Source: Vineibacter terrae (GTDB taxonomy: Bacteria > Pseudomonadota > Alphaproteobacteria > Reyranellales > Reyranellaceae). Taken from it: 64,000 bases of DNA. Where the stretch lies: assembly GCF_008039615.1 (NCBI RefSeq), contig NZ_VDUZ01000010.1, positions 1 through 64,000 on the forward strand, written 5' to 3'. Positions 1 to 64,000 of this stretch are shown in pieces. The translations under genes were made by a program, and so were the position numbers. The first letter of the stretch is position 1; every line of letters begins with the position of its first letter. The notes below the pieces were generated by a model, which did no database searches, had not been told where the DNA came from, and worked only from the letters and a program-made list of their open reading frames with translations.

Positions 1-187
1 CCAGCAGCACGCTCGGATGATACGATGCCGACCCCGAGCCGCGATACGACTTCACCATGCAAGACAGGTCCAGCCGATCAATCACCTCGACCACGAACCG
101 CGCCAGGTGACGCTCCGGAAGCCACTCGTCCACCGACGGCGGCAGCAAAAAATCGGTCTGACGATCAACTTGGCGGAAATTACTCAT
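1..187 (-). mobile_element. IS1182-like transposase, N-terminal part (runs off the left edge)
   Basis: Reading the minus strand from the ATG at 187 gives an open frame to the window edge, 62 codons, beginning MSNFRQVDRQTDFLLPPSVD and continuing with DEWLPERHLARFVVEV and a YRGSGSASYHPSVLL segment. This pattern (F-R-x-V-D-R, LLPPS, DEWLPE-HLARFVVE, YHPxxLL) is the characteristic N-terminus of IS1182-family DDE transposases. The catalytic region lies outside the window, so whether the copy is intact cannot be judged. The element's end probably lies near 262-270, where a CTAG occurs just beyond an AAGTCCGACAGGCTG sequence; that boundary is inferred. Confidence 0.75.
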
Positions 188-419
188 CACAACCACGCTG
201 GCTCGAGCCAATATCAACCCTCGATAATGAATCTCATTCCAGCTCTCGGCTCAAGTCCGACAGGCTGCTAGGGTGATCGCAGGCGCTGCCGTTCACCCTC
301 GCCCCGCGGCAGCGGGGAGAGGAGACAGCACGGCGGCAGCGCGCGCCGGGCTGGCGGCGGCGCGGCTCGCCCTGGCGATCTGGGTGTCGTGCGACAGCGG
401 ACATCCGGGCGCGTAGCGC
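188..419. other. IS end and intergenic DNA before the amidase terminus
   Basis: No convincing gene. Positions 188 to about 270 are the likely non-coding terminus of the IS1182-like element. Positions 296-333 contain a GC-rich inverted repeat (CGCCCCGCGGCAGCGGGG type) resembling one half of the palindromic element found at 58741. It could also act as a terminator for the leftward amidase transcript, although no T-tract follows. Confidence 0.4.
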
Positions 420-1832
420 CTAGAGGCCGATGGCGGCGAGGTCCGGCTTGGCGCTGTGGAAGCTGGTCGCATCCTGGAAGGCCTTGCCCAGCTTGAGCAC
501 GGTGGCCTCCTGATACGGCCTGCCGAGGATCTGCACCGACAAGGGCAGGCCGCTCGAGTGGCCGGCGGGCATGGCCAGCCCGCAGAGCCCGAGATAATTG
601 CCGATCCGGGTATAGAGGGGTGGCAGCGGCGCCATCTCGTCGAACTCGGCCAGCACGGCGGCCGGGATCGGCACCGTCGGCATCAGCAGGGCGTCGAGAT
701 GCCGGAACTGCTCCTGGTACTGGCGCCGACGCTCGGCCATCAGCCTCAGCTCGGCGGCATAGGCTCCGGGCGCGATGGTGCGGCCATGCTGGACGCGGGC
801 CCGCACGTCTGGCCCGATCGGCAGCTTCATGTCGTCGACGTAGTCCTTGTGCAGGCTGTAGGCCTCCGAGCCGCTGATCGCTGTCGTGCTGGCGATGATG
901 CTGAAGAACCAGTCGGGCAGGCGCACGGTCTCGACCCGAGCGCCCAAGCTCTCGAACGTGCGCGCCGCCGCGCGCCACGCCGCCTTCACGTCGGCATGGG
1001 TGGCGGACGGCAGCACGGCCTCGTCGGGCAGCGCGATGCGCATGCCGCGCACGTCGGCCGGGCCACGCACGGCCGCGGTGAAATCCTCCAGCGGCTGGTT
1101 CAGGGTCGCCGGATCACGTGGGTCGGGACCGGCGAGGGCATTGAGCAGCAGGGCGCAGTCCTCGACGCAACGCGCCATCGGCCCGATCGAATCGAGCGTC
1201 CAGCTCAGCAGCAGCGTGCCGTGCAGGCTGATGCGGCCGTACGTGACCTTCAGCCCCACGATGCCGTTGAAGGCGCTGGGGATGCGCACCGAGCCGCCGG
1301 TGTCGCTGCCGATGCCGGCGGGCACCAGGCGTGCCGCCACGGCAACACCGGTGCCGCTCGACGAGCCACCCGGCAGGCGCTGCGTCTTGAGGTCCCAGGG
1401 GTTCCAGGGCGTGCCCATCAGCGGGTTGCGGCCGGAGCCGCCATAGGCCCACTCGACCATGTGCAGCTTGCCCATCGGGATCATGCCGGCCGCCAGCAGC
1501 CGCTCGGCGGTCGCCGAGGTCTCGGTGGCGACGCGCGCCGCCCAGGCCTTCGAGCCGCCGGTGCCGACACGGCCGGCGATGTCGCACAGATCCTTCAGCG
1601 CGATCGGCAGTCCATGCAGGGGGCCCAGCGGCAGGCCGGTGCCACGCGCGGCGTCGGCGGCATCGGCCAGAGTCCGCGCCTCGTCGCGATAGACCTCGAC
1701 GAAGCTGTGCAGCTTGCCGTCGGCCTTGTCGATCCGTGCCAGGAAGGCATCGACAACCTGGCGGCTGGACAGCTGCCTGCGGCTCAGGCCGGCAGACAGC
1801 TCGGCCAGGGTCAGCTCGGCGATCTCGGACAT
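420..1832 (-). CDS. Amidase signature (AS) family amidase
   Basis: A 470-aa hydrolase of the amidase signature superfamily, cleaving an amide (substrate unknown) to acid plus ammonia or amine. The catalytic triad is visible: Lys80 in PIALKDLCD, the cis-Ser within GGSSSG (157-159) and the nucleophile Ser181 in GSDTGGS. The length is typical of the family. There is no signal peptide, so it is cytoplasmic. The ATG at 1832 has a good GAGGAG ribosome site and lies 9 nt behind dctM, so it is the last gene of the dctP-dctQ-dctM-amidase transcript. The context suggests that the TRAP system imports an amide or related carboxylate which this enzyme hydrolyses; that link is inference. GatA is an alternative member of the superfamily, but no gatB or gatC lies nearby. 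Confidence 0.88.
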   Translation of the reverse strand: MSEIAELTLAELSAGLSRRQLSSRQVVDAFLARIDKADGKLHSFVEVYRDEARTLADAADAARGTGLPLGPLHGLPIALKDLCDIAGRVGTGGSKAWAARVATETSATAERLLAAGMIPMGKLHMVEWAYGGSGRNPLMGTPWNPWDLKTQRLPGGSSSGTGVAVAARLVPAGIGSDTGGSVRIPSAFNGIVGLKVTYGRISLHGTLLLSWTLDSIGPMARCVEDCALLLNALAGPDPRDPATLNQPLEDFTAAVRGPADVRGMRIALPDEAVLPSATHADVKAAWRAAARTFESLGARVETVRLPDWFFSIIASTTAISGSEAYSLHKDYVDDMKLPIGPDVRARVQHGRTIAPGAYAAELRLMAERRRQYQEQFRHLDALLMPTVPIPAAVLAEFDEMAPLPPLYTRIGNYLGLCGLAMPAGHSSGLPLSVQILGRPYQEATVLKLGKAFQDATSFHSAKPDLAAIGL

Positions 1833-1841
1833 GGTGGCTCC

Positions 1842-3140
1842 TCAGTCGGCGACGATGAAGGTGACCAGCTGAGGGTAGGCCGTGAGCAGGGCGACGGTCA
1901 AAATATCGGCGAGCACGAAAGGCCAGATGCCGCGGAACACATCGCCCAGGGGGATCTCGGGCCGCACGCCGTTCACGACATAGCAGGCCAGGCCCACCGG
2001 CGGCGTCAGCAGGCCGATGCCGCACATCTTCACCACCATGATGCCGAACCAGATCGGATCGTAGCCCAGCGCCACCACCACCGGATAGAATACCGGCAGC
2101 GTGAGCAGCATCATGCCGATGGCGTCCATGAACATGCCGAGGATGAAGTAGACGAGATAGATCGCGACGATCACCATCACCGGCGGCAGGGCGAGGTCGA
2201 CGACCCAGCTCGCGAAGGCATCAGGCAGGCGGGCGAACCCCAGGAAGCGCACGAAGATCAGCACGCCCCAGATGATGGTGAAGATCATCACCGTGAGCTT
2301 GGCCGCTTCGAGCAGCGCGCCCTTCAGGTCATGCCACTTCATGCCGTACCACAGCGCGAAGCAGAACACCGCGAAGGCGCCCAGCGCGCCGGCTTCGGTG
2401 GGCGTCGCCCAGCCCCACAGCATGCTGGTGAAGATCAGGCCGATCACGATCCAGATCGGCGCCGTGCCGGGCAGCGATTCGAAGCGCTGTGCCCAGCTGT
2501 AGCCGGTGATGCGCGGGCCGATCGCCGGATTGCGCGTGCAGCGCACCAGCACGATGGCGGAATAGACCAGGGCCGAAATGAAGCCGGGCACGAAGCCGGC
2601 GACCAGCAGCTTGCCGATCGAGACCTCCACCAGGATGCCGTAGATCACCAGCAGCGCCGAGGGCGGGATCAGCGAGTCCAGGGTCGATCCCGCCGCCACG
2701 ACGCCGGCCGCCAGGCGGCGGTCGTACTTCGCCTTCAGCATCTCCGGGATGGCGACGCGTGAAAAGACGGCAGCTGCCGCGGTGCTGGCGCCCGATACGG
2801 CGGAGAAGGCGGCCACGGCGAAGATCGTGCCGATCGCCAAGCCGCCCGGCAGCCAGCCGAACCAGCGCCGTGCCGCCTCGAAGCTGGTCTCGGTCATGCG
2901 CGCGTAGTAGGCAAGATAGCCGATGAGGATGAACATCGGCAGCACGGAGAGCGTGTACTTGACGGACTTGTCGTAGGGTATCGTGCCGGCGGTCATCAGC
3001 CCGGCCAGAGGCGACGGCAGCATGACCATGAGCCCGACCGTGCCGACCAGCGCCGCGGCGAAAGCGATGCGCACGCCCAGCACGGCCAGCGCCACCAGGC
3101 AGGCGGCCCCGATGACGCCGATCGTCAGCGGTTCCATCAT
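1842..3140 (-). CDS. dctM: TRAP transporter large permease subunit (DctM family)
   Basis: A 432-aa, strongly hydrophobic protein with about a dozen membrane segments spread over its whole length. It is the transport subunit of a tripartite ATP-independent periplasmic (TRAP) carrier, which couples sodium or proton entry to uptake of an organic acid. DctM-like motifs include SAVSGASTAAAA in the first half and a GMFMDAIGMMLLTLPVFYP stretch in the second. The ATG at 3140 overlaps the dctQ stop by one base (TGATG), indicating translational coupling; an upstream TTG is possible but less likely. The substrate cannot be read from the sequence. Downstream is the amidase. Confidence 0.92.
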   Translation of the reverse strand: MMEPLTIGVIGAACLVALAVLGVRIAFAAALVGTVGLMVMLPSPLAGLMTAGTIPYDKSVKYTLSVLPMFILIGYLAYYARMTETSFEAARRWFGWLPGGLAIGTIFAVAAFSAVSGASTAAAAVFSRVAIPEMLKAKYDRRLAAGVVAAGSTLDSLIPPSALLVIYGILVEVSIGKLLVAGFVPGFISALVYSAIVLVRCTRNPAIGPRITGYSWAQRFESLPGTAPIWIVIGLIFTSMLWGWATPTEAGALGAFAVFCFALWYGMKWHDLKGALLEAAKLTVMIFTIIWGVLIFVRFLGFARLPDAFASWVVDLALPPVMVIVAIYLVYFILGMFMDAIGMMLLTLPVFYPVVVALGYDPIWFGIMVVKMCGIGLLTPPVGLACYVVNGVRPEIPLGDVFRGIWPFVLADILTVALLTAYPQLVTFIVAD

Positions 3141-3805
3141 CAACCCCGGCCCGTCTTCTGGCGTTGCTCGATCTCCAGGGCGCGCATCGCCTCGTCGATC
3201 TCCTTGCGCGCCGTCTCGGCCGTGGTCTGCACGATCGGAACCGCGACGGGCGGCAACGTCGGATCACGCAACAGGCGCAGGTAGCCGGCCAGCTGCAGCA
3301 GCAGCCGCAGCCACAGCACGGCAAGCGCCACCGGCACGACGAGCTTCGACGGCCAGAGCGGCAGCCTGATGTCCATGCTCGAATCGCCGATGCTCCAGGC
3401 GCGCTCGAAATTCTGCCAGGTGCTGTAGACCAGCAAGCCGATGATCACGAGGCCGATCAGCACGGCCAGCGCCTCGAAGAACCACAGCAGCCGGCCGCGC
3501 ATCTCGCCCAGCAGGATCTCCATGCGAATATGGCCACCCTTGCTCTGGCAATAGGAGATGCCGGCCACCGCGTAGAGGATGGCGAAGAACTCTATCCAGT
3601 CGATATAGCCTTCGATCGGGAGATCGAAGACGGTCCGGCCCACAATCTGGAGCATGCCGACGATCATGAGCACGAAGATCGACAACGCTGCCGCCAGGTT
3701 GAGGCCTTCCTCCAACCGCCCGTACCAGTGGTCGAGCCGCGCGATCAGCGGCGCATCGGCGGAAGGCCGACCGGCGGCGGGTGGGGGGCCATGAGCGGCA
3801 GCCAC
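3140..3805 (-). CDS. dctQ: TRAP transporter small permease subunit (DctQ family)
   Basis: A 221-aa protein with four predicted membrane helices (about residues 37-57, 70-87, 110-130 and 152-172), the layout of DctQ small subunits, which dock the large permease. The N-terminus is a proline-rich cytoplasmic extension, and the last 40 residues are a charged tail. The start is a GTG at 3805 with a GGAAAG sequence upstream. It lies between dctP (31-nt gap) and dctM (1-nt overlap) in the standard P-Q-M order, which strongly supports the call. Confidence 0.88.
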   Translation of the reverse strand: MAAAHGPPPAAGRPSADAPLIARLDHWYGRLEEGLNLAAALSIFVLMIVGMLQIVGRTVFDLPIEGYIDWIEFFAILYAVAGISYCQSKGGHIRMEILLGEMRGRLLWFFEALAVLIGLVIIGLLVYSTWQNFERAWSIGDSSMDIRLPLWPSKLVVPVALAVLWLRLLLQLAGYLRLLRDPTLPPVAVPIVQTTAETARKEIDEAMRALEIEQRQKTGRG

Positions 3806-3836
3806 GGTGCTTTCCGGAGACAGGTGTGTCAGCGAC

Positions 3837-4880
3837 TCAGGTCTTCTTGCCGGCGTCCGTTGCCGTCTTCAGGATCAGGTCGAGCAGCTCCTGGGCCGGG
3901 ATGCCCTTGGCCGCCATCTCCTTCACCCATTTGTCCCACACCGGCCGTCCGCCCACCTGGCGGAAGGTCTCGAGGTCCTTCTCCGAATAGGTGATGAACT
4001 CAAGTCCTTTCTGCTTGAACAGCGGCACGTACTTGGCATCCGATTCGCCGTAGGCCTTGATCAGATTGTCCTTGATCTGCGGCCGCACCTCATCGAACAG
4101 AGGTTTGTAGGCATCCGGCAGCTTGGCCCAGGCGTCCTTGTTGATCAGCACCGGGCAGGCCTGCGTGCCGGGCGCCATGTTTACCGTGAACCACTTGCTG
4201 ATCTCGTAGGTCTTGTAGGATCCGTGCGCGTAGGTGCTGGGGAACGACACGGCATCGACCGCGCCGCGCTCCAGCGAGGTGTAGACCTCGGTCGCGTCGA
4301 CCGAGGTGGGCACGGCGCCGAGATTGCGCATCGCTTCGCCGATGCCGCCGATGGCGCGCACGCGCATGCCCTTGAAGTCGGCCAGGGTCTTGGGCGGCTT
4401 GCCGCGGCCCACGAACTCGTATTGCGGCAGCAGGCTGGACACGTAGAACATCGCGTTCCACTTGCCCATCTCCTGCTGGATGTAGGGGTGCTTGTGATAG
4501 GCGTCGTGCACCTTCCATTGGGTCTCGAAGTCGGGCAGCGGCAGGAAGGGCAGGTCGAGTCCGGTGTAGGCCGGCTGCTTGTCGGGATGGTACGACGAGC
4601 AGATCATCGTCATGTCCAGGCCGCCGACCGAGAGGATGTCCAGCAGCTCCTTGGGGCCGCCGAAGCTCTCGTAGCCGATGGCGATGGTGAACTTGCCGCC
4701 GGTGCGTTCCTTGACGTGGCGGGCCAGGGTCTCGATGCCGGCCGTGACGGCGCGCGGCTTGCCCCAGGTCGCCAGCTTCCAGTTGACCTTGGGACCTTCG
4801 ACCGTCTGCGCCGCGGCGCTTGAAAGGCTTGCGAAAAGCAGCGCAGCACCGACGGCCGCGACCCGCAACGGATGCGTCAT
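3837..4880 (-). CDS. dctP: TRAP transporter periplasmic substrate-binding protein (DctP family)
   Basis: A 347-aa extracytoplasmic receptor. Residues 1-25 form a clear Sec signal peptide ending SSAAAQ. The mature part has the DctP/TAXI-like layout, with the conserved GMRVRAIGG motif whose Arg (173/175) normally contacts the substrate carboxylate, followed by EVYTSLERGAVDAV. A GGGAGGA ribosome site precedes the ATG at 4880. It is the first gene of the TRAP-amidase unit. The family binds organic acids such as dicarboxylates, keto acids, aromatic acids or lactate; this member's ligand is unknown. Confidence 0.92.
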   Translation of the reverse strand: MTHPLRVAAVGAALLFASLSSAAAQTVEGPKVNWKLATWGKPRAVTAGIETLARHVKERTGGKFTIAIGYESFGGPKELLDILSVGGLDMTMICSSYHPDKQPAYTGLDLPFLPLPDFETQWKVHDAYHKHPYIQQEMGKWNAMFYVSSLLPQYEFVGRGKPPKTLADFKGMRVRAIGGIGEAMRNLGAVPTSVDATEVYTSLERGAVDAVSFPSTYAHGSYKTYEISKWFTVNMAPGTQACPVLINKDAWAKLPDAYKPLFDEVRPQIKDNLIKAYGESDAKYVPLFKQKGLEFITYSEKDLETFRQVGGRPVWDKWVKEMAAKGIPAQELLDLILKTATDAGKKT

Positions 4881-4985
4881 GACGTCCTCCCTCGAACCAC
4901 GGGCGGCGTTGGCCGCCGCTCCGTGCCGGGCGGATGTTAGACGGTTCGTTTCGCGAGCGCCACTGCCGTCGCGGTGCGGCGACGG

Positions 4986-5291
4986 CTAGGCCGGCGACAG
5001 CACGTGGATGGTGCGGCTGGCGATCATGTCGCGCGTCTTGGCGGCATAGGCGGCCATGTGCGGCGCCGCGGCGTGCGCCTTGAGCGCCTCCATGCTCTCC
5101 CACTTCTCGATCACCACGAACGTGTCGGTCCCGAGCTTGGCGCCGGCCGAGAAGCCGTCGGCATCGGTCGCCGGCCCGTACTCGACGCAGCCCTTCTCGG
5201 CATGCACGTTGGGCACATTGGCACGGAATTCCTTGAGGACCGCGTCACGCATCCCCGGCTTGGTGGTGATGATGGCGAGCACGTGGATCAT
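4986..5291 (-). CDS. Antibiotic biosynthesis monooxygenase (ABM) domain protein
   Basis: A 101-aa single-domain protein with the ABM/YgiN pattern: MIHVLAIITTKPG at the start, a CVEYG stretch in the middle, VVIEKWESMEALKAHAA and then an HMAAY segment. Such small dimeric alpha-beta barrels include quinol monooxygenases and many uncharacterised enzymes. The ATG at 5291 is chosen because GGAGGAAGG lies just upstream; a GTG 15 nt earlier would place that site inside the gene. It lies between the hydrolase and dctP on the same strand, with gaps of 63 and 105 nt, and may be co-transcribed with them. The specific reaction is unknown. Confidence 0.82.
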   Translation of the reverse strand: MIHVLAIITTKPGMRDAVLKEFRANVPNVHAEKGCVEYGPATDADGFSAGAKLGTDTFVVIEKWESMEALKAHAAAPHMAAYAAKTRDMIASRTIHVLSPA

Positions 5292-5354
5292 GGTTCCTTC
5301 CTCCACTGGGCTGAATGGGATGACTATATACGGCGGCGCGTGCGGCGGGTGCCT

Positions 5355-6620
5355 TCACTTGGCGTCCGTGATCCGCGTGATCATGTCGAGCATGGTGCTC
5401 TCCCAGAAATCGGGATGGAACACCAGGTCGTGGCCATTGCGTGGCACGCCGCTGACGATCCGCAGTGTGCCGTCGCCGCCGGCGGCGCGGTAGGCGTCGA
5501 ACCACGACTGGATGAATGGCGCGCTGTAGTAGCGATCATTGTCGCCGTACAGCCACAAGGTCGGCTTGCGGATCACGGCGCCGGCGCGTGCGAAGCGGTC
5601 GCGCGTGTAGCGGCCCTGCAGAAATGTCCGCTCGTCGGCCTCGCTCCAGGCGCCACCGGAGAAGTTGATGGCGCCCAGCGCCGACTCCGGACGCGCCGCG
5701 AGATACTCGATCGCGATCAGGCCGCCGCGCGACTGGCCGCCAAGCAGGATGCGATGGGCATCGATCTGCGGCCAGGCACGCACCGCGGCAAGCGCGGCAT
5801 CGACATCGGCGATGTCAGACGCCATGCGCCGGTCGCCATACTCGGCCGTGAGCGGCCCGTCGCGCCGGATTTCCGGCAGCAGCGTGCCGCCGGAGCCGCC
5901 GGCGCCGCGACGCATCAGCTCGAGCACGGCCCAGCCGCGGCTGACGAACAGCCGCGCGAGCTCGCCGTGCCGTTGCACCAGAGACTCGACGCCCGGCGTG
6001 ACATCGCCGTGGTTCATCAGCAGCAACGGCACCGGGCCGGGCACGACCGGCGGGTAGAATGTCGCCTTGAGCGTGATAGGCCGTCCCGTGCCGGGGTCGG
6101 TCATCGGGATATCGACCATGCGCCATGGCCGCGCCTCGGTGTCGGCAGGCGCTGCGGCGCGTGCCTGCGGTTCAGTCGGCAGCCGCTCGAAGATCGCGTA
6201 GCGCACCTCGTGCCACGTTCCGCGCCGCTCGAGGCGGGCGAACAGGCGGCCGTCGGGCAGCAGGCGATAGCGCCCGGTGACCACCGGCGACAATGCCGTC
6301 ACCAGCTCGCCGTTCTCGATGCGGCCGGCGCTGCGAAGGAAGCCGGAGGGGAAGGGGCGCCAATGGTCGCGGTCGAAGCCATTGGTCACGGTCAGTCCGC
6401 CTGTGCTGCTGTCGACCTCGACTTCCACCGCCGCCGGCCGCGACTCGCTCCAGGCGTCGCGGCCCCATACGCCGAGGTACCGCTCGCGGCCGTCATGCAC
6501 CCGCGGCTCGGCGGTCGTGCCGACGTCGCGGGGCAACGGGATCTGGCCGCGCGCGACAGTTGCCGTGGTCGCCGCAAGCATGAGCCACATGACGAGGCAG
6601 ACGTGCCGGATCGACCGCAT
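5355..6620 (-). CDS. Secreted alpha/beta-hydrolase (dienelactone hydrolase/peptidase-like)
   Basis: A 421-aa protein with a hydrophobic N-terminal signal segment (about residues 7-24), a variable N-terminal region to about 165, then an alpha/beta-hydrolase domain. An oxyanion-hole LLMNHG lies near 200-205, the nucleophile elbow GGQSRGG places Ser at 297, and a late RNGHD supplies the likely His. The start at 6620 is chosen because it begins the signal peptide; a frame-open start at 6731 would overlap the upstream gene by 74 nt. It is probably a periplasmic or extracellular esterase, amidase or peptidase of unknown substrate. It follows the D-aminoacylase on the same strand with a gap of about 37 nt, so co-transcription is likely. 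Confidence 0.75.
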   Translation of the reverse strand: MRSIRHVCLVMWLMLAATTATVARGQIPLPRDVGTTAEPRVHDGRERYLGVWGRDAWSESRPAAVEVEVDSSTGGLTVTNGFDRDHWRPFPSGFLRSAGRIENGELVTALSPVVTGRYRLLPDGRLFARLERRGTWHEVRYAIFERLPTEPQARAAAPADTEARPWRMVDIPMTDPGTGRPITLKATFYPPVVPGPVPLLLMNHGDVTPGVESLVQRHGELARLFVSRGWAVLELMRRGAGGSGGTLLPEIRRDGPLTAEYGDRRMASDIADVDAALAAVRAWPQIDAHRILLGGQSRGGLIAIEYLAARPESALGAINFSGGAWSEADERTFLQGRYTRDRFARAGAVIRKPTLWLYGDNDRYYSAPFIQSWFDAYRAAGGDGTLRIVSGVPRNGHDLVFHPDFWESTMLDMITRITDAK

Positions 6621-6657
6621 GGGCCGACCATAGCACCGTCTGCCGCCCGGCGCGCGC

Positions 6658-8343
6658 TCAGGCGGCCCGGCCGTGGCGCAGCACCCGTCCGGGCAGCGCA
6701 GCGTCTGCCGCGATGGCGTCGCGGCCGCCACGCCGGATCACGCGGCCGTTCACCACCACGGCATCGATGCCGTGCGCGTCGGCGATCAGGCGGTCGGCCC
6801 CGGCGGGCAGGTCATAGACCCGCCGCAGCTTGCTGGGCCCGACGGTGGCCGGATCGAAGACCACGATATCGGCCGGCCGCTTGTCGGCCAGCAGGCCACG
6901 GTCCGTGATCCCGAACATCTCGGCCGGTCGCTGCGTCAGGTGGTGCACGGCCTGCTCCAGCGTCAGGGTCTTCCTCTCGCGCACCCAGTGGCCCAGCAGA
7001 TAGGTCGAGTAGCAGGCATCGCACAGCTGGCTGGCATGCGCGCCGGCGTCCGACAGCGCGATCACGGTATGCGGGTCGGTGATCAGGTCGGCGACCTCAT
7101 CCTCGTCGAAGTTCAGCACCGCCATGCGGAAGCGGGCGCCGAGCTGGTTGTCGAGGCTGAGGTCGAGCGCCAGGTCGACCGGGTCCATGCCGCGCTGACG
7201 GGCGGCATGCGCCAACGGCATTTCCTCCAGCTCGCGCGCCGACGGCGCCCAGGCGATGATCGTGCGATCCCACCAGTTGCGCATGACCGGCGTGAGCTCG
7301 GCCGTGAAGCGTTGGCGCCAAGCCTTGTCGCGATAGGCGCGGGCACGGGCGCCGGGCGAGCGGGCCTCCTCGGCGGACAGCTCGTTCATCATCTTCATCA
7401 CCTCGAAGATGAACGGGTCGGCGAAGGTGAACTCGAAGTTCAGCGGCCGGCAGCTCACCTGCGGGATCACGATGGCGCCGCTCTGGCGCTGCTCGGCGGC
7501 CAGATCCAGCTGCCGGCGATGGCCGCCGGGGCCGTACATGTAGGACAGCAGCGCCGTCCACGTGACCGGCACGCCGTGCTTGCGGCTGACCTGGGCCATC
7601 TCCTTGGTCGAGAACGACTTGCCGATGGTGATCTGCATCAGGCCGCGCTTCAGCTCGCCCATCGCCGACACCAGCGCGTCCATCTCCTCCACGGTCGCCT
7701 GCCGGCTGGGCACCGGCTTGCCGCCGAAGCCGTTGTGGGTGATCGACGCCGAGGTGCCGAAGCCGATGGCGCCGGCCTCCATGGCCTCGCGCACCAGCGC
7801 CTTCATCCGGTTGACCTCGTCGGGCGTGGCGGCGCGCTCGGTGGCTTCCTCGCCCATCACGTAGAGGCGCAGCGGGGTGTGGCCGAACAAGGCTGCGATG
7901 TTGATCGCGCTCCCGCGCGACTCGAGCGCGTCGAGGTACTGCGGGAAGGTCTCGAACGGCCAGTCGTCGCCCAGGCCCGCCTGCAGCGCGTCGAGGCTCA
8001 TGCCCTCGACCTTCTCCAGGGTCTGCAGGATCAGCTTGCGGTGCGCCGCGCGCGTGGGCGCGACGCCGAAGCCGCAATTGCCGATCACGGTGGTGGTGAC
8101 GCCATGCCAGGGCGAGATCGAGAGCATGCGATCCCACAGCACCTGCGCGTCGTAGTGCGTATGCACGTCGACGAAGCCCGGCGCCACGACCCGGCCGGTG
8201 GCATCGATGGTGGTGCCGGCATCGCCCTCGGCCTTGCCCAGCGCCACGATCCTGCCGTCCTTGACGCCCACATCGCCGGCGAAGCCTGGCTTGCCGCTGC
8301 CGTCGATGATGGTGCCGCCGGTGATCTTGAGATCGAATGTCAT
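6658..8343 (-). CDS. N-acyl-D-amino-acid deacylase-type amidohydrolase
   Basis: A 561-aa member of the amidohydrolase superfamily (D-aminoacylase/dihydroorotase branch). The N-terminal beta-sandwich segment DLKITGGTIIDGSGKPGFAG leads to the metal motif HTHYDAQ (His61, His63). A late ALSDAGAHASQLCDA segment carries the conserved catalytic Asp, and an AEMFGITDRG segment follows. Family members hydrolyse N-acyl-D-amino acids or N-acyl-D-glutamate/aspartate. The ATG at 8343 has a near-perfect TAAGGAGG site 5 nt upstream, which decides it over an ATG-like start 141 nt earlier. It is the first gene of the leftward catabolic block and diverges from the tartrate dehydrogenase gene. Confidence 0.87.
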   Translation of the reverse strand: MTFDLKITGGTIIDGSGKPGFAGDVGVKDGRIVALGKAEGDAGTTIDATGRVVAPGFVDVHTHYDAQVLWDRMLSISPWHGVTTTVIGNCGFGVAPTRAAHRKLILQTLEKVEGMSLDALQAGLGDDWPFETFPQYLDALESRGSAINIAALFGHTPLRLYVMGEEATERAATPDEVNRMKALVREAMEAGAIGFGTSASITHNGFGGKPVPSRQATVEEMDALVSAMGELKRGLMQITIGKSFSTKEMAQVSRKHGVPVTWTALLSYMYGPGGHRRQLDLAAEQRQSGAIVIPQVSCRPLNFEFTFADPFIFEVMKMMNELSAEEARSPGARARAYRDKAWRQRFTAELTPVMRNWWDRTIIAWAPSARELEEMPLAHAARQRGMDPVDLALDLSLDNQLGARFRMAVLNFDEDEVADLITDPHTVIALSDAGAHASQLCDACYSTYLLGHWVRERKTLTLEQAVHHLTQRPAEMFGITDRGLLADKRPADIVVFDPATVGPSKLRRVYDLPAGADRLIADAHGIDAVVVNGRVIRRGGRDAIAADAALPGRVLRHGRAA

Positions 8344-8395
8344 CGCGCCCTCCTTAGGGCCCGCGCCCGATGTGAACGATTGTTTACCAGCCGGC

Positions 8396-8424
8396 ATTGT
8401 GCCGGTGCCGGGCCGGATCGGCAA
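8396..8424 (-). promoter_or_regulatory. Candidate sigma-70 promoter for the D-aminoacylase gene
   Basis: On the minus strand a TTGCCG (-35, 8419-8424) is separated by 17 nt from CACAAT (-10, 8396-8401). Transcription would start near 8389, about 45 nt before the ATG at 8343. It lies in the 155-bp divergent gap between the D-aminoacylase and dehydrogenase genes. It is found by consensus matching only. Confidence 0.35.
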
Positions 8425-8498
8425 ATGCCTCTGGTGCATGGCTGAGCCGTCGTTAGATGTAGTAGGGTCGCCTGCCGCACTCACAGGGGATCCAGACC

Positions 8499-9566
8499 AT
8501 GGCTACGCACAAGATCGCGGTCATTGCCGGTGACGGCATCGGCAAGGAGGTGGTGCCGGCGGGCATCGAGGTGATCGAGGCGGCCGGTCGGCGCTTCGGC
8601 ATCGACTTCCAGTGGACGGCGTTCGACTGGAGCTGCGAGCGTTTCGCCAAGACCGGCGAGATGATGCCCAAGGACGGGCTGGATCAGCTGCGGCCGTTCG
8701 ACTCGATCTTCCTGGGCGCCGTGGGCTGGCCCGGTGTTCCCGATCATGTCTCGCTGTGGGGCCTGCTCATTCCCATCCGCCGCGGCTTTGATCAGTACGC
8801 CAATGTGCGCCCGGTGCGTCTGTTCGAGGGCGTCCAGTGTCCGCTGGCCGGACGCAAGCCGGGCGAGATCGACTTCTATGTCGTGCGCGAGAACACCGAA
8901 GGCGAATATTCCGCCGCCGGCGGCCGCATGTTCGAGGGCACCGACCGCGAGTTCGTGGTGCAGGAGGCGGTCTTCACGCGCCAGGGCGTCGACCGCATCC
9001 TCAAATATGCCTTCGACATGGCGCGCACGCGGCAGCGCAAGCACGTCACGTCGGCGACCAAGTCGAACGGCATCATCCACACCATGCCGTTCTGGGACGA
9101 GCGCTTCGCGGCGATGAAGGAGCGTTATTCCGACGTCACGACCGACCAGTTCCACATCGACATCCTGACAGCCCATTTCGTGCGCAACCCGCATTGGTTC
9201 GACGTGGTCGTGGGCAGCAACCTGTTCGGCGATATCCTGTCCGACCTGGGGCCGGCCGTGGTCGGCTCGATCGGCATCGCCCCCAGCGGCAACATCAACC
9301 CCGAACGCGCCCATCCCTCGATGTTCGAGCCGGTGCACGGCTCGGCGCCGGACATCGCCGGCAAGGGCATCGCCAATCCCATCGGCCAGGTGTGGTCGGG
9401 CGCCATGATGCTGGAGCATCTCGGCCACAAGGAGGCGGCCGACGCCGTGGTGCGTGCCATCGCGGTCGTGCTCGCCGGCGGGGGCCCCAAGACGCCGGAC
9501 CTCGGCGGCAATGGCGGCACGCGCGACCTGACTCGCGCCATCGTCGAGGCGGTCAAGGCGGCCTGA
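8499..9566 (+). CDS. ttuC: Tartrate dehydrogenase / D-malate dehydrogenase (decarboxylating)
   Basis: A 355-aa NAD-dependent beta-decarboxylating dehydrogenase of the isocitrate/isopropylmalate family. Visible features are the N-terminal nucleotide-binding start KIAVIAGDGIGKEV, the substrate arginines around ANVRPVRLF, VVRENTEGEYS, the SATKSNG lysine motif, NLFGDILSDLGPAVVGS with metal-binding Asp residues, and a late HGSAPDIAGKGIANP segment. The WGLLIPIRRGFDQYANVRP stretch is typical of the tartrate/D-malate branch (TtuC/DmlA) rather than LeuB. The likely reaction is oxidation of D-malate or tartrate, giving pyruvate or oxaloglycolate type products. It is followed by a tricarboxylate-type receptor gene, fitting dicarboxylate use. 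Confidence 0.88.
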   Translation: MATHKIAVIAGDGIGKEVVPAGIEVIEAAGRRFGIDFQWTAFDWSCERFAKTGEMMPKDGLDQLRPFDSIFLGAVGWPGVPDHVSLWGLLIPIRRGFDQYANVRPVRLFEGVQCPLAGRKPGEIDFYVVRENTEGEYSAAGGRMFEGTDREFVVQEAVFTRQGVDRILKYAFDMARTRQRKHVTSATKSNGIIHTMPFWDERFAAMKERYSDVTTDQFHIDILTAHFVRNPHWFDVVVGSNLFGDILSDLGPAVVGSIGIAPSGNINPERAHPSMFEPVHGSAPDIAGKGIANPIGQVWSGAMMLEHLGHKEAADAVVRAIAVVLAGGGPKTPDLGGNGGTRDLTRAIVEAVKAA

Positions 9567-9610
9567 GGCTCCGTGCCGGTTCCGTAACCCTGTGGCAAGA
9601 TGGCGGCTGA

Positions 9611-9646
9611 CTTTCGCGGCCGGGATGCTATGCACCACCGCGAAAG
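9611..9646 (+). terminator. Hairpin between ttuC and the receptor gene
   Basis: CTTTCGCGG (9611-9619) is perfectly repeated in inverted form at 9638-9646, giving a 9-bp stem with an 18-nt loop. It ends 12 nt before the receptor's start codons and 2-3 nt before its CAGGGGG ribosome site. With no T-tract it is as likely to be a 5' leader hairpin or an mRNA-processing site as a terminator. Confidence 0.35.
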
Positions 9647-9658
9647 CACAGGGGGTGA

Positions 9659-10642
9659 ATGATGCTCAGACGCTCAATGTCGGCGCTGCTCGGCGCCACC
9701 CTCATCAGCCTTGCCGGCACGGCGCAGGCGCAGAACTATCCCAGCAAGCCCATCACCATGATCGTGCCGTTCGCGGCCGGCGGGCCGACCGACGCGCTGG
9801 CCCGGGTGATCGCCCAGAAGATGAGCGAGAAGCTCGGCCAGCAGATCGTGGTCGACAATGCCGCCGGCGCCGGCGGCACCATCGGCGTGGCCAAGGCGGC
9901 GCGCGCGGCGCCCGACGGCCATACCGTGCTGTTCACCCACATGGGAACGCTGGCGGTCAACATCGCGCTCTACAAGTCGCTGCCCTACGACAGCCAGAAG
10001 GATCTCGTGCCGGTCGGCATCGGCGGCACCAATCCCATGGTGCTGGTGACCAAGAAGACCTTGCCGGTGAAGGACTTCAAGGAGTTTGCCGCGTACGTGA
10101 AGGCCAACCAGAAGAAGGTGCAGTACGGCATGGCCGGCATCGGCGCCGCGTCGCACCTGGGCGGCCTGATGCTCAACAGCATGATGAAGGTCGAGGTGCT
10201 GGAGATCCCCTACAAGGGCACCGGTCCGGCGCTCAACGACCTCGTCGCCGGCCAGTTCGACTACATGGTCGACCAAGCGGTGAACGTGCTGGCGCAGATC
10301 CAGAGCGGCAACATCAAGGCCATCGGCGTCAGCACCAAGAAGCGCCTGCCGCAGCTGCCCGACGTGCCCACCATCGATGAGGCCGGCCTGCCGGGCTACG
10401 AGGTCACGATCTGGAACGGCCTCTTCGCCCCCAAGGGCACGCCCGAAGCGATCGTCACGAAACTGAACGCGGTGCTGGGCGAGGCCCTGGCCGATGAGGC
10501 GGTGCGCAAGCGGCTGATCGACCTGGCCGTCGACCTGCCCACCAAGGAAGAGTCGTCGCCCCAGGCGCTGGGCGCCTTGCTGAAGGCCTCGATCGAGAAG
10601 TGGGTGCCCGCCGTCAAGGCCGCCGGCGTGCAACCGGAATAA
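9659..10642 (+). CDS. Tripartite tricarboxylate transporter receptor (Bug/TctC family)
   Basis: A 327-aa periplasmic binding protein. Residues 1-25 form a Sec signal peptide ending AQAQ. The mature protein opens with the family signature YPSKPITMIVPFAAGGPTD, and contains AAGAGGTIG and a late VPTIDEAGLPGYEV segment. Bug proteins bind carboxylates such as citrate, aromatic acids and nicotinate, and hand them to TctA/TctB permeases. No tctA or tctB is adjacent, so this is an orphan receptor, as is common for the family. A GGGGGT ribosome site precedes two candidate ATGs (9659 and 9662). It probably works with the upstream dehydrogenase; the ligand is unknown. Confidence 0.88.
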   Translation: MMLRRSMSALLGATLISLAGTAQAQNYPSKPITMIVPFAAGGPTDALARVIAQKMSEKLGQQIVVDNAAGAGGTIGVAKAARAAPDGHTVLFTHMGTLAVNIALYKSLPYDSQKDLVPVGIGGTNPMVLVTKKTLPVKDFKEFAAYVKANQKKVQYGMAGIGAASHLGGLMLNSMMKVEVLEIPYKGTGPALNDLVAGQFDYMVDQAVNVLAQIQSGNIKAIGVSTKKRLPQLPDVPTIDEAGLPGYEVTIWNGLFAPKGTPEAIVTKLNAVLGEALADEAVRKRLIDLAVDLPTKEESSPQALGALLKASIEKWVPAVKAAGVQPE

Positions 10643-10654
10643 GACCTCATTCCT

Positions 10655-10730
10655 GTCATCCCGAGCTTGGGCGAGGGATCTCCCGCGGGTGGCGCACCTC
10701 ACGCGCCATTCGCGGGGATCCCGCGCGGGC
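10655..10730. repeat. Degraded GTCATCC-type palindromic element
   Basis: The left arm GTCATCCCGAG...GCGAGGGATCTCCCGCG matches the elements at 37769 and 58857, and the centre GCGCCATTCGCGGG is also shared. The right arm breaks off after GGGGATCCCGCG instead of completing the palindrome. It is therefore a truncated copy, lying just behind the Bug receptor gene in the 423-bp gap 10643-11065. Confidence 0.6.
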
Positions 10731-10791
10731 GTTTGGGGAGAAAGCGGACGTCGCTGCAGACAAGCGGCGCGTCGCGACGGTTGCATCGCGG

Positions 10792-10910
10792 CGCGGTTTG
10801 CGATATGAACGCCGCCCTTGGCGATACTCTTTGCGCGGGAGGCGTGCATGTTGATCAACATCAGCTCGTTCGTCTTTCCCGACCTGCCCGGTCTTCGCAC
10901 CGGCCACTAG
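10792..10910 (+). other. Possible promoter and 20-codon leader ORF ahead of the ABC exporter
   Basis: TTGCAT (-35) is followed after 17 nt by TATGAA (-10), around 10782-10810. Downstream, GGGAGG precedes an ATG at 10848 that opens a 20-codon frame (MLINISSFVFPDLPGLRTGH, stop at 10908-10910). It could be a leader peptide for the ABC gene at 11066, or a remnant. Nothing else in 10731-11065 looks coding. Evidence is motif-level only. Confidence 0.25.
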
Positions 10911-11065
10911 GTCGCCCTCGGGTGGATCGGCCAGCGCAGCGGCCATACCCGTCTAGCCTCGTCTTCTAAACGACAGCGACTCGTGCCGGCGCCGTGCTGC
11001 GGCGCGCGGGCAGCCTTGTCGCCTGCAAGGACCGGATGGTGCCCGCGCGCCGTCCGTATGCGGTC

Positions 11066-12871
11066 ATGACTCTGCGTTCCTCCGATAGTGCCGGCGATCC
11101 GTTCCGGCGCACCCTGCGTTTCGTCTTCTCGCAATGGCGGCGCCAGCCGGCCCTGGCGCTGGCGATCATCGCCTGCGTCGTCGTGCTGACGCTGGTCGAG
11201 CTGCTGATCCCGCTGCTCGCGGGCCGGCTGATCGACGTTGTCGCCGACCGGCTTGCCGACCGCCGCACGTCGCTGGACGCGGCGATCGAGATCTTCATCG
11301 GGCTCGCCGGCATGGGCGCCGCCATGGTGGCGCTGCGCTTCGGCCTGTTCCGCGGCATCGTGCGCTTCACGCTGCATATGATGAAGCAGGTGGCCGAGGA
11401 GGCGTTCTGGCGCGTGCAGCGGTTCTCGACCGACTGGCACGCCAACAACTTCGCCGGCTCGACGGTGCGCAAGGTCAGCCGCGGCATGTGGGCGTTCGAC
11501 CAGCTCAACGACACGCTGATGCTGGCGCTGCTGCCGGCCGTCTCGGTGCTGGTGCTGGCCACGATCTCGTTCGGCCTGCGCTGGCCTGTCATGGGGCTGG
11601 TGATCGGCGTCGGCAGCTCGGCCTATATCGTGTTCGCCTCGCTGATGGCGCTGCGCTACGTGGCGCCGATCGCCCAGCTCTCCAACCGCTGGGACACGCG
11701 CCTGGGCGGCACGCTGGCCGACGCCATCACCTGCAATCCGGTGGTGAAGGCGTTCGGCGCCGAGGTCCGCGAGGACCTGCGGCTGGGGCGCGTGCTGAAG
11801 CGCTGGCAGTCGCGTACGCGGCTGACCTGGAACCGCGCCGTGCTGAACGGCTCGGTGCAGCAGGCCTTGCTGCTGACGATCCGCCTGTCGGTGACGGGTG
11901 GCGTGATCATGTTGTGGTGGCAGGGGCAAGCGACGGCCGGCGACGTGGCCTACGTGCTGACGACATACGGCGTGATCAACGGCTACCTGCACAACATCGG
12001 CGATCACGTCACCAACGTGCAGCGCGCGGTGAACGAGCTGGAGGAGCTGGTCGGCTTCCACGACGAGCCGCTGGGCGTGGAGGACCGCGCCGGCGCCGTG
12101 CCGCTGCGGGTGACGGAGGGGCGCATCGCCTTCGAGAAGGTGGGCTTCCGCTACCCCGGCCAGGTGCGGCCGGCCTACACCGACTTCTCGCTCGGGATCG
12201 CGGCCGGCGAGCGGGTCGGCTTGGTCGGCCACTCCGGCTCGGGCAAGACCACGTTCGTCAAGCTGGTGCAGCGCCTGTACGACCTCGACGCTGGCCGCGT
12301 GCTGATCGACGGCCAGGACATCGCCGGCGTGACCCAGACCAGCCTGCGCCGGCAGATCGCGATCGTGCAGCAGGAGCCGGTGCTGTTCCACCGCTCGCTG
12401 GCCGAGAACATCGCCTATGCGCGGCCGGATGCCAGCCTGGCGGCGATCCAGGAAGCGGCGAAGCTGGCGCACGCGCATGACTTCATCTCGCGCCTGCCCA
12501 AGGGCTACGACACTCTGGTCGGCGAGCGCGGCGTGAAGCTGTCGGGCGGCGAGCGCCAGCGGGTGGCGCTGGCGCGCGCCTTCCTGGCCGACGCGCCGAT
12601 CCTGATCCTCGACGAGGCGACGTCGAGCCTGGACAGCGAATCGGAGGCGCTGATCCAGCAGGCGATGGAACGGCTGATGCGCGGCCGCACCACCCTGGTC
12701 ATCGCGCATCGCCTGTCGACGGTGCGCCAGCTCGACCGCATCCTGGTGTTCGACGACGGCCGCATCGTCGAGCAGGGCGACCACGACACCCTGATCGCGC
12801 GGCCCGGCGGCCTCTACCGCCGCCTGGTCGAGCGCCAGATGGGCGGATCGTCATCGCTGATGGTGGCGTAG
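11066..12871 (+). CDS. ABC exporter half-transporter (fused membrane and ATPase domains)
   Basis: A 601-aa MsbA/ABCB-type half-transporter that would act as a homodimer in the inner membrane. The first 330 residues form an ABC exporter membrane domain with hydrophobic segments near 25-50, 75-95, 145-190 and 260-300. The nucleotide-binding domain has Walker A GHSGSGKTT (388-396), a Q-loop IVQQEPVLF, signature LSGGERQR (from 492), Walker B ILILDEATSSLD (512-523) and the H-loop IAHRLS. The start is uncertain: ATG 11066 is used because upstream starts (10994, 11036) add a low-complexity arginine-rich tail, but no strong ribosome site marks any of them. The transported compound is unknown; lipids, peptides or drugs are usual. 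Confidence 0.85.
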   Translation: MTLRSSDSAGDPFRRTLRFVFSQWRRQPALALAIIACVVVLTLVELLIPLLAGRLIDVVADRLADRRTSLDAAIEIFIGLAGMGAAMVALRFGLFRGIVRFTLHMMKQVAEEAFWRVQRFSTDWHANNFAGSTVRKVSRGMWAFDQLNDTLMLALLPAVSVLVLATISFGLRWPVMGLVIGVGSSAYIVFASLMALRYVAPIAQLSNRWDTRLGGTLADAITCNPVVKAFGAEVREDLRLGRVLKRWQSRTRLTWNRAVLNGSVQQALLLTIRLSVTGGVIMLWWQGQATAGDVAYVLTTYGVINGYLHNIGDHVTNVQRAVNELEELVGFHDEPLGVEDRAGAVPLRVTEGRIAFEKVGFRYPGQVRPAYTDFSLGIAAGERVGLVGHSGSGKTTFVKLVQRLYDLDAGRVLIDGQDIAGVTQTSLRRQIAIVQQEPVLFHRSLAENIAYARPDASLAAIQEAAKLAHAHDFISRLPKGYDTLVGERGVKLSGGERQRVALARAFLADAPILILDEATSSLDSESEALIQQAMERLMRGRTTLVIAHRLSTVRQLDRILVFDDGRIVEQGDHDTLIARPGGLYRRLVERQMGGSSSLMVA

Positions 12872-12880
12872 GCATCATCA

Positions 12881-12903
12881 CCTCGCCCCGGAGCGGGGCG
12901 AGG
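12881..12903. terminator. Bidirectional terminator-like hairpin
   Basis: CCTCGCCCC and GGGGCGAGG form a 9-bp, GC-only stem with a 5-nt loop in the 39-bp gap between the convergent ABC exporter and phoD-like genes. No T-tract is present, but the placement between two 3' ends supports a termination role. Confidence 0.55.
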
Positions 12904-12910
12904 CGTCGGC

Positions 12911-13969
12911 CTACGTCGCCCGCAACAGCTCCATCCGCACCTCGGCGCGGCGCATCACCTGGCCGGCGTCGTCGCGGATCGCGAGCGCGACCTTGCCTTC
13001 CCACCAGTCGATGTCGATGGTGCCGAAATTGGGCAGCCCGTAGACGCCGCCCAGGCGGTTGGGGCCGGCCTCGCGCGGGTTGGGGAAGAACTTGTTCAGC
13101 CCGCTCGACGTGGCTTCCAGCAGCGGGTAGGGGGTGCCCGTGGCCTCGCGGTAGAGCGCGCCCAGGTGCCGGTCGCCGGAGATCAGCACCACGCCGCTGG
13201 CGCCCGCGTCGCGGATCGTGTCGTAGAGCTTCTGGCGTTCGCGCGGGAAGTTGCCCCAGCGCTCCCAGCCATGTCCGTCGGCCACGATCTGGATGCCCGA
13301 GCCGATCACCCGCAGGTCGGCGGGCTGCCGCAGCTGCTCGGCCAGCCAGGCCCATTGCGCCTCGCCCAGGATCGTCTTGGCAGCATCGTCATCGGGCAGG
13401 TAGCGCTCCTTGCCCGGCGCGTTGCGCTCGTCCGTCGGCCGCCATGGCGACTTGAACCAGCGCACGTCGAGCAGGATGACCTGCACGCGCTGGCCGGCCT
13501 GGCCGAAGATGCGCGCATCGTAGAGGCCCTCCCGCCGGCGCCGCGGATCGTTGTCCGGCGCCCGCCAGAAATCGAGGAAGATCTCCTTGGACTGCCCCTT
13601 CAGCTTATAGCTGGCGCCGCCGTCGTTCTCGCCGTAGTCGTGGTCGTCCCACACCGCGAGATGCTGCACCTCGCGCCGCAGGCGGGCATAGCCCTCGATC
13701 TTCTGGGCCCGGTCGTAGGCCGCGAACAGGCTGGCCGTGTCGGCGGCGGACGTCGCGTAGTCGGCATAGACGTTGTCGCCCAGGAACAGGAACAGGTCTG
13801 GCCGGTAGCCGAGCACGGCGTCCCACACCGGCTGCGGCCTGGCCTGGTCGGCGCAGGACCCGAAGGCGACGCGGGTGAGGGGGCGGGGCTGCGCCTGCGC
13901 TGGCAACGGCAACGCAAGTCCGGCAACCGAAGCGGCGATCGCCTGGCGACGAAGGAGGGGACGCGGCAT
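12911..13969 (-). CDS. PhoD-like alkaline phosphatase / phosphodiesterase, Tat-exported
   Basis: A 352-aa metallophosphoesterase of the PhoD family. The N-terminus LLRRQAIAASVAGLALPLPA is a twin-arginine signal, so export of the folded enzyme to the periplasm is expected. Metal and active-site motifs are AFGSCADQ, FLGDNVYAD (Asp65), VWDDHDYGENDGG (108-117) and a later ISGDRHLGAL. PhoD enzymes use Ca and Fe to cleave phosphomonoesters and diesters. The start at 13969 opens the Tat signal; a frame-open start 72 nt earlier only adds non-signal sequence. It is shorter than classical PhoD (about 550 aa), as is usual for this subgroup. No Pho box was identified. Confidence 0.85.
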   Translation of the reverse strand: MPRPLLRRQAIAASVAGLALPLPAQAQPRPLTRVAFGSCADQARPQPVWDAVLGYRPDLFLFLGDNVYADYATSAADTASLFAAYDRAQKIEGYARLRREVQHLAVWDDHDYGENDGGASYKLKGQSKEIFLDFWRAPDNDPRRRREGLYDARIFGQAGQRVQVILLDVRWFKSPWRPTDERNAPGKERYLPDDDAAKTILGEAQWAWLAEQLRQPADLRVIGSGIQIVADGHGWERWGNFPRERQKLYDTIRDAGASGVVLISGDRHLGALYREATGTPYPLLEATSSGLNKFFPNPREAGPNRLGGVYGLPNFGTIDIDWWEGKVALAIRDDAGQVMRRAEVRMELLRAT

Positions 13970-14290
13970 GAGCAGCTCGGCCTGACCTGACGGTGGACGG
14001 GATGGTGGAGAATACGCCGGGCCGGCAAAAACATGTGACAAAATCGCCCGCGGCCTCAGCTGAGGCGAAAGATGCCGTGCCCGATCGGCGCGACATGCCC
14101 CATGCGTTCACGCCGGAGGAAGCGTATGCTCCCCGACGCAGAGCCCGCACCGCGGCGCCACAAGATGTTCACGGTGCCGTCCGGCCGACCAGTCCGCGTC
14201 CGCAGACAGCAAGCCTTTGAGAGCCGGGCCGCAAGCCTGCGAAGGCCGCACGATCACTTGAGGCCCGATCACCCACAGGGGAGGCACGAG
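13970..14290. other. Divergent intergenic region, phoD-like / molybdopterin oxidoreductase
   Basis: A 321-bp gap between divergent starts. Plus-strand frames are open here but are arginine-rich and lack start signals, so they look non-coding. Around 14030-14052 a short AT-richer patch (CAAAAACATGTGACAAAATC) may belong to a promoter, but no well-spaced -35/-10 pair stands out on either strand. A GGGGAGG ribosome site for the oxidoreductase is at 14279-14285. Confidence 0.4.
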
Positions 14291-16429
14291 ATGAGCGAGC
14301 ACAAGATCTTCAGCGCCTGTCCGCATGATTGTCCGGATACCTGCGCCATGATCACCACGGTCCGCGATGGCAAGGCGATCGAGGTGCGCGGCAACCCGGA
14401 CCATCCGTTCACGCGCGGCGGCCTGTGCGTCAAGGTCAACGACTATCAGAACCGGGTCTACAGCACCGATCGCGTGCTCCATCCCCTGAAGCGCATCGGC
14501 CGCAAGGGTGCCGGCCAGTTCCAGCGCATCACCTGGGACGAGGCGCTGGGCGAGATCAAGTCACGGTGGTCGGCGATCATCGACCGTCACGGCCCGGCGG
14601 CCATCCTGCCCTACAGCTATCTCGGCACCGAGGGCATCCTCAACGGCCTCAATGCCGGCGATGCCTTCTTCAACAAGCTCGGCGCCACGATCTCGGAGCG
14701 GACGTTCTGCGATTCGGGCGCGATCACCGCGTTCTTCATGTCCTGCGGCCCGACCGCGGCGGTCGACCCGGAGAGCTTCGTCCATTCGAAGTACATCGTG
14801 CTGTGGGCCATCAACACCATCAGCAACAACCTGCACCACTGGCCGTTCATCGCCGAGGCGCAGGCACGCGGCGCCAAGGTGGTGGTGGTCGACCCGGTCG
14901 CGACCCGCACGGCGAAGAAGGCCGATTGGCACATCCGGATCCGGCCCGGCACCGATGCGGCGCTGGCGCTGGGCATGATGAACGTGATCATCGCCGAGGG
15001 CCTCGTCGACCGCGACTATGTCGAGAAGCACACCGTCGGCTTCGACGAGCTGGAGGAGCGCGCCGCCCAGTTTCCGCCCGACAAGGTCGCCGCCATCACC
15101 GGCGTCGCGGCCGACGACGTGCGCAGGCTCGCGCGCGAATTCGCCACGACGCAGCCGTCGGTGATCCGCATGGGGGTCGCCATCGAGCGCAGCGCCGGCG
15201 GCGGCAACACCGTGCGGGCGCTGTCCTGCCTGCCGGCGCTGGTTGGCTCCTGGCGCCACTGCGGCGGCGGCATCCTGCACATGCCGATCTGGGCCTTTCC
15301 GGTCAACTGGGACGCCGTCAGCCGGCCCGACTGGATCAGGCCCGGCACGCCCGTCGTCAACCAGTGGCGCCTGGGGCAGGCGCTGATGGGCGAGCTGCCG
15401 CTGACGACACCGATCCAGTCGCTGTTCGTCTTCAACTCCAACCCGATGGTCGTCATTGCCGAACAGGAGAAGCTGGAGCGTGGCCTGGCGCGGGAGGACC
15501 TGTTCACCGTCGTGAGCGAGCAGTTCCTGACCGACACCGCGCTCTATGCCGACATCGTGCTGCCGGCCACGACCCAGCTCGAGCAGTTCGATCTCATGTT
15601 CTCCTGGGGCCATCTCTATCTGACGCTCAACGAGCCGGCCATCGCGCCGCTGGGCGAGGCGGTGTCGAACACCGAGCTGTTCCGGCGGCTCGCCCGCACC
15701 ATGGGCTTCAACGACACGTACTGGCAGCGCAGCGACGAGGAGATGGTGACCGCGGCGCTCGACTGGAACAATCCGGTCCTGGCGGGAATCGACCTGCCGG
15801 CGCTGCGCCGGACCGGCTACGCACGGCTGAACGTGGGCACGCCGGACACGTTCGTGCCCCACCGCGAGGGCAACTTCCCGACACCGTCCGGCAAATGCGA
15901 GTTCAAGTCGTCGATCGCGGCCGGCGGCAACATGGTCCTGCCGCTGTTCCGCCAGGGCTATGCCGGCGACCAGAGCGGCGAGGCGGTCGATCCGCTGCCG
16001 AACTACATTCCGCCCAACGAATCGCCGGCGACCAGTCCGGCGCTGGCAGCGCGCTACAGGTTGAACATGCTGTCGCCCAAGAGCCATGCCTTCCTCAACT
16101 CGTCGTACGGCAACATGCCCCTGCAACAGCATCACGCCGGCACGCAGAAGGTCGTCATCAATCCGCAGGATGCTGCTGCCCGTGGCATCGCCGGTGGCGA
16201 CATGGTGCGGGTCTTCAACGACCGCGGCGCCTTCGAGGCCGTGGCCGAGATCTCCGGCGATGCGATGGCCGGCGTCGTGGTGGCGCCGATGGGCTACTGG
16301 CCGCGTGACAGCCGCACCCGGCGCACGGTCAACGCCATCAACCCGCCGGCCTTCGCCGACTACGGCAATGCGCCGACCTTCTCCGACACCCTGGTGGAGG
16401 TAGCGAAGTCAGCACCAGCGCCGGCGTGA
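14291..16429 (+). CDS. Molybdopterin oxidoreductase with N-terminal [4Fe-4S] cluster
   Basis: A 712-aa member of the DMSO-reductase family. Cys10, Cys14, Cys18 and Cys46 (C-x3-C-x3-C-x27-C) bind a 4Fe-4S cluster. A long bis-MGD-binding body follows, with TERTFCDSGA-like segments near 140, FVFNSNPMVV near 380 and LPATTQLEQFD near 425, then a C-terminal dinucleotide-binding domain with AHAFLNSSYGN-like and GDMVRVFNDRG segments. There is no Tat or Sec signal, so it is cytoplasmic. The ATG at 14291 follows GGGGAGG. No electron-transfer or membrane-anchor subunit lies beside it, so the reaction (oxidation, reduction or hydroxyl transfer) cannot be named. It stands alone, convergent with the toxin-antitoxin pair. 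Confidence 0.83.
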   Translation: MSEHKIFSACPHDCPDTCAMITTVRDGKAIEVRGNPDHPFTRGGLCVKVNDYQNRVYSTDRVLHPLKRIGRKGAGQFQRITWDEALGEIKSRWSAIIDRHGPAAILPYSYLGTEGILNGLNAGDAFFNKLGATISERTFCDSGAITAFFMSCGPTAAVDPESFVHSKYIVLWAINTISNNLHHWPFIAEAQARGAKVVVVDPVATRTAKKADWHIRIRPGTDAALALGMMNVIIAEGLVDRDYVEKHTVGFDELEERAAQFPPDKVAAITGVAADDVRRLAREFATTQPSVIRMGVAIERSAGGGNTVRALSCLPALVGSWRHCGGGILHMPIWAFPVNWDAVSRPDWIRPGTPVVNQWRLGQALMGELPLTTPIQSLFVFNSNPMVVIAEQEKLERGLAREDLFTVVSEQFLTDTALYADIVLPATTQLEQFDLMFSWGHLYLTLNEPAIAPLGEAVSNTELFRRLARTMGFNDTYWQRSDEEMVTAALDWNNPVLAGIDLPALRRTGYARLNVGTPDTFVPHREGNFPTPSGKCEFKSSIAAGGNMVLPLFRQGYAGDQSGEAVDPLPNYIPPNESPATSPALAARYRLNMLSPKSHAFLNSSYGNMPLQQHHAGTQKVVINPQDAAARGIAGGDMVRVFNDRGAFEAVAEISGDAMAGVVVAPMGYWPRDSRTRRTVNAINPPAFADYGNAPTFSDTLVEVAKSAPAPA

Positions 16430-16452
16430 TAGGTCGCTCCGCAGGCCGGAGG

Positions 16453-16470
16453 CCGCTTGATTTCAAGCGG
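16453..16470. terminator. Perfect short palindrome between convergent genes
   Basis: CCGCTTGATTTCAAGCGG is an 18-bp perfect inverted repeat with an 8-bp stem. It overlaps the stop codon of the DUF5615 pseudogene and lies 24 bp behind the oxidoreductase stop, so it is placed to end the rightward transcript. It has no T-tract. Confidence 0.45.
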
Positions 16471-16812
16471 CAGGGCCGATCTTCAGGAGGCGATGCTCGT
16501 CGGCCGCCTGAATGAAGTCGGCTATCAGGTGGCGATGGCGGTCGAGGAATTCGCGTAGCGTCGTCACGGTAGTATTGCCGATCTTCAGCAAGACGACTTT
16601 CGGCGGAGCTCCGAATTGCTGCGACAGGAATTCAAAATCGTCGTCTTTCGTGACGATACGATCGTAAAGCCATTGCTGCCGGCGAACCGATAAATAGCCT
16701 CGTCCGGTGTTTGCCCGAAGCCGAGTTGCAGAACATGTGTCGAATCGGGAAACTTGCCAGCCACTGTTCGGACGAGGCTGGGTGGCAGGTTTTCGTCCAG
16801 CAGCAGCTTCAC
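16463..16812 (-). pseudogene. DUF5615 (PIN-like) toxin, frameshifted by a 5-bp tandem duplication
   Basis: From a GTG at 16812 the frame reads VKLLLDENLPPSLVRTVAGK and on to RFAGSNGFTIV, the DUF5615 PIN-like ribonuclease pattern with the acidic LLLDEN motif. It then shifts. Two bases out of phase the family sequence resumes with TKDDDFEFLSQQFGAPPKVV and runs to an expected C-terminus ending LLKIGPAA and a stop at 16463-16465. The shift coincides exactly with a direct duplication ACGATACGAT (16653-16662); removing one 5-bp copy restores a 114-codon frame. The GTG overlaps the antitoxin stop by 4 nt. As given, the toxin lacks its TKDDDF acidic motif and should be inactive, unless the duplication is a sequencing error. 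Confidence 0.8.
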
Positions 16813-17036
16813 TCTGCGGCCAGCAGCTTCGTATGCCGCTCGCTGTCGGCCGCGTAGGCTAGCGCGGCGCGAATATCTTCGCGCGAAAGCTGGGGGAACT
16901 CCGCCAGCAGAGAATCTTCTGTCTCGCCGCCAGCCAGGTACGACAAAATGTCTGCGACCGTGATTCGGGTGCCGCGAACACACAGTTTACCACTGCGCTT
17001 GCCCGGTTCAATTGTGATGCGTTCGCGCCAGTCCAT
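16809..17036 (-). CDS. DUF433 antitoxin (VapB45-type)
   Basis: A 75-aa protein beginning MDWRERITIEPGKRSGKLCV, with RGTRITVADILSYLAGG and a late EFPQLSREDIRAALAYAADS segment, the compact helix-turn-helix pattern of DUF433. These proteins pair with DUF5615 PIN-like toxins and repress their own operon. Its stop overlaps the start of the toxin gene (GTGA), the usual coupling. Since the partner is frameshifted, the antitoxin may persist without a target. Confidence 0.85.
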   Translation of the reverse strand: MDWRERITIEPGKRSGKLCVRGTRITVADILSYLAGGETEDSLLAEFPQLSREDIRAALAYAADSERHTKLLAAE

Positions 17037-17112
17037 GACAGCCTCAGGCTCACGTCAGCCAACAATATAGCGTCTTTCCCTCAATCCGACGACCACCAAA
17101 GTCTATTCCTGA

Positions 17113-17143
17113 AAGCAAAAAGGGGCCGCTTGCGCGGCCCCTT
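17113..17143 (-). terminator. Rho-independent terminator of glnA
   Basis: On the minus strand a 9-bp stem AGGGGCCGC / GCGGCCCCT (arms 17134-17142 and 17121-17129, GCAA-type loop) is followed by TTTTTGCTTTC. It begins about 25 nt after the glnA stop, giving a clear end to the glnB-glnA transcript. Confidence 0.85.
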
Positions 17144-17167
17144 CGCATGTCGTCCGATCTGGCGGGA

Positions 17168-18577
17168 TCAGATCGAGTAGTACATCTTGTACTCGACCGG
17201 GGCTGGCTGGTGCTCCCAGTTGTAGACCTCTTCCCACTTCAGCTCCATGTAGCCGTCGATCTGGTCGTCGGTGAAGACGCCGCCCTTGGTCAGGAAGCTG
17301 CGATCGGCGTTGAGGCTGTTGAGGGCCTCGCGCAGCGAGCCGCACACGGTCGGGACCTTGACCAGCTCCTCCGGCGGCAGCTCGTAGAGGTTCTTGTCCA
17401 TCGCGTCGCCGGGATGGATCTTGTTCTGGATGCCGTCGATGCCGGCCAGCAGCATGGCGGCGAAGGCGAGGTAGGGGTTGGCGCTGGGGTCGGGGAAGCG
17501 CACCTCGACGCGCTTGCCCTTGGGCGAGGCGACGTAGGGGATGCGGCACGAGGCCGAGCGGTTGCGCGAGGAGTAGGCCAGCAGTACCGGCGCCTCGAAG
17601 CCCGGGATCACGCGCTTGTAGCTGTTGGTCGAGGCGTTGCAGAAGGCATTCAGCGCCTTGGCGTGCTTGATGATGCCGCCGATGTAGTACAGCGCCGTCT
17701 CCGACAGGTCGGCATAGCCGTTGCCGGCGAACAGCGGCTTGCCGCCGCTCCAGATCGACTGGTGGACGTGCATGCCCGAGCCGTTGTCGCCGTAGAGCGG
17801 CTTGGGCATGAAGGTCGCCGTCTTGCCCCACTGGGCGGCGACGTTGTGCACGCCGTACTTGTACTTCTGGACGTTGTCGGCGGTCGACACCAGGGTCGAG
17901 AAGCCGAAGCCCAGCTCGTTCTGGCCCGGCGCCACCTCATGGTGATGGATCATCATGTCGAGGCCCATCTCGCCCAGCACCGAGCACATCTCCGAGCGCA
18001 GATCCATCAGCGCGTCGACCGGCGGCACGGGGAAGTAGCCGCCCTTGACGCCCGGCCGATGGGCGAGGTTGCCGCCCTCGATATCGGCGCCGGTGTTGTG
18101 CGGCGCCTCGGCGTAGTCGAGCTTGTAGAACGAGCCGCGCATCTGGACGTCGTACTTGACGTCATCGAACACGAAGAACTCCAGCTCCGGGCCGAAGTAG
18201 CAGGTGTCGCCGATGCCCGACTGCTTCAGGTAGGCCTCGGCGCGCTTGGCCGTGGCGCGCGGGCAGCGGGCGTAGCCCTGCATCGTCGAGGGCTCGATGA
18301 CGTCGCAGAACAGGACCAGCGTGTTCTGGGCCGTAAACGGATCGAGCACGGCGGTCGAGGCGTCGGGCATCAGGATCATGTCGGACTCGTTGATCGCCTT
18401 CCAGCCGGCGATCGAGGAGCCGTCGAACATCACGCCGTCGCTGAACGTGCCCTCGTCCACCGAGTGGGCGGTGTAGGCCGTGTGCTGCCACTTGCCGCGC
18501 GGGTCGGTGAAGCGGAAGGACACGAACTTGACGTCCTTCTCCTTGATCATCTGCAGAACGGATTTGGCGTCGGCCAT
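17168..18577 (-). CDS. glnA: Glutamine synthetase type I
   Basis: 469 aa, the usual length of dodecameric GSI-beta enzymes, which condense glutamate and ammonia with ATP to give glutamine. Visible are the N-terminal [28 protein letters not shown], the metal-site [10 protein letters not shown], the ATP-loop [10 protein letters not shown], an NRSASCRIP segment and the adenylylation loop NLYELPPEE with Tyr398 (matching E. coli Tyr397), so GlnE control is likely. The ATG at 18577 follows AGGACGCAGG. It is 96 nt behind glnB on the same strand, and the shared transcript is probably driven by the sigma-54-like promoter ahead of glnB. Confidence 0.97.
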
Positions 18578-18673
18578 GGTCCCTGCGTCCTTTCTGATTG
18601 CCCGTGGTTGCACTCGTTGCCTTGGTCTTCGCCACGCAGACCCGCCTGCGCGGCGCTCTGTCAAACGGCTCCG

Positions 18674-19201
<528 letters not shown>

Positions 19202-19234
19202 TTAAATAGACATCTTGAGGTTAACTTCGCGGCA

Positions 19235-20002
19235 CTATTCCAGGGTGCAGTTGAAGGCGATGGAAATGCGCTCACCCGGCCCCTGGTAAGGGCTCACCCA
19301 GTGATCGAGCCAGCTGGGGAACAGCAGCAGCATGCCCGAGGCTGGCACGATGCTGATGCCACGGTCGAACTTGAAGCCGGGGACCGGCATGGCCCGCGCG
19401 GTGGGTCGGGGATCGAGGAACTCGATCACCCCGTTGTTGGCGATGGCCGGGTCGGGCTGGCCGGCATCGACATAGTAGACGCCCGACCAGTGCTCGCCGG
19501 GATGCAGGTGCAGGCGGTTGTAGTGGCCGTCGCGGTTGATGTTGGCCCACGCATAGGCACGGAACCGCGTCGTGCCTGGCGCGCGGCCGCGGAACATCGG
19601 CGAGTGCTGCGCCATCTGCCGCACGGCGGCGGCGATCCAGGTCTTGAGCTGGGCGGCCTCAGGAATGTCCCAGTCCAAGAGGTCGTTGCGCGACTGCCAG
19701 CCGCCGACATTGCTGATCGCCTTGCCGGCATCGTCCTGGGCACGGCGCAGGATCGTGGCGCGCAGTCCTGGATTGACGCGCGCGGCATCGGGCATCAGCA
19801 GGCGCAGCATCGGCGTGGCGAACAGCAGCGACACGCCATCGCCCAGGTCGGCGGTCAGGTCGTCGTCGACCGCAGGCCCCGGGCGCGCCGGAGCCGGCGC
19901 CGGCGCCGCGGCGTGTGTCGTGCCGGCATGCGCGACCCCGGCATGCGCAATCCACGTGCCGGCGGGCGCTGCGAAGCCTGGGACCTTCGTTGCCTCTGAC
20001 AT
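19235..20002 (-). CDS. Putative 2OG-Fe(II) oxygenase (TIGR02466-like)
   Basis: 255 aa. After an alanine/proline-rich N-terminal 45 residues, the body matches the TIGR02466 / 2OG-FeII_Oxy_5 pattern: NRLHLHPGEHWSGVYYVDAG (iron ligand region, residues 162-181), an EFLDPRP segment, LFPSWLDHWVSPY with the distal His234, and ERISIAFN with Arg245 placed to bind 2-oxoglutarate. The ATG at 20002 follows GGAGAG; earlier in-frame sequence overlaps the promoter region of the divergent aminotransferase. The substrate is unknown; related proteins are often hypothetical or phage-linked. It is transcribed toward glnB but separated from it by 222 bp holding the sigma-54 site. Confidence 0.72.
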   Translation of the reverse strand: MSEATKVPGFAAPAGTWIAHAGVAHAGTTHAAAPAPAPARPGPAVDDDLTADLGDGVSLLFATPMLRLLMPDAARVNPGLRATILRRAQDDAGKAISNVGGWQSRNDLLDWDIPEAAQLKTWIAAAVRQMAQHSPMFRGRAPGTTRFRAYAWANINRDGHYNRLHLHPGEHWSGVYYVDAGQPDPAIANNGVIEFLDPRPTARAMPVPGFKFDRGISIVPASGMLLLFPSWLDHWVSPYQGPGERISIAFNCTLE

Positions 20003-20111
20003 GACCGTCTCTCCGTCCGTCGCTGGCCATGATGCCACAAACCCTGCTACCGCCGACCGAACTGCGCTACAACCCGCGGCGAGCCATTGGGCAGGGCGTG
20101 GATACTCATCG

Positions 20112-21275
20112 ATGAAGCAGGGCAACAGCGTTCTGGGCGGCTATGCCGACACGATCTTCGAGCAGATGTCGGCGCTGGCGCGCCAGCACCAGTCGGTGAA
20201 CCTGGGGCAGGGGTTTCCTGACGATCCCGGGCCCGAGGACGTGCGCCGGCAGGCGGCCGAGTACCTCATGACCGGCCACAACCAGTATCCGCCGATGCTG
20301 GGCATACCCGAGCTGCGCCAGGCGGTGGCCGCGCACAACAAGCGCTTCTACGGCCTGGACGTGGACTGGCAGAGCGAGGTGATGGTGACGTCAGGCGCTA
20401 CCGAGGCGCTGGGCGACTGCCTGTTCGGCCTGATCGAGCCGGGCGACGAGGTGGTGGTCCTGGAGCCGCTCTACGACAGCTACGTGCCGATCGTGCGCCG
20501 CGCCGGCGGCATCCCGAAGTTCGTGCGGCTGCAGCCGCCGGCCTGGGAGCTGCCGCGCGAGCAGCTCGCGGCGGCGTTCGGGCCGCGCACCAAGCTGCTG
20601 CTGCTCAACACGCCGATGAATCCCGCCGCCAAGGTCTTCACGGCAGACGAGCTCGCCTTCATCGCCGATCTGTGCGTGCGTCATGACGTCTTCGCCGTGT
20701 GCGACGAGGTCTACGAGCACATCACGTTCGACGGCCGGCCGCACATCCCGCTGATGACGTTCCCCGGCATGCGCGAGCGCACCGCCCGCATCGGCTCGTC
20801 CGGCAAGACGTTCAGCGTCACGGGCTGGAAGGTGGGCTACATCACGGCGGCGCCGGCTGTGCTGAAGCCGATCCTGAAATCGCATCAGTTCGTCACCTTC
20901 ACCACGCCGCCCAACCTGCAATGGGGCACGGCGCACGGGCTGCGCAAGGACGATGCCTATTTCGCCGGCCTGGCAGGCGATCTGCAGGCCAAGCGCGACT
21001 ACCTGGCCAAGGGGCTGCGCGCCATCGGCTTCGACGTGATGGACGCGCAGGGGACCTACTTCATCACGGCTGATTTCCGGCCGCTGGGCTTCAACGGCAC
21101 CGACGAGGACTTCTGCCGCCATATCACGGTCGAGGCCGGCGTGACGGCGGTGCCGCTCAGCGCCTTCTACCAGGGCCAGGGCGCCCCGCAGCATTTCGCG
21201 CGCTTCTGCTTCTGCAAGCACGACGCCACGCTCGACGCAGCGATCGATCGCCTGGCCCGGCATTTCAGGCGATGA
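20112..21275 (+). CDS. Class I/II PLP-dependent aminotransferase (KAT/YbdL-like)
   Basis: A 387-aa fold-type I aminotransferase. Motifs are NLGQGFPDDPGP at the N-terminus, NQYPPMLGIPELRQA, VTSGATEAL, NTPMNPAAKVF (pyridine-ring and phosphate contacts), CDEVYEHITFDG, the Schiff-base lysine in SSGKTFSVTGWKVGY (Lys232) and a C-terminal ARFCFCK arginine motif. It resembles methionine/kynurenine aminotransferases of the YbdL-KAT group. A role in tryptophan breakdown beside kynU/kynA, 5 kb away, is possible but unproven. The ATG at 20112 is chosen from family alignment; frame-open sequence further 5' is antisense to the oxygenase gene. Confidence 0.87.
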   Translation: MKQGNSVLGGYADTIFEQMSALARQHQSVNLGQGFPDDPGPEDVRRQAAEYLMTGHNQYPPMLGIPELRQAVAAHNKRFYGLDVDWQSEVMVTSGATEALGDCLFGLIEPGDEVVVLEPLYDSYVPIVRRAGGIPKFVRLQPPAWELPREQLAAAFGPRTKLLLLNTPMNPAAKVFTADELAFIADLCVRHDVFAVCDEVYEHITFDGRPHIPLMTFPGMRERTARIGSSGKTFSVTGWKVGYITAAPAVLKPILKSHQFVTFTTPPNLQWGTAHGLRKDDAYFAGLAGDLQAKRDYLAKGLRAIGFDVMDAQGTYFITADFRPLGFNGTDEDFCRHITVEAGVTAVPLSAFYQGQGAPQHFARFCFCKHDATLDAAIDRLARHFRR

Positions 21276-21288
21276 TCTTGAAGAGATC

Positions 21289-21624
21289 ACCACAGAGGCA
21301 CAGCGCAGCCGTTGGCCGCAACCAAAGACGGGGCCCGCCACGCGCTCGCTGTCATCCTGAGCGCAGCGAAGGATCTTTTGAGCGGTTCTATCGCACGGGA
21401 ACGATGATGGCGTACGGCGTCTCGACGGGGCGGGCCCGTGCGAAACGACGGTCTAAAAGATCCTTCGCTGCGCTCAGGATGACAGCGAGCAGACTCAAAT
21501 CGCCGCGGCTCGCCAGGATTCTTGAGGTCAGTAGTACAGAGAAAAAGAGGAAAACCGAAGCGCGCCGGAGGCGCGCAACATTTTCATTCTCTGTGAACCT
21601 CTGTGCCCTCTGTGCCTCTGTGGT
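21289..21624. repeat. Outer inverted repeat (ACCACAGAGGCACAG) enclosing a second element
   Basis: ACCACAGAGGCACAG at 21289-21303 recurs inverted as CTGTGCCTCTGTGGT at 21610-21624. The right flank also holds CTCTGTGAACCTCTGTGCCCTCTG-like direct variants. This CACAGAGG motif recurs widely in unrelated genomes as intergenic repeat DNA (general knowledge). The 137-bp element at 21349-21485 lies inside it, so this looks like one element inserted in another. The whole 376-bp gap 21276-21651 has no gene. Confidence 0.6.
21349..21485. repeat. 137-bp palindromic element, copy 1 (CTGTCATCCTGAG type)
   Basis: Arms of about 35 bp (CTGTCATCCTGAGCGCAGCG, then AAGGATCTTTT) are perfectly or nearly inverted at the right end (AAAAGATCCTTCGCTGCGC, then TCAGGATGACAG). 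The centre contains CGCACGG...CCGTGCG and an ACGACGGTCTAAAAG segment. A second copy of exactly the same length is at 24137-24273. The flanking GCTCG/CGAGC extends the dyad. A transcript would form a long hairpin. Confidence 0.85.
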
Positions 21625-21651
21625 TAATCTTCTTCTTCTCTTCCTCTCGCG

Positions 21652-24012
21652 CTACTCGCTGACGACGTATGTATGCAGCCGCACGCGGCCGCGCTCGTCG
21701 ACCTCGCGGTAGACGCCCTGGATCTCGACCTCGAAGCCGGGGAAGGTGTTGAAGCAGGCCTCGAACATCTTGAGGTAGTCGATCATCGGCTTGGCTCGTT
21801 CTGTCAGCCGCTCGCCCGGGACGATCGTGGCGATGCCGGGCGGATAGACCACGAAAGGCGTCGTGGCGATGCGTCCGGCGATGGCGTCGATGGGCAGGTA
21901 GTCGACGTCGTTGCGCACCAGGCAGCGTGCCGCGTCATGAGGGGACAGGGCGATCTCCGGCAGGTGCTCGGGCGCGAACTGCCTGGCCTGCAGGGCGCTG
22001 ACATCGGCGGCGCGGAAGAAGCGGTGCATCTCGCCGCAGAGGTCGCGCAGGCGCACGCCGGCGTAGCGCGCCGGCCGGCGCCGGAAGAACTCGGGGATCG
22101 CCTCCTCCAGCGGCGCGTTGTCGTCGTGCAGCCTCTTGAAGGCGACCAGCCCGCTGATCAGCGTGCCCGCCTTGCTGGCCTCGACCCCCGGGGTCAGCAG
22201 GAAGAGCAGCGAGTTGAGGTCGTTCTTCTCCGGCACGATGCGGTTCTCGCGCAGGTACTGGGCGACGACCGGCGCCGGGATGCCGTGCTCGGCATATCCG
22301 CCGGTGGCACGGTCGAAGCCCGGCGTCAGCAGGGTGAGCTTGTTGGGGTCGGTCATGGCGAAGCCCGCCGCCATGCCGTCGAAGCCGTGCCAGCCGGCTT
22401 CCGGCGCGAGCTGCCAGAAGGCGGGGGTGGTCGCCAGCTGATCGGTGCCCACCGATTCCCAGGGAACGACATCAGGCATCGTGTCCGGGCGGTTGGCATG
22501 TGGAAGCGTGACGCGCTCGGGCACGAAGGGCTCGAAGAACCAGCGGCGCTCGGGGCGCGTCTCCTTGTCCTCGAACTCGCGGCGCATGGCACGGATCTTC
22601 TTGCGCAGCTCGATGCCCAGCCGGATGGTGTCGTCCCACAGCACCTCGCCGGAGCGGCCCTTCATCATCTGCGCCCCCACGTCCAGCGAGGCGAACAGCG
22701 GGTAGAACGGCGATGTCGAGGCATGCTGCATGAAGCTCTCGTTGAAGCGCCGATGCTCGACGCGGCGCTTCTGGCCCCTGATGTGGCGGTCCTTCATATG
22801 GATCTGCGAGGCCTGCGAGAAGCTCGCCAGCTGCTTGTGCGTCGACTGCGTGGCGATGATGCCCGGCGATTCCGGGCCGAGATCGGCCAGGCCCATCGCG
22901 AAGCGCCCGGCGTAGAGCGGGTGGAACTTCATGAACCCGGCCCAGGCCTCGTCGAACAGGATGTAGTCGCAGAGATGGCCGATGCGCTTGAGGATCATCT
23001 CGGCGCTGTGGATCGTGCCGTCATAGGTGCACTGCTCGATCACGGCGACGCGGAACGGGCGTGGCCGGCGCCAGGCTTCGGGGTCCTTGATCAACGGATG
23101 GCGGCGGATCTGCTCGCGCAGGGCGGTTTCGTCCAGCGCCTCCCAGCTCATCGGGCCGATCAGCCCCCAGGCGTTGCGGACCGTCGGGACATAGACCGGA
23201 ATGCCGCCGCTGATCAGCAGGGCGCCGTGATGGGCAGCCTTGTGGTTGTTGCGGTCGAACAGCACCAGGTCGCCGTCGGTGACCAGCGCCGCCAGCGCCA
23301 CCTTGTTGGAGGTCGACGTGCCGTTGAGCACGAAATAGGTCTTCTCGGCGCCGAAGATCTGCGCCGCTTCCTTCTGCGCCTGCAGGGCTGGGCCCTCGTG
23401 GGTGAGCAGGTCGCCGAGGTCGAGCACCGAGTTGTCCAGATCGTCGCGGAACACGGCTTCGCCCAGATGCTCCATGAACACCCGGCCGATGGGGCTGCGG
23501 TTGTAGAAGACGCCGCCGTTGTGTCCGGGGCAGGTCCAGAGCTGGTTGCCTTCCTCGGCATAGTCGACGAGGGCGCCGAAGAACGGCGTCTTGAGAGTCT
23601 CGGCGTACTGCTTCAGGCGGCTGATCAGGTTCTTGGCGATGAAGGCGGGCGTCTCCTCGGACAGGAAGACGTAGCCGTCGATAAAGTCGAGCACCTCGAC
23701 CGGCAGGTCCTCGAAACGCTTGCGCCGGATCAGCAAGATGATCGGAAAGTCCAGGCCGCGTCGGCGCATCAGGTTGATGAGCGCGGCGGTCCTGCCCTCC
23801 AGGCCCTTCTTGCCCCAGTCGACGATCATGCACCCGATGGCGGCGTCGGTGCGCACCGCGACCTCGGCATCCTCGAGCCGCCGGGCCTTCACGACCTCGA
23901 AGCCGGAACGCTCGATCTCGTCGATGATCTGGTTGAAGCGGATGCCCTCGAGGTCGTCGGCGTCAAAGCTCGGCGCGGCGAACAGAAAGGTGAAACGTCT
24001 GAAGTAGTCCAT
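21652..24012 (-). CDS. Orn/Lys/Arg decarboxylase (large, wing-domain type)
   Basis: A 786-aa PLP enzyme with the domain layout of inducible bacterial basic-amino-acid decarboxylases: an N-terminal response-regulator-like wing (1-130), linker, PLP core and C-terminal domain. The cofactor lysine is Lys393 in TQSTHKQLASFSQASQIH. Other core motifs are CPGHNGGVFY, FVLNGTSTSNK, DRNNHKAAHHG and LFDEAWAGF. The product would be putrescine, cadaverine or agmatine; the sequence does not settle which, though the size is closest to arginine decarboxylase AdiA. The ATG at 24012 is chosen for family length. It is flanked on both sides by copies of the same 137-bp element and lies downstream of an amine oxidase on the same strand. 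No antiporter is adjacent. Confidence 0.9.
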   Translation of the reverse strand: MDYFRRFTFLFAAPSFDADDLEGIRFNQIIDEIERSGFEVVKARRLEDAEVAVRTDAAIGCMIVDWGKKGLEGRTAALINLMRRRGLDFPIILLIRRKRFEDLPVEVLDFIDGYVFLSEETPAFIAKNLISRLKQYAETLKTPFFGALVDYAEEGNQLWTCPGHNGGVFYNRSPIGRVFMEHLGEAVFRDDLDNSVLDLGDLLTHEGPALQAQKEAAQIFGAEKTYFVLNGTSTSNKVALAALVTDGDLVLFDRNNHKAAHHGALLISGGIPVYVPTVRNAWGLIGPMSWEALDETALREQIRRHPLIKDPEAWRRPRPFRVAVIEQCTYDGTIHSAEMILKRIGHLCDYILFDEAWAGFMKFHPLYAGRFAMGLADLGPESPGIIATQSTHKQLASFSQASQIHMKDRHIRGQKRRVEHRRFNESFMQHASTSPFYPLFASLDVGAQMMKGRSGEVLWDDTIRLGIELRKKIRAMRREFEDKETRPERRWFFEPFVPERVTLPHANRPDTMPDVVPWESVGTDQLATTPAFWQLAPEAGWHGFDGMAAGFAMTDPNKLTLLTPGFDRATGGYAEHGIPAPVVAQYLRENRIVPEKNDLNSLLFLLTPGVEASKAGTLISGLVAFKRLHDDNAPLEEAIPEFFRRRPARYAGVRLRDLCGEMHRFFRAADVSALQARQFAPEHLPEIALSPHDAARCLVRNDVDYLPIDAIAGRIATTPFVVYPPGIATIVPGERLTERAKPMIDYLKMFEACFNTFPGFEVEIQGVYREVDERGRVRLHTYVVSE

Positions 24013-24088
24013 GTATGCCCCGATCGTGTCGGACCTGAGATGTCGGCGCGTTCCATGACACCGCTGTGACGGCGCGTGAAAGACCTTC

Positions 24089-24320
24089 TATCCGCCTGCG
24101 CGGGATGGGGTGGACACCTCTCGCAGGTCAACTTCGCTGTCATCCTGAGCGAAGCGAAGGATCTGTTGAGCCGTGGGATCGCACGGGTATCATCCTAGAT
24201 ATCCGTGCGCCGACAAGTTTCGTCCGTGCGGAACGACGGTCCAAAAGATCCTTCGCTGCGCTCAGGATGACAGAAGCGTGCTTCGCGTAAGATGTGTCCA
24301 CTCCATAGCGCCTGCGCGGA
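24089..24320. repeat. Outer imperfect inverted repeat around palindromic element copy 2
   Basis: TCCGCCTGCGCGGGATGG then GGTGGACAC (24090-24116) is matched in inverted, imperfect form by GTGTCCACTCCATAGC then GCCTGCGCGGA (24294-24320). The 137-bp element at 24137-24273 lies between. The 320-bp gap 24013-24332 contains no gene. This repeats the element-within-element arrangement seen at 21289-21624, with a different outer sequence. Confidence 0.55.
24137..24273. repeat. 137-bp palindromic element, copy 2
   Basis: Same arms as copy 1 (CTGTCATCCTGAGCGAAGCG, AAGGATCTGTTGAGC; right end AAAAGATCCTTCGCTGCGC, TCAGGATGACAG) and the same length. The right half including GTGCGGAACGACGGTC is nearly identical to copy 1, while the central 40 bp differ. 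Copies 1 and 2 bracket the decarboxylase gene in the same orientation. Confidence 0.85.
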
Positions 24321-24332
24321 GAGAGGTAGATC

Positions 24333-25907
24333 CTATGCCACCCGACCCAGGGCCTGCCGGGCGGCGCGCAGGCCGCTTTCTACCGCCCCGTTCATGAAGC
24401 CGCTATAGGCGACGCTGGTGTGCTCGCCCGCGAACAACAGGCGGCCGCCCAGCTCGGGCCTGGCCTCGACGCCGAAGAAAGCCGTGTACTGGCCGGGGCG
24501 GGGCGAGGAGTAGGAGCCCAGCGCGAAACGGTATCGACTCCAGTTCATGAACTGCTGCACGCCGCTGAAGGCTGGCCCCAGGCGGGGATCGAGCGTCGCC
24601 AGGAAGCGGATGGGTGCCCGCTGCGCGGTGGCCGAGAAGTCGGCGCCCGCCTTGCCGCCGAGGAAGTTGGTGAGCACGCCGTGGCCACCCTTCTGGTCGC
24701 GGCTGGTCTCCCAGAAATTCTGATGGCCTGCATCGGTGGTGAGGAAGCCGTCATAAGCCGGGATGCGGTTGCTGGCGGTACGCCAGACCCGGCTCGAGAA
24801 GTCTGACATCAGCTTGGTGTTGGTGCCATAGCCGTACTCGGCGATGCTGCGCTTCTTGACCGGGTCGAGGCCGAGCGTGGCGATGCCGTCGACCCGGCGC
24901 AGCACCGAGAACGGCAGGGCCAGCACCACGCGGCTCGCCGGCACGGTGACGGCTTGCCCGCCGTGATCGAAGCTCAGGACCAGCTGGCGTCCGTCGTCGC
25001 GGATCGCGGTCAGCTCGTGGCGCAAGCGCAGCACGCTGTCGGCGCTGCCGCCGGCGCGGCGGACCACGGCATCGCGCAGCGCCTCGATCATCGAGGAGCT
25101 GCCACCGGCGATACGCCAGGCCTCGTCGCTGTCGCCGTAGAGGCCGGGCCGGGGCGGGTTCATCAGCAGGATCAGGTTGAGCGCCGACTGGATGTCGGCC
25201 TCGCTGCCCATCTCGCCGACATAGGCGATCCGCACCATCTCGCGGACCCAGGGCTCGACATCCGTCTGGCGGTCGAGGAACTCGGCCAGCGTCATGCGAT
25301 CATAGGCGGCGGCGTTCATGGGTGTCGCATAGGTCACTGACAAGTCGCTGGCGCCGCCGCCGATCTCGCGCCGGGCGCGCGCGACCGCCTGCACGAAGGG
25401 CCTCAGGCCCTGCTCGAACTGCCGGCCGGTGTAGATCTGGCCGCGATAGTGGAAGATCTCGCCGGTGATGTCGGTCGGCGGCTCGGAGAATTTCTGCACG
25501 CCGACGCCGAGCTCGGCGCAGATCCGTCGCAGGTCGGCATGGTCGGTATCGACCAGCTCGGCCCCGAGCTCGATGAATTGTCCGTCGGCGTTGAAGCCGT
25601 TCAGGGTCCAGATGCGCCCGCCGACCCGCCCGGCCGCCTCGTAGACCACGGCGGGGACGCCTGCCTTGCCCAGCGCATAGGCGGCGGTGAGGCCTGCCGC
25701 GCCGGCGCCCACGATCACCACCGGTTCCCCCGTCAGCGGGCCGCTCGCCACCACGTCGGCGCAGGCCGCGACGGGACCCGCCACAAGGCCGGCGGTCGCG
25801 AGCCGGGCCGAGCCGGCGAGAAAGCGCCGGCGCGTGAGGCCGTCAGCCGGCGTTGCGGCAGCTTGCCAGTGGCGGCGCAGGGCGCGGAAAAGAGGCGTTC
25901 GGGCCAT
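24333..25907 (-). CDS. Tat-exported flavin monoamine oxidase
   Basis: A 524-aa FAD-dependent amine oxidase. The N-terminus carries a twin-arginine signal (LTRRRFLAGSARLATAGLVA), with a VAAC near residue 50 that could be a lipobox. The FAD fold follows: VVIVGAGAAGLTAAYALGKA, YEAAGRVGGRIWTL and a C-terminal LLFAGEHTSVAYSGFMNGAV. Family members oxidise primary or polyamines, or L-amino acids, to aldehyde or keto acid plus ammonia and peroxide. The ATG at 25907 follows GGGGGAT; an ATG 21 nt upstream lacks such a site. Standing upstream of the amino-acid decarboxylase on the same strand, it may act on amines in the periplasm. Separate transcripts are likely, because 320 bp and repeats intervene. 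Confidence 0.86.
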   Translation of the reverse strand: MARTPLFRALRRHWQAAATPADGLTRRRFLAGSARLATAGLVAGPVAACADVVASGPLTGEPVVIVGAGAAGLTAAYALGKAGVPAVVYEAAGRVGGRIWTLNGFNADGQFIELGAELVDTDHADLRRICAELGVGVQKFSEPPTDITGEIFHYRGQIYTGRQFEQGLRPFVQAVARARREIGGGASDLSVTYATPMNAAAYDRMTLAEFLDRQTDVEPWVREMVRIAYVGEMGSEADIQSALNLILLMNPPRPGLYGDSDEAWRIAGGSSSMIEALRDAVVRRAGGSADSVLRLRHELTAIRDDGRQLVLSFDHGGQAVTVPASRVVLALPFSVLRRVDGIATLGLDPVKKRSIAEYGYGTNTKLMSDFSSRVWRTASNRIPAYDGFLTTDAGHQNFWETSRDQKGGHGVLTNFLGGKAGADFSATAQRAPIRFLATLDPRLGPAFSGVQQFMNWSRYRFALGSYSSPRPGQYTAFFGVEARPELGGRLLFAGEHTSVAYSGFMNGAVESGLRAARQALGRVA

Positions 25908-26085
25908 CGTGCATATCCCCCAAGACATGGTTGCTTGCCTTGACCGTAGCAGTCCCGCTTTGCGGTTTCACTGTCATCGCGACCATCTGCGGTGAATGAA
26001 GCCTTCATCCTTGCCGGATCCCTCGCTACGTTCACGACGACGGTCGGCAGGACTCGCCGAACGACACGGGCATGGGAGGGACGGC

Positions 26086-27318
26086 ATGGCGCTGACCCGC
26101 GAAGATTGCGCGAGGCTCGACGAAGCTGACCCTCTGACACACGCGCGGCGGCGCTTCATCCTGCCCGACGGCGTCAACTACCTCGACGGCAACTCGCTGG
26201 GCGCGCTGCCGGGCGGCGTTGCCGAGCGCGTCGAGGCGATGGTGCGGCAGGAGTGGGGGATCGGACTCGTGCGATCCTGGAACACGGCCGGCTGGTACGA
26301 ATCGCCGGGCCGGATCGGCCGCAAGCTGGCGCCGCTGCTGGGGGCGGCGCCGCACCAGGTGACGGTCACGGACACGATCTCGGTCAACCTGTTCAAGCTG
26401 CTGGTCGCGGCGATACGCCTGCGGCCCGGCCGCAGGACGATCGTCGCCGAGCAGGGCAATTTCCCGTCCGACAATCACGTCGTCGACAGCGTCGCGCGCA
26501 TGCACGGCATGACCGTGCGCTACGTCCCGGCCGGCGCCGTCGCGGCTGCGGTCGACGACGACACCGCGGTGGCCGAGCTGTCGCATGTGAGCTACCGGAC
26601 GGCCGAGATCCAGGACATGGCGCAGGTGACCGCCGCCGTCCACGCGCGCGGCGGCCTGGCGATCTGGGACCTGGCCCATTCGACGGGCGCCGTCGCATTG
26701 GCGCTGGATGATTCAGGCGCCGATTTCGCGGTTGGCTGCGGCTACAAGTTCCTCAACGGCGGGCCGGGGGCGCCATCGCATGTCTACGTCGCGCAGCGGC
26801 ACCATGCGGCGCTCGACCAGCCGCTGACCGGCTGGTTCGGTCATGCCGCGCCGTTCAAGTTCGAGCCCGGGTTCGCCCGCGCGGATGGTATCCGCGCGAT
26901 GCTGTGCTCCACGCCGCAGATGCTGGCCAACACGGCGCTGGAAGCGGCGCTCGACGCCTTCGACGGCATCGCCATGCACGACGTGCAGGCCAAGGGACGG
27001 GCGCTCGGCGACCTGATGATCCGGCTTCATGACGAGCGCCTGGCGCCGCTGGGCTGCGACTTGGCCACGTTGCGTGACGGCGCGCGCCGGGGCAATCATG
27101 TCTCGATCACCCATGCCGCCGGCTACCAGGTCATGCAGGCGTTGATCGGGCGCGGCATCATCGGCGATTTCCGGGCGCCCGATGTCATGCGCTTCGGCTT
27201 CGGACCCTTGTACGTGCGCCATGTCGATGTGTGGGACGCCGTGCTGGCGGTGGAGGACGTCCTGCGGTCCGGCGCCTGGCAGGCCGTGCCGCTGCCGGGG
27301 CCCGATGCGGTAACGTGA
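26086..27318 (+). CDS. kynU: Kynureninase
   Basis: 410 aa, the normal length. This PLP enzyme cleaves L-kynurenine to anthranilate and alanine. Motifs are [12 protein letters not shown] near the start, [24 protein letters not shown], a [10 protein letters not shown] segment with the conserved Asp/His, and the cofactor lysine in [14 protein letters not shown] (Lys221). The ATG at 26086 follows GGGAGGG; an in-frame start 90 nt earlier adds an arginine-rich stretch outside the family. kynA follows after 11 nt, so the two form a tryptophan-to-anthranilate operon. Confidence 0.95.
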
Positions 27319-27329
27319 GGGAGGCGGTC

Positions 27330-28130
27330 GTGAGCCAGCCTGGTGCCGACATGTCCTATGCAGATTACCTGCAGCTCGACAAGGTGCTGCAGGCCCAGCG
27401 GCCGCTCTCGCATGACCGCAACGAGATGCTGTTCATCATCCAGCACCAGACCACCGAGCTGTGGATGAAGCTCATCCTGCATGAGCTGGAAGGGGCCATC
27501 GCGGCGATCCGGGCGGATGCGTTGCCGCCGGCTTTCAAGATGCTGGCGCGGGTCTCCCGCGTCATGGAGCAGCTTGTGAAGGCCTGGGACGTGCTGTCGA
27601 CCATGACGCCGCCGGAATACAGCGCCATCCGGCCGTCGCTGGGCACCTCGTCGGGTTTCCAGTCCTCACAGTACCGCGTGATCGAGTTCCTGCTCGGGAA
27701 CAAGAATCCCGCCATGCTCGAGGCGCACCGGCACGATCCGGCACGTCTGGCGCTGGTCGATGCCGCGCTGCGGGCGCCGTCGATCTACGACGAGGCGATC
27801 GCGCTGCTGGCGCGCAGGGGATTCGCCATTCCGCAGGCGGTGGTCGACCGCGACAAGATGACCGCGACCCGCCATGACGCCGATGTCGAGGCCGCCTGGC
27901 TCGCCGTCTATCGCGACCCCGGCCACTATTGGGACCTCTACGAGCTGGCCGAGGAGTTGGTGGATCTGGAGGATGCCTTCCGGTTGTGGCGCTTCCGCCA
28001 TGTCACGACCGTGGAACGGATCATCGGCTTCAAGCGCGGCACTGGCGGCACGGACGGAGTCGCCTACCTGCGCCGGATGCTGGACGTCGTGCTCTTTCCC
28101 GAGCTCTGGCACCTGCGCACCGCGATGTGA
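27330..28130 (+). CDS. kynA: Tryptophan 2,3-dioxygenase
   Basis: A 266-aa haem dioxygenase that converts L-tryptophan to N-formylkynurenine. The family pattern is clear: [55 protein letters not shown] (substrate loop), then [20 protein letters not shown] carrying the proximal haem His and the conserved GTGG. The GTG at 27330 is chosen because GGGAGG sits 6-7 nt upstream; an ATG at 27351 would cut 7 residues. It lies 11 nt behind kynU. A formamidase (kynB), the step between the two, is not in this window. Confidence 0.95.
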
Positions 28131-28164
28131 CGGGGCGGCAGCAGCACTGTCCTGCTGGGGGAGA

Positions 28165-28242
28165 TGGGGCGGCCGACCGGATTCGAACCGGCGACATCCA
28201 GAATCACAATCTGGCGCTCTAACCAACTGAGCTACGGCCGCC
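28165..28242 (-). tRNA. tRNA-His (anticodon GTG)
   Basis: A complete cloverleaf on the minus strand, GGCGGCCGTAGCTCAG at the 5' end and encoded CCA at the 3' end. The anticodon arm CCAGATTGTGATTCTGG reads GTG. The acceptor stem is 8 bp, with the extra G at -1 pairing C73, the hallmark of tRNA-His. Confidence 0.97.
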
Positions 28243-28278
28243 ATCAGGGCCGGGCCGAAGCCCGGAAAACCGGGCGCG

Positions 28279-28307
28279 TAGGTACTCCGGCCTCCAGTTT
28301 GCGTCAA
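28279..28307 (-). promoter_or_regulatory. Candidate promoter for tRNA-His
   Basis: On the minus strand TTGACG (28302-28307) precedes TACCTA (28279-28284) by 17 nt, about 30 nt before the tRNA 5' end. The -35 is good, the -10 poor. Confidence 0.3.
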
Positions 28308-28362
28308 GGGTGAGCCGCACACATTCCCCGCCGTCATCCCTCGCCACGCTCGACGACCTGTT

Positions 28363-28500
28363 CTTCCCCCGGAGGGGGAAGGTGGCGCGAAGCGCCGGAA
28401 GGGGGATGTTGCGACGGATTCGATATGACTGAGGAGCAGCGAAGCGGTTCGAGCATCCCCCATCCGCCCCTTCGGGGCACCTTCCCCCTCCGGGGGGAAG
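28363..28500. repeat. Palindromic element CTTCCCCC...GGGGGAAG
   Basis: A 138-bp inverted repeat. A left hairpin CTTCCCCCGGAGGGGGAAGG, then GGTGGCGCGAAGCGCC and GGGGGATG; on the right CATCCCCC, GCCCCTTCGGGGC and CCTTCCCCCTCCGGGGGGAAG. Its build (terminal hairpin, inner small hairpin, central spacer, mirrored) matches that of the elements at 46712 and 61890, but the sequence differs. It fills most of the 368-bp gap 28243-28610, which has no gene. Confidence 0.75.
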
Positions 28501-28610
28501 GAAAAGGAATGCGTCACACTCTAAGCTCTCGGCGACGGGATGGCGATGGACAAGCGGCTGATGCAGGCCCACCCTGCGATGCTTATATGTGCCGCGTGAG
28601 GTCCGATCGC

Positions 28611-29153
28611 ATGCGTCGCTTCCTGAAGCGCCTGGTCACGCCGCCGCTTGCGGTCATCGCGGCGCTGCTGGTGCTGCTCGAAGAGACCCTGATCGCCTGG
28701 CTGCAAGGGTTGATGGCGGCTTTCGCCAGGCTGCCTTGGGTCGCAGCGCTGGAAGCCCGGATCAGCCGCCTGCCGCCGTATCCGGCGATGATCCTGTTCC
28801 TGCTGCCGGCGATCGTGCTGTTCCCGATCAAGCTGGCCGCGGTGTGGATGATCGCCCAGGGCAAGTTTCTGCTCGGCGGCGGCATCATCATGGTCGGCAA
28901 GGTCGTCGGCACGGCTGTCGCGGCCCGCATCTACAAGCTGCTGCATCCGACGCTATCGACCCTGCAATGGTTCGTGCGGGCCGAGGCCTGGGTGTTCGCG
29001 TGGCGCGACTGGCTCTACGCCTTCGTGAAGGCGCTGCCGGCCTGGCAGATGGCCACCGCCTTCCTGCACCGCGTGCGCCGTCTCGTGGCGCACCCGGGAT
29101 GGTTGTCGCGCCGGTTCGCCGCCATGCGCCGGCGGGCGCGCCGCTCGGCCTAG
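28611..29153 (+). CDS. Hypothetical membrane protein
   Basis: A 180-aa protein not recognised as a named family. It begins MRRFLKRLVTPPLAVIAALL, with hydrophobic segments near residues 10-30, 60-82 and 85-105. The C-terminal half has amphipathic helices and a strongly basic tail (RRFAAMRRRARRSA). The ATG at 28611 is chosen because GAGGT lies upstream; ATG 28587 is an alternative. It ends 3 nt before the NAD(P)HX repair gene, so the two are probably co-transcribed, but no functional link is evident. Confidence 0.65.
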   Translation: MRRFLKRLVTPPLAVIAALLVLLEETLIAWLQGLMAAFARLPWVAALEARISRLPPYPAMILFLLPAIVLFPIKLAAVWMIAQGKFLLGGGIIMVGKVVGTAVAARIYKLLHPTLSTLQWFVRAEAWVFAWRDWLYAFVKALPAWQMATAFLHRVRRLVAHPGWLSRRFAAMRRRARRSA

Positions 29154-29156
29154 CGG

Positions 29157-30698
29157 ATGACGGACCGACCCGACCCTTCCCCTGGCGCGCCGGCCCGCGA
29201 CCTGGTGCCCGACGACGATCTCGTGCTGCTGACCTGCGCTGAGATGCAGGCTGCCGAGCGGTATGCCATGCGCGGAGCCGGCGGCGGTGGCGACGAGTCG
29301 GCCTCGGGCAGCACCCTGATGGAGGCGGCGGGGGCCGGGGTGGCCAATGCCGTCATCGAACGTTTCTTGCCGCAACCGGTCGCCGTGCTCTGCGGTCCCG
29401 GCAACAACGGCGGCGACGGGTTCGTGATTGCGCGTCACCTCGCCGCGGCCGGCTGGCCGGTGCGGGTCGGCCTGCTGGGCGAGCGTGCCAAGCTCACGGG
29501 CGACGCCATGTGGGCGGCGATCCTGTGGGAGGGGGCGGTCGAGCCGGTGTCGGCAGGACTGCTGGCCGGCCGGCCGCTGGTCGTGGACGCGCTGTTCGGC
29601 GCCGGATTGAAGCGGCCGATCGAGGGCAAGGCGGCCGAAGTCATCGAGATGATCAACAGCCGGGGCTTGGCGTGTATCGGCGTCGACATGCCCAGCGGCC
29701 TCGAAGGTGATACCGGCCGCATCCTCGGCCATGCGCCCCGGTGCGCAATGACGGTGACGTTCTTCCGGCCCAAGCCGGCGCATCTGTCGGTCAACGGCCG
29801 GTTGCTGTGCGGCGAGCTGCGGGTCGTCGATATCGGCATTCCGCGTGCGGCGCTGAAAATGGTCGACGCCCGCCAGTGGCGCAACGAGCCGCCGCTATGG
29901 CAGGCGGCGCTGCGCACGCCGTCGCTGGCCGACCATAAATACGTGCGCGGCCACGTCATGGTCGCCGGTGGCGAGACCATGACCGGCGCCGCCCGACTGG
30001 CAGCGTTGGCGGCACGGCGGATCGGCGCCGGCCTGGTGACCATCGCTGCGCCGTCGGCTGCGGTCTCGGTCTACCAGGCGGCTGAGCCGGGCAACATCGT
30101 TGCGCCGCTCGACGGTGCCGGCGCCTTTCGCCAGCTGGCGGCCGACCCGCGCCGCAATGTGCTCGTCGTCGGCCCGGGTGCTGGTGCCACGCCGGCAACC
30201 CGGCGGCTGGTGGCCGAGGCGCTGGCCACCGGCCGGGCCTGCGTGCTGGATGCCGACGCGCTGACGGCGTTCTCGGGTGATCCGGCGGCGCTGTTCGGCG
30301 ATATCAAGGGGCCGGTCGTGCTGACGCCGCACGACGGCGAGTTCGCCCGCCTGTTTCCCGGCTTGCGGCCGGACCTGGGCAAGCTCGACCGTGCGCGCCA
30401 AGCCGCGCGCCTGGCGGGGGCGGTCGTGCTGCTGAAGGGAGCCGACACCATCGTCGCCGCGCCCGACGGGCGGGCTGTGATCAACGCCAATGCGCCACCC
30501 TGGCTGGCCACGGCCGGGGCAGGGGACGTGCTGTCCGGCATGATCGCGGGCCTTGCGGCCCAGGGCATGACCCTGTTCGCGGCTGCAGCCGCGGCGGTGT
30601 GGATGCACGGTGCCGCGGCTGCCCGGTTCGGTCCGGGCCTGATCGCCGAGGATCTGCCGGTCCAGCTGCCCCAGGTCCTGCAGTCGCTGGCCTCGTAG
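29157..30698 (+). CDS. nnr: Bifunctional NAD(P)HX epimerase / ADP-dependent dehydratase
   Basis: 513 aa, the length of the fused YjeF enzyme, which repairs hydrated NADH and NADPH. The N-terminal epimerase half (to about 230) has CGPGNNGGDGFVIARHLA, DALFGAGLKRPI and GVDMPSGLEGDTG. The C-terminal ribokinase-like dehydratase half has a VGPGAGATPATRRLV segment, DADALTAF, LTPHDGEFARLFP and the catalytic NGGN/GAGD-type motif TAGAGDVLSGMIAGLAAQG. The ATG at 29157 follows the upstream gene's stop by 3 nt. A terminator was not identified; tRNA-Leu follows. Confidence 0.95.
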   Translation: MTDRPDPSPGAPARDLVPDDDLVLLTCAEMQAAERYAMRGAGGGGDESASGSTLMEAAGAGVANAVIERFLPQPVAVLCGPGNNGGDGFVIARHLAAAGWPVRVGLLGERAKLTGDAMWAAILWEGAVEPVSAGLLAGRPLVVDALFGAGLKRPIEGKAAEVIEMINSRGLACIGVDMPSGLEGDTGRILGHAPRCAMTVTFFRPKPAHLSVNGRLLCGELRVVDIGIPRAALKMVDARQWRNEPPLWQAALRTPSLADHKYVRGHVMVAGGETMTGAARLAALAARRIGAGLVTIAAPSAAVSVYQAAEPGNIVAPLDGAGAFRQLAADPRRNVLVVGPGAGATPATRRLVAEALATGRACVLDADALTAFSGDPAALFGDIKGPVVLTPHDGEFARLFPGLRPDLGKLDRARQAARLAGAVVLLKGADTIVAAPDGRAVINANAPPWLATAGAGDVLSGMIAGLAAQGMTLFAAAAAAVWMHGAAAARFGPGLIAEDLPVQLPQVLQSLAS

Positions 30699-30762
30699 AG
30701 GGCGTTACCGGCCTTCGGGACACGCTGCCGGCCTCGGGCGTGCATCTTCCCATCATAACCCT

Positions 30763-30791
30763 TTGACCGCCTTCGGATCGCGGGCTAGAAG
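30763..30791 (+). promoter_or_regulatory. Promoter of tRNA-Leu
   Basis: TTGACC (30763-30768) and TAGAAG (30786-30791) are spaced by 17 nt. Initiation near 30798 would give a leader of about 40 nt before the tRNA. Confidence 0.55.
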
Positions 30792-30838
30792 GCGCCCCTT
30801 GGCCACCGGACTGGTGCGCCGAGCGCGCGGGCGTGGCC

Positions 30839-30923
30839 GCGGGCGTGGTGGAATTGGCAGACACACTGGATTTAGGTTCCAGCGCCGCAAGGCATGGGGG
30901 TTCAAGTCCCTCCGCCCGCACCA
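30839..30923 (+). tRNA. tRNA-Leu (anticodon TAG)
   Basis: An 85-nt class II tRNA with a long variable arm. The acceptor arms GCGGGCG / CGCCCGC pair, the anticodon arm CTGGATTTAGGTTCCAG reads TAG, and the CCA end is encoded. It lies 57 bp before tig. Confidence 0.96.
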
Positions 30924-30980
30924 TTGTCCCGCTGCAAGGCGCGTAACAACGGATTTTGGACGTAGCGGATCTTCACGACC

Positions 30981-32318
30981 ATGCAAGTCACTGAAATCGC
31001 CAACGAAGGCCTCAAGCGCGCCTACAAGATCGTGGTTCCGGCCGCGACGCTGACCGGCGAGGTCGACAGCCGCCTGACAGAGATGTCGAAGACGGCGGTG
31101 ATGCCGGGCTTTCGCCGCGGCAAGGTGCCGGTGACCATCCTGCGCAAGCAGTATGGCCAGGCTCTGTTCGGCGAGGCCGTCCAGAAGGCGGTCCAGGACA
31201 GCGTCGGCAAGACCGTCGAGGACAACGGCCTGCGCCCGGCGCTGCAGCCGCGGGTCGACGTCAAGGCGATCGGCGAGGACAAGGACCTGGAGTTCGATGT
31301 CACCGTCGAGATCATGCCCGAGATCGGCGATGTCGACTTCAGCGGCATCGAGCTGGAGCGGCTCAAGGTCGCTGTCGAGGACAAGGCCATCGATGAGGCG
31401 CTCGAGCGCATCGCCGCCGCCAACAAGGAGCAGAAGGATCTGGAGGCGCCACGGCCGGCCGCCAAGGGAGACATGGTGAAGATCGACTTCACCGGCTATG
31501 TCGACGGCACGGCGTTCCCCAACGGCGCAGCCACCGACTACACGGTCGAGATCGGGTCGGCCAGCCTCATCCCCGGCTTCGAGGACCAGCTCGTCGGCGC
31601 CTCGGCGGGCGAGGACCGCGAGGTCAAGGTGACGTTCCCGTCCGACTACGGCAACAAGGAGCTCGCCGGCAAGGAAGCCACGTTCAAGGTCACCGTGAAG
31701 GAGATCCGCGAGCTGGTGGCTCGGCCGATCGACGACGAGCTGGCCAAGGCGTCCGGCTTCGACAACCTCGAGGCCATGCGCAAGGCCGTGCGCGAGCGCA
31801 TCGAGCAGGACTACGCCCAGGTCTCGCGCACGCTGGTCAAGCGCAAGCTGCTGGACCAGCTCGCCGAGCGCCACAAGTTCTCCGTCCCCGCCGGCCTGGT
31901 CGACCTGGAGTTCGAGGGCATCTGGAAGCAGGTGGAGGATGCCAAGGCTGCCGGCCAGAAGGTCGAGGGCGACGAGGAGAAGCTGAAGGAGGAGTATCGC
32001 GGCATCGCCGACCGCCGGGTGCGGCTGGGGCTGCTGCTGGCCGAGGTCGGCCGCAAGAACAACATCGAGGTCAGCGCCGCCGAGATCAACCAGGCGGTCT
32101 TCCGCGAAGCCCAGCGCTTCCAGGGCCAGGAGCGCCAGGTGCTGGAGTTTTACCAGAAGAACCCGGAAATGCGCGATCGCCTGCGGGCGCCGATCTTCGA
32201 GGACAAGACGATCGACTTCGCGCTCGAGCTGGCCAAGGTCACCGACAAATCGGTTTCGCCCGACGACCTGCTGAAGGCCGCGCGCGAGGCAGAGGACGAC
32301 AAGGCCGACGCGGCCTGA
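30981..32318 (+). CDS. tig: Trigger factor
   Basis: A 445-aa ribosome-associated chaperone and prolyl isomerase. The N-terminal ribosome-binding domain contains the signature MPGFRRGKVP. The FKBP-type PPIase domain (about 155-245) begins KGDMVKIDFTGYVDG and ends VTVKEIRE. The long helical C-terminal domain is rich in charged residues. The ATG at 30981 gives the standard MQVTEIANEGLKR start. It leads the tig-clpP-clpX-lon order conserved across proteobacteria. Confidence 0.97.
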   Translation: MQVTEIANEGLKRAYKIVVPAATLTGEVDSRLTEMSKTAVMPGFRRGKVPVTILRKQYGQALFGEAVQKAVQDSVGKTVEDNGLRPALQPRVDVKAIGEDKDLEFDVTVEIMPEIGDVDFSGIELERLKVAVEDKAIDEALERIAAANKEQKDLEAPRPAAKGDMVKIDFTGYVDGTAFPNGAATDYTVEIGSASLIPGFEDQLVGASAGEDREVKVTFPSDYGNKELAGKEATFKVTVKEIRELVARPIDDELAKASGFDNLEAMRKAVRERIEQDYAQVSRTLVKRKLLDQLAERHKFSVPAGLVDLEFEGIWKQVEDAKAAGQKVEGDEEKLKEEYRGIADRRVRLGLLLAEVGRKNNIEVSAAEINQAVFREAQRFQGQERQVLEFYQKNPEMRDRLRAPIFEDKTIDFALELAKVTDKSVSPDDLLKAAREAEDDKADAA

Positions 32319-32339
32319 GCGAGACCCGGTCGTGGCAGC

Positions 32340-32368
32340 CTTCATGGTGAGCTTGTCGAACCATGAAG
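32340..32368. repeat. CTTCATGGT hairpin repeat, single copy
   Basis: CTTCATGGT and ACCATGAAG pair across GAGCTTGTCGA, a 9-bp stem. The same 29-bp unit occurs twice, inverted, at 52740-52824. It sits 22 bp behind tig in the 208-bp gap before clpP. The rest of that gap holds no gene; an obvious promoter was not resolved. Confidence 0.8.
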
Positions 32369-32526
32369 CAGGAGGGCACGCCCTGAAATGCTTGCGCTGC
32401 GGCTGGCAACACGCCATGTCTGAGACGAGGACATGCGCGCCGTCGACGATTGATTTCGGTGGCGCGGCTAACCCAGATAGCGACGAATGGCCGCAAAACC
32501 AGGCCGGGTGAGAAGGACTCCGTCAC

Positions 32527-33177
32527 ATGATTCGCGACCGCGATCCCGTCGAAGTTTACAACAACATCTACGTGCCGATGGTCGTCGAGCAGACGGCGCG
32601 CGGCGAGCGGGGCTACGACATCTGGTCGCGCCTGCTGAAGGAGCGGATCGTGTTTCTCAGCGGACCCGTCGAGGACCATGTCTCGACGCTGCTGTGCGCT
32701 CAGCTTTTGTATTTGGAATCAGAGAATCCGACCAAGGACATCGCGTTTTACATCAACTCACCGGGAGGCGTCGTCTCGTCCGGCCTCGCGATCTACGACA
32801 CGATGCGCTACATCCGGCCCGGCATCTCCACGGTCTGCATCGGACAGGCGGCTTCGATGGGCTCGCTGCTGCTCACCGCGGGCGAGAAGGGCAAGCGTTT
32901 CGCGCTGCCTAATGCCCGGGTGATGATCCACCAGCCCTCGGGCGGTGCCCAGGGCCAGGCGGCCGATATCGAGATCCAGGCGCGCGAGATCCTGATGATG
33001 CGCGCCAAGCTCAATCGCATGTACATGGAGCATACCGGCCAGCCGATCGAGGTCATTGAACAGTCGATGGATCGCGACAAATTCTTCAGTCCGGAAGAGG
33101 CGAAGGAATTCGGATTGATCGACGATGTTCTTTTGAAGCGGCCGACGGCCGTGGAGTCGGTGAAGACTACTGTCTGA
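32527..33177 (+). CDS. clpP: ATP-dependent Clp protease proteolytic subunit
   Basis: A 216-aa serine protease. The catalytic triad is Ser110 (GQAASMGS), His135 (VMIHQPSGG) and Asp184 (MDRDKF), spaced as in E. coli Clp[11 protein letters not shown] forms the oxyanion and substrate strand. The first 13 or so residues are probably a cleaved propeptide. The tetradecamer works with ClpX, encoded next, or ClpA. Confidence 0.98.
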
Positions 33178-33289
33178 AGCGGCAGAAGTCGTGCTTGCAA
33201 AGGCGTCCACAGTGGTCACCATGCATGTGTCTGGAGGCTCTGTGGACGGTTCATGCGCCCTGCGAAGTCATACCCACAATATTTTGATG

Positions 33290-33319
33290 TTGTACCGAGG
33301 CGACTGCGGGGCGTAACAT
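33290..33319 (+). promoter_or_regulatory. Candidate promoter for clpX
   Basis: TTGTAC (33290-33295) and TAACAT (33314-33319), 18-nt spacing, in the 187-bp clpP-clpX gap, about 40 nt before the clpX ATG. A GGAGG ribosome site follows at 33348-33352. Consensus match only. Confidence 0.35.
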
Positions 33320-33364
33320 AGGGATAGCGTGCCGGCGGGTGCGCTCTGGAGGTAGTGTACGCCC

Positions 33365-34636
33365 ATGGCGACGAACAAGACCGGCGGCGATTCGCGGAAC
33401 ACCCTCTACTGTTCGTTCTGCGGCAAGAGCCAGCACGAGGTCCGTAAGCTGATCGCGGGGCCTACCGTATTCATCTGTGATGAATGCGTCGAGCTGTGCA
33501 TGGACATCATCCGGGAGGAGAACAAGACCACCCTGGTGAAGTCCAAGGATGGCGTGCCGACCCCGAAGGAAATCCGCCAGATCCTCGACGACTATGTGAT
33601 CGGCCAGGACTACGCCAAGAAGGTGCTCTCGGTCGCGGTCCATAACCACTACAAGCGCCTGCATCACGGCGCGAAGAACAACGACGTCGAGCTCGCCAAG
33701 TCCAACATCCTGCTGATCGGGCCGACGGGCTCGGGCAAGACGCTGCTGGCCCAGACGCTGGCGCGCATGCTCGACGTGCCGTTCACCATGGCCGACGCCA
33801 CGACCCTGACCGAGGCGGGCTATGTCGGCGAGGATGTCGAGAACATCATCCTCAAGCTGCTGCAGGCGTCGGACTACAATGTCGAGCGCGCCCAGCGCGG
33901 CATCGTCTACATCGACGAGGTCGACAAGATCAGCCGCAAGTCCGACAACCCGTCGATCACGCGCGACGTGTCGGGCGAGGGCGTGCAGCAGGCCCTGCTG
34001 AAGATCATGGAGGGCACGATCGCCAGCGTGCCGCCGCAGGGTGGCCGCAAGCACCCGCAGCAGGAGTTCCTGCAGGTCGATACGACCAACATCCTGTTCG
34101 TTTGCGGCGGCGCCTTCGCCGGCCTCGAGCGCATCATCTCCCATCGCCGCCAGGGCACGTCGATCGGCTTCGGCGCCGAGGTGCGCGGTCCCGACGACCG
34201 GCGCACGGGCGAGATCCTGCGCGACCTGGAGCCTGAGGATCTGCTGAAATACGGGCTGATCCCCGAGTTCGTCGGCCGCCTGCCGGTGGTGGCGACGCTG
34301 GACGATCTGGACGAGGTGGCCCTGGTCGAGATCCTGACCAAGCCCAAGAACGCCCTGGTTCGCCAGTACCAGCGCCTGTTCGACATGGAGAGCGTGCGGC
34401 TGAAGTTCACCGACGAGGCCCTGCGCTGCGTCGCCCAGAAGGCGATCGCCCGCAAGACGGGCGCCCGCGGGCTTCGGTCGATCATGGAAGCCATCCTGCT
34501 GAACACCATGTACGAGCTTCCTGGCCTGCAAGGGGTCGACGAGGTTGTGGTCAATCGGGAAGTCGCCGAGGGCCGCGCTCAGCCGCTTTATACGTATAGC
34601 GAGCGCAAGGAGCTCGAGGCGCCGGCTGGGGCCTGA
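33365..34636 (+). CDS. clpX: ClpX ATPase, specificity subunit of ClpXP
   Basis: A 423-aa AAA+ unfoldase. An N-terminal zinc-binding domain with Cys16, Cys19, Cys38 and Cys41 is followed by Walker A GPTGSGKT (119-126), Walker [11 protein letters not shown], the pore-loop [10 protein letters not shown] and sensor ARGLRSIME. It unfolds tagged proteins and feeds them to ClpP. The ATG at 33365 gives the standard length. Confidence 0.98.
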
Positions 34637-34671
34637 TCTGGTTTTTATTCCGCTGCGCGATAGCTGCTTGA

Positions 34672-34701
34672 TGCCACCGGCCCATCAATGGTCCGGTGGC
34701 A
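34672..34701. repeat. Inverted repeat behind clpX
   Basis: TGCCACCGG and CCGGTGGCA form a 9-bp stem around a 12-nt loop, 36 bp after the clpX stop. It has no T-tract behind it, although a GTTTTTATT lies just upstream. It is a possible terminator or attenuator between clpX and lon. Confidence 0.4.
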
Positions 34702-34748
34702 GCGTATTGGCCAGTACGAGCACAATTGGTCCAGTTTCCCCCGGTATC

Positions 34749-34776
34749 CTTGAACCGGAGGCACGAATCGCTATCT
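34749..34776 (+). promoter_or_regulatory. Sigma-32-like heat-shock promoter for lon
   Basis: CTTG (34749-34752), 17 nt, then GCTATCT (34770-34776) fits the alphaproteobacterial RpoH consensus CTTG-N17/18-CYTATNT with one mismatch. It is about 90 nt before the lon start. lon is a classic RpoH target, which supports the match. Confidence 0.5.
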
Positions 34777-34870
34777 GTCCACTACAGAAGGTCCTGTCGC
34801 GCGATATGTGCGCACTGGTGCGGCAAGCGCGTTGGCGCCATAAAGGGCTGAAGGGCCAAAGAGAGGCGTG

Positions 34871-37273
<2,403 letters not shown>

Positions 37274-37293
37274 TCCGCCTTCGGGCTGGACAA

Positions 37294-37331
37294 GACGGGC
37301 GGTCTCCGCGAGGAGGCCGCCCGTTTTTATT
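37294..37331 (+). terminator. Rho-independent terminator of lon
   Basis: ACGGGCGG and CCGCCCGT form an 8-bp stem followed directly by TTTTTATTG, 20 nt after the lon stop. Confidence 0.9.
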
Positions 37332-37390
37332 GGGCACGCTAGATGCAGCTATTATGACGTGCCTGAGCCGCCAAATGTTGTTTCAAGTCG

Positions 37391-37420
37391 TTGACGCGAG
37401 CGGAGGCCGCCTCATAGACT
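37391..37420 (+). promoter_or_regulatory. Promoter of the HU gene
   Basis: TTGACG (37391-37396) and TAGACT (37415-37420), 18-nt spacing, about 45 nt before the ATG at 37467 and just after the lon terminator. Confidence 0.55.
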
Positions 37421-37466
37421 GCGTCCCGCTGCCAGCGTACTCGGTTTAATGAGGGGACCGTCAATC

Positions 37467-37739
37467 ATGAACAAGAATGATCTCGTCGCGGCCGTGGCTA
37501 CCCAGACGAACCTGTCCAAGGCAGGGGCCGCCGATGCCGTTGACGCGGTCTTCAGTTCGATCATCAAAGCCTTGAAGAAAAAGGACAAAGTGCTGATCGT
37601 CGGCTTTGGCACGTTCTACGCCACCAAGCGCAAGGGCGGCGTCGGCCGCAATCCGCGCACCGGCGAGCCGATCAAGATCGCACCGGCGGTGCAGCCCAAG
37701 TTCAAGGCCGGCCGCGGCCTGAAGGATGCGCTGAACTGA
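37467..37739 (+). CDS. hup: DNA-binding protein HU
   Basis: 90 aa, the normal HU length. The N-terminus MNKNDLVAAVATQTNLSKAG and the DNA-binding arm GFGTFYATKRKGG with RNPRTGEPIKI and PAFKAG-like PKFKAGRGLKDAL end are diagnostic of a histone-like HU-beta protein. The ATG at 37467 follows GAGGGG; a start 18 nt earlier would add six residues. It follows lon, as in many proteobacteria. Confidence 0.96.
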   Translation: MNKNDLVAAVATQTNLSKAGAADAVDAVFSSIIKALKKKDKVLIVGFGTFYATKRKGGVGRNPRTGEPIKIAPAVQPKFKAGRGLKDALN

Positions 37740-37768
37740 CGCTGACCCGGAGTGCCTCTCCCTTCACC

Positions 37769-37854
37769 GTCATCTCGAGCGCAGCGAGGGATCTCCTGCG
37801 GCTGGTCGCATGGTGCGCTATTCGCAGGAGATCCCTCGCTGCGCTCGGGATGAC
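37769..37854. repeat. 86-bp GTCATCTCGAG palindromic element
   Basis: GTCATCTCGAGCGCAGCG then AGGGATCTCCTGCG on the left, CGCAGGAGATCCCTCG then CTGCGCTCGGGATGAC on the right, around a 20-bp centre containing GGTGCGCTATT. The same family as 58857-58943 and the broken copy at 10655. It lies between HU and tRNA-Val. Confidence 0.85.
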
Positions 37855-37940
37855 GGGCCTCGATGACCTGACTTGAAGCGCCGTGCGGGATGACAGGTGG
37901 TGCCGTCGCAGCGCAATATGATATGCACCAGCCGCGTCGC

Positions 37941-38016
37941 GGGCGATTAGCTCAGTTGGTAGAGCATCTCGTTTACACCGAGGGGGTCGGCGGTTCGAGC
38001 CCGTCATCGCCCACCA
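37941..38016 (+). tRNA. tRNA-Val (anticodon TAC)
   Basis: A 76-nt cloverleaf, GGGCGATTAGCTCAG at the 5' end, anticodon arm TCTCGTTTACACCGAGG reading TAC, encoded CCA. A TATGAT -10-like box lies at 37917-37922 without a clear -35. Confidence 0.97.
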
Positions 38017-38023
38017 TGCGACA

Positions 38024-38048
38024 CGGCGGGGCCCTCCGGGGCCCGCCG
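38024..38048 (+). terminator. GC-rich hairpin behind tRNA-Val
   Basis: CGGCGGG and CCCGCCG pair, with further CCC/GGG pairing inside, 8 nt after the tRNA. No T-tract follows, so function is uncertain. Confidence 0.35.
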
Positions 38049-38149
38049 CCTGGGGATGATTGGGCCGCAGCCGGGGCACCATCTCGCCGGCAGTCCCCAG
38101 AACGCTGAAACTCCAGGCAAAAATCACCTCATACCGATATCACTATTGA

Positions 38150-38177
38150 TTGACACGCAGGGGCGCAAACGTCTAAA
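38150..38177 (+). promoter_or_regulatory. Promoter of tRNA-Asp
   Basis: A perfect TTGACA (38150-38155) and TCTAAA (38172-38177), 16-nt spacing, about 25 nt before the tRNA 5' end. Confidence 0.6.
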
Positions 38178-38202
38178 CGTGCGCCCGCCAACGAGGCCAA
38201 AC

Positions 38203-38279
<77 letters not shown>

Positions 38280-38468
38280 TTTCCCGGGAAGGGGAATGGA
38301 AGGTCATCGGCCCCGTCCGGCAGGGGGGTGAGGCAATCTGTCTTCCGCCATACCCCTCACGCGTATGCCAGGACGCATCAATAGTGTGGCAGTGCGCGGT
38401 CGGAGTGCCGAACGGCAAACGGCGCGACCGGCCCGGGCTGTCTGCGGGATGCGGGACGAGGGGAAGCG

Positions 38469-38834
38469 ATGAACGCGCTGCTGATCGAGTACCTGCCCAT
38501 CCTCGTCTTTATCGGTATCGCGGTCGGTCTGGTGATCGCCATGCTGGGCGGCTCCTACATCATCGCCCGCCAGAATCCCGACTCGGAGAAGCTGTCGCCG
38601 TTCGAGTGTGGCTTCGCGCCGTTCAGCGACGCGCGCGGCCAGTTCGACGTGCGCTTCTACCTGGTCGCCATCCTGTTCATCATCTTCGACCTTGAGGTCG
38701 CTTTCCTGTTTCCGTGGGCGGTGTCGCTGCGGGACATCGGGGCCGTCGGCTTCTGGTCGATGATGCTGTTCCTCGGCATCCTCACGGTCGGCTTCATCTA
38801 TGAATGGAAGAAAGGGGCCCTCGAATGGGAATGA
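38469..38834 (+). CDS. nuoA: NADH-quinone oxidoreductase subunit A
   Basis: 121 aa with three membrane helices (about 8-30, 62-84 and 90-112). The loop between the first two carries [14 protein letters not shown] with the conserved Cys and acidic residues of NuoA/ND3, and [20 protein letters not shown] follows. A membrane-arm subunit of complex I near the quinone site. First gene of the 14-gene operon; AGGGGAAG precedes the ATG. Confidence 0.97.
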
Positions 38835-39352
38835 CGGCCGCTAGCTCCGCCGCCGGCACCGCCGCGCTGGGCCAGGCCCTGGACAGCGAGCTCGCCGACA
38901 AGGGCTTCGTCGTCTCGCAGCTCGACAAGCTGGTGTCGTGGGCGCGCTCCGGATCGCTCTGGGGCCTGACCTTCGGTCTGGCCTGCTGCGGGGTGGAGAT
39001 GATCCACACGTGGATGAGCCGCTACGATCTCGACCGCTTCGGCGTCGCGCCGATGCCCAGCCCGCGCTCGGCCGACATCATGATCGTGGCCGGCACGCTC
39101 ACCAACAAGATGGCGCCGGCGCTGCGCAAGGTCTACGACCAGATGGCCGAGCCGCGTTACGTGATCTCGATGGGCTCCTGCGCCAATGGCGGCGGCTACT
39201 ATCACTACAGCTACTCGGTGGTGCGCGGCTGCGACCGCATCGTGCCGGTCGATATCTACGTGCCGGGCTGCCCGCCGACGGCGGAGGCGCTGCTGTACGG
39301 CATCCTGCAGCTGCAGAAGAAGATCCGCCGCACCGGCACCCTGATCCGGTGA
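38831..39352 (+). CDS. nuoB: NADH-quinone oxidoreductase subunit B
   Basis: About 174 aa. It carries the N2 [4Fe-4S] ligands: the tandem cysteines in [10 protein letters not shown], then SMGSCANGG and [13 protein letters not shown]. It passes electrons to quinone. The start is ambiguous. ATG 38831 forms an ATGA overlap with the nuoA stop; ATG 38825 would add two residues. Confidence 0.96.
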
Positions 39353-39359
39353 TCCGATC

Positions 39360-39965
39360 ATGGATGACAAGCTCAACGACCTTGCCGCCCACGTCACGGC
39401 CGCGACCGGTGATGCCGTCACGGCCTCGACCGTCCGCCTGGGCGAGCTGACGCTGCAGACCACCGCCGGCAAGCTGCTGTCGCTGCTGACCTTCCTGCGC
39501 GACGACCCGAAATGCCTGTTCCGGCAGCTGGTCGATATCTGCGGCGCCGACTATCCCGAGCGTGCCCAGCGCTTCGACGTGGTCTACCATCTGCTGAGCC
39601 ATCGCCTGAACCAGCGCGTGCGGGTGAAGGTCGCCACCGACGAGGATACGCCCGTGCCGTCGGCGGCGCCGGTGCACCCGGCCGCGCCCTGGTTCGAGCG
39701 CGAGACCTGGGACCTGTACGGCATCTGGTTCGCCGATCATCCCGACCTGCGGCGCATCCTCACCGACTATGGCTTCGAGGGCCATCCCTTGCGCAAGGAC
39801 TTCCCGCTGACCGGCTTCGTCGAGCTGCGCTACGACGAGAAGCAGAAGCGCGTGGTCTATGAGCCCGTGAAGCTGACGCAGGAGTTCCGCCGCTTCGACT
39901 TCTTGAGCCCGTGGGAAGGCGCGCGCTACGTGCTGCCGGGCGACGAGAAGGCGACCAAGACCTGA
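39360..39965 (+). CDS. nuoC: NADH-quinone oxidoreductase subunit C
   Basis: A 201-aa peripheral-arm subunit. The 30-kDa signature [20 protein letters not shown], then [20 protein letters not shown], is present. It is separate from nuoD, unlike the nuoCD fusion of enterobacteria. The ATG at 39360 lies 7 nt behind nuoB. Confidence 0.97.
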
Positions 39966-39975
39966 GGCCCGCCCG

Positions 39976-41160
39976 ATGTCCGACGTCGCCATCAAGAACC
40001 TGACCTTCAACTTCGGACCGCAGCATCCGGCGGCGCACGGCGTGCTGCGCCTGGTCGTCGAGATGGACGGCGAGGTCGTCGAGCGCTGCGACCCGCATAT
40101 CGGCCTGCTGCACCGTGGCACCGAGAAGCTGATCGAGTACAAGACCTACCTGCAGGCGGTGCCGTACTTCGACCGCCTCGACTACGTCTCGCCGATGTGC
40201 CAGGAGCATGCCTTCGCCCTGACCGTCGAGAAGCTGCTGGAGATCAAGGTTCCGGAGCGCGGGCAGTGGATCCGGGTGCTGTTCTCCGAGATCACCCGCA
40301 TCCTCAACCACCTGCTGAACGTCACCACCTTCGCCATGGACGTCGGTGCGTTGACGCCGACGCTATGGGGCTTCGAGCAGCGCGAGCTGCTGATGGAGTT
40401 CTATGAAGGCGTGTCGGGCTCGCGCATGCATGCGGCCTATTTCCGGCCCGGCGGCGTGCACCAGGACCTGCCGGCCGGCATGCTCGACAAGATGAAGGCC
40501 TGGTGCGACCAGTTCCCGGAGTTCCTCGTGGATCTGGAGCGGCTGATCACGGAGCACCGCATCTTCAAGCAGCGCACGGTCGACATCGGCGCCGTCAGCG
40601 CCGAGGACGCCATCGCCTGGGGTTTCTCCGGCCCCATGCTGCGCGCCTCGAACGTCGCCTGGGACCTGCGCCGCGCCCAGCCCTACGACGTCTACGACAA
40701 GGTCGACTTCGAGATCCCGGTGGGCAAGACCGGCGACTGCTTCGCGCGCTACCTGGTGCGCATGGAGGAGATGACCCAGAGCCTCCGCATCATGCTCCAG
40801 TGCATCGAGGCGCTGCGCAAGGTGAGCGGGCCGGTGCGCGTCGACGACCGCAAGATCGCGCCGCCGCGGCGCGGCGAGATGAAGACCTCGATGGAAGCCC
40901 TGATCCACCACTTCAAGCTCTACACCGAGGGCTACAAGGTCCCGGCCGGCGAGGCCTATGCCGCGGTCGAGGCGCCCAAGGGCGAGTTCGGGGTCTATGT
41001 CGTCTCCGACGGCACCAACAAGCCGTACCGGTGCAAGATCCGCGCGCCGGGATTTCCGCACCTGCAGGCGTTGGACATGATGAGCAAGGGCCACATGCTG
41101 GCCGACCTGTCGGCCAACATCGGCTCGCTGGACATCGTGTTCGGCGAAGTGGACCGCTAG
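39976..41160 (+). CDS. nuoD: NADH-quinone oxidoreductase subunit D
   Basis: 394 aa, the 49-kDa subunit that lines the quinone pocket. It begins with [19 protein letters not shown] (His residues of the quinone site) and has the [18 protein letters not shown] segment; the C-terminus ends DIVFGEVDR as in other NuoD proteins. Ten nt behind nuoC. Confidence 0.98.
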
Positions 41161-41173
41161 GAGAGTCGGCACC

Positions 41174-41809
41174 ATGAGCATGATCACTGCCGACCCCAAG
41201 GACGTGCCGCACGTCGAGTCGTTTTCGTTCACGCCCGAGTACCTCGAGAAGGCCAAGGAGCAGATCGCGCACTACCCGCCCGGACGGCAGGCCAGCGCCG
41301 TGATCGCCTGCCTCGACCTGGCGCAGCGCCAGGCCGGCGGCTGGCTGCCGCGCGCGGCCATGGACCACGTCGCCGAGCTGCTGCAGATGGCGCCGATCCG
41401 GGTCTACGAGATCGCGACCTTCTACACGATGTTCCAGCTCAAGCCACGCGGCAGATACCTGCTGCAGGTGTGCACCACCACGCCGTGCTGGCTGCGCGGC
41501 TCGGATGGCGTGATGAAGGCATGCCGCGAGGTCAGCGGCGTCGGCCCGGGCGAGATCAGCGCCGATGGCCTCTTCAGCACCGTCGAGGTCGAGTGCCTGG
41601 GCGCCTGCGTCAACGCGCCGATGATGCAGATCAACGACGACTTCTATGAGGATCTCGACGAGGCCTCGACCCGCCGCCTGCTGGAAGCCTTCAAGCGCGG
41701 CGAGACGCCCAGGCCTGGCCCGCAGGTGGATCGCCAGACCTCGGCCCCGGTCGGCGGTCCAACGACCCTGACGGGCATTCCCGGCGGCGCTGCGCCGCGC
41801 GACCGATAA
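41174..41809 (+). CDS. nuoE: NADH-quinone oxidoreductase subunit E
   Basis: A 211-aa thioredoxin-like [2Fe-2S] subunit. The ligands are Cys100, Cys105, Cys141 and Cys145 (VCTTTPCWLRG and VECLGACVNAPMM). The C-terminal 40 residues form a proline-rich tail beyond the conserved domain. GGAGAG lies ahead of the ATG. Confidence 0.97.
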   Translation: MSMITADPKDVPHVESFSFTPEYLEKAKEQIAHYPPGRQASAVIACLDLAQRQAGGWLPRAAMDHVAELLQMAPIRVYEIATFYTMFQLKPRGRYLLQVCTTTPCWLRGSDGVMKACREVSGVGPGEISADGLFSTVEVECLGACVNAPMMQINDDFYEDLDEASTRRLLEAFKRGETPRPGPQVDRQTSAPVGGPTTLTGIPGGAAPRDR

Positions 41810-41828
41810 ACGCCTGGAGTGACGGGCG

Positions 41829-43115
<1,287 letters not shown>

Positions 43116-43122
43116 GGCGGCC

Positions 43123-45168
43123 ATGCCGAAGATGAAGATCGACGGGATCGACATCGAGGTGCCGGCCGGCATCTCGGTCCTGCAGGCCTGCGAGCTGGCC
43201 GGCGTCGAGATCCCGCGTTTCTGCTACCACGAGCGCCTGTCGATCGCCGGCAACTGCCGCATGTGCCTGGTCGAGCAGGAGAAGGCGCCCAAGCCGATCG
43301 CGTCCTGCGCCATGCCGGTGATGGACGGCATGGTGATCAAGACCAACACGCCCATGGTCAAGAAGGCCCGCAACGGCGTGATGGAGTTCCTGCTGGTGAA
43401 CCACCCGCTGGACTGCCCGATCTGCGACCAGGGCGGCGAGTGCGACCTGCAGGACCAGGCCATGGCCTATGGCTACGACCGCAGCCGCTTCCATGAGAAC
43501 AAGCGCGCGGTGCCCGACAAGGATCTCGGGCCGCTGGTCAAGACCTCGATGAACCGCTGCATCCAGTGCACCCGCTGCGTGCGCTTCGCCACCGAGGTGG
43601 CCGGCATCGAGGAGCTGGGCGCCACCGGCCGCGGCGAGCAGATGGAGATCACCACCTACGTGCAGAAGACGCTGTCGTCGGAGCTGTCCGGCAACATCGT
43701 CGACCTCTGCCCGGTGGGCGCGCTGACCTCCAAGCCCTACGCCTTCAACGCCCGTCCGTGGGAGCTGCGCAAGACCGAGTCGGTCGACGTCATGGACGCG
43801 CTGGGCTCGAACATCCGCATCGACACCCGCGGCGCCGAGGTGATGCGCGTGCTGCCGCGCGTCAACGAGGACATCAACGAGGAGTGGATCGCGGACAAGA
43901 CGCGCCACGCCATCGACGGCCTGAAGCGCCAGCGGCTCGACCAGCCATATGTGCGCCGCGACGGCAAGCTCAAGCCGGCGAGCTGGGGCGAGGCGTTCGA
44001 GGCGATCGCGGCCCGGCTGAAGGGCCTGGACGGCGCCCGGATCGCCGCCGTCGCGGGCGATCAGTGCGATGCCGAGTCGATGGTCGCGCTCAAGGATCTG
44101 ATGGCGGCGCTGGGATCCTCTTCCGTCGAGTGCCGGCAGGACGGGGCTGCGCTCGACGCCTCGGTGCGCGGCGCCTACCTGTTCAATGCCGGCATCGCCG
44201 GCATCGACAAGGCCGATGCGATCCTGCTGGTGGGCACGAACCCGCGCTGGGAAGCGCCGGTCCTCAACGCCCGCATCCGCCGCCGCTACCTTGCCGGCAA
44301 GACCCGGATCGCCCTGATCGGCGACGTGCCGATGGACCTGACCTATCCGGCCGAACGCCTGGGCCATGGGCCGGCGACGCTGCGCGAGCTGGCCGAAGGC
44401 CGCCTGGGCTTCGCCGACGTGCTGAAGGGCGCCAAGAACCCGCTGATCATCGTTGGCCAGGGTGCGCTGCAGCGGCCGGACGGCGCCGCCGTGCTGGCGC
44501 AGGCGCGGGCGCTGGCCGAAGCGGCCGATGCCGTGCGCGCCGACTGGAACGGCTTCTGCGTGCTGCACACCGCGGCGGCGCGGGTGGCCGGCCTCGACCT
44601 CGGCCTGGTCACGCCGGGCGGCATCGAGGCCATCTACGCCGGCTGCGAGAAGGGCGATATCGAGGTGGTCTACCTGCTGGCCGCCGACGAGATCGAGACC
44701 AGGCGCCTGGGCAAGGCGTTCGTGATCTACCAGGGCCATCACGGCGATGCCGGCGCGCACCGCGCCGACGTGATCCTGCCGGGCGCAGCCTACACCGAGA
44801 AGCCTGGGATCTACGTCAACACCGAGGGCCGCGTGCAGCTGGCCAAGCGCGCCGGCTTCCCGCCGGGCGATGCGCGCGAGGACTGGGCGGTCCTGCGCGC
44901 GCTGTCGGCGGCGCTCGGCCAGGCGCTGCCGTATGACACGCTGGACCAAGTGCGCCAGCGCCTGGTCAAGGCCAACCCCAGCTTCGCCGCCGTCGATCAC
45001 CAGGCGCCGGGCGCCTGGGGCGCCTTCGGCACGCCGGGCGAGCTGAAGGATGCGCCGTTCGTCTCGCCGATCGCGAACTATTTCATGACCTGCCCCATCA
45101 GTCGCGCGTCGCAGACCATGGCGGCTTGCACGGCCAATCGGCAGTCCACGGCCGTGGCGGCGGAGTAG
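43123..45168 (+). CDS. nuoG: NADH-quinone oxidoreductase subunit G
   Basis: 681 aa. The N-terminal [2Fe-2S] ligands are Cys34, Cys45, Cys48 and Cys62. A His-Cys3 cluster ([17 protein letters not shown]) and a [10 protein letters not shown] cluster follow. The rest is a molybdopterin-oxidoreductase-like domain without cofactor function. The length is typical of alphaproteobacteria and shorter than E. coli NuoG (about 900 aa). The ATG at 43123 lies 7 nt behind nuoF. Confidence 0.98.
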
Positions 45169-45172
45169 GGCG

Positions 45173-46189
45173 ATGACGCTGATGGAGTTCTTCACCACCC
45201 ACTGGCTGGGCCAGCTCATCGTGATCGTGGCCCAGTGCCTGGCGATCACGGTGCCGCTGCTGGTGGCCGTGGCCTACATGACCTATGTCGATCGCAAGGT
45301 GTGGGCCGCGATCCAGCTGCGCCGCGGCCCCAACGTGGTCGGCCCGTTCGGCCTGCTGCAGCCCTTCGCCGACGGCCTGAAGCTGGTGCTGAAGGAAACC
45401 ATCGTGCCCAGCGGCGCCAACAAGGTGCTGTTCGTCCTGGCGCCGATGATCACGTTCGCGACCGCGCTGATCGCCTGGGCCGTGGTGCCGTTCGACGACG
45501 GCTGGGTCCTGGCCGACGTCAATGTCGGCATCCTCTACCTGTTCGCGATCTCCTCGCTGGGCGTCTACGGCATCATCATCGCCGGCTGGGCCTCGAACTC
45601 CAAGTACGCCTTCCTCGGGGCGCTGCGCTCGGCCGCCCAGATGGTGTCCTACGAGGTCTCGATCGGCTTCGTGCTGGTCACGGTGCTGCTGTGCGCCGGC
45701 TCGCTCAATCTGTCGGACATCGTGAAGGCGCAGGCCGGCGGCTTCTGGAACTGGTACTGGCTGCCGCTGCTGCCGATGTTCGTGGTGTTCTTCATCTCGG
45801 CCCTGGCCGAGACCAACCGCACGCCGTTCGACCTGCCGATGTCGGAAGCCGAGCTGGTGGCCGGCTTCCACACCGAATACTCGGCCATGGCCTTCGGGCT
45901 CTTCTTCCTCGGCGAATACGCCAACATGATCCTGCTCTCGGGCATGGGCGCGGTGCTGTTCCTGGGCGGCTGGTATTCGCCGCTGCCGTTCGCGCCCTTC
46001 ACCTGGGTGCCCGGCCTGGTGTGGTTCGCGCTCAAGATCGCGGTGCTGCTGTTCGTGTTCTCGTGGACCAAGGGCACCGTGCCGCGCTATCGCTACGACC
46101 AGCTCATGCGGCTGGGCTGGAAGATCTTCCTGCCGTTCTCGCTGCTGTGGCTCGTGCTGACGGCCGCGGCGATCCAGTTCCTCGGTTAG
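45173..46189 (+). CDS. nuoH: NADH-quinone oxidoreductase subunit H
   Basis: A 338-aa, eight-helix subunit linking the peripheral and membrane arms. Conserved loops are [20 protein letters not shown] and [20 protein letters not shown] then [11 protein letters not shown], both part of the quinone channel. The ATG at 45173 lies 4 nt behind nuoG. Confidence 0.98.
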
Positions 46190-46199
46190 GGATCCGGAC

Positions 46200-46688
46200 A
46201 TGGCTTTCCTCGACCGTACCGCGCGCGCCTTCCTGCTGACCGAGGTGATCTCGGGCTTCGTGCTGACGCTGAAATACATGTTCAAGCCCAAGGTGACGGT
46301 GAACTACCCCTTCGAGAAGGGGCCGCTGTCGCCGCGCTTCCGGGGCGAGCATGCCTTGCGGCGCTACCCCAACGGCGAAGAACGCTGCATCGCCTGCAAG
46401 CTGTGCGAGGCCATATGCCCGGCGCTGGCCATCACCATCGAGGCCGAGCCGCGGGCCGACGGCAGCCGCCGCACCACGCGCTACGACATCGACATGACGA
46501 AGTGCATCTATTGCGGCTACTGCCAGGAATCCTGCCCGGTGGATGCGATCGTCGAGGGCCCGAACTTCGAGTTCTCGACCGAGACCCGCGAGGAGTTGAT
46601 GTACGACAAGCAGAAGCTGCTCGCCAACGGTGACCGCTGGGAGGCCGAGATCGCGGCCAACCTCGCGGCCGAGGCGCCGTACCGATGA
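46200..46688 (+). CDS. nuoI: NADH-quinone oxidoreductase subunit I
   Basis: A 162-aa ferredoxin-like subunit with two [4Fe-4S] motifs, [16 protein letters not shown] and [16 protein letters not shown]. It carries clusters N6a and N6b toward NuoB. Its stop is followed by a 129-bp palindromic element rather than directly by nuoJ. Confidence 0.98.
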
Positions 46689-46711
46689 CTGGACCCACGA
46701 TGGGGGTGAAT

Positions 46712-46840
46712 CCTCCCCACGCGTCAGCGTGGGGAGGTGCCCCGAAGGGGCGGAGGGGAGCCGACGTGGTGTGTCCTGGCGAGGCACCACGTCGGGTCCC
46801 CCTCCGGCCTTCGGCCACCTCCCCCACTGCGTGGGGGAGG
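46712..46840. repeat. Palindromic element inside the nuo operon (CCTCCCCAC...GTGGGGGAGG), copy 1
   Basis: A 129-bp element between nuoI and nuoJ. The left hairpin CCTCCCCACGCGTCAGC then GTGGGGAGG; a GGTGCCCCGAAGGGGCGGA block; an inner dyad GCCGACGTGGT / ACCACGTCGG; a CTCCGGCCTTCGGCC block; and a right hairpin CCTCCCCCACTGC then GTGGGGGAGG. Its last bases GGGGGAGG end 5 nt before the nuoJ ATG at 46846 and form the only visible ribosome site. Copy 2 is at 61890-62047. Confidence 0.9.
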
Positions 46841-46845
46841 AAATC

Positions 46846-47463
46846 ATGATCCAGACCCTGGCGTTTTATGTGTTCGCCGCCGTCACGGTGGTGTCCGCCT
46901 TCATGGTGATCGCGGCGCGCAATCCCGTGCATTCGGTGCTTTACCTGATCCTGGCGTTCTTCAACTCGGCTGCCCTGTTCCTGCTGATGGGCGCCGAGTT
47001 CATCGCCATGATCCTGGTGATCGTCTATGTCGGCGCCGTGGCAGTGCTGTTCCTGTTCGTCGTCATGATGCTCGACATCAACATCGCCGAGCTGCGCCAG
47101 GGCTTCCTGAAGTACCTGCCGATCGGCGCCGCCGTCGGCACGGCGTTGTTCGCCGAGCTGCTGCTGGTGCTGGGCGTGTGGACCACGTCGCCGATCGCCA
47201 ACGAAATGCTGCGCGCCAAGGCGCCGGACCTGGCCAGGATGTCCAACACCCAGGCGCTGGGCCAGCTGATCTATACCGACTACCTGTTCCTGTTCCAGGC
47301 CGCGGGCATGGTGCTGCTGGTGGCCATGATCGGCGCCATCGTGCTGACCCTGCGCACCCGGCCGGGCGTGCGCCGCCAGCGCATCGCCGACCAGATCGGA
47401 CGGCGCCGCGAGGAGGCCGTGGTGCTGGTCAAGGCCGGCGTGGGCGAGGGGGTGTCGTCATGA
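46846..47463 (+). CDS. nuoJ: NADH-quinone oxidoreductase subunit J
   Basis: A 205-aa membrane subunit with five helices. [20 protein letters not shown] and the pi-bulge helix region [17 protein letters not shown] are diagnostic. The ATG at 46846 is chosen by family start ([11 protein letters not shown]). Its ribosome site GGGGGAGG is the terminus of the upstream repeat. Frame-open sequence further 5' runs through the repeat and is not NuoJ. Confidence 0.97.
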
Positions 47464-47768
47464 CCATCGGGCTGGCGCATTACCTGACCGTCGGTGCCAT
47501 CCTCTTCACGCTCGGCATCTTCGGCATCTTCCTGAACCGCAAGAACGTCATCGTCATCCTGATGTCGGTCGAGCTCATGCTGCTGGCCGTCAACATCAAC
47601 CTGGTGGCGTTCTCGGCCCATCTGGGCGACCTGGTCGGCCAGGTGTTCGCGATGTTCGTGCTGACCGTGGCCGCCGCCGAGGCGGCGATCGGGCTCGCAA
47701 TCCTGGTCGTGTACTTCCGGAACCGCGGCACCATCGCCGTCGAAGAAATCAACCTGATGAAAGGCTGA
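47460..47768 (+). CDS. nuoK: NADH-quinone oxidoreductase subunit K
   Basis: 102 aa, three helices. [20 protein letters not shown] then NINLVAFS carries the conserved glutamates of the proton path, and [19 protein letters not shown] the second. The ATG overlaps the nuoJ stop by 4 nt (ATGA). Confidence 0.98.
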
Positions 47769-47797
47769 GGCCGGCTCGCCGGCGCTCCGACGGACCC

Positions 47798-49765
47798 ATG
47801 GAATTCCTCGTCAAAGCCATCGTTTTCCTGCCGCTGTTCGCGGCCCTGATCGCCGGCTTCGCCGGTCGGGCGATCGGCGACAAGGGCGCCCAGTGGGTCA
47901 CCACCCTGGCGCTGATCGCCAGCGCCGTGCTGTCCTGGATCGTGTTCTTCAAGGTCGGCTTCGATGGCGCCGGCGGCACCTACCGCATCGCCACCTGGAT
48001 CGTGTCGGGCACCTTCGATGGCGCCTGGTCGGTGCGGGTCGACACCCTGACCGCCGTGATGCTGATCGTGGTCACCACGGTCTCGGCGATGGTCCACCTC
48101 TATTCCATCGGCTACATGGCCGAGGATCCCAGCATCCCGCGGTTCATGGCCTATCTGAGCCTGTTCACCTTCGCGATGCTGATGCTGGTGACGGCCGACA
48201 ACCTGGTGCAGCTCTTCTTCGGCTGGGAAGGCGTGGGCCTGGCGTCCTACCTGCTGATCGGCTTCTGGTACGACCGCCCGTCGGCCAACGCCGCCGCCAT
48301 CAAGGCGTTCCTGGTCAACCGCGTCGGCGATTTCGGCTTCGCGCTGGGCATCTTCGCCGTCTACATGATGACCGGCTCGGTGCAGTTCGACGCCATCTTC
48401 AAGCTCGGGCCGGAGCTGGCGAAGCAGAGCTTCATGTTCCTCGGCTACGAGGTCCCGGCGCTGACCACCATCTGCATCCTGCTGTTCATCGGCGCCTGCG
48501 GGAAGTCGGCGCAGCTGGGCCTGCACACCTGGCTGCCGGACGCCATGGAAGGCCCGACCCCGGTGTCGGCCCTGATCCATGCCGCCACGATGGTGACCGC
48601 GGGCGTGTTCATGGTCGCGCGCCTGTCGCCGCTGTTCGAGCTCTCGCCCACGGCCCTGGCCGTGGTCACGGTGGTGGGCGCCTCGACCGCGTTCTTCGCC
48701 GCCACCATCGGGCTGACCCAGTGGGACATCAAGCGGGTGGTGGCGTATTCCACCTGCAGCCAGCTGGGCTACATGTTCTTCGCCTGCGGCGTCGGCGCCT
48801 ACGGCGCCGGCATCTTCCACCTCATGACGCACGCCTTCTTCAAGGCGCTGCTGTTCCTTGGCTCGGGCTCGGTGATCCACGCCATGCACCACGAGCAGGA
48901 CATGCGGCACATGGGCGGCCTGAAGGACAAGATCCGCCAGACCCATGCGCTGATGTGGATCGGCACCCTGTCGCTGGCCGGGATCGGCATCCCGTTCATC
49001 CTGGGCACCGGCATCGGCTTCGCCGGCTTCCACTCCAAGGACATCATCCTGGAGGCGGCGTGGGGGGCGCATTCCGGCGTCGGCTTCTACGCCTTCTGGC
49101 TGGGCATCGCCGGCGCCTTCATGACGGCGTTCTATTCCTGCCGCCTGATGTTCCTCACCTTCTACGGCCAGCCGCACGACCGTCACCACTACGAGCACGC
49201 CCATGAATCGCCGGCGGTGATGCTGGTGCCGCTCTACGTCCTGGCGGCGGGTGCCGTGGTGGCGGGCATCGCCGGCTACAGCATCTTCGTGGGCCACGGC
49301 TGGGAAGGCTTCTGGCGCGGCGCCATCGCCATGGAGTCGAGCAAGGAGGCGCTGCACCACGCGCACGAGGCGCCGTGGCTGGTCAAGCTGCTGCCGCTGG
49401 TCATGGCAGTGGCCGGCATCCTGCTGTCATGGTGGTTCTATGTCGGCTCCAAGGCCAACCTGCCGCAGCTGGTGAGCGCCACCTTCGCGCCGATCTATCG
49501 CTTGTTCTACAACAAGTGGTACTTCGACGAGCTGTACGACTTCCTGTTCGTGCGGCCGGCCTGGTGGATCGGCCGCCAGTTCTGGAAGAAGGGCGACATC
49601 GGCATCATCGACGGCGTCGGTCCCGACGGGCTGGCCGCCGGCGCCAACCGCATGTCGGGCATCCTGAGCCGGGTGCAGAGCGGCTATCTCTATCACTACG
49701 CATTCGCCATGCTGATCGGCGTCGCCGTGCTGGTCAGCTGGTACATGCTCTCGCACGGGCGCTAG
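47798..49765 (+). CDS. nuoL: NADH-quinone oxidoreductase subunit L
   Basis: A 655-aa antiporter-like proton-pumping subunit with about 16 helices and the long lateral helix at the C-terminal end. Conserved [40 protein letters not shown] (proton channel) and the [19 protein letters not shown] helix are present. 29 nt behind nuoK. Confidence 0.98.
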
Positions 49766-49768
49766 TTC

Positions 49769-51286
49769 ATGTCTTCCTGGCCGATCCTGTCGCTCGTCAC
49801 CTTCCTGCCGCTCGTGGGCGCGGCGTGGATCCTGGTCGTCTGCCGCGAGGACGAGACGGGCGCCAACAATGCCCGTCACGCCGCGCTGTGGACGTCGCTG
49901 ATCACCTTCATCGTGTCCCTGGCGCTGTGGGCCAAGTTCGACCCGCGCGCTGCAGGCTTCCAGTTCGAGGAGCGGCTGGAGTGGGTGCCGGCCTACGGCA
50001 TCAGCTACCACATGGGCATCGACGGCATCTCGATGTTCTTCGTGCTGCTGTCGACCTTCCTGACGCCGCTCTGCGTGCTGGCCAGCTGGACCGCGATCGA
50101 GAAGCGCGTGCGCGAGTACATGGTCGCCTTCCTGGTCCTCGAGACCTTGATGGTGGGCATGTTCTGCGCGCTCGACTTCGTGGTCTTCTACCTGTTCTTC
50201 GAAGGCGTGCTGATCCCGATGTTCTTGATCATCGGGGTGTGGGGCGGCAAGGACCGCGTCTACGCCGCCTTCAAGTTCTTCCTCTACACGCTGGCCGGCT
50301 CGGTGCTGATGCTGCTGGCGATCATCGCCATCTACTATCAGGTCGGCAACACCGACATCGTCGAGGCGATGAACTTCAAGAAGCTCACCTTCGAGTGGCA
50401 GTTCTGGCTGTGGCTGGCCTTCTTCGCCTCGTTCGCCGTCAAGGTGCCGATGTGGCCGGTCCACACCTGGCTGCCCGACGCGCACGTGCAGGCGCCGACG
50501 GCGGGCTCGGTGATCCTGGCCGGCGTGCTGCTGAAGATGGGCGCCTACGGCTTCCTGCGCTTCTCCCTGCCCATCATGCCGCTGGCGTCGGAGTATTTCG
50601 CGCCGCTGGTGTTCGGCATGTCCTGCATCGCCGTGATCTACACCTCGCTGGTGGCGCTGGTGCAGCAGGACATGAAGAAGCTGATCGCGTACTCGTCGGT
50701 GGCGCATATGGGCTTCGTCACCATCGGCATCTTCGTGGTCAACGTGCAGGGCGTGCAGGGCGCCATCTTCCAGATGCTGAGCCACGGCGTGGTGTCGGCG
50801 GCGTTGTTCCTCTGCGTCGGCGTCGTCTACGACCGCCTGCACACGCGCGAGATCGCCGACTACGGCGGGCTGGCCGACAACATGCCGCGCTACGCCCTGG
50901 TGTTCATGGTCTTCACCATGGCCAGCGTCGGCCTGCCGGGGCTGTCGGGCTTCGTCGGCGAGTTCCTGGTGCTGACGGGCGCCTTCAAGGCCAACACCTG
51001 GGTGGGCGTGCTGGCCGCGACCGGCATGATCCTGGGCGCCGCCTACGCGCTGTGGCTCTACCGCAAGGTGGTGTTCGGCACCATCACGCGCGACGCGGTG
51101 CGCGCCATGACCGACATGAACATGCGCGAGGTGGCGGTGTTCGCGCCCTTGGTGCTGGTCACTCTGTGGATGGGCATCTACCCATCCTCATTCCTCGACA
51201 TGATGGACGCTTCCGTGGGCAAGCTGATCGCCGATTACGACGCTGCCCTCAAGGCGGCCAAGGCGACCGCGATGCTGGGCCGGTGA
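49769..51286 (+). CDS. nuoM: NADH-quinone oxidoreductase subunit M
   Basis: A 505-aa antiporter-like subunit. [20 protein letters not shown], the [20 protein letters not shown] helix with the key Glu, and [20 protein letters not shown] identify NuoM/ND4. Three nt behind nuoL. Confidence 0.98.
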
Positions 51287-51290
51287 TGGC

Positions 51291-52736
51291 ATGACGACTG
51301 GATTGGACAACTGGACCCTGGCGGCGCCGGAGATTTTCCTGGCCGTCGCCGCGATGGCTCTGCTCCTGATCGGGGCCTTCCGCGGCACCAAGGGCGCTGA
51401 CCTGGTATCGTGGCTGAGCGTCGCCAGCCTCGCCGTTGCCATCTTTCTGGTGCTGCGGCTGGAGCACGGCACGGCTTTCCACGACCTGTTCCTGGTCGAC
51501 GCCTTCACCAAGGCGATGAAGGTGCTGTCGCTGCTGGGGTCGGGGATAGCCGTGGTGATGTCGCGCGGCTACTTCCTGCGCGCCGGCGCCTGGCGCTTCG
51601 AGTTCCCGGTGCTCGCCGTGCTGGCGACGCTGGGCATGCTGATCATGATCTCGGCCAACGACCTCATGACGCTCTATCTCGGCCTCGAGATGCAGTCGCT
51701 GGCGCTCTACGTCATGGCGGCGTTCCAGCGCGACAGCGAGCGCTCGACCGAGGCCGGCCTGAAGTATTTCGTGCTGAGCTCGGTGGCGTCCGGCATGCTG
51801 CTGTACGGCATCTCGCTCGTGTACGGATTTGCCGGCACGACCAGCTTTCCCAGCCTGGCGCGCGGCTTCCTGGCCGGCGAGGTGTCGACCGGCGTCGTGG
51901 TCGGCCTGGTGTTCGTGCTGGCCGGGCTGGTGTTCAAGGTGTCCGCGGTGCCGTTCCATATGTGGACGCCGGACGTCTATGAGGGCGCGCCGACACCGGT
52001 GACGGCGCTGTTCTCCGTGGCGCCCAAGATCGCGGCGCTGTCGCTGATCGTCTCGGTCGTGATGGGGCCGTTCCGGCCGCTGCTGCTGCAGTGGCAGCAG
52101 ATCATGATCGCGGTCGCCGTCCTGTCGACGGTCTGGGGCGCCATCGCCGCCCTGCGCCAGGAGAACATCAAGCGCCTGATGGCCTACTCGTCGATCGGCC
52201 ACATGGGCTACGTGCTGCTGGGCCTGGCTGCCGGCACGGAGGAGGGCGTGCGCTCGGTGGTGATCTACATGATCATCTACCTGGCCACCAATGTCGGCAC
52301 CTTCGCCGTCATCCTCTCCATGCGCCGCAAGGGGGAGATGGTCGAGCGCATCTCCGATCTGGCCGGCCTGTCCCAGCGGCAACCGATGATGGCCGCGGCC
52401 CTGCTGCTGTTCATGTTCTCCATGGCCGGCATTCCGCCGATGGCCGGCTTCTTCGCCAAGCTCAACGTCTTCATCGCCGCCATAAATGCCAGCCTCTACA
52501 TCCCGGCGGCGATCGCCGTGCTGGCCTCCGTGGTGGGTGCCTACTACTATCTGCGCATCGTGAAGGTGATGTACTTCGATGCTCCGGCGCCGGTCTTCGA
52601 CCGGCCGGTGGAGCGGGACATGGCCGTCGTGATGCTGGCCGCGGCGCTGTTCGTCTTCCCGGTCTTCCCGGTCTTCCAGACGCCGTTCCTGAACGGCGCC
52701 CAGACCGCCGCCAAGACGTTCTTCTCCGGGAAGTGA
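51291..52736 (+). CDS. nuoN: NADH-quinone oxidoreductase subunit N
   Basis: A 481-aa antiporter-like subunit with about 14 helices. Motifs are [40 protein letters not shown] and [20 protein letters not shown]. Last nuo gene, four nt behind nuoM. A repeat pair separates it from birA. Confidence 0.98.
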
Positions 52737-52739
52737 GTG

Positions 52740-52824
52740 CTTCATGGTGAGCTTGTCGAACCATGAAGCAGGTCGCACCACGGTTCGTGCGCCGCCTTCA
52801 TGGTTCGACAAGCTCACCATGAAG
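52740..52824. repeat. Inverted pair of the CTTCATGGT hairpin repeat
   Basis: CTTCATGGTGAGCTTGTCGA then ACCATGAAG at 52740-52768, and its reverse complement at 52796-52824, separated by 27 bp. Each unit is itself a hairpin, so the pair is a large dyad of 85 bp. It begins 4 bp after the nuoN stop. A third copy is at 32340. Confidence 0.9.
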
Positions 52825-52854
52825 GCTTCTTAGTCGGTTGCCGGGGATGCCGGT

Positions 52855-53613
52855 ATGAACTTTCTCGTTCTGCCGCCCGGCTGGACGGCCGTCGTCTTCG
52901 AGACGATCGGCAGCACCAATGACGAGGCGTTGCGGCGTGCCGAGGCCGGCGCGCCCGAAGGCACGGTCATCGTGTCGCGCCAGCAGGAGGGCGGCCGCGG
53001 CCGGCGGGGCCGCACCTGGACGTCGCCACCCGGCAATGCCTACAGCTCGACCATCATCCGTCCGCGCTGCGTGCCCGAGCGCGCGGCACAGCTGGGGTTC
53101 GTGACCGCGCTGGCGGTGTGCGACGCAGCCGCCGCCGGCCTGCCGGGCGAACGTGCGATCCGCTTGAAATGGCCCAACGACGTGCTGGTCGACGGCGCCA
53201 AGATCTCCGGCATCCTGCTGGAGTCGGCGATGGCGACCGACGGCAGCGTCGGGCATGTGGTGATCGGCACCGGCATTAATGTCGCCGTGCCGCCGCCGGC
53301 CGGCGTCGCGACCTACGCCGCCGCCTGCCTGCGCGACCTCGGCGACCGGCGCGATGCGCCTGAGGTTCTGCACGCCTATCTGGCGGCGCTGGCGGCGCGG
53401 CTGGCGCAGTGGCGGCAGGGCTTCGGCGGCACCCGCGCCGACTGGCTGGCGCGCGCCGCCTGGCTGGGCGAGCGTGTGGCGGTTTCGCAGGGAGACACCC
53501 GCGTCGAAGGGCGTTTCGCCGGCCTTGACGCCGATGGGGCGCTGCTGCTGGAACCATCCGATGGCCCGCCGCGCCGGATCGTCTCGGGCGAAGTTTTCCG
53601 GCCGGTGGGGTAG
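52855..53613 (+). CDS. birA: Biotin--[acetyl-CoA carboxylase] ligase
   Basis: A 252-aa biotin protein ligase without the N-terminal DNA-binding domain of E. coli BirA, so a class I enzyme without repressor role. The biotinyl-AMP loop GRGRRGRTW (47-55), the KWPNDVLVDGAKISGILLE segment and a small C-terminal beta domain are visible. Position behind nuoN and before coaX is typical of alphaproteobacteria. Confidence 0.93.
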   Translation: MNFLVLPPGWTAVVFETIGSTNDEALRRAEAGAPEGTVIVSRQQEGGRGRRGRTWTSPPGNAYSSTIIRPRCVPERAAQLGFVTALAVCDAAAAGLPGERAIRLKWPNDVLVDGAKISGILLESAMATDGSVGHVVIGTGINVAVPPPAGVATYAAACLRDLGDRRDAPEVLHAYLAALAARLAQWRQGFGGTRADWLARAAWLGERVAVSQGDTRVEGRFAGLDADGALLLEPSDGPPRRIVSGEVFRPVG

Positions 53614-53633
53614 GCTCTTGCCAGGAGCGTTCA

Positions 53634-54410
53634 ATGCTGCTCGCGCTTGATATCGGCAACACCAACAGCAAGTTCGCCTTGTTCGACGGCGAGACGCTGG
53701 TGGCGCAATGGCGGCTGCGCACCGAGGGCAAGCGCACGGCCGACGAGTATGCCGTGTGGCTCAGCCAGCTGATGACGCTCAAGGGCTTCGAGATGAGCCA
53801 GGTGCGCGGCGTCATCATCGCCTCGGTGGTGCCGGCCGTGCTCTTCAATCTGCGGCGGCTGTGCGAGACCTATTTCAACGTCGAGCCGCTGGTCGTGGGC
53901 GATCCCGACGTCAAGCTCGGCATCAAGGTGCTGATCGACCGGCCGCAGGACGCCGGCGCCGATCGGCTGGTCGATGCCATCGCCGGCTACAAGAAGTACG
54001 GCGGGCCGCTGATCGTGATCGATTTCGGCAGCGGCACCACCTTCGAGGTCGTCGATCGCGACGGCAATTTCTGCGGCGGCGCGATCGCGCCGGGCATCGA
54101 GCTGTCGATCGAGGCCTTCTACCTGATGACGGCGCGCCTGCCGCGCATCCGTGTCGAGCGGCCCGGCGGCGTGATCGGCAAGTCGACGGTCGGCGCCATG
54201 CAGTCCGGCATCTTCTGGGGCTATGTCGGCCTGATCGAAAACCTCGTCACACGTATCCAGGCCGAGTTCGGCGAGCCGATGAAGGTCATCGCCACCGGCG
54301 GGTTGGCCCAGGTGTTCGAAGCCGAGACCAAGGTCATCCAGGCCATCGAGCCGGACCTGACCCTGTACGGCCTGCTCGAGATCTGGCGCCGCAACCGGCC
54401 GATCGCATGA
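53634..54410 (+). CDS. coaX: Type III pantothenate kinase
   Basis: 258 aa. The ASKHA-fold phosphate motif LALDIGNTNSKFALF (Asp6), GADRLVDAIAGY (108 on) and IDFGSGTTFEVV (Asp130) mark CoaX. It phosphorylates pantothenate, the first step of CoA synthesis, and needs a monovalent cation. 20 nt behind birA, so co-transcribed. Confidence 0.96.
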   Translation: MLLALDIGNTNSKFALFDGETLVAQWRLRTEGKRTADEYAVWLSQLMTLKGFEMSQVRGVIIASVVPAVLFNLRRLCETYFNVEPLVVGDPDVKLGIKVLIDRPQDAGADRLVDAIAGYKKYGGPLIVIDFGSGTTFEVVDRDGNFCGGAIAPGIELSIEAFYLMTARLPRIRVERPGGVIGKSTVGAMQSGIFWGYVGLIENLVTRIQAEFGEPMKVIATGGLAQVFEAETKVIQAIEPDLTLYGLLEIWRRNRPIA

Positions 54411-54411
54411 A

Positions 54412-54523
54412 GCCGGGAGCGCGCCACTCCAGTGGCGCACCGGCCCGAAGGGCCGGCTCATCCAACGCTGCTCATGATCCGACGCTGCGCGCCGGTGCGC
54501 CACTGGAGTGGCGCGCTCCCGGC
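54412..54523. repeat. Palindromic element GCCGGGAGCGCGCCACT, copy 1
   Basis: A 112-bp inverted repeat. GCCGGGAGCGCGCCACTCC / GGAGTGGCGCGCTCCCGGC form 19-bp outer arms, with GTGGCGCACCGGC / GCCGGTGCGCCAC inside and a GCCCGAAGGGC hairpin. It starts 2 bp after the coaX stop and ends 17 bp before rnj, so it lies inside a presumed operon. Copy 2 is at 56657. Confidence 0.9.
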
Positions 54524-54540
54524 GTCGAGAGGTGATCTGA

Positions 54541-56199
54541 ATGACCACGCCCGGCGACGAGCTGCTCTTCCTGCCGCTGGGCGGCGCCGGCGAGATTGGG
54601 ATGAACCTCAATCTCTACGGCTGCCGCGGCAAGTGGCTGATGCTCGACCTGGGCGTGACCTTCGCCGACGAATCGACGCCCGGGCTCGACGTGCTGATGC
54701 CGGATCCGGCCTTCATCGTCGAGCGCAAGGACGACCTTGTCGGCATCGTGCTCACACACGCCCACGAGGATCATCTCGGCGCCGTGCCCGACCTGTGGCC
54801 GCTGCTGCGCTGCCCGGTCTACGCCACGCCGTTCGCCGCCTCGGTGCTGGCCCGCAAGCTGCACGAAGCGGGGCTGCAGGACGAGGTGCCGGTCACCGTC
54901 ATACCCCTGGGCGGCTCCCTGTCGCTGCCGCCTTTCGAGCTGGAGTTCGTCACCATGACGCACTCCATTCCCGAGCCCAATGCCGTCGCCATCCGCACGC
55001 CGCACGGCGTCGTGCTGCATACCGGCGACTGGAAGATCGATCCCGAGCCGTTGATCGGCGACGTGACCGACGAGGCCGCCCTGCGCCGGCTGGGCACCGA
55101 TGGCGTGCTGGCCATGGTCTGCGACTCGACCAACGTCTTCGTGCCGGGCGAGGCCGGTTCCGAAGCCGAGGTGCGCGACAAGCTGGTCGAGGTGATCCGG
55201 CATCGTGCCGGGCTGGTGGCGGTCACGTGCTTCGCCTCCAACCTGGCGCGCGTCGAGAGCGTGGCCAAGGCCGCCGTCGCGGCCGATCGCCAGCCCGTGC
55301 TTGTGGGGCGGGCGCTGCATCGCATGGTCGAGGCGGCGCAGGAGAACGGCTACCTGACCGATTTTCCCGCGACGGTGGCCGAGCGCGACGCCGGCTGGCT
55401 GCCGCGCGACAAGGTGTGCCTGATCTGCACCGGCAGCCAGGGCGAGCCGCGGGCGGCGCTGGCGCGGCTGGCATCGGGCGACAATCGCGATATCGGCCTG
55501 CAGGCCGGCGATACGGTGGTGTTCTCCTCGCGCGTCATTCCGGGCAACGAGAAGTCGATCGGCCGCCTGCAGAACCAGCTTGCGGTCCTGGGCGTCGAGA
55601 TCGTCACCGACCGCGACGCCGACATCCATGTCTCGGGCCATCCGGCGCGCGACGAGCTGACCCGGCTCTACCAGTGGGTGCGCCCGCGCATCGCCGTGCC
55701 GGTGCATGGCGAGCGCCGCCACATGGTCGAGCATGCGGCGCTGGCGCAGGCCTGCCAGGTGCCGACCGCGATCGTGGCGCCCAATGGCAGCCTTGTGCGT
55801 CTGGCGCCGGGCACGGCCGAGGTCATCGACCACGTCCCGACCGGCCGGCTGGCGCGTGACGGCACGCGGCTGGTGGCCGTCGACGACATGGGCCTGCGCG
55901 ACCGGCGCAAGATGCTGTGGAACGGCGCCGCCGTGGCCATGCTGGTCCTGGACCGCACTGGCCGGCTGCTGGCTGCGCCCAAGCTGACGGTGCAGGGCCT
56001 GGCGGGTGACGCCGCCACGGTCGACGAGGCGCTGGCGGCCGGTGTCGACGCCCTGCGGGCCTCGGTGGCCGACCTTTCCGATAGCGAGGCGCGCGACGAC
56101 TCCACGGTGGCCGAGGCGGCGCGGCGGGCGGTGCGCCGTGTCTTCAAGTCGCGGTTCGACAAGAAGCCGTTGACGGACGTGCAGGTGGTCCGCATCTAG
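54541..56199 (+). CDS. rnj: Ribonuclease J
   Basis: A 552-aa metallo-beta-lactamase/beta-CASP nuclease. The zinc motif LTHAHEDHLGA (His73, His75, Asp77, His78), then an FVTMTHSIPEPNAVAIRTPH segment and a C-terminal HVSGHPARDEL motif. RNase J has 5'-exonuclease and endonuclease activity in RNA maturation and decay and is common in alphaproteobacteria. GAGAGGTG precedes the ATG at 54541, after the repeat. Confidence 0.96.
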   Translation: MTTPGDELLFLPLGGAGEIGMNLNLYGCRGKWLMLDLGVTFADESTPGLDVLMPDPAFIVERKDDLVGIVLTHAHEDHLGAVPDLWPLLRCPVYATPFAASVLARKLHEAGLQDEVPVTVIPLGGSLSLPPFELEFVTMTHSIPEPNAVAIRTPHGVVLHTGDWKIDPEPLIGDVTDEAALRRLGTDGVLAMVCDSTNVFVPGEAGSEAEVRDKLVEVIRHRAGLVAVTCFASNLARVESVAKAAVAADRQPVLVGRALHRMVEAAQENGYLTDFPATVAERDAGWLPRDKVCLICTGSQGEPRAALARLASGDNRDIGLQAGDTVVFSSRVIPGNEKSIGRLQNQLAVLGVEIVTDRDADIHVSGHPARDELTRLYQWVRPRIAVPVHGERRHMVEHAALAQACQVPTAIVAPNGSLVRLAPGTAEVIDHVPTGRLARDGTRLVAVDDMGLRDRRKMLWNGAAVAMLVLDRTGRLLAAPKLTVQGLAGDAATVDEALAAGVDALRASVADLSDSEARDDSTVAEAARRAVRRVFKSRFDKKPLTDVQVVRI

Positions 56200-56243
56200 T
56201 GGCCAGACCCGCCAGCCCACGGCAATGCGAAGGAGTGGAAGTG

Positions 56244-56648
56244 ATGATCGGCCGGCTCAACCACATCGCCATTGCCGTCCCCGACCTGGCGAAGGCCTCG
56301 GCGCTCTATCGCGACACCATGGGCGCCAAGGTCAGCGCGCCGGTGCCGCAGCCCGCCCATGGCGTCACCGTGGTGTTCGTGGAGCTGCCCAACACCAAGA
56401 TCGAGCTGCTGCATCCGCTGGGCGAGAAATCCCCGATCGCCAACTTCCTGACCCGCAACGCCGATGGCGGCATCCATCACGTTTGTTATGAGGTCGAGGA
56501 TATCTACCAGGCCCGTGACCATTTGAAGGCGCAGGGTGCGCGGGTCCTGGGCGATGGCGAGCCCAAGATCGGCGCCCATGACAAGCCGGTGCTGTTCCTG
56601 CACCCCAAGGACTTCAACGGCACCCTGATCGAGATCGAGCAGGCGTAA
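56244..56648 (+). CDS. mce: Methylmalonyl-CoA epimerase
   Basis: A 134-aa single VOC/glyoxalase-fold protein. LNHIAIAVPDL (metal His7), VVFVELPNTKIELLHPLGE, GGIHHVCYEVEDI with the second His, and a C-terminal FNGTLIEIEQ with the metal Glu match MCE. It interconverts (R)- and (S)-methylmalonyl-CoA in propionate metabolism. The ATG at 56244 follows AAGGAG. Confidence 0.94.
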   Translation: MIGRLNHIAIAVPDLAKASALYRDTMGAKVSAPVPQPAHGVTVVFVELPNTKIELLHPLGEKSPIANFLTRNADGGIHHVCYEVEDIYQARDHLKAQGARVLGDGEPKIGAHDKPVLFLHPKDFNGTLIEIEQA

Positions 56649-56656
56649 TCTTCCTT

Positions 56657-56790
56657 GCCGGGAGCGCGCCACTGCGGACGGGCAAGCCCGCCCTGAAGTG
56701 GCGCACCGGCGCGCAGCGCCGGCTCATGCCTTCCGCTGGCCATGACCCGGCTCTTCGGGCCGGTGCGCCACCGAGTGGCGCGCTCCCGGC
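56657..56790. repeat. Palindromic element GCCGGGAGCGCGCCACT, copy 2
   Basis: A 134-bp relative of the element at 54412: GCCGGGAGCGCGCCACT at the left, GAGTGGCGCGCTCCCGGC at the right, and internal GTGGCGCACCGGC / GCCGGTGCGCCAC arms. The left arm carries a GCGGACGGGCAAGCCCGCCC hairpin not present in copy 1. It lies between mce and the DUF1467 gene. Confidence 0.88.
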
Positions 56791-56803
56791 CGAAAGGTCG
56801 TGC

Positions 56804-57043
56804 ATGAGCTGGTACACCGCTTTTCTGGTCTTCGCCGTCATCTGGTGGACGGTGATCTTCGCTATCCTGCCGCTAGGCGTGCGGCGGGCCGAGGATGCCG
56901 TGCGCGGCGCCGACCGCGGGGCGCCGCAGCGGCCGGACCTCAAGCCCAAGGCGCTGATCACGACTGCGATCACGGCCGTGTTCTGGGTGCTCTGGTACGT
57001 TGTATGGGTGCTCGACGTCTTCGCCTTGCGCGCTGGTGGGTAG
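56804..57043 (+). CDS. DUF1467 family membrane protein
   Basis: A 79-aa protein with two membrane helices (about 3-22 and 50-72). WWTVIFAILPLGVR and the AVFWVLWYVVWVLDVFALR end fit DUF1467. Function unknown; the gene is nearly always found between mce and proS in alphaproteobacteria. Its start follows repeat copy 2 by 13 nt, with an AAAGGT weak ribosome site. Confidence 0.85.
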   Translation: MSWYTAFLVFAVIWWTVIFAILPLGVRRAEDAVRGADRGAPQRPDLKPKALITTAITAVFWVLWYVVWVLDVFALRAGG

Positions 57044-57049
57044 CCCAAA

Positions 57050-57249
57050 AAACAAACGGTAAACCCCGGAGGATTTACCGTTCGTGCACACAACGGCGCT
57101 GTTTCCCTGAGCACGGTCTTTGTGCCGCGCTTGCCCGTTCCCGGGCGTTTTTCCTCCCTTAAACTCGGGCCCTGGGCCTGAGCCCCAACCTACCCGACGC
57201 GCGTTTCTAGCCGAACCGCGCTTGCCTGCCTAGGAATTTTTCTTGCGAG
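57050..57249 (-). ncRNA. Candidate small RNA (about 200 nt), not identified
   Basis: The 302-bp gap between the DUF1467 gene and the permease has no credible ORF but has gene-like signals on the minus strand: a TTGACG -35 and AATAAG -10 at 57256-57285, and at the far end a strong terminator (57051-57082). Between them lie several local hairpins, including CTCAGGCCCAGGGCCCGAG (57163-57181) and GCCCGGGAACGGGC, and GGCAAGCGCGG occurs twice. It could be a free sRNA or a processed permease 3'UTR. I could not match it to 6S, SRP, RNase P or tmRNA. A plus-strand GCCCG/CGGGC hairpin with T5 near 57132-57152 may end the DUF1467 transcript instead. Confidence 0.35.
57051..57082 (-). terminator. Rho-independent terminator (minus strand)
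   Basis: On the minus strand AACGGTAAA and TTTACCGTT form a 9-bp stem with a 10-nt loop, followed by TGTTTTTTGGG. It ends either the permease transcript or the small RNA proposed at 57050-57249. Confidence 0.8.
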
Positions 57250-57255
57250 TGGATA

Positions 57256-57285
57256 CTTATTTTTGAAATCCCAGCAGCGCGTCAA
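57256..57285 (-). promoter_or_regulatory. Candidate promoter of the proposed small RNA
   Basis: TTGACG (57280-57285) and AATAAG (57256-57261) on the minus strand, 18-nt spacing, in an AT-rich patch unlike the surrounding GC-rich DNA. It lies 60 bp after the permease stop. Confidence 0.4.
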
Positions 57286-57345
57286 GATCGTTCGACGTCA
57301 TACCATTTCGCTGATCTGCAACGAAATCGCCGTGCGGAAGCGAGT

Positions 57346-58638
57346 CTAGCCGATGACGGCGAACTTGATCACGAACAGCACAGCAAGGATGCCGACGGCG
57401 GGATGCACATCGCCGATGCAGCCTGCTGCGATTTTGATCGCCGTGTAGGTGATGAATCCGAATGCAATGCCTTCGGCGATCGAGAAGGTGAAGGGCATTG
57501 CAAGCGCCGTCACCATCGCAGGCGCTGCTTCCGTCACATCGTTCCATTCGATCTCAACCAATCCGTGCGCCATCAGGCACGCGACGTAGAGCAGCGCCGG
57601 CGCTGTCGCCCATGGCGGCACCGACGCCGCCAGCGGCGAGAAGAACAGCGCCAGCAGGAACAGGATCGCCACGACCACCGCGGTGAGGCCGGTGCGGCCG
57701 CCGGCGTTGATGCCCGATGCGCTCTCGATGTAGCTGGTGGTGGTCGAGGTGCCGACGGCGGCGCCGATCATGGCGGCCGATGAATCGGCGATCAGCGCCC
57801 GGCCCAGGCGCGGCACGGTGCCGTCCTTCTGCAGGAAGCCGGCGCGATGCGCGAGCGCGATCAGCGTGCCCGAATTGTCGAACAGATCGACGAACAGGAA
57901 CGCGAAGATCACGGTCACGAGGCCGACATTGAGCGCGCCCGCGAGATCCATCTGCAGGAACACCGGCGCGATGCTGGGCGGCGTCGAGACCACGCCTGTG
58001 AACGCGCTGGCGCCCAGCAGGGCCGACGCGACGGTGACCGCCAGCACGCCGATGATCACACCGCCCGGCACCTTCCTGTATTCGAGCGCCGCGATCAGGA
58101 CGAAGCCCAGGGCGGCGAGGATCGCAGGCCAGCTCTTGAGATCGCCGGCCGTGATCAGGGTCGCGGGGTGCGCGACGACGATCTTGGCGCCTTGCAGCGC
58201 GATCAGCGCCAGGAACAGCCCGATGCCGGCTGCGATCGCCATCTTCAGCGACTTGGGAATGGCGTTCACGATCCACTCGCGCACCGGCAGCACGCTCAGG
58301 ATCAGGAAGATGATGCCGGATATGAACACGCACCCAAGCGCCACCTGCCACGTGTAGTTCATGCCCAGCACGACGCCGAAGGCGAAGTAGGCGTTGAGCC
58401 CCATGCCCGGCGCCAGCGCGATCGGGTAGTTGGCCAGGAAGGCCATGAGCAGGGTGCCGATCGCCGCCGCGACGCAGGTGGCGACGAACACCGCGTCGCG
58501 CGGCATGCCTGCCTTGGACAGGATGTCGGGATTGACAAAGATGATGTAGGCCATGGTCAGGAACGTGGTGATCCCGGCCAGCACCTCGGTGCGCACTGTC
58601 GTGCCGTTCTCCTGCAGCTTGAAGAGCGTTTCGAGCAT
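57346..58638 (-). CDS. NCS2-family (AzgA-type) purine permease
   Basis: A 430-aa transporter with about 12-14 helices. The N-terminus RTEVLAGITTFLTMAYIIFV and NPDILSKAGMPRDAVFVATC, the loop ALAPGMGLNAYFAFGVVLG, and GTSTTTSYIESASGINAGGR are the AzgA/PbuG signatures. Members carry adenine, guanine or hypoxanthine with protons. The ATG at 58638 follows GGGGA; a longer frame-open N-terminus has no membrane or family features. It is opposite to its neighbours and splits the DUF1467-proS neighbourhood. Confidence 0.92.
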   Translation of the reverse strand: MLETLFKLQENGTTVRTEVLAGITTFLTMAYIIFVNPDILSKAGMPRDAVFVATCVAAAIGTLLMAFLANYPIALAPGMGLNAYFAFGVVLGMNYTWQVALGCVFISGIIFLILSVLPVREWIVNAIPKSLKMAIAAGIGLFLALIALQGAKIVVAHPATLITAGDLKSWPAILAALGFVLIAALEYRKVPGGVIIGVLAVTVASALLGASAFTGVVSTPPSIAPVFLQMDLAGALNVGLVTVIFAFLFVDLFDNSGTLIALAHRAGFLQKDGTVPRLGRALIADSSAAMIGAAVGTSTTTSYIESASGINAGGRTGLTAVVVAILFLLALFFSPLAASVPPWATAPALLYVACLMAHGLVEIEWNDVTEAAPAMVTALAMPFTFSIAEGIAFGFITYTAIKIAAGCIGDVHPAVGILAVLFVIKFAVIG

Positions 58639-58740
58639 GTTGTTTTCCCCGCCACTGCGATCGAGCCGCAGGGATTGTGCGAAAAGCCCCCAAGCCCAAC
58701 CAGCCGCCGCCGCACGATTCCTGGGGAAAACGCCACGTCT

Positions 58741-58987
58741 CCTCTCCCGCAAGCGGGAGCATCGCGAAGCGATGGGAAGGTGAGGGGCCAAGGACCGGGT
58801 GCTTCGCCTTGAGCCCTCACCCGCCGGGCGCTGCGCGCCCGTCAACCTCTCCCACCGTCATCCTGAGCGCCAGCGAGGGATCTCCCGCGAAAGACGCACG
58901 GTGCGCCATTCGCGGGAGATCCCTCGCTGGCGCTCGGGATGACGGTGAAGATGTGTTGGATACCGCAGCCCGCCAGCGGGAGAGGTG
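58741..58987. repeat. CCTCTCCCGC palindromic element interrupted by a second element
   Basis: The left hairpin CCTCTCCCGCAAGCGGGAG and CATCGCGAAGCGATG, then CCCTCACCCGCCGGGCG and CAACCTCTCCCAC, then the inserted GTCATCC element (58857-58943), then CCCGCCAGCGGGAGAGG at 58970-58987. It occupies most of the 443-bp gap 58639-59081 between divergent permease and proS genes; no gene lies there. Confidence 0.6.
58857..58943. repeat. 87-bp GTCATCCTGAG palindromic element, nested
   Basis: GTCATCCTGAGCGCCAGCGA then GGGATCTCCCGCG on the left, CGCGGGAGATCCCTCG then CTGGCGCTCGGGATGAC on the right, centre with GGTGCGCCATT. Nearly the same as 37769-37854. It interrupts the CCTCTCCC element. Confidence 0.88.
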
Positions 58988-58998
58988 AAGCCCCCCGT

Positions 58999-59027
58999 TT
59001 GCCTTCCGCGCGGCCGTTGCCTAAATT
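58999..59027 (+). promoter_or_regulatory. Candidate promoter for proS
   Basis: TTGCCT (58999-59004) and TAAATT (59022-59027), 17-nt spacing, about 50 nt before the proS ATG. Confidence 0.4.
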
Positions 59028-59081
59028 CGCGCGTCTTTTGCAGCCAGCCTGGCTGCTCTCGAGCCACAGGTCCCGAACACG

Positions 59082-60401
59082 ATGCGCCTCAGCCAGTATT
59101 TCCTGCCCACGCTCCGCGAGAATCCGGCCGAGGCCCAGATCGTGTCGCATCGCCTGATGCTGCGCGCCGGACTGATCCGCCAGCAGGCGGCCGGGATCTA
59201 CGCCTGGCTGCCGCTGGGCTACCGCGTGCTGCGCAACATCGAGCGCATCGTGCGCGAGGAGCAGGATGCCTCGGGCGCGCAGGAAGTGTTGATGCCGACC
59301 ATCCAGTCGGCCGACCTCTGGCGTGAGAGCGGCCGCTACGACGCCTATGGCCCGGAAATGCTGCGCATCAAGGACCGCCACGACCGCGAGATGCTCTACG
59401 GACCGACCAACGAGGAGATGATCACCACCATCTTCCGTGACGGCGTGAAGAGCTACCGCGACCTGCCGCTGAACCTCTATCACATCCAGTGGAAATTCCG
59501 CGACGAGGTGCGGCCGCGTTTCGGCGTGATGCGCGGGCGCGAGTTCCTGATGAAGGACAACTACTCGTTCGACATCGACAAGGCCGGCGCGACGCGCTCC
59601 TACAACAGGATGTTCGTCGCCTACCTGCGCACCTTCGCGCGCATGGGCCTGAAGGCGATCCCGATGCGGGCCGACACCGGTCCGATCGGCGGTGACCTCA
59701 GCCACGAGTTCATCATCCTGGCCGAGACGGGCGAAAGCGCGGTGTTCTGCGACAGGGACCTGGTCGACAAGGACATCCTGGGCCGCGCCATCGACTACGC
59801 CGGCGACCTGCAGCCGCTGGTCAACGAATGGACGGCGCAGTACGCCGCCACCGACGAGATGCACGACGCGGCCAGGTTCGAGACCGAGGTGCCGGCCGGG
59901 CGGCGTCTTGCGGCGCGCGGCATTGAGGTCGGCCACATCTTCTATTTCGGCACCAAGTATTCGGCGCCGATGAACGCGGTGGTGTCGGGCCCCAAGGGCG
60001 AGCCGATCACGGTCGAGATGGGCTCCTACGGCATCGGCGTGTCGCGGCTGGCCGGCGCCATCATCGAGGCCAGCCATGACGACGCCGGCATCATCTGGCC
60101 GGAGTCGGTGGCCCCGTTCAGGATCGGGCTGCTGAACCTGAAGCCGGATGACGGCGCCGTGTCCAAGGCGTGCAACGACCTCTATGCGACGCTGCGGGCC
60201 AAGGGCGTCGAGGTGCTCCACGACGACCGCGACCTGCGGCCCGGCGCGAAGTTCGCCGACATGGACCTGATCGGCCTGCCGTGGCAGGTGATCATCGGGC
60301 CCAAGGGGCTGGCCGCGGGCAAGGTCGAGGTGAAGAACCGCGCGACAGGCGCCCGCTCGGAGCTGGCGCTGGATCAGGTCGCCGCCACGTTCGCCGCATG
60401 A
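59082..60401 (+). CDS. proS: Prolyl-tRNA synthetase (short bacterial form)
   Basis: A 439-aa class II synthetase. [20 protein letters not shown] start, [12 protein letters not shown], the class II motif 2 [20 protein letters not shown] and [14 protein letters not shown] are present. It lacks the roughly 180-residue editing insertion of E. coli ProS, as is usual in alphaproteobacteria, so Ala-tRNA-Pro editing would need a separate ProX-like protein. The ATG at 59082 gives the standard N-terminus. Confidence 0.97.
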
Positions 60402-60407
60402 GGGTTG

Positions 60408-60535
60408 TTTCGGACCGCGCGCAGCCTGCCCTGAGCCCGCCGAAGGGTCCACGCGCGCATCGGCGCGGCAGCGCCGCTAATTCGCTCTCCGCTTCGCTGC
60501 GAGCGATTGCGCGCGTGGACGCGTGCGGTCCGAAA
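60408..60535. repeat. Palindromic element TTTCGGACCGC...GCGGTCCGAAA
   Basis: A 128-bp inverted repeat between proS and the first lolC/E gene. Outer arms TTTCGGACCGC / GCGGTCCGAAA, inner arms GTCCACGCGCGC / GCGCGCGTGGAC. It starts 6 bp after the proS stop and ends 5 bp before the next ATG, leaving that gene without a standard ribosome site. Confidence 0.85.
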
Positions 60536-60540
60536 TAGCC

Positions 60541-61872
60541 ATGGCTTTCAGCGCTGTCGAACGCCTGATCTCGCTGCGCTACCTGAGGGCGCGGCGGGAA
60601 GAGGGCTTCATTTCGATCATCGCCTGGTTCTCGCTGATCGGCATCGCCCTGGGCGTCGGCACGCTGATCGTCGTGATGGCGGTGATGAACGGCTTTCGTG
60701 TCGAGCTGCTCAATCAGATCACGGCGGTCAACGGCCACCTCGGCGTGACATCGGGCCGGGGGCCGATCACCGACTACGAGCCGTTGCTGGACAAGATCCG
60801 GGCCGTGCCGGGCGTGGCCAACGCCAATGCTGTGGTCGAAGGCCAGGCCGTGGTGGTGTCGCCCGATGGCGTGCGCGGCGTCATGGTGCGCGGCATGCCT
60901 CTGCCGGCCCTGGAGGCGCGGGGCCCGATCGCGCGGTCGCTCGAGCCGGCGGTGGTGGCCACGCGCTCGGGCCGGCCGCGCGCCGACGTCTGCGCCCCGC
61001 GCGACGGCGCGCCTGCGGCGATCGGCGCGCGCGGCCGGCTGGCCGATCTCGCCGACGACGGCAGCGTGGCGATGGGCGTGCGGCTGGCAGAGACATTGGG
61101 CGTGCAGGTCGGCAATGACATCGAGCTCGTCTCGCCGCGCACCATCGACACGCCGGTCGGCCGGGTGCCGCGCAAGATCAGGCTGCGTGTCGCCGCGATC
61201 TTCGAGGTCGGCATGTTCGACTACGACTCGAACTTCATCTACATGCCGATCCAGAAGGCGCAGGACTTCTTCGACATGCCCGGCCAGATCTCGCTGATCG
61301 AGGTCTTCGCCGCCGATTCGGCCAGCTACCGCCGGCTGGCGGGGCCGATATCGCAGGCCCTGGACTGGAAGGCCTATGCCTTCGACTGGATCGAGGCCAA
61401 CGCCGGCTTCTTCAACACCGTGCAGATCCAGACCAACGTGATGTTTCTGGTCCTGACCATGATCATCGTTGTCGCCGCCTTCAACATCGTGTCCAGCCTG
61501 ATGATGCTGGTGCGCACCAAGGGACCCGACATCGCCATCCTGCGCACGATGGGCGCCTCGCGCGGGCAGATCCTGCGCATCTTCCTGATCGACGGCATGG
61601 GCATCGGCCTGGTCGGGGTCGGCATCGGCGTGGTGCTGGGGCTGCTGTTCGTGCGCAACATCGAGGCCATCAGGCAGGGCCTGCAGTCGACGTTCAGCGT
61701 CTGCCTGTTCGACCCCCAGCTCTACCTGCTGTCCGAGCTGCCGGCGCGCATCTCCGCCGGCGAGGTGACGTCGATCGCGGTGATGGCGCTGGTCTTCGCC
61801 TTCTTCGCCACGCTCTATCCGGCCTGGGCCGCGACCCGCCTCGATCCCCTGGAGGGCCTGCGCCGTGGGTAG
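60541..61872 (+). CDS. lolC: Lipoprotein-releasing ABC transporter permease, first copy (LolC/LolE type)
   Basis: A 443-aa MacB/FtsX-fold permease with one N-terminal helix (about 25-50), a large periplasmic domain, and three C-terminal helices (about 305-335, 350-385 and 400-425). ISLRYLRARREEGFISIIAW and GVGTLIVVMAVMNGF match LolC/E. Compared with the second copy it has about 25 extra residues (RPRADVCAPRDG region). With LolD it extracts lipoproteins from the inner membrane for LolA. The ATG at 60541 immediately follows a repeat and has no clear ribosome site. Confidence 0.9.
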   Translation: MAFSAVERLISLRYLRARREEGFISIIAWFSLIGIALGVGTLIVVMAVMNGFRVELLNQITAVNGHLGVTSGRGPITDYEPLLDKIRAVPGVANANAVVEGQAVVVSPDGVRGVMVRGMPLPALEARGPIARSLEPAVVATRSGRPRADVCAPRDGAPAAIGARGRLADLADDGSVAMGVRLAETLGVQVGNDIELVSPRTIDTPVGRVPRKIRLRVAAIFEVGMFDYDSNFIYMPIQKAQDFFDMPGQISLIEVFAADSASYRRLAGPISQALDWKAYAFDWIEANAGFFNTVQIQTNVMFLVLTMIIVVAAFNIVSSLMMLVRTKGPDIAILRTMGASRGQILRIFLIDGMGIGLVGVGIGVVLGLLFVRNIEAIRQGLQSTFSVCLFDPQLYLLSELPARISAGEVTSIAVMALVFAFFATLYPAWAATRLDPLEGLRRG

Positions 61873-61889
61873 ACATGTCGGAAAAGTAT

Positions 61890-62047
61890 CCTCCCCAGCG
61901 AAGCTGGGGAGGTGCCCCGATACGACGTTTCGACGCGAAGCGTCGAAACGTCGGTGGGCGGAGGGGAGCCGACGTGGTCTTCGCAAGCCGGCACCACGTG
62001 GGTTCCCCCTCCGGCCTTCGGCCACCTCCCCCACGTTGTGGGGGAGG
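61890..62047. repeat. Palindromic element inside the lol operon, copy 2 of the CCTCCCC type
   Basis: 158 bp with the same blocks as the nuo copy: CCTCCCCAGC then GCTGGGGAGG, GGTGCCCCGA, GGCGGAGGGGAGCCGACGTG, CACCACGTGGG, CCCCCTCCGGCCTTCGGCC and CCTCCCCCACGTTGTGGG then GGAGG. It is longer because a 31-bp perfect palindrome (61923-61953) interrupts the GGTGCCCC block. Its last bases GGGGGAGG end 8 nt before the ATG at 62056. Confidence 0.9.
61923..61953. repeat. 31-bp perfect palindrome nested in the lol-operon element
   Basis: CGACGTTTCGACG and CGTCGAAACGTCG are perfect 13-bp arms around CGAAG. The nuo-operon copy has only AAGGGGCGG at this point, so the palindrome looks like an insertion into the larger element. 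Confidence 0.8.
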
Positions 62048-62055
62048 GGATCCCC

Positions 62056-63315
62056 ATGACCCTCTTCCCGACTCGTCCCGAGCGCATGATCGCGCTGCGC
62101 TACCTGCGCACCCGCGAGCAGGACGGCTTCATCTCCTTCATCGCCATCTTTTCCCTGATCGGCGTGGCGCTGGGTGTGGCCACGCTGATCGTGGTGCTGG
62201 CCGTCATGAACGGCTTCCGCGGCGAGCTCTACAACCGCATCCTGGGCGTGAACGGCCACATCCAGGTGGCGCCTGAGAAAGGCGTGATCAGTGATTGGGA
62301 GCCGCTGGTGACACGGCTGGCCGCCATTCCCGGGGTGACCGCGGTGACGCCGGTGGCCGAGCGGCAGACGATGGTCACGGTCGAGGGGCTGACGCGGGCC
62401 ATCACGCTTCGCGGCATCCGTCCGGAGGATCTGGAGAGCCGCGAGATCATCGCCAGGAACCTCACCGGCAACTCGTTGGCCGGGTTCACCGACAAGCCCA
62501 ATCCCATCGTGCTGGGCGATCGCCTGCGCCAGGCGCTGGGGGTGCGCTTCGGCGACCAGATCCGTGTCACGGCTTATGTGCGCGACGACAAGGGAGCGGT
62601 GCAGACGCGCCCGGTGACCTACGAGGTGATCGCAAGCTTCCTGACCCGGCGCATGGAGTTCGACCTGAACCTGGCGTTCATCCCGCTCGACCTGTTCCAG
62701 GAGGATTTCGGCCTGGCCGAGGATGCCGTGACCGCGATCGACATCATGATCGCCGATCCCGCCCGCGCCGCCGACATGGTGCCCCTGGTGCGCCAGCGGC
62801 TGGAGCGCGACGGGCTGCGGGTCAGCGACTGGCGCACGCGCAATGCACGGCTGGTGGGCGCCCTGGAGCTGGAACGCGTCATGATGTTCCTGATCCTGGG
62901 GCTGATCGTGCTGGTGGCCTCGATGAACGTGATCGCGAGCTTCACCATGCTGGTGCGCACCAAGGGTAGGGGCATCGCCATCCTGCGCACCATGGGCGCC
63001 ACCCGCGGCGGTGTCGTGCGCATCTTCTTCCTGGCCAGCGCCAGCGTTGGCGTCGTGGGCACGCTGGTAGGCGCTGCGCTTGGCCTGCTGATCTGCGCCA
63101 ACATGAAGCCGCTGGGGACGTTCCTCACTGCCGTCACCGGTGGACCGATGCGCAGCGGCGAGGTCGATTTCCTGGCCTCGCTGCCGGTGCGCGTCGACAT
63201 GCGCGAGGTCGCCGCGATCCTGATCCTGGCGCTGGCGCTGTCGCTGGCCGCCGCCATCTATCCGGCCCGCCGCGCGGCGCGGCTCGATCCGGTCGAGGCC
63301 TTGCGTTATGAGTGA
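62056..63315 (+). CDS. lolE: Lipoprotein-releasing ABC transporter permease, second copy (LolC/LolE type)
   Basis: A 419-aa permease of the same fold as its neighbour. [59 protein letters not shown], and a C-terminal [20 protein letters not shown] match LolC/E. The two copies align along their whole length, so they arose by duplication or represent LolC plus LolE; calling this one lolE is by analogy. The ATG at 62056 uses a ribosome site lying in the end of the preceding repeat. It overlaps lolD by 8 nt. Confidence 0.9.
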
Positions 63316-63994
63316 ACCCGTGGCCGCCCTGGCGCTGCGCGACATCCGCCGCACCTTCCACCAGGGCGACAGGACCCTGGAGGTCCTGCGCGGCGCCGAG
63401 CTGGAGCTGCAGCCGGGCGAGATCGTGGCCCTGGTCGGCCCGTCCGGGGCCGGCAAGTCGACGCTGCTGCATATCGCCGGCTTGCTCGAGAAGCCCGATG
63501 GCGGCGACGTGCTGCTCGACGGCCGCCCGGCGGCCGGCCTGTCCGATGCCGAGCGCACGGCGCTGCGCGGGCGCTATCTCGGCTTCGTCTACCAGTACCA
63601 CCACCTGCTGCCGGAGTTCTCGGCCCTGGAGAACGTGATGCTGCCGCAGATGCTGGTCGGCACCGGCCGCGCGGTGGCCCGCAGCCGGGCGCACGAGCTG
63701 CTCACCATGGTCGGCCTGGCCGAGCGCGAGAGCCATCGCCCGGCGCGGCTTTCGGGCGGCGAGCAGCAGCGCGTCGCCATCGCGCGCGCCGTGGCCAACG
63801 CGCCGCGCGTGCTGCTGGCCGATGAGCCGACCGGCAATCTCGATCATGCCACGTCGGATACGGTCTTCCGTCAGCTCCTGGCCCTGACCCGGGGCGCCGG
63901 CCTTGCCGCCCTGATCGCCACCCATAACCCCGAGCTGGCCGGCCGGATGGACCGCATCGTGCGGCTGGAGGACGGCGTGATCGTGCCCGGGTGA
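63308..63994 (+). CDS. lolD: Lipoprotein-releasing ABC transporter ATP-binding protein
   Basis: A 228-aa ATPase. Walker [10 protein letters not shown] (about 47-55), Q-loop [20 protein letters not shown], signature [14 protein letters not shown] and Walker [13 protein letters not shown]. The [16 protein letters not shown] stretch is typical of LolD. It powers the two permeases encoded just upstream. The gene ends 6 nt before the window edge. Confidence 0.96.
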
Positions 63995-64000
63995 TTTTCT

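Follow-up and report, generated by a model that had tools for sequence, protein, structure and literature searches.

A palindromic repeat of Vineibacter terrae that may lend Shine-Dalgarno sequences to genes within operons

A palindromic repeat of Vineibacter terrae, here called F1, often lies in short gaps between genes and brings a GGAGG motif close to the start codon of the next gene. With a probability of about 0.6, F1 behaves like a mobile repeat of the REP/BIME type found behind stop codons, the tip of which falls in the Shine-Dalgarno (SD) window where gaps are tight, so that copies are tolerated and the next gene presumably starts there. Judged by sequence, the replacement of the SD is real, and it looks like a side effect that is tolerated when F1 inserts behind stops. 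The positions of the copies, the absence of an SD from the spacers, the recurrence of the pattern in a second species and the attraction to stop codons are established at this level. The interpretation of F1 given in a preliminary description of this DNA is only partly supported.

Two F1 copies are present in the window, i.e., the whole stretch of 64,000 nucleotides of contig NZ_VDUZ01000010.1 that was analysed (Table 1). Both end in GGGGGAGG. At the nuoI-nuoJ junction, GTGGGGGAGG is followed by AAATC (5 nt) and the nuoJ ATG at 46846, and at the lolC/E junction by GGATCCCC (8 nt) and the ATG at 62056, in agreement with the preliminary description, which placed the element 5-8 nt ahead of the next start with no other SD present. 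With the element included, the SD match is -10.9 kcal/mol for nuoJ and -11.1 kcal/mol for the lolC/E-type gene at 62056; the spacers alone give none and -3.1 kcal/mol, and neither holds a further match at the threshold of -4 kcal/mol, which is arbitrary. The anti-SD used, CCUCCUUU, which the F1 tip strongly matches, is assumed; a pattern match for the 3’ end of the genome’s own 16S rRNA returned one site, judged by its context not to be 16S.

Table 1. Features of the two F1 copies in the window and their flanking genes
Feature	Position	Strand	Remarks
F1 palindromic element, nuoI/nuoJ gap	46712..46840	+	129 nt; repeat pair D14; fold z -7.3; profile match, both strands
Terminal hairpin CCTCCCCCAC..GTGGGGGAGG, nuoJ side	46818..46840	+	3’ arm contains GGAGG, the putative SD of nuoJ
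nuoI	46200..46688	+	NCBIfam NuoI equivalog; stop 23 nt upstream of F1 element
nuoJ	46846..47463	+	NCBIfam NuoJ equivalog; start 5 nt downstream of F1; start common to sister species
F1 palindromic element, lolC/E gap	61890..62047	+	158 nt; nested inverted repeat; fold z -8.8
Terminal hairpin CCTCCCCCAC..GTGGGGGAGG, lolC/E side	62025..62047	+	Putative SD source for lolC/E-type gene
LolC/E-type permease gene, first	60541..61872	+	TIGR02212 above cut-off; stop 17 nt upstream of F1
LolC/E-type permease gene, second	62056..63315	+	TIGR02212 above cut-off; start 8 nt downstream of F1

The predicted folds of both copies are far more stable than those of shuffled sequences, and the second copy is longer because another inverted repeat is nested inside it. 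A 20-nt core has three matches in the window with up to three mismatches (0.02 expected), and the two exact ones are these copies. At its gathering threshold, an Rfam scan of the window returned four tRNAs and nothing else. The names nuoI and nuoJ are confirmed by equivalog models, and the gene previously called lolE is better described as the second of two tandem LolC/E-type permease genes, since both pass TIGR02212; for the gene that follows, LolD is the best model, with a score under its cut-off.

Genome-wide, the core has 118 matches with up to three mismatches, about 100 of them with positions among the matches listed, and the reversed control has none. F1 is non-coding, about 126 nt long and palindromic over nearly its full length, and its profile matches both strands of most copies. 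The 111 copies with both ends recognisable were analysed, leaving out six of 117; a nested inverted repeat is present in six of the 111, and in one copy both sides fall within called genes. Those copies that were read have CCTCC/GGAGG as their outer ends, and GGGGAGG reads outward at both ends whether or not a start codon is faced, so the motif is part of F1 and not acquired from the target.

The position of F1 is biased mainly toward stop codons. The flanking gene pair is tandem for 76 of the 111 copies, convergent for 28 and divergent for two, and 87 of 132 ends that face a gene end lie 0-15 nt behind the stop codon. Start codons were computed, not curated, by a codon-usage gene finder trained on this genome. 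The tandem copies have a median distance of 10 nt to the stop and 19 nt to the start, which speaks against an attraction to the start codon. Once the element is removed, half of them leave a stop-to-start gap of 21-40 nt (60 of 77 tandem copies entered the gap null), and 58 of 76 lie in gaps of at most 50 nt, compared with 8 of 51 for F3, a control repeat family without an SD tip, whose sample in this genome came from the neighbourhoods of F1 copies and of matches to its own pattern.

A position and orientation bias relative to start codons was expected from the preliminary description. Proximity to starts is frequent, with 13 nt or less between end and start codon in 32 of 84 start-facing cases, whereas the main bias is toward stops and the convergent copies face no start. 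No orientation bias exists across the genome: ends within 13 nt are oriented 16 versus 12 (p = 0.57), and hybrid copies have the stronger end toward the gene in six cases and away from it in nine. The lack of bias follows from GGGGAGG being present at both ends.

The supply of an SD recurs throughout the genome. All 32 ends within 13 nt of a start provide an SD match, and 25 of them, out of the 84 start-facing ends, have no other SD match in the spacer; at 17-30 nt, 24 of 30 retain the native SD. For F3 in V. terrae, only 1 of 75 comes within 13 nt, and in gaps of at most 50 nt seven of eight F3 copies stay at least 19 nt from the start, leaving an SD. The putative SD of F1 is mostly spaced 4-13 nt from the computed start, more broadly than native sites (KS p = 0.0045), of which 79 of 103 GGAGG sites are at 5-8 nt. 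The spacers after F1 resemble native leaders trimmed to equal length. F2 was dropped as a dose-response family, having seven usable copies.

A similar picture is seen in the sister species G002, where 9 of 10 F1 ends 4-13 nt from a start have no other SD, and 14 of 16 ends agree with the V. terrae pattern of native SDs kept farther out. Comparison with relatives lacking the insertion, as the preliminary description had suggested, found the nuoJ start at the same place in two sister species without the element. At the orthologues of F1-bearing junctions in the sister species, 23 of 31 carry an insert, mostly of other palindrome families, compared with 1 of 26 at control junctions without an element (identity cut-offs 75% and 60%, respectively; two control rows rest on one locus). 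Hot junctions are thus common to both species, with turnover of repeat families. At several orthologous junctions without an element, the genes overlap by 4 nt. At G002 loci picked for an F1 copy or an orthologous junction, F4, which also lacks an SD tip, has 8 of its 12 start-facing ends 4-14 nt from the start, and five of these eight are without an SD match at -4 kcal/mol; for F3, 4 of 11 ends lie within 13 nt. Survival near a start therefore needs no SD tip. Outside these species, close positions were seen in one of six rows from a Caulobacteraceae MAG, none of four from G072/G073 and 2 of 13 from a further set of loci whose rows partly duplicate (all within 13 nt).

The SD tip might be an adaptation of F1, evolved or kept so that the repeat can enter gaps of operons whichever way it is oriented and leave translation of the next gene intact. 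The concentration of F1 in tight gaps, the motif on both ends, the distance that F3 keeps from starts in such gaps and a depletion of F1 at 0-3 and 14-16 nt are consistent with this: in V. terrae and G002 pooled, the density per nt is 1.0 at 0-3 nt, 4.0 at 4-13 nt, 1.3 at 14-16 nt and 4.6 at 17-25 nt, the dip at 14-16 nt being noticed post hoc and not visible in G002 alone (three copies there). However, the SD-less F4 and F3 approach starts just as closely in G002, and the hybrids do not favor their stronger end. Moreover, Azospirillum oryzae has CCTCCCC..GGGGAGG hairpins, and none of their 19 start-facing ends lies within 13 nt, so the motif never serves as an SD there, must exist for other reasons, and the phenomenon does not extend to that species. 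An adaptive origin is therefore rather unlikely, and the proposal that the repeat is kept because its insertion spares translation is only partly supported: the recurrent SD supply, the pooled spacing pattern and the unchanged nuoJ start in sister species speak for it, the stop-codon bias, the absent orientation bias and the proximity of SD-less families to starts against it. It is also improbable that the GGAGG is incidental and that downstream genes are started by ribosomes continuing from the upstream gene or independently of an SD. About one-fourth of 423 control genes do lack an SD match at -4 kcal/mol, as do the F4-adjacent genes in G002, and the 4-nt overlaps at element-free junctions fit such coupling, but 120-160 nt of element between stop and start would disfavor it in a simple form, and the pooled spacing pattern argues against it.

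The terminal hairpin offers a further explanation, in which F1 would be a portable translational switch that hides the SD until conditional unfolding turns the downstream gene on. The GGAGG is predicted to be paired, as the preliminary description supposed (unpaired probability 0.06 at F1, n = 23, versus 0.28 at native sites, n = 60; p = 5e-7), and the predicted hairpin has about -18 kcal/mol at ends serving as an SD. Ends that serve no gene have an equally strong one (-19.2 kcal/mol; p = 0.15, paired test p = 0.20), hence no significant weakening accompanies SD use and the hairpin belongs to the repeat itself. No extra sensor part was found by eye and the folding is a prediction, which makes a switch very improbable. 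A broader reading, which we consider quite unlikely, would see F1 as a selfish palindrome whose outward SD on both strands could allow it to settle in operon gaps either way round, capturing the next start signal at a few hot junctions with family replacement between sister species, and the gene so captured would then be translated only as far as the hairpin unfolds in the RNA.

Under the preferred reading of a tolerated mobile repeat, F1 would behave like REP/BIME elements by settling behind stops, between tandem and convergent genes and almost never divergent ones. In a short operon gap, the insertion would often sever the native SD and its own tip would enter the SD window. Such insertions would be tolerated, and the GGAGG of F1 presumably serves as the start signal for nuoJ and the lolC/E-type gene, as well as for some two dozen further genes studied, its use probably competing with the terminal hairpin. 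What we infer beyond the sequence is an origin of the copies by insertion, a tip that ribosomes actually use, a hairpin with an effect in vivo, and a spacing that owes its shape to selection and not to where the element prefers to insert.

REP, BIME and REPIN elements of enterobacteria, pseudomonads and sphingomonads occupy tandem and convergent gaps, close to the upstream gene’s 3’ end (PMC3733652, PMC12306157). F1 shares with them its palindromic structure, its many intergenic copies near gene 3’ ends and its rarity between divergent genes. Also, the GTAG ends of REPs often provide the stop codon of the flanking gene (PMC3733652), a parallel to F1 supplying an SD. In contrast, F1 is about 126 nt long, has CCTCC/GGAGG instead of GTAG/CGTC at the outer ends of the copies examined, lacks an adjacent Y1 transposase and frequently takes the place of the SD for the gene that follows. 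The F1 hairpin was absent from the approximately 1.5-kb flanks of 30 Y1_Tnp loci (22 of the same family), and the two Y1 genes of the own genome are by eye adjoined by other inverted repeats. A RAYT as the mobiliser of F1 was accordingly rejected, with no parent found among Y1 transposases, the only type searched. MITEs such as RUP, Correia and ERIC are likewise short, non-coding, bounded by terminal inverted repeats and spread genome-wide (PMC2229807). F1 differs from them in having no target-site duplication above chance, as flank repeats of at least 4 nt occur in 0 of 111 copies (4.1 expected from shuffled pairs). The Br-REPs of Bradyrhizobium are also alphaproteobacterial repeats of gene 3’ regions, with several stem-loops and an abundance that varies strongly among related species; their consensus differs from that of F1, and the available part of the source describes no SD role (PMC5082802). 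No description of a palindromic repeat supplying an SD was recognised in the open-access literature, covered mostly by listing.

If ribosomes use the F1 tips, a mobile repeat provides the start signal of about two dozen studied genes of one genome, including nuoJ, and would be a clear example of how repeats can rewrite the signals for translation within operons. As the same junction can be compared across species carrying different families or none, the hot junctions offer a direct way to study how palindromic repeats choose their sites or survive there.

F1 is a palindromic element of about 126 nt that is almost identical to its reverse complement. It consists of a terminal hairpin (CCTCCCC..GGGGAGG), then a short internal hairpin and a central palindrome, followed by the mirror image of these, and thus both ends read GGGGAGG outward on the strand leaving the element. 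The core occurs 118 times at ≤3 mismatches in the Vineibacter terrae genome (8.76 Mb, 135 contigs; reversed control, 0) and, at ≤2 mismatches, in 27 of 61 searched genomes, which comprise 27 of 37 from the window's own family (V. terrae counted in) and none of the 24 outside it. Copies were collected first from 777 kb around them (117 copies) and finally from 1.185 Mb, with genes called by a codon-usage finder, and position statistics refer to the 111 copies with both ends recognised. A nested inverted repeat of 31-32 nt, CGACGTTTCGACGC..GCGTCGAAACGTCG, lies inside six of these. The window also contains an F2-type palindrome (CCTTCCCC..GGGGAAGG; some F2 hybrids have one end in common with F1) and copies of F3 (GTCATCC..GGATGAC), a pattern with about 480 matches per strand in this genome. 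The two lolC/E-type genes are 75% identical over 184 nt near their starts, and hits in the sister species G002 and G003 suggest that the pair likely exists there too.

Palindromic elements and the lolC/E-type pair in the window
Feature	Position	Context
F1 copy	46712-46840	between nuoI and nuoJ
F1 copy	61890-62047	between two lolC/E-type genes
Nested inverted repeat	about 61923-61953	inside the F1 copy between the lolC/E-type genes
F2-type palindrome	28366-28496	
F3 copy	21344-21490	
F3 copy	24134-24273	
F3 copy	37767-37856	
F3 copy	58853-58947	
lolC/E-type pair	60541-63315	two tandem permease genes ahead of a lolD-like gene

Most F1 copies lie between tandem genes (76 of 111), the others being convergent (n = 28), divergent (n = 2) or inside a called gene at one end or both (n = 5). 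Among the 132 ends facing a gene 3' end, 87 are found 0-15 nt past the stop codon, 17 at 16-30 nt and 23 farther away; five overlap the upstream gene, whose C-terminal residues would then be encoded by the repeat. Tandem copies, 39 of 76 of which occur in gaps of 21-40 nt, are nearer to the stop codon (median 10 nt) than to the start codon (19 nt; p = 2.6e-4), and the start codon is therefore not the attractor. The position bias is to the stop codon, not to start codons as the preliminary description would need, and an orientation bias is absent, as ends within 13 nt of a start codon use the two end kinds 16 and 12 times (p = 0.57).

Thirty-two of the 84 start-facing ends lie ≤13 nt from the start codon. 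In 25 of these the spacer holds no Shine-Dalgarno (SD) match at -4 kcal/mol, and spacer plus element gives one in all 32. The earlier observation that the element's end sits as the SD of nuoJ and lolE, with no other SD present, is thus correct as a sequence fact and holds for about two dozen of the genes studied. At 17-30 nt, 24 of 30 spacers keep a native SD. G002 (71 F1 copies, 51 start-facing ends) reproduces this split, with no spacer SD in 9/10 ends at 4-13 nt and one in 14/16 at 17-30 nt. Judged from these sequences, ribosomes likely use the F1 tip.

Spacing also shows signs of translational constraint. It departs from a model that places the copies uniformly in their gaps (V. terrae, 60 tandem copies; KS p = 0.02), with 2 ends observed against 9.1 expected at 0-3 nt, 27 against 21.6 at 4-13 nt, 1 against 5.9 at 14-16 nt and 22 against 13.5 at 17-25 nt. 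With G002 added, the ends per nt in these intervals are 1.0, 4.0, 1.3 and 4.6, although the 14-16 nt dip was spotted post hoc and G002 alone has three copies there. For F3 in V. terrae, whose ends are not SD-like, only one start-facing end out of 75 is 13 nt or less from the start (Fisher 1e-9 vs F1). In tandem gaps of ≤50 nt, 31 of 58 F1 copies lie ≤13 nt from the start, and seven of eight F3 copies lie ≥19 nt away with the SD retained.

The nuoJ start proposed earlier is shared by relatives lacking the full repeat. The full element is absent from nuoI-nuoJ in the congeneric G003 and G002, where the gaps are 28 and 16 nt, nuoJ has SDs of GGGGGAGA type (-9.4 and -8.4 kcal/mol) and alignment begins at residue 1 and 2, respectively. 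An approximate survey of 80 nuoJ loci from farther afield gave a start-type codon at the first inspected base in 37, and an SD match accompanies 28 of these; some of the alignments start past residue 1, and a few loci whose match position differs were misindexed. Two of the 80, from unrelated lineages (L216, an Erythrobacter MAG; L219, a Sphingomonadaceae MAG), carry other CCTCCCC..GGGGAGG palindromes just upstream of base 1501, ending 6 and 9 nt before nuoJ. Such hairpins were found in 14 of the 16 genomes examined, but in Azospirillum oryzae 0 of 19 start-facing ends lie within 13 nt, so supplying an SD is not a general property of the hairpin.

It was suggested that the element may be kept because it inserts without breaking translation, but adaptation of the tip to SD supply, a less likely reading, is not supported here. 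SD frequency in F1 spacers resembles that of native leaders trimmed to equal length (23% vs 27% at 4-13 nt; 81% vs 71% at 14-30 nt), and the spacers thus bear no mark of selection. Native GGAGG lies at 5-8 nt in 79/103 cases, and F1 spacing is broader (KS p = 0.0045). Among tandem copies that have a weaker GGGAAGG end, the stronger end is not preferred: it faces the start in six and the weaker one in nine (eight without the copy whose ends are both weak; one further copy has an unusual end). In G002, 8 of the 12 start-facing ends of F4, which has GGTCC ends, are 4-14 nt away from a start (five without an SD match at -4, three with a weak one), and for F3 the distance is 13 nt or less in 4 of 11; the loci sampled were selected for an F1 copy or an orthologous junction. 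Closeness to a start thus does not require an SD tip. In V. terrae, F4 has 0 of 5 start-facing ends at 4-14 nt.

Regulation by the hairpin, also an unlikely reading, is likewise unsupported here. The purine-rich end is, as described, predicted to be paired, with a mean unpaired probability of GGAGG of 0.057 at 23 SD-serving ends vs 0.279 at 60 native sites. Yet the mean energy of the terminal hairpin is -18.3 kcal/mol at these 23 ends vs -19.2 at 138 ends not facing starts, a non-significant difference (unpaired p = 0.15, paired p = 0.20), and nothing in the predictions indicates tuning.

The F1 junctions are themselves hot spots. Thirty-two tandem V. terrae junctions with F1 ≤14 nt from the start, including both window copies, were traced in three sister species, where 66 orthologous junctions retain the two neighbouring genes. 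Of these, 25 are empty (<60 nt), 8 hold an F1-type element, 7 F2, 9 F3, 5 F4 and 1 F5, and the other 11 hold different inserts of ≥60 nt. Inserts are present in 23/31 junctions in G002, 13/15 in G001 and 5/20 in G003. The G002 set has two gaps >500 nt and one junction (element 18) scored empty though the upstream frame overlaps an F1 copy; 18 of its 23 inserts are recognisable F1-F5 palindromes, 14 of them not F1. Controls were 30 random junctions out of 194 tight, element-free tandem ones; of 26 traced in G002, 25 are still empty with the gap nearly unchanged and one holds F3 (Fisher 3e-8; 8e-6 against 12 controls with gaps ≥9 nt). Operon junctions occupied in one species thus tend to be occupied in another as well, mainly by different palindrome families, and may be permissive sites or sites of repeat-by-repeat replacement.

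F1 is classed here as REP-like, not as a REP. It resembles REP/BIME-type repeats (PMC3733652, PMC12306157) in lying close to stop codons in gaps between tandem or convergent genes, but a GTAG/CGTC tag is missing from its outer ends. None of 30 Y1 transposase loci examined (22 in the window's own family) was linked to F1, and target duplications at F1 were not seen. The two Y1 transposase genes of V. terrae (L031, L032) seem on visual inspection to have their own inverted repeats on either side, unlike F1. In the literature searched, no description of a palindromic repeat supplying an SD was found; the nearest parallel is GTAG REPs supplying a stop codon (PMC3733652). The simplest account is that F1 would insert behind stop codons in tight operons with ends that happen to be SD-like, and that copies would persist wherever they leave a usable start signal.
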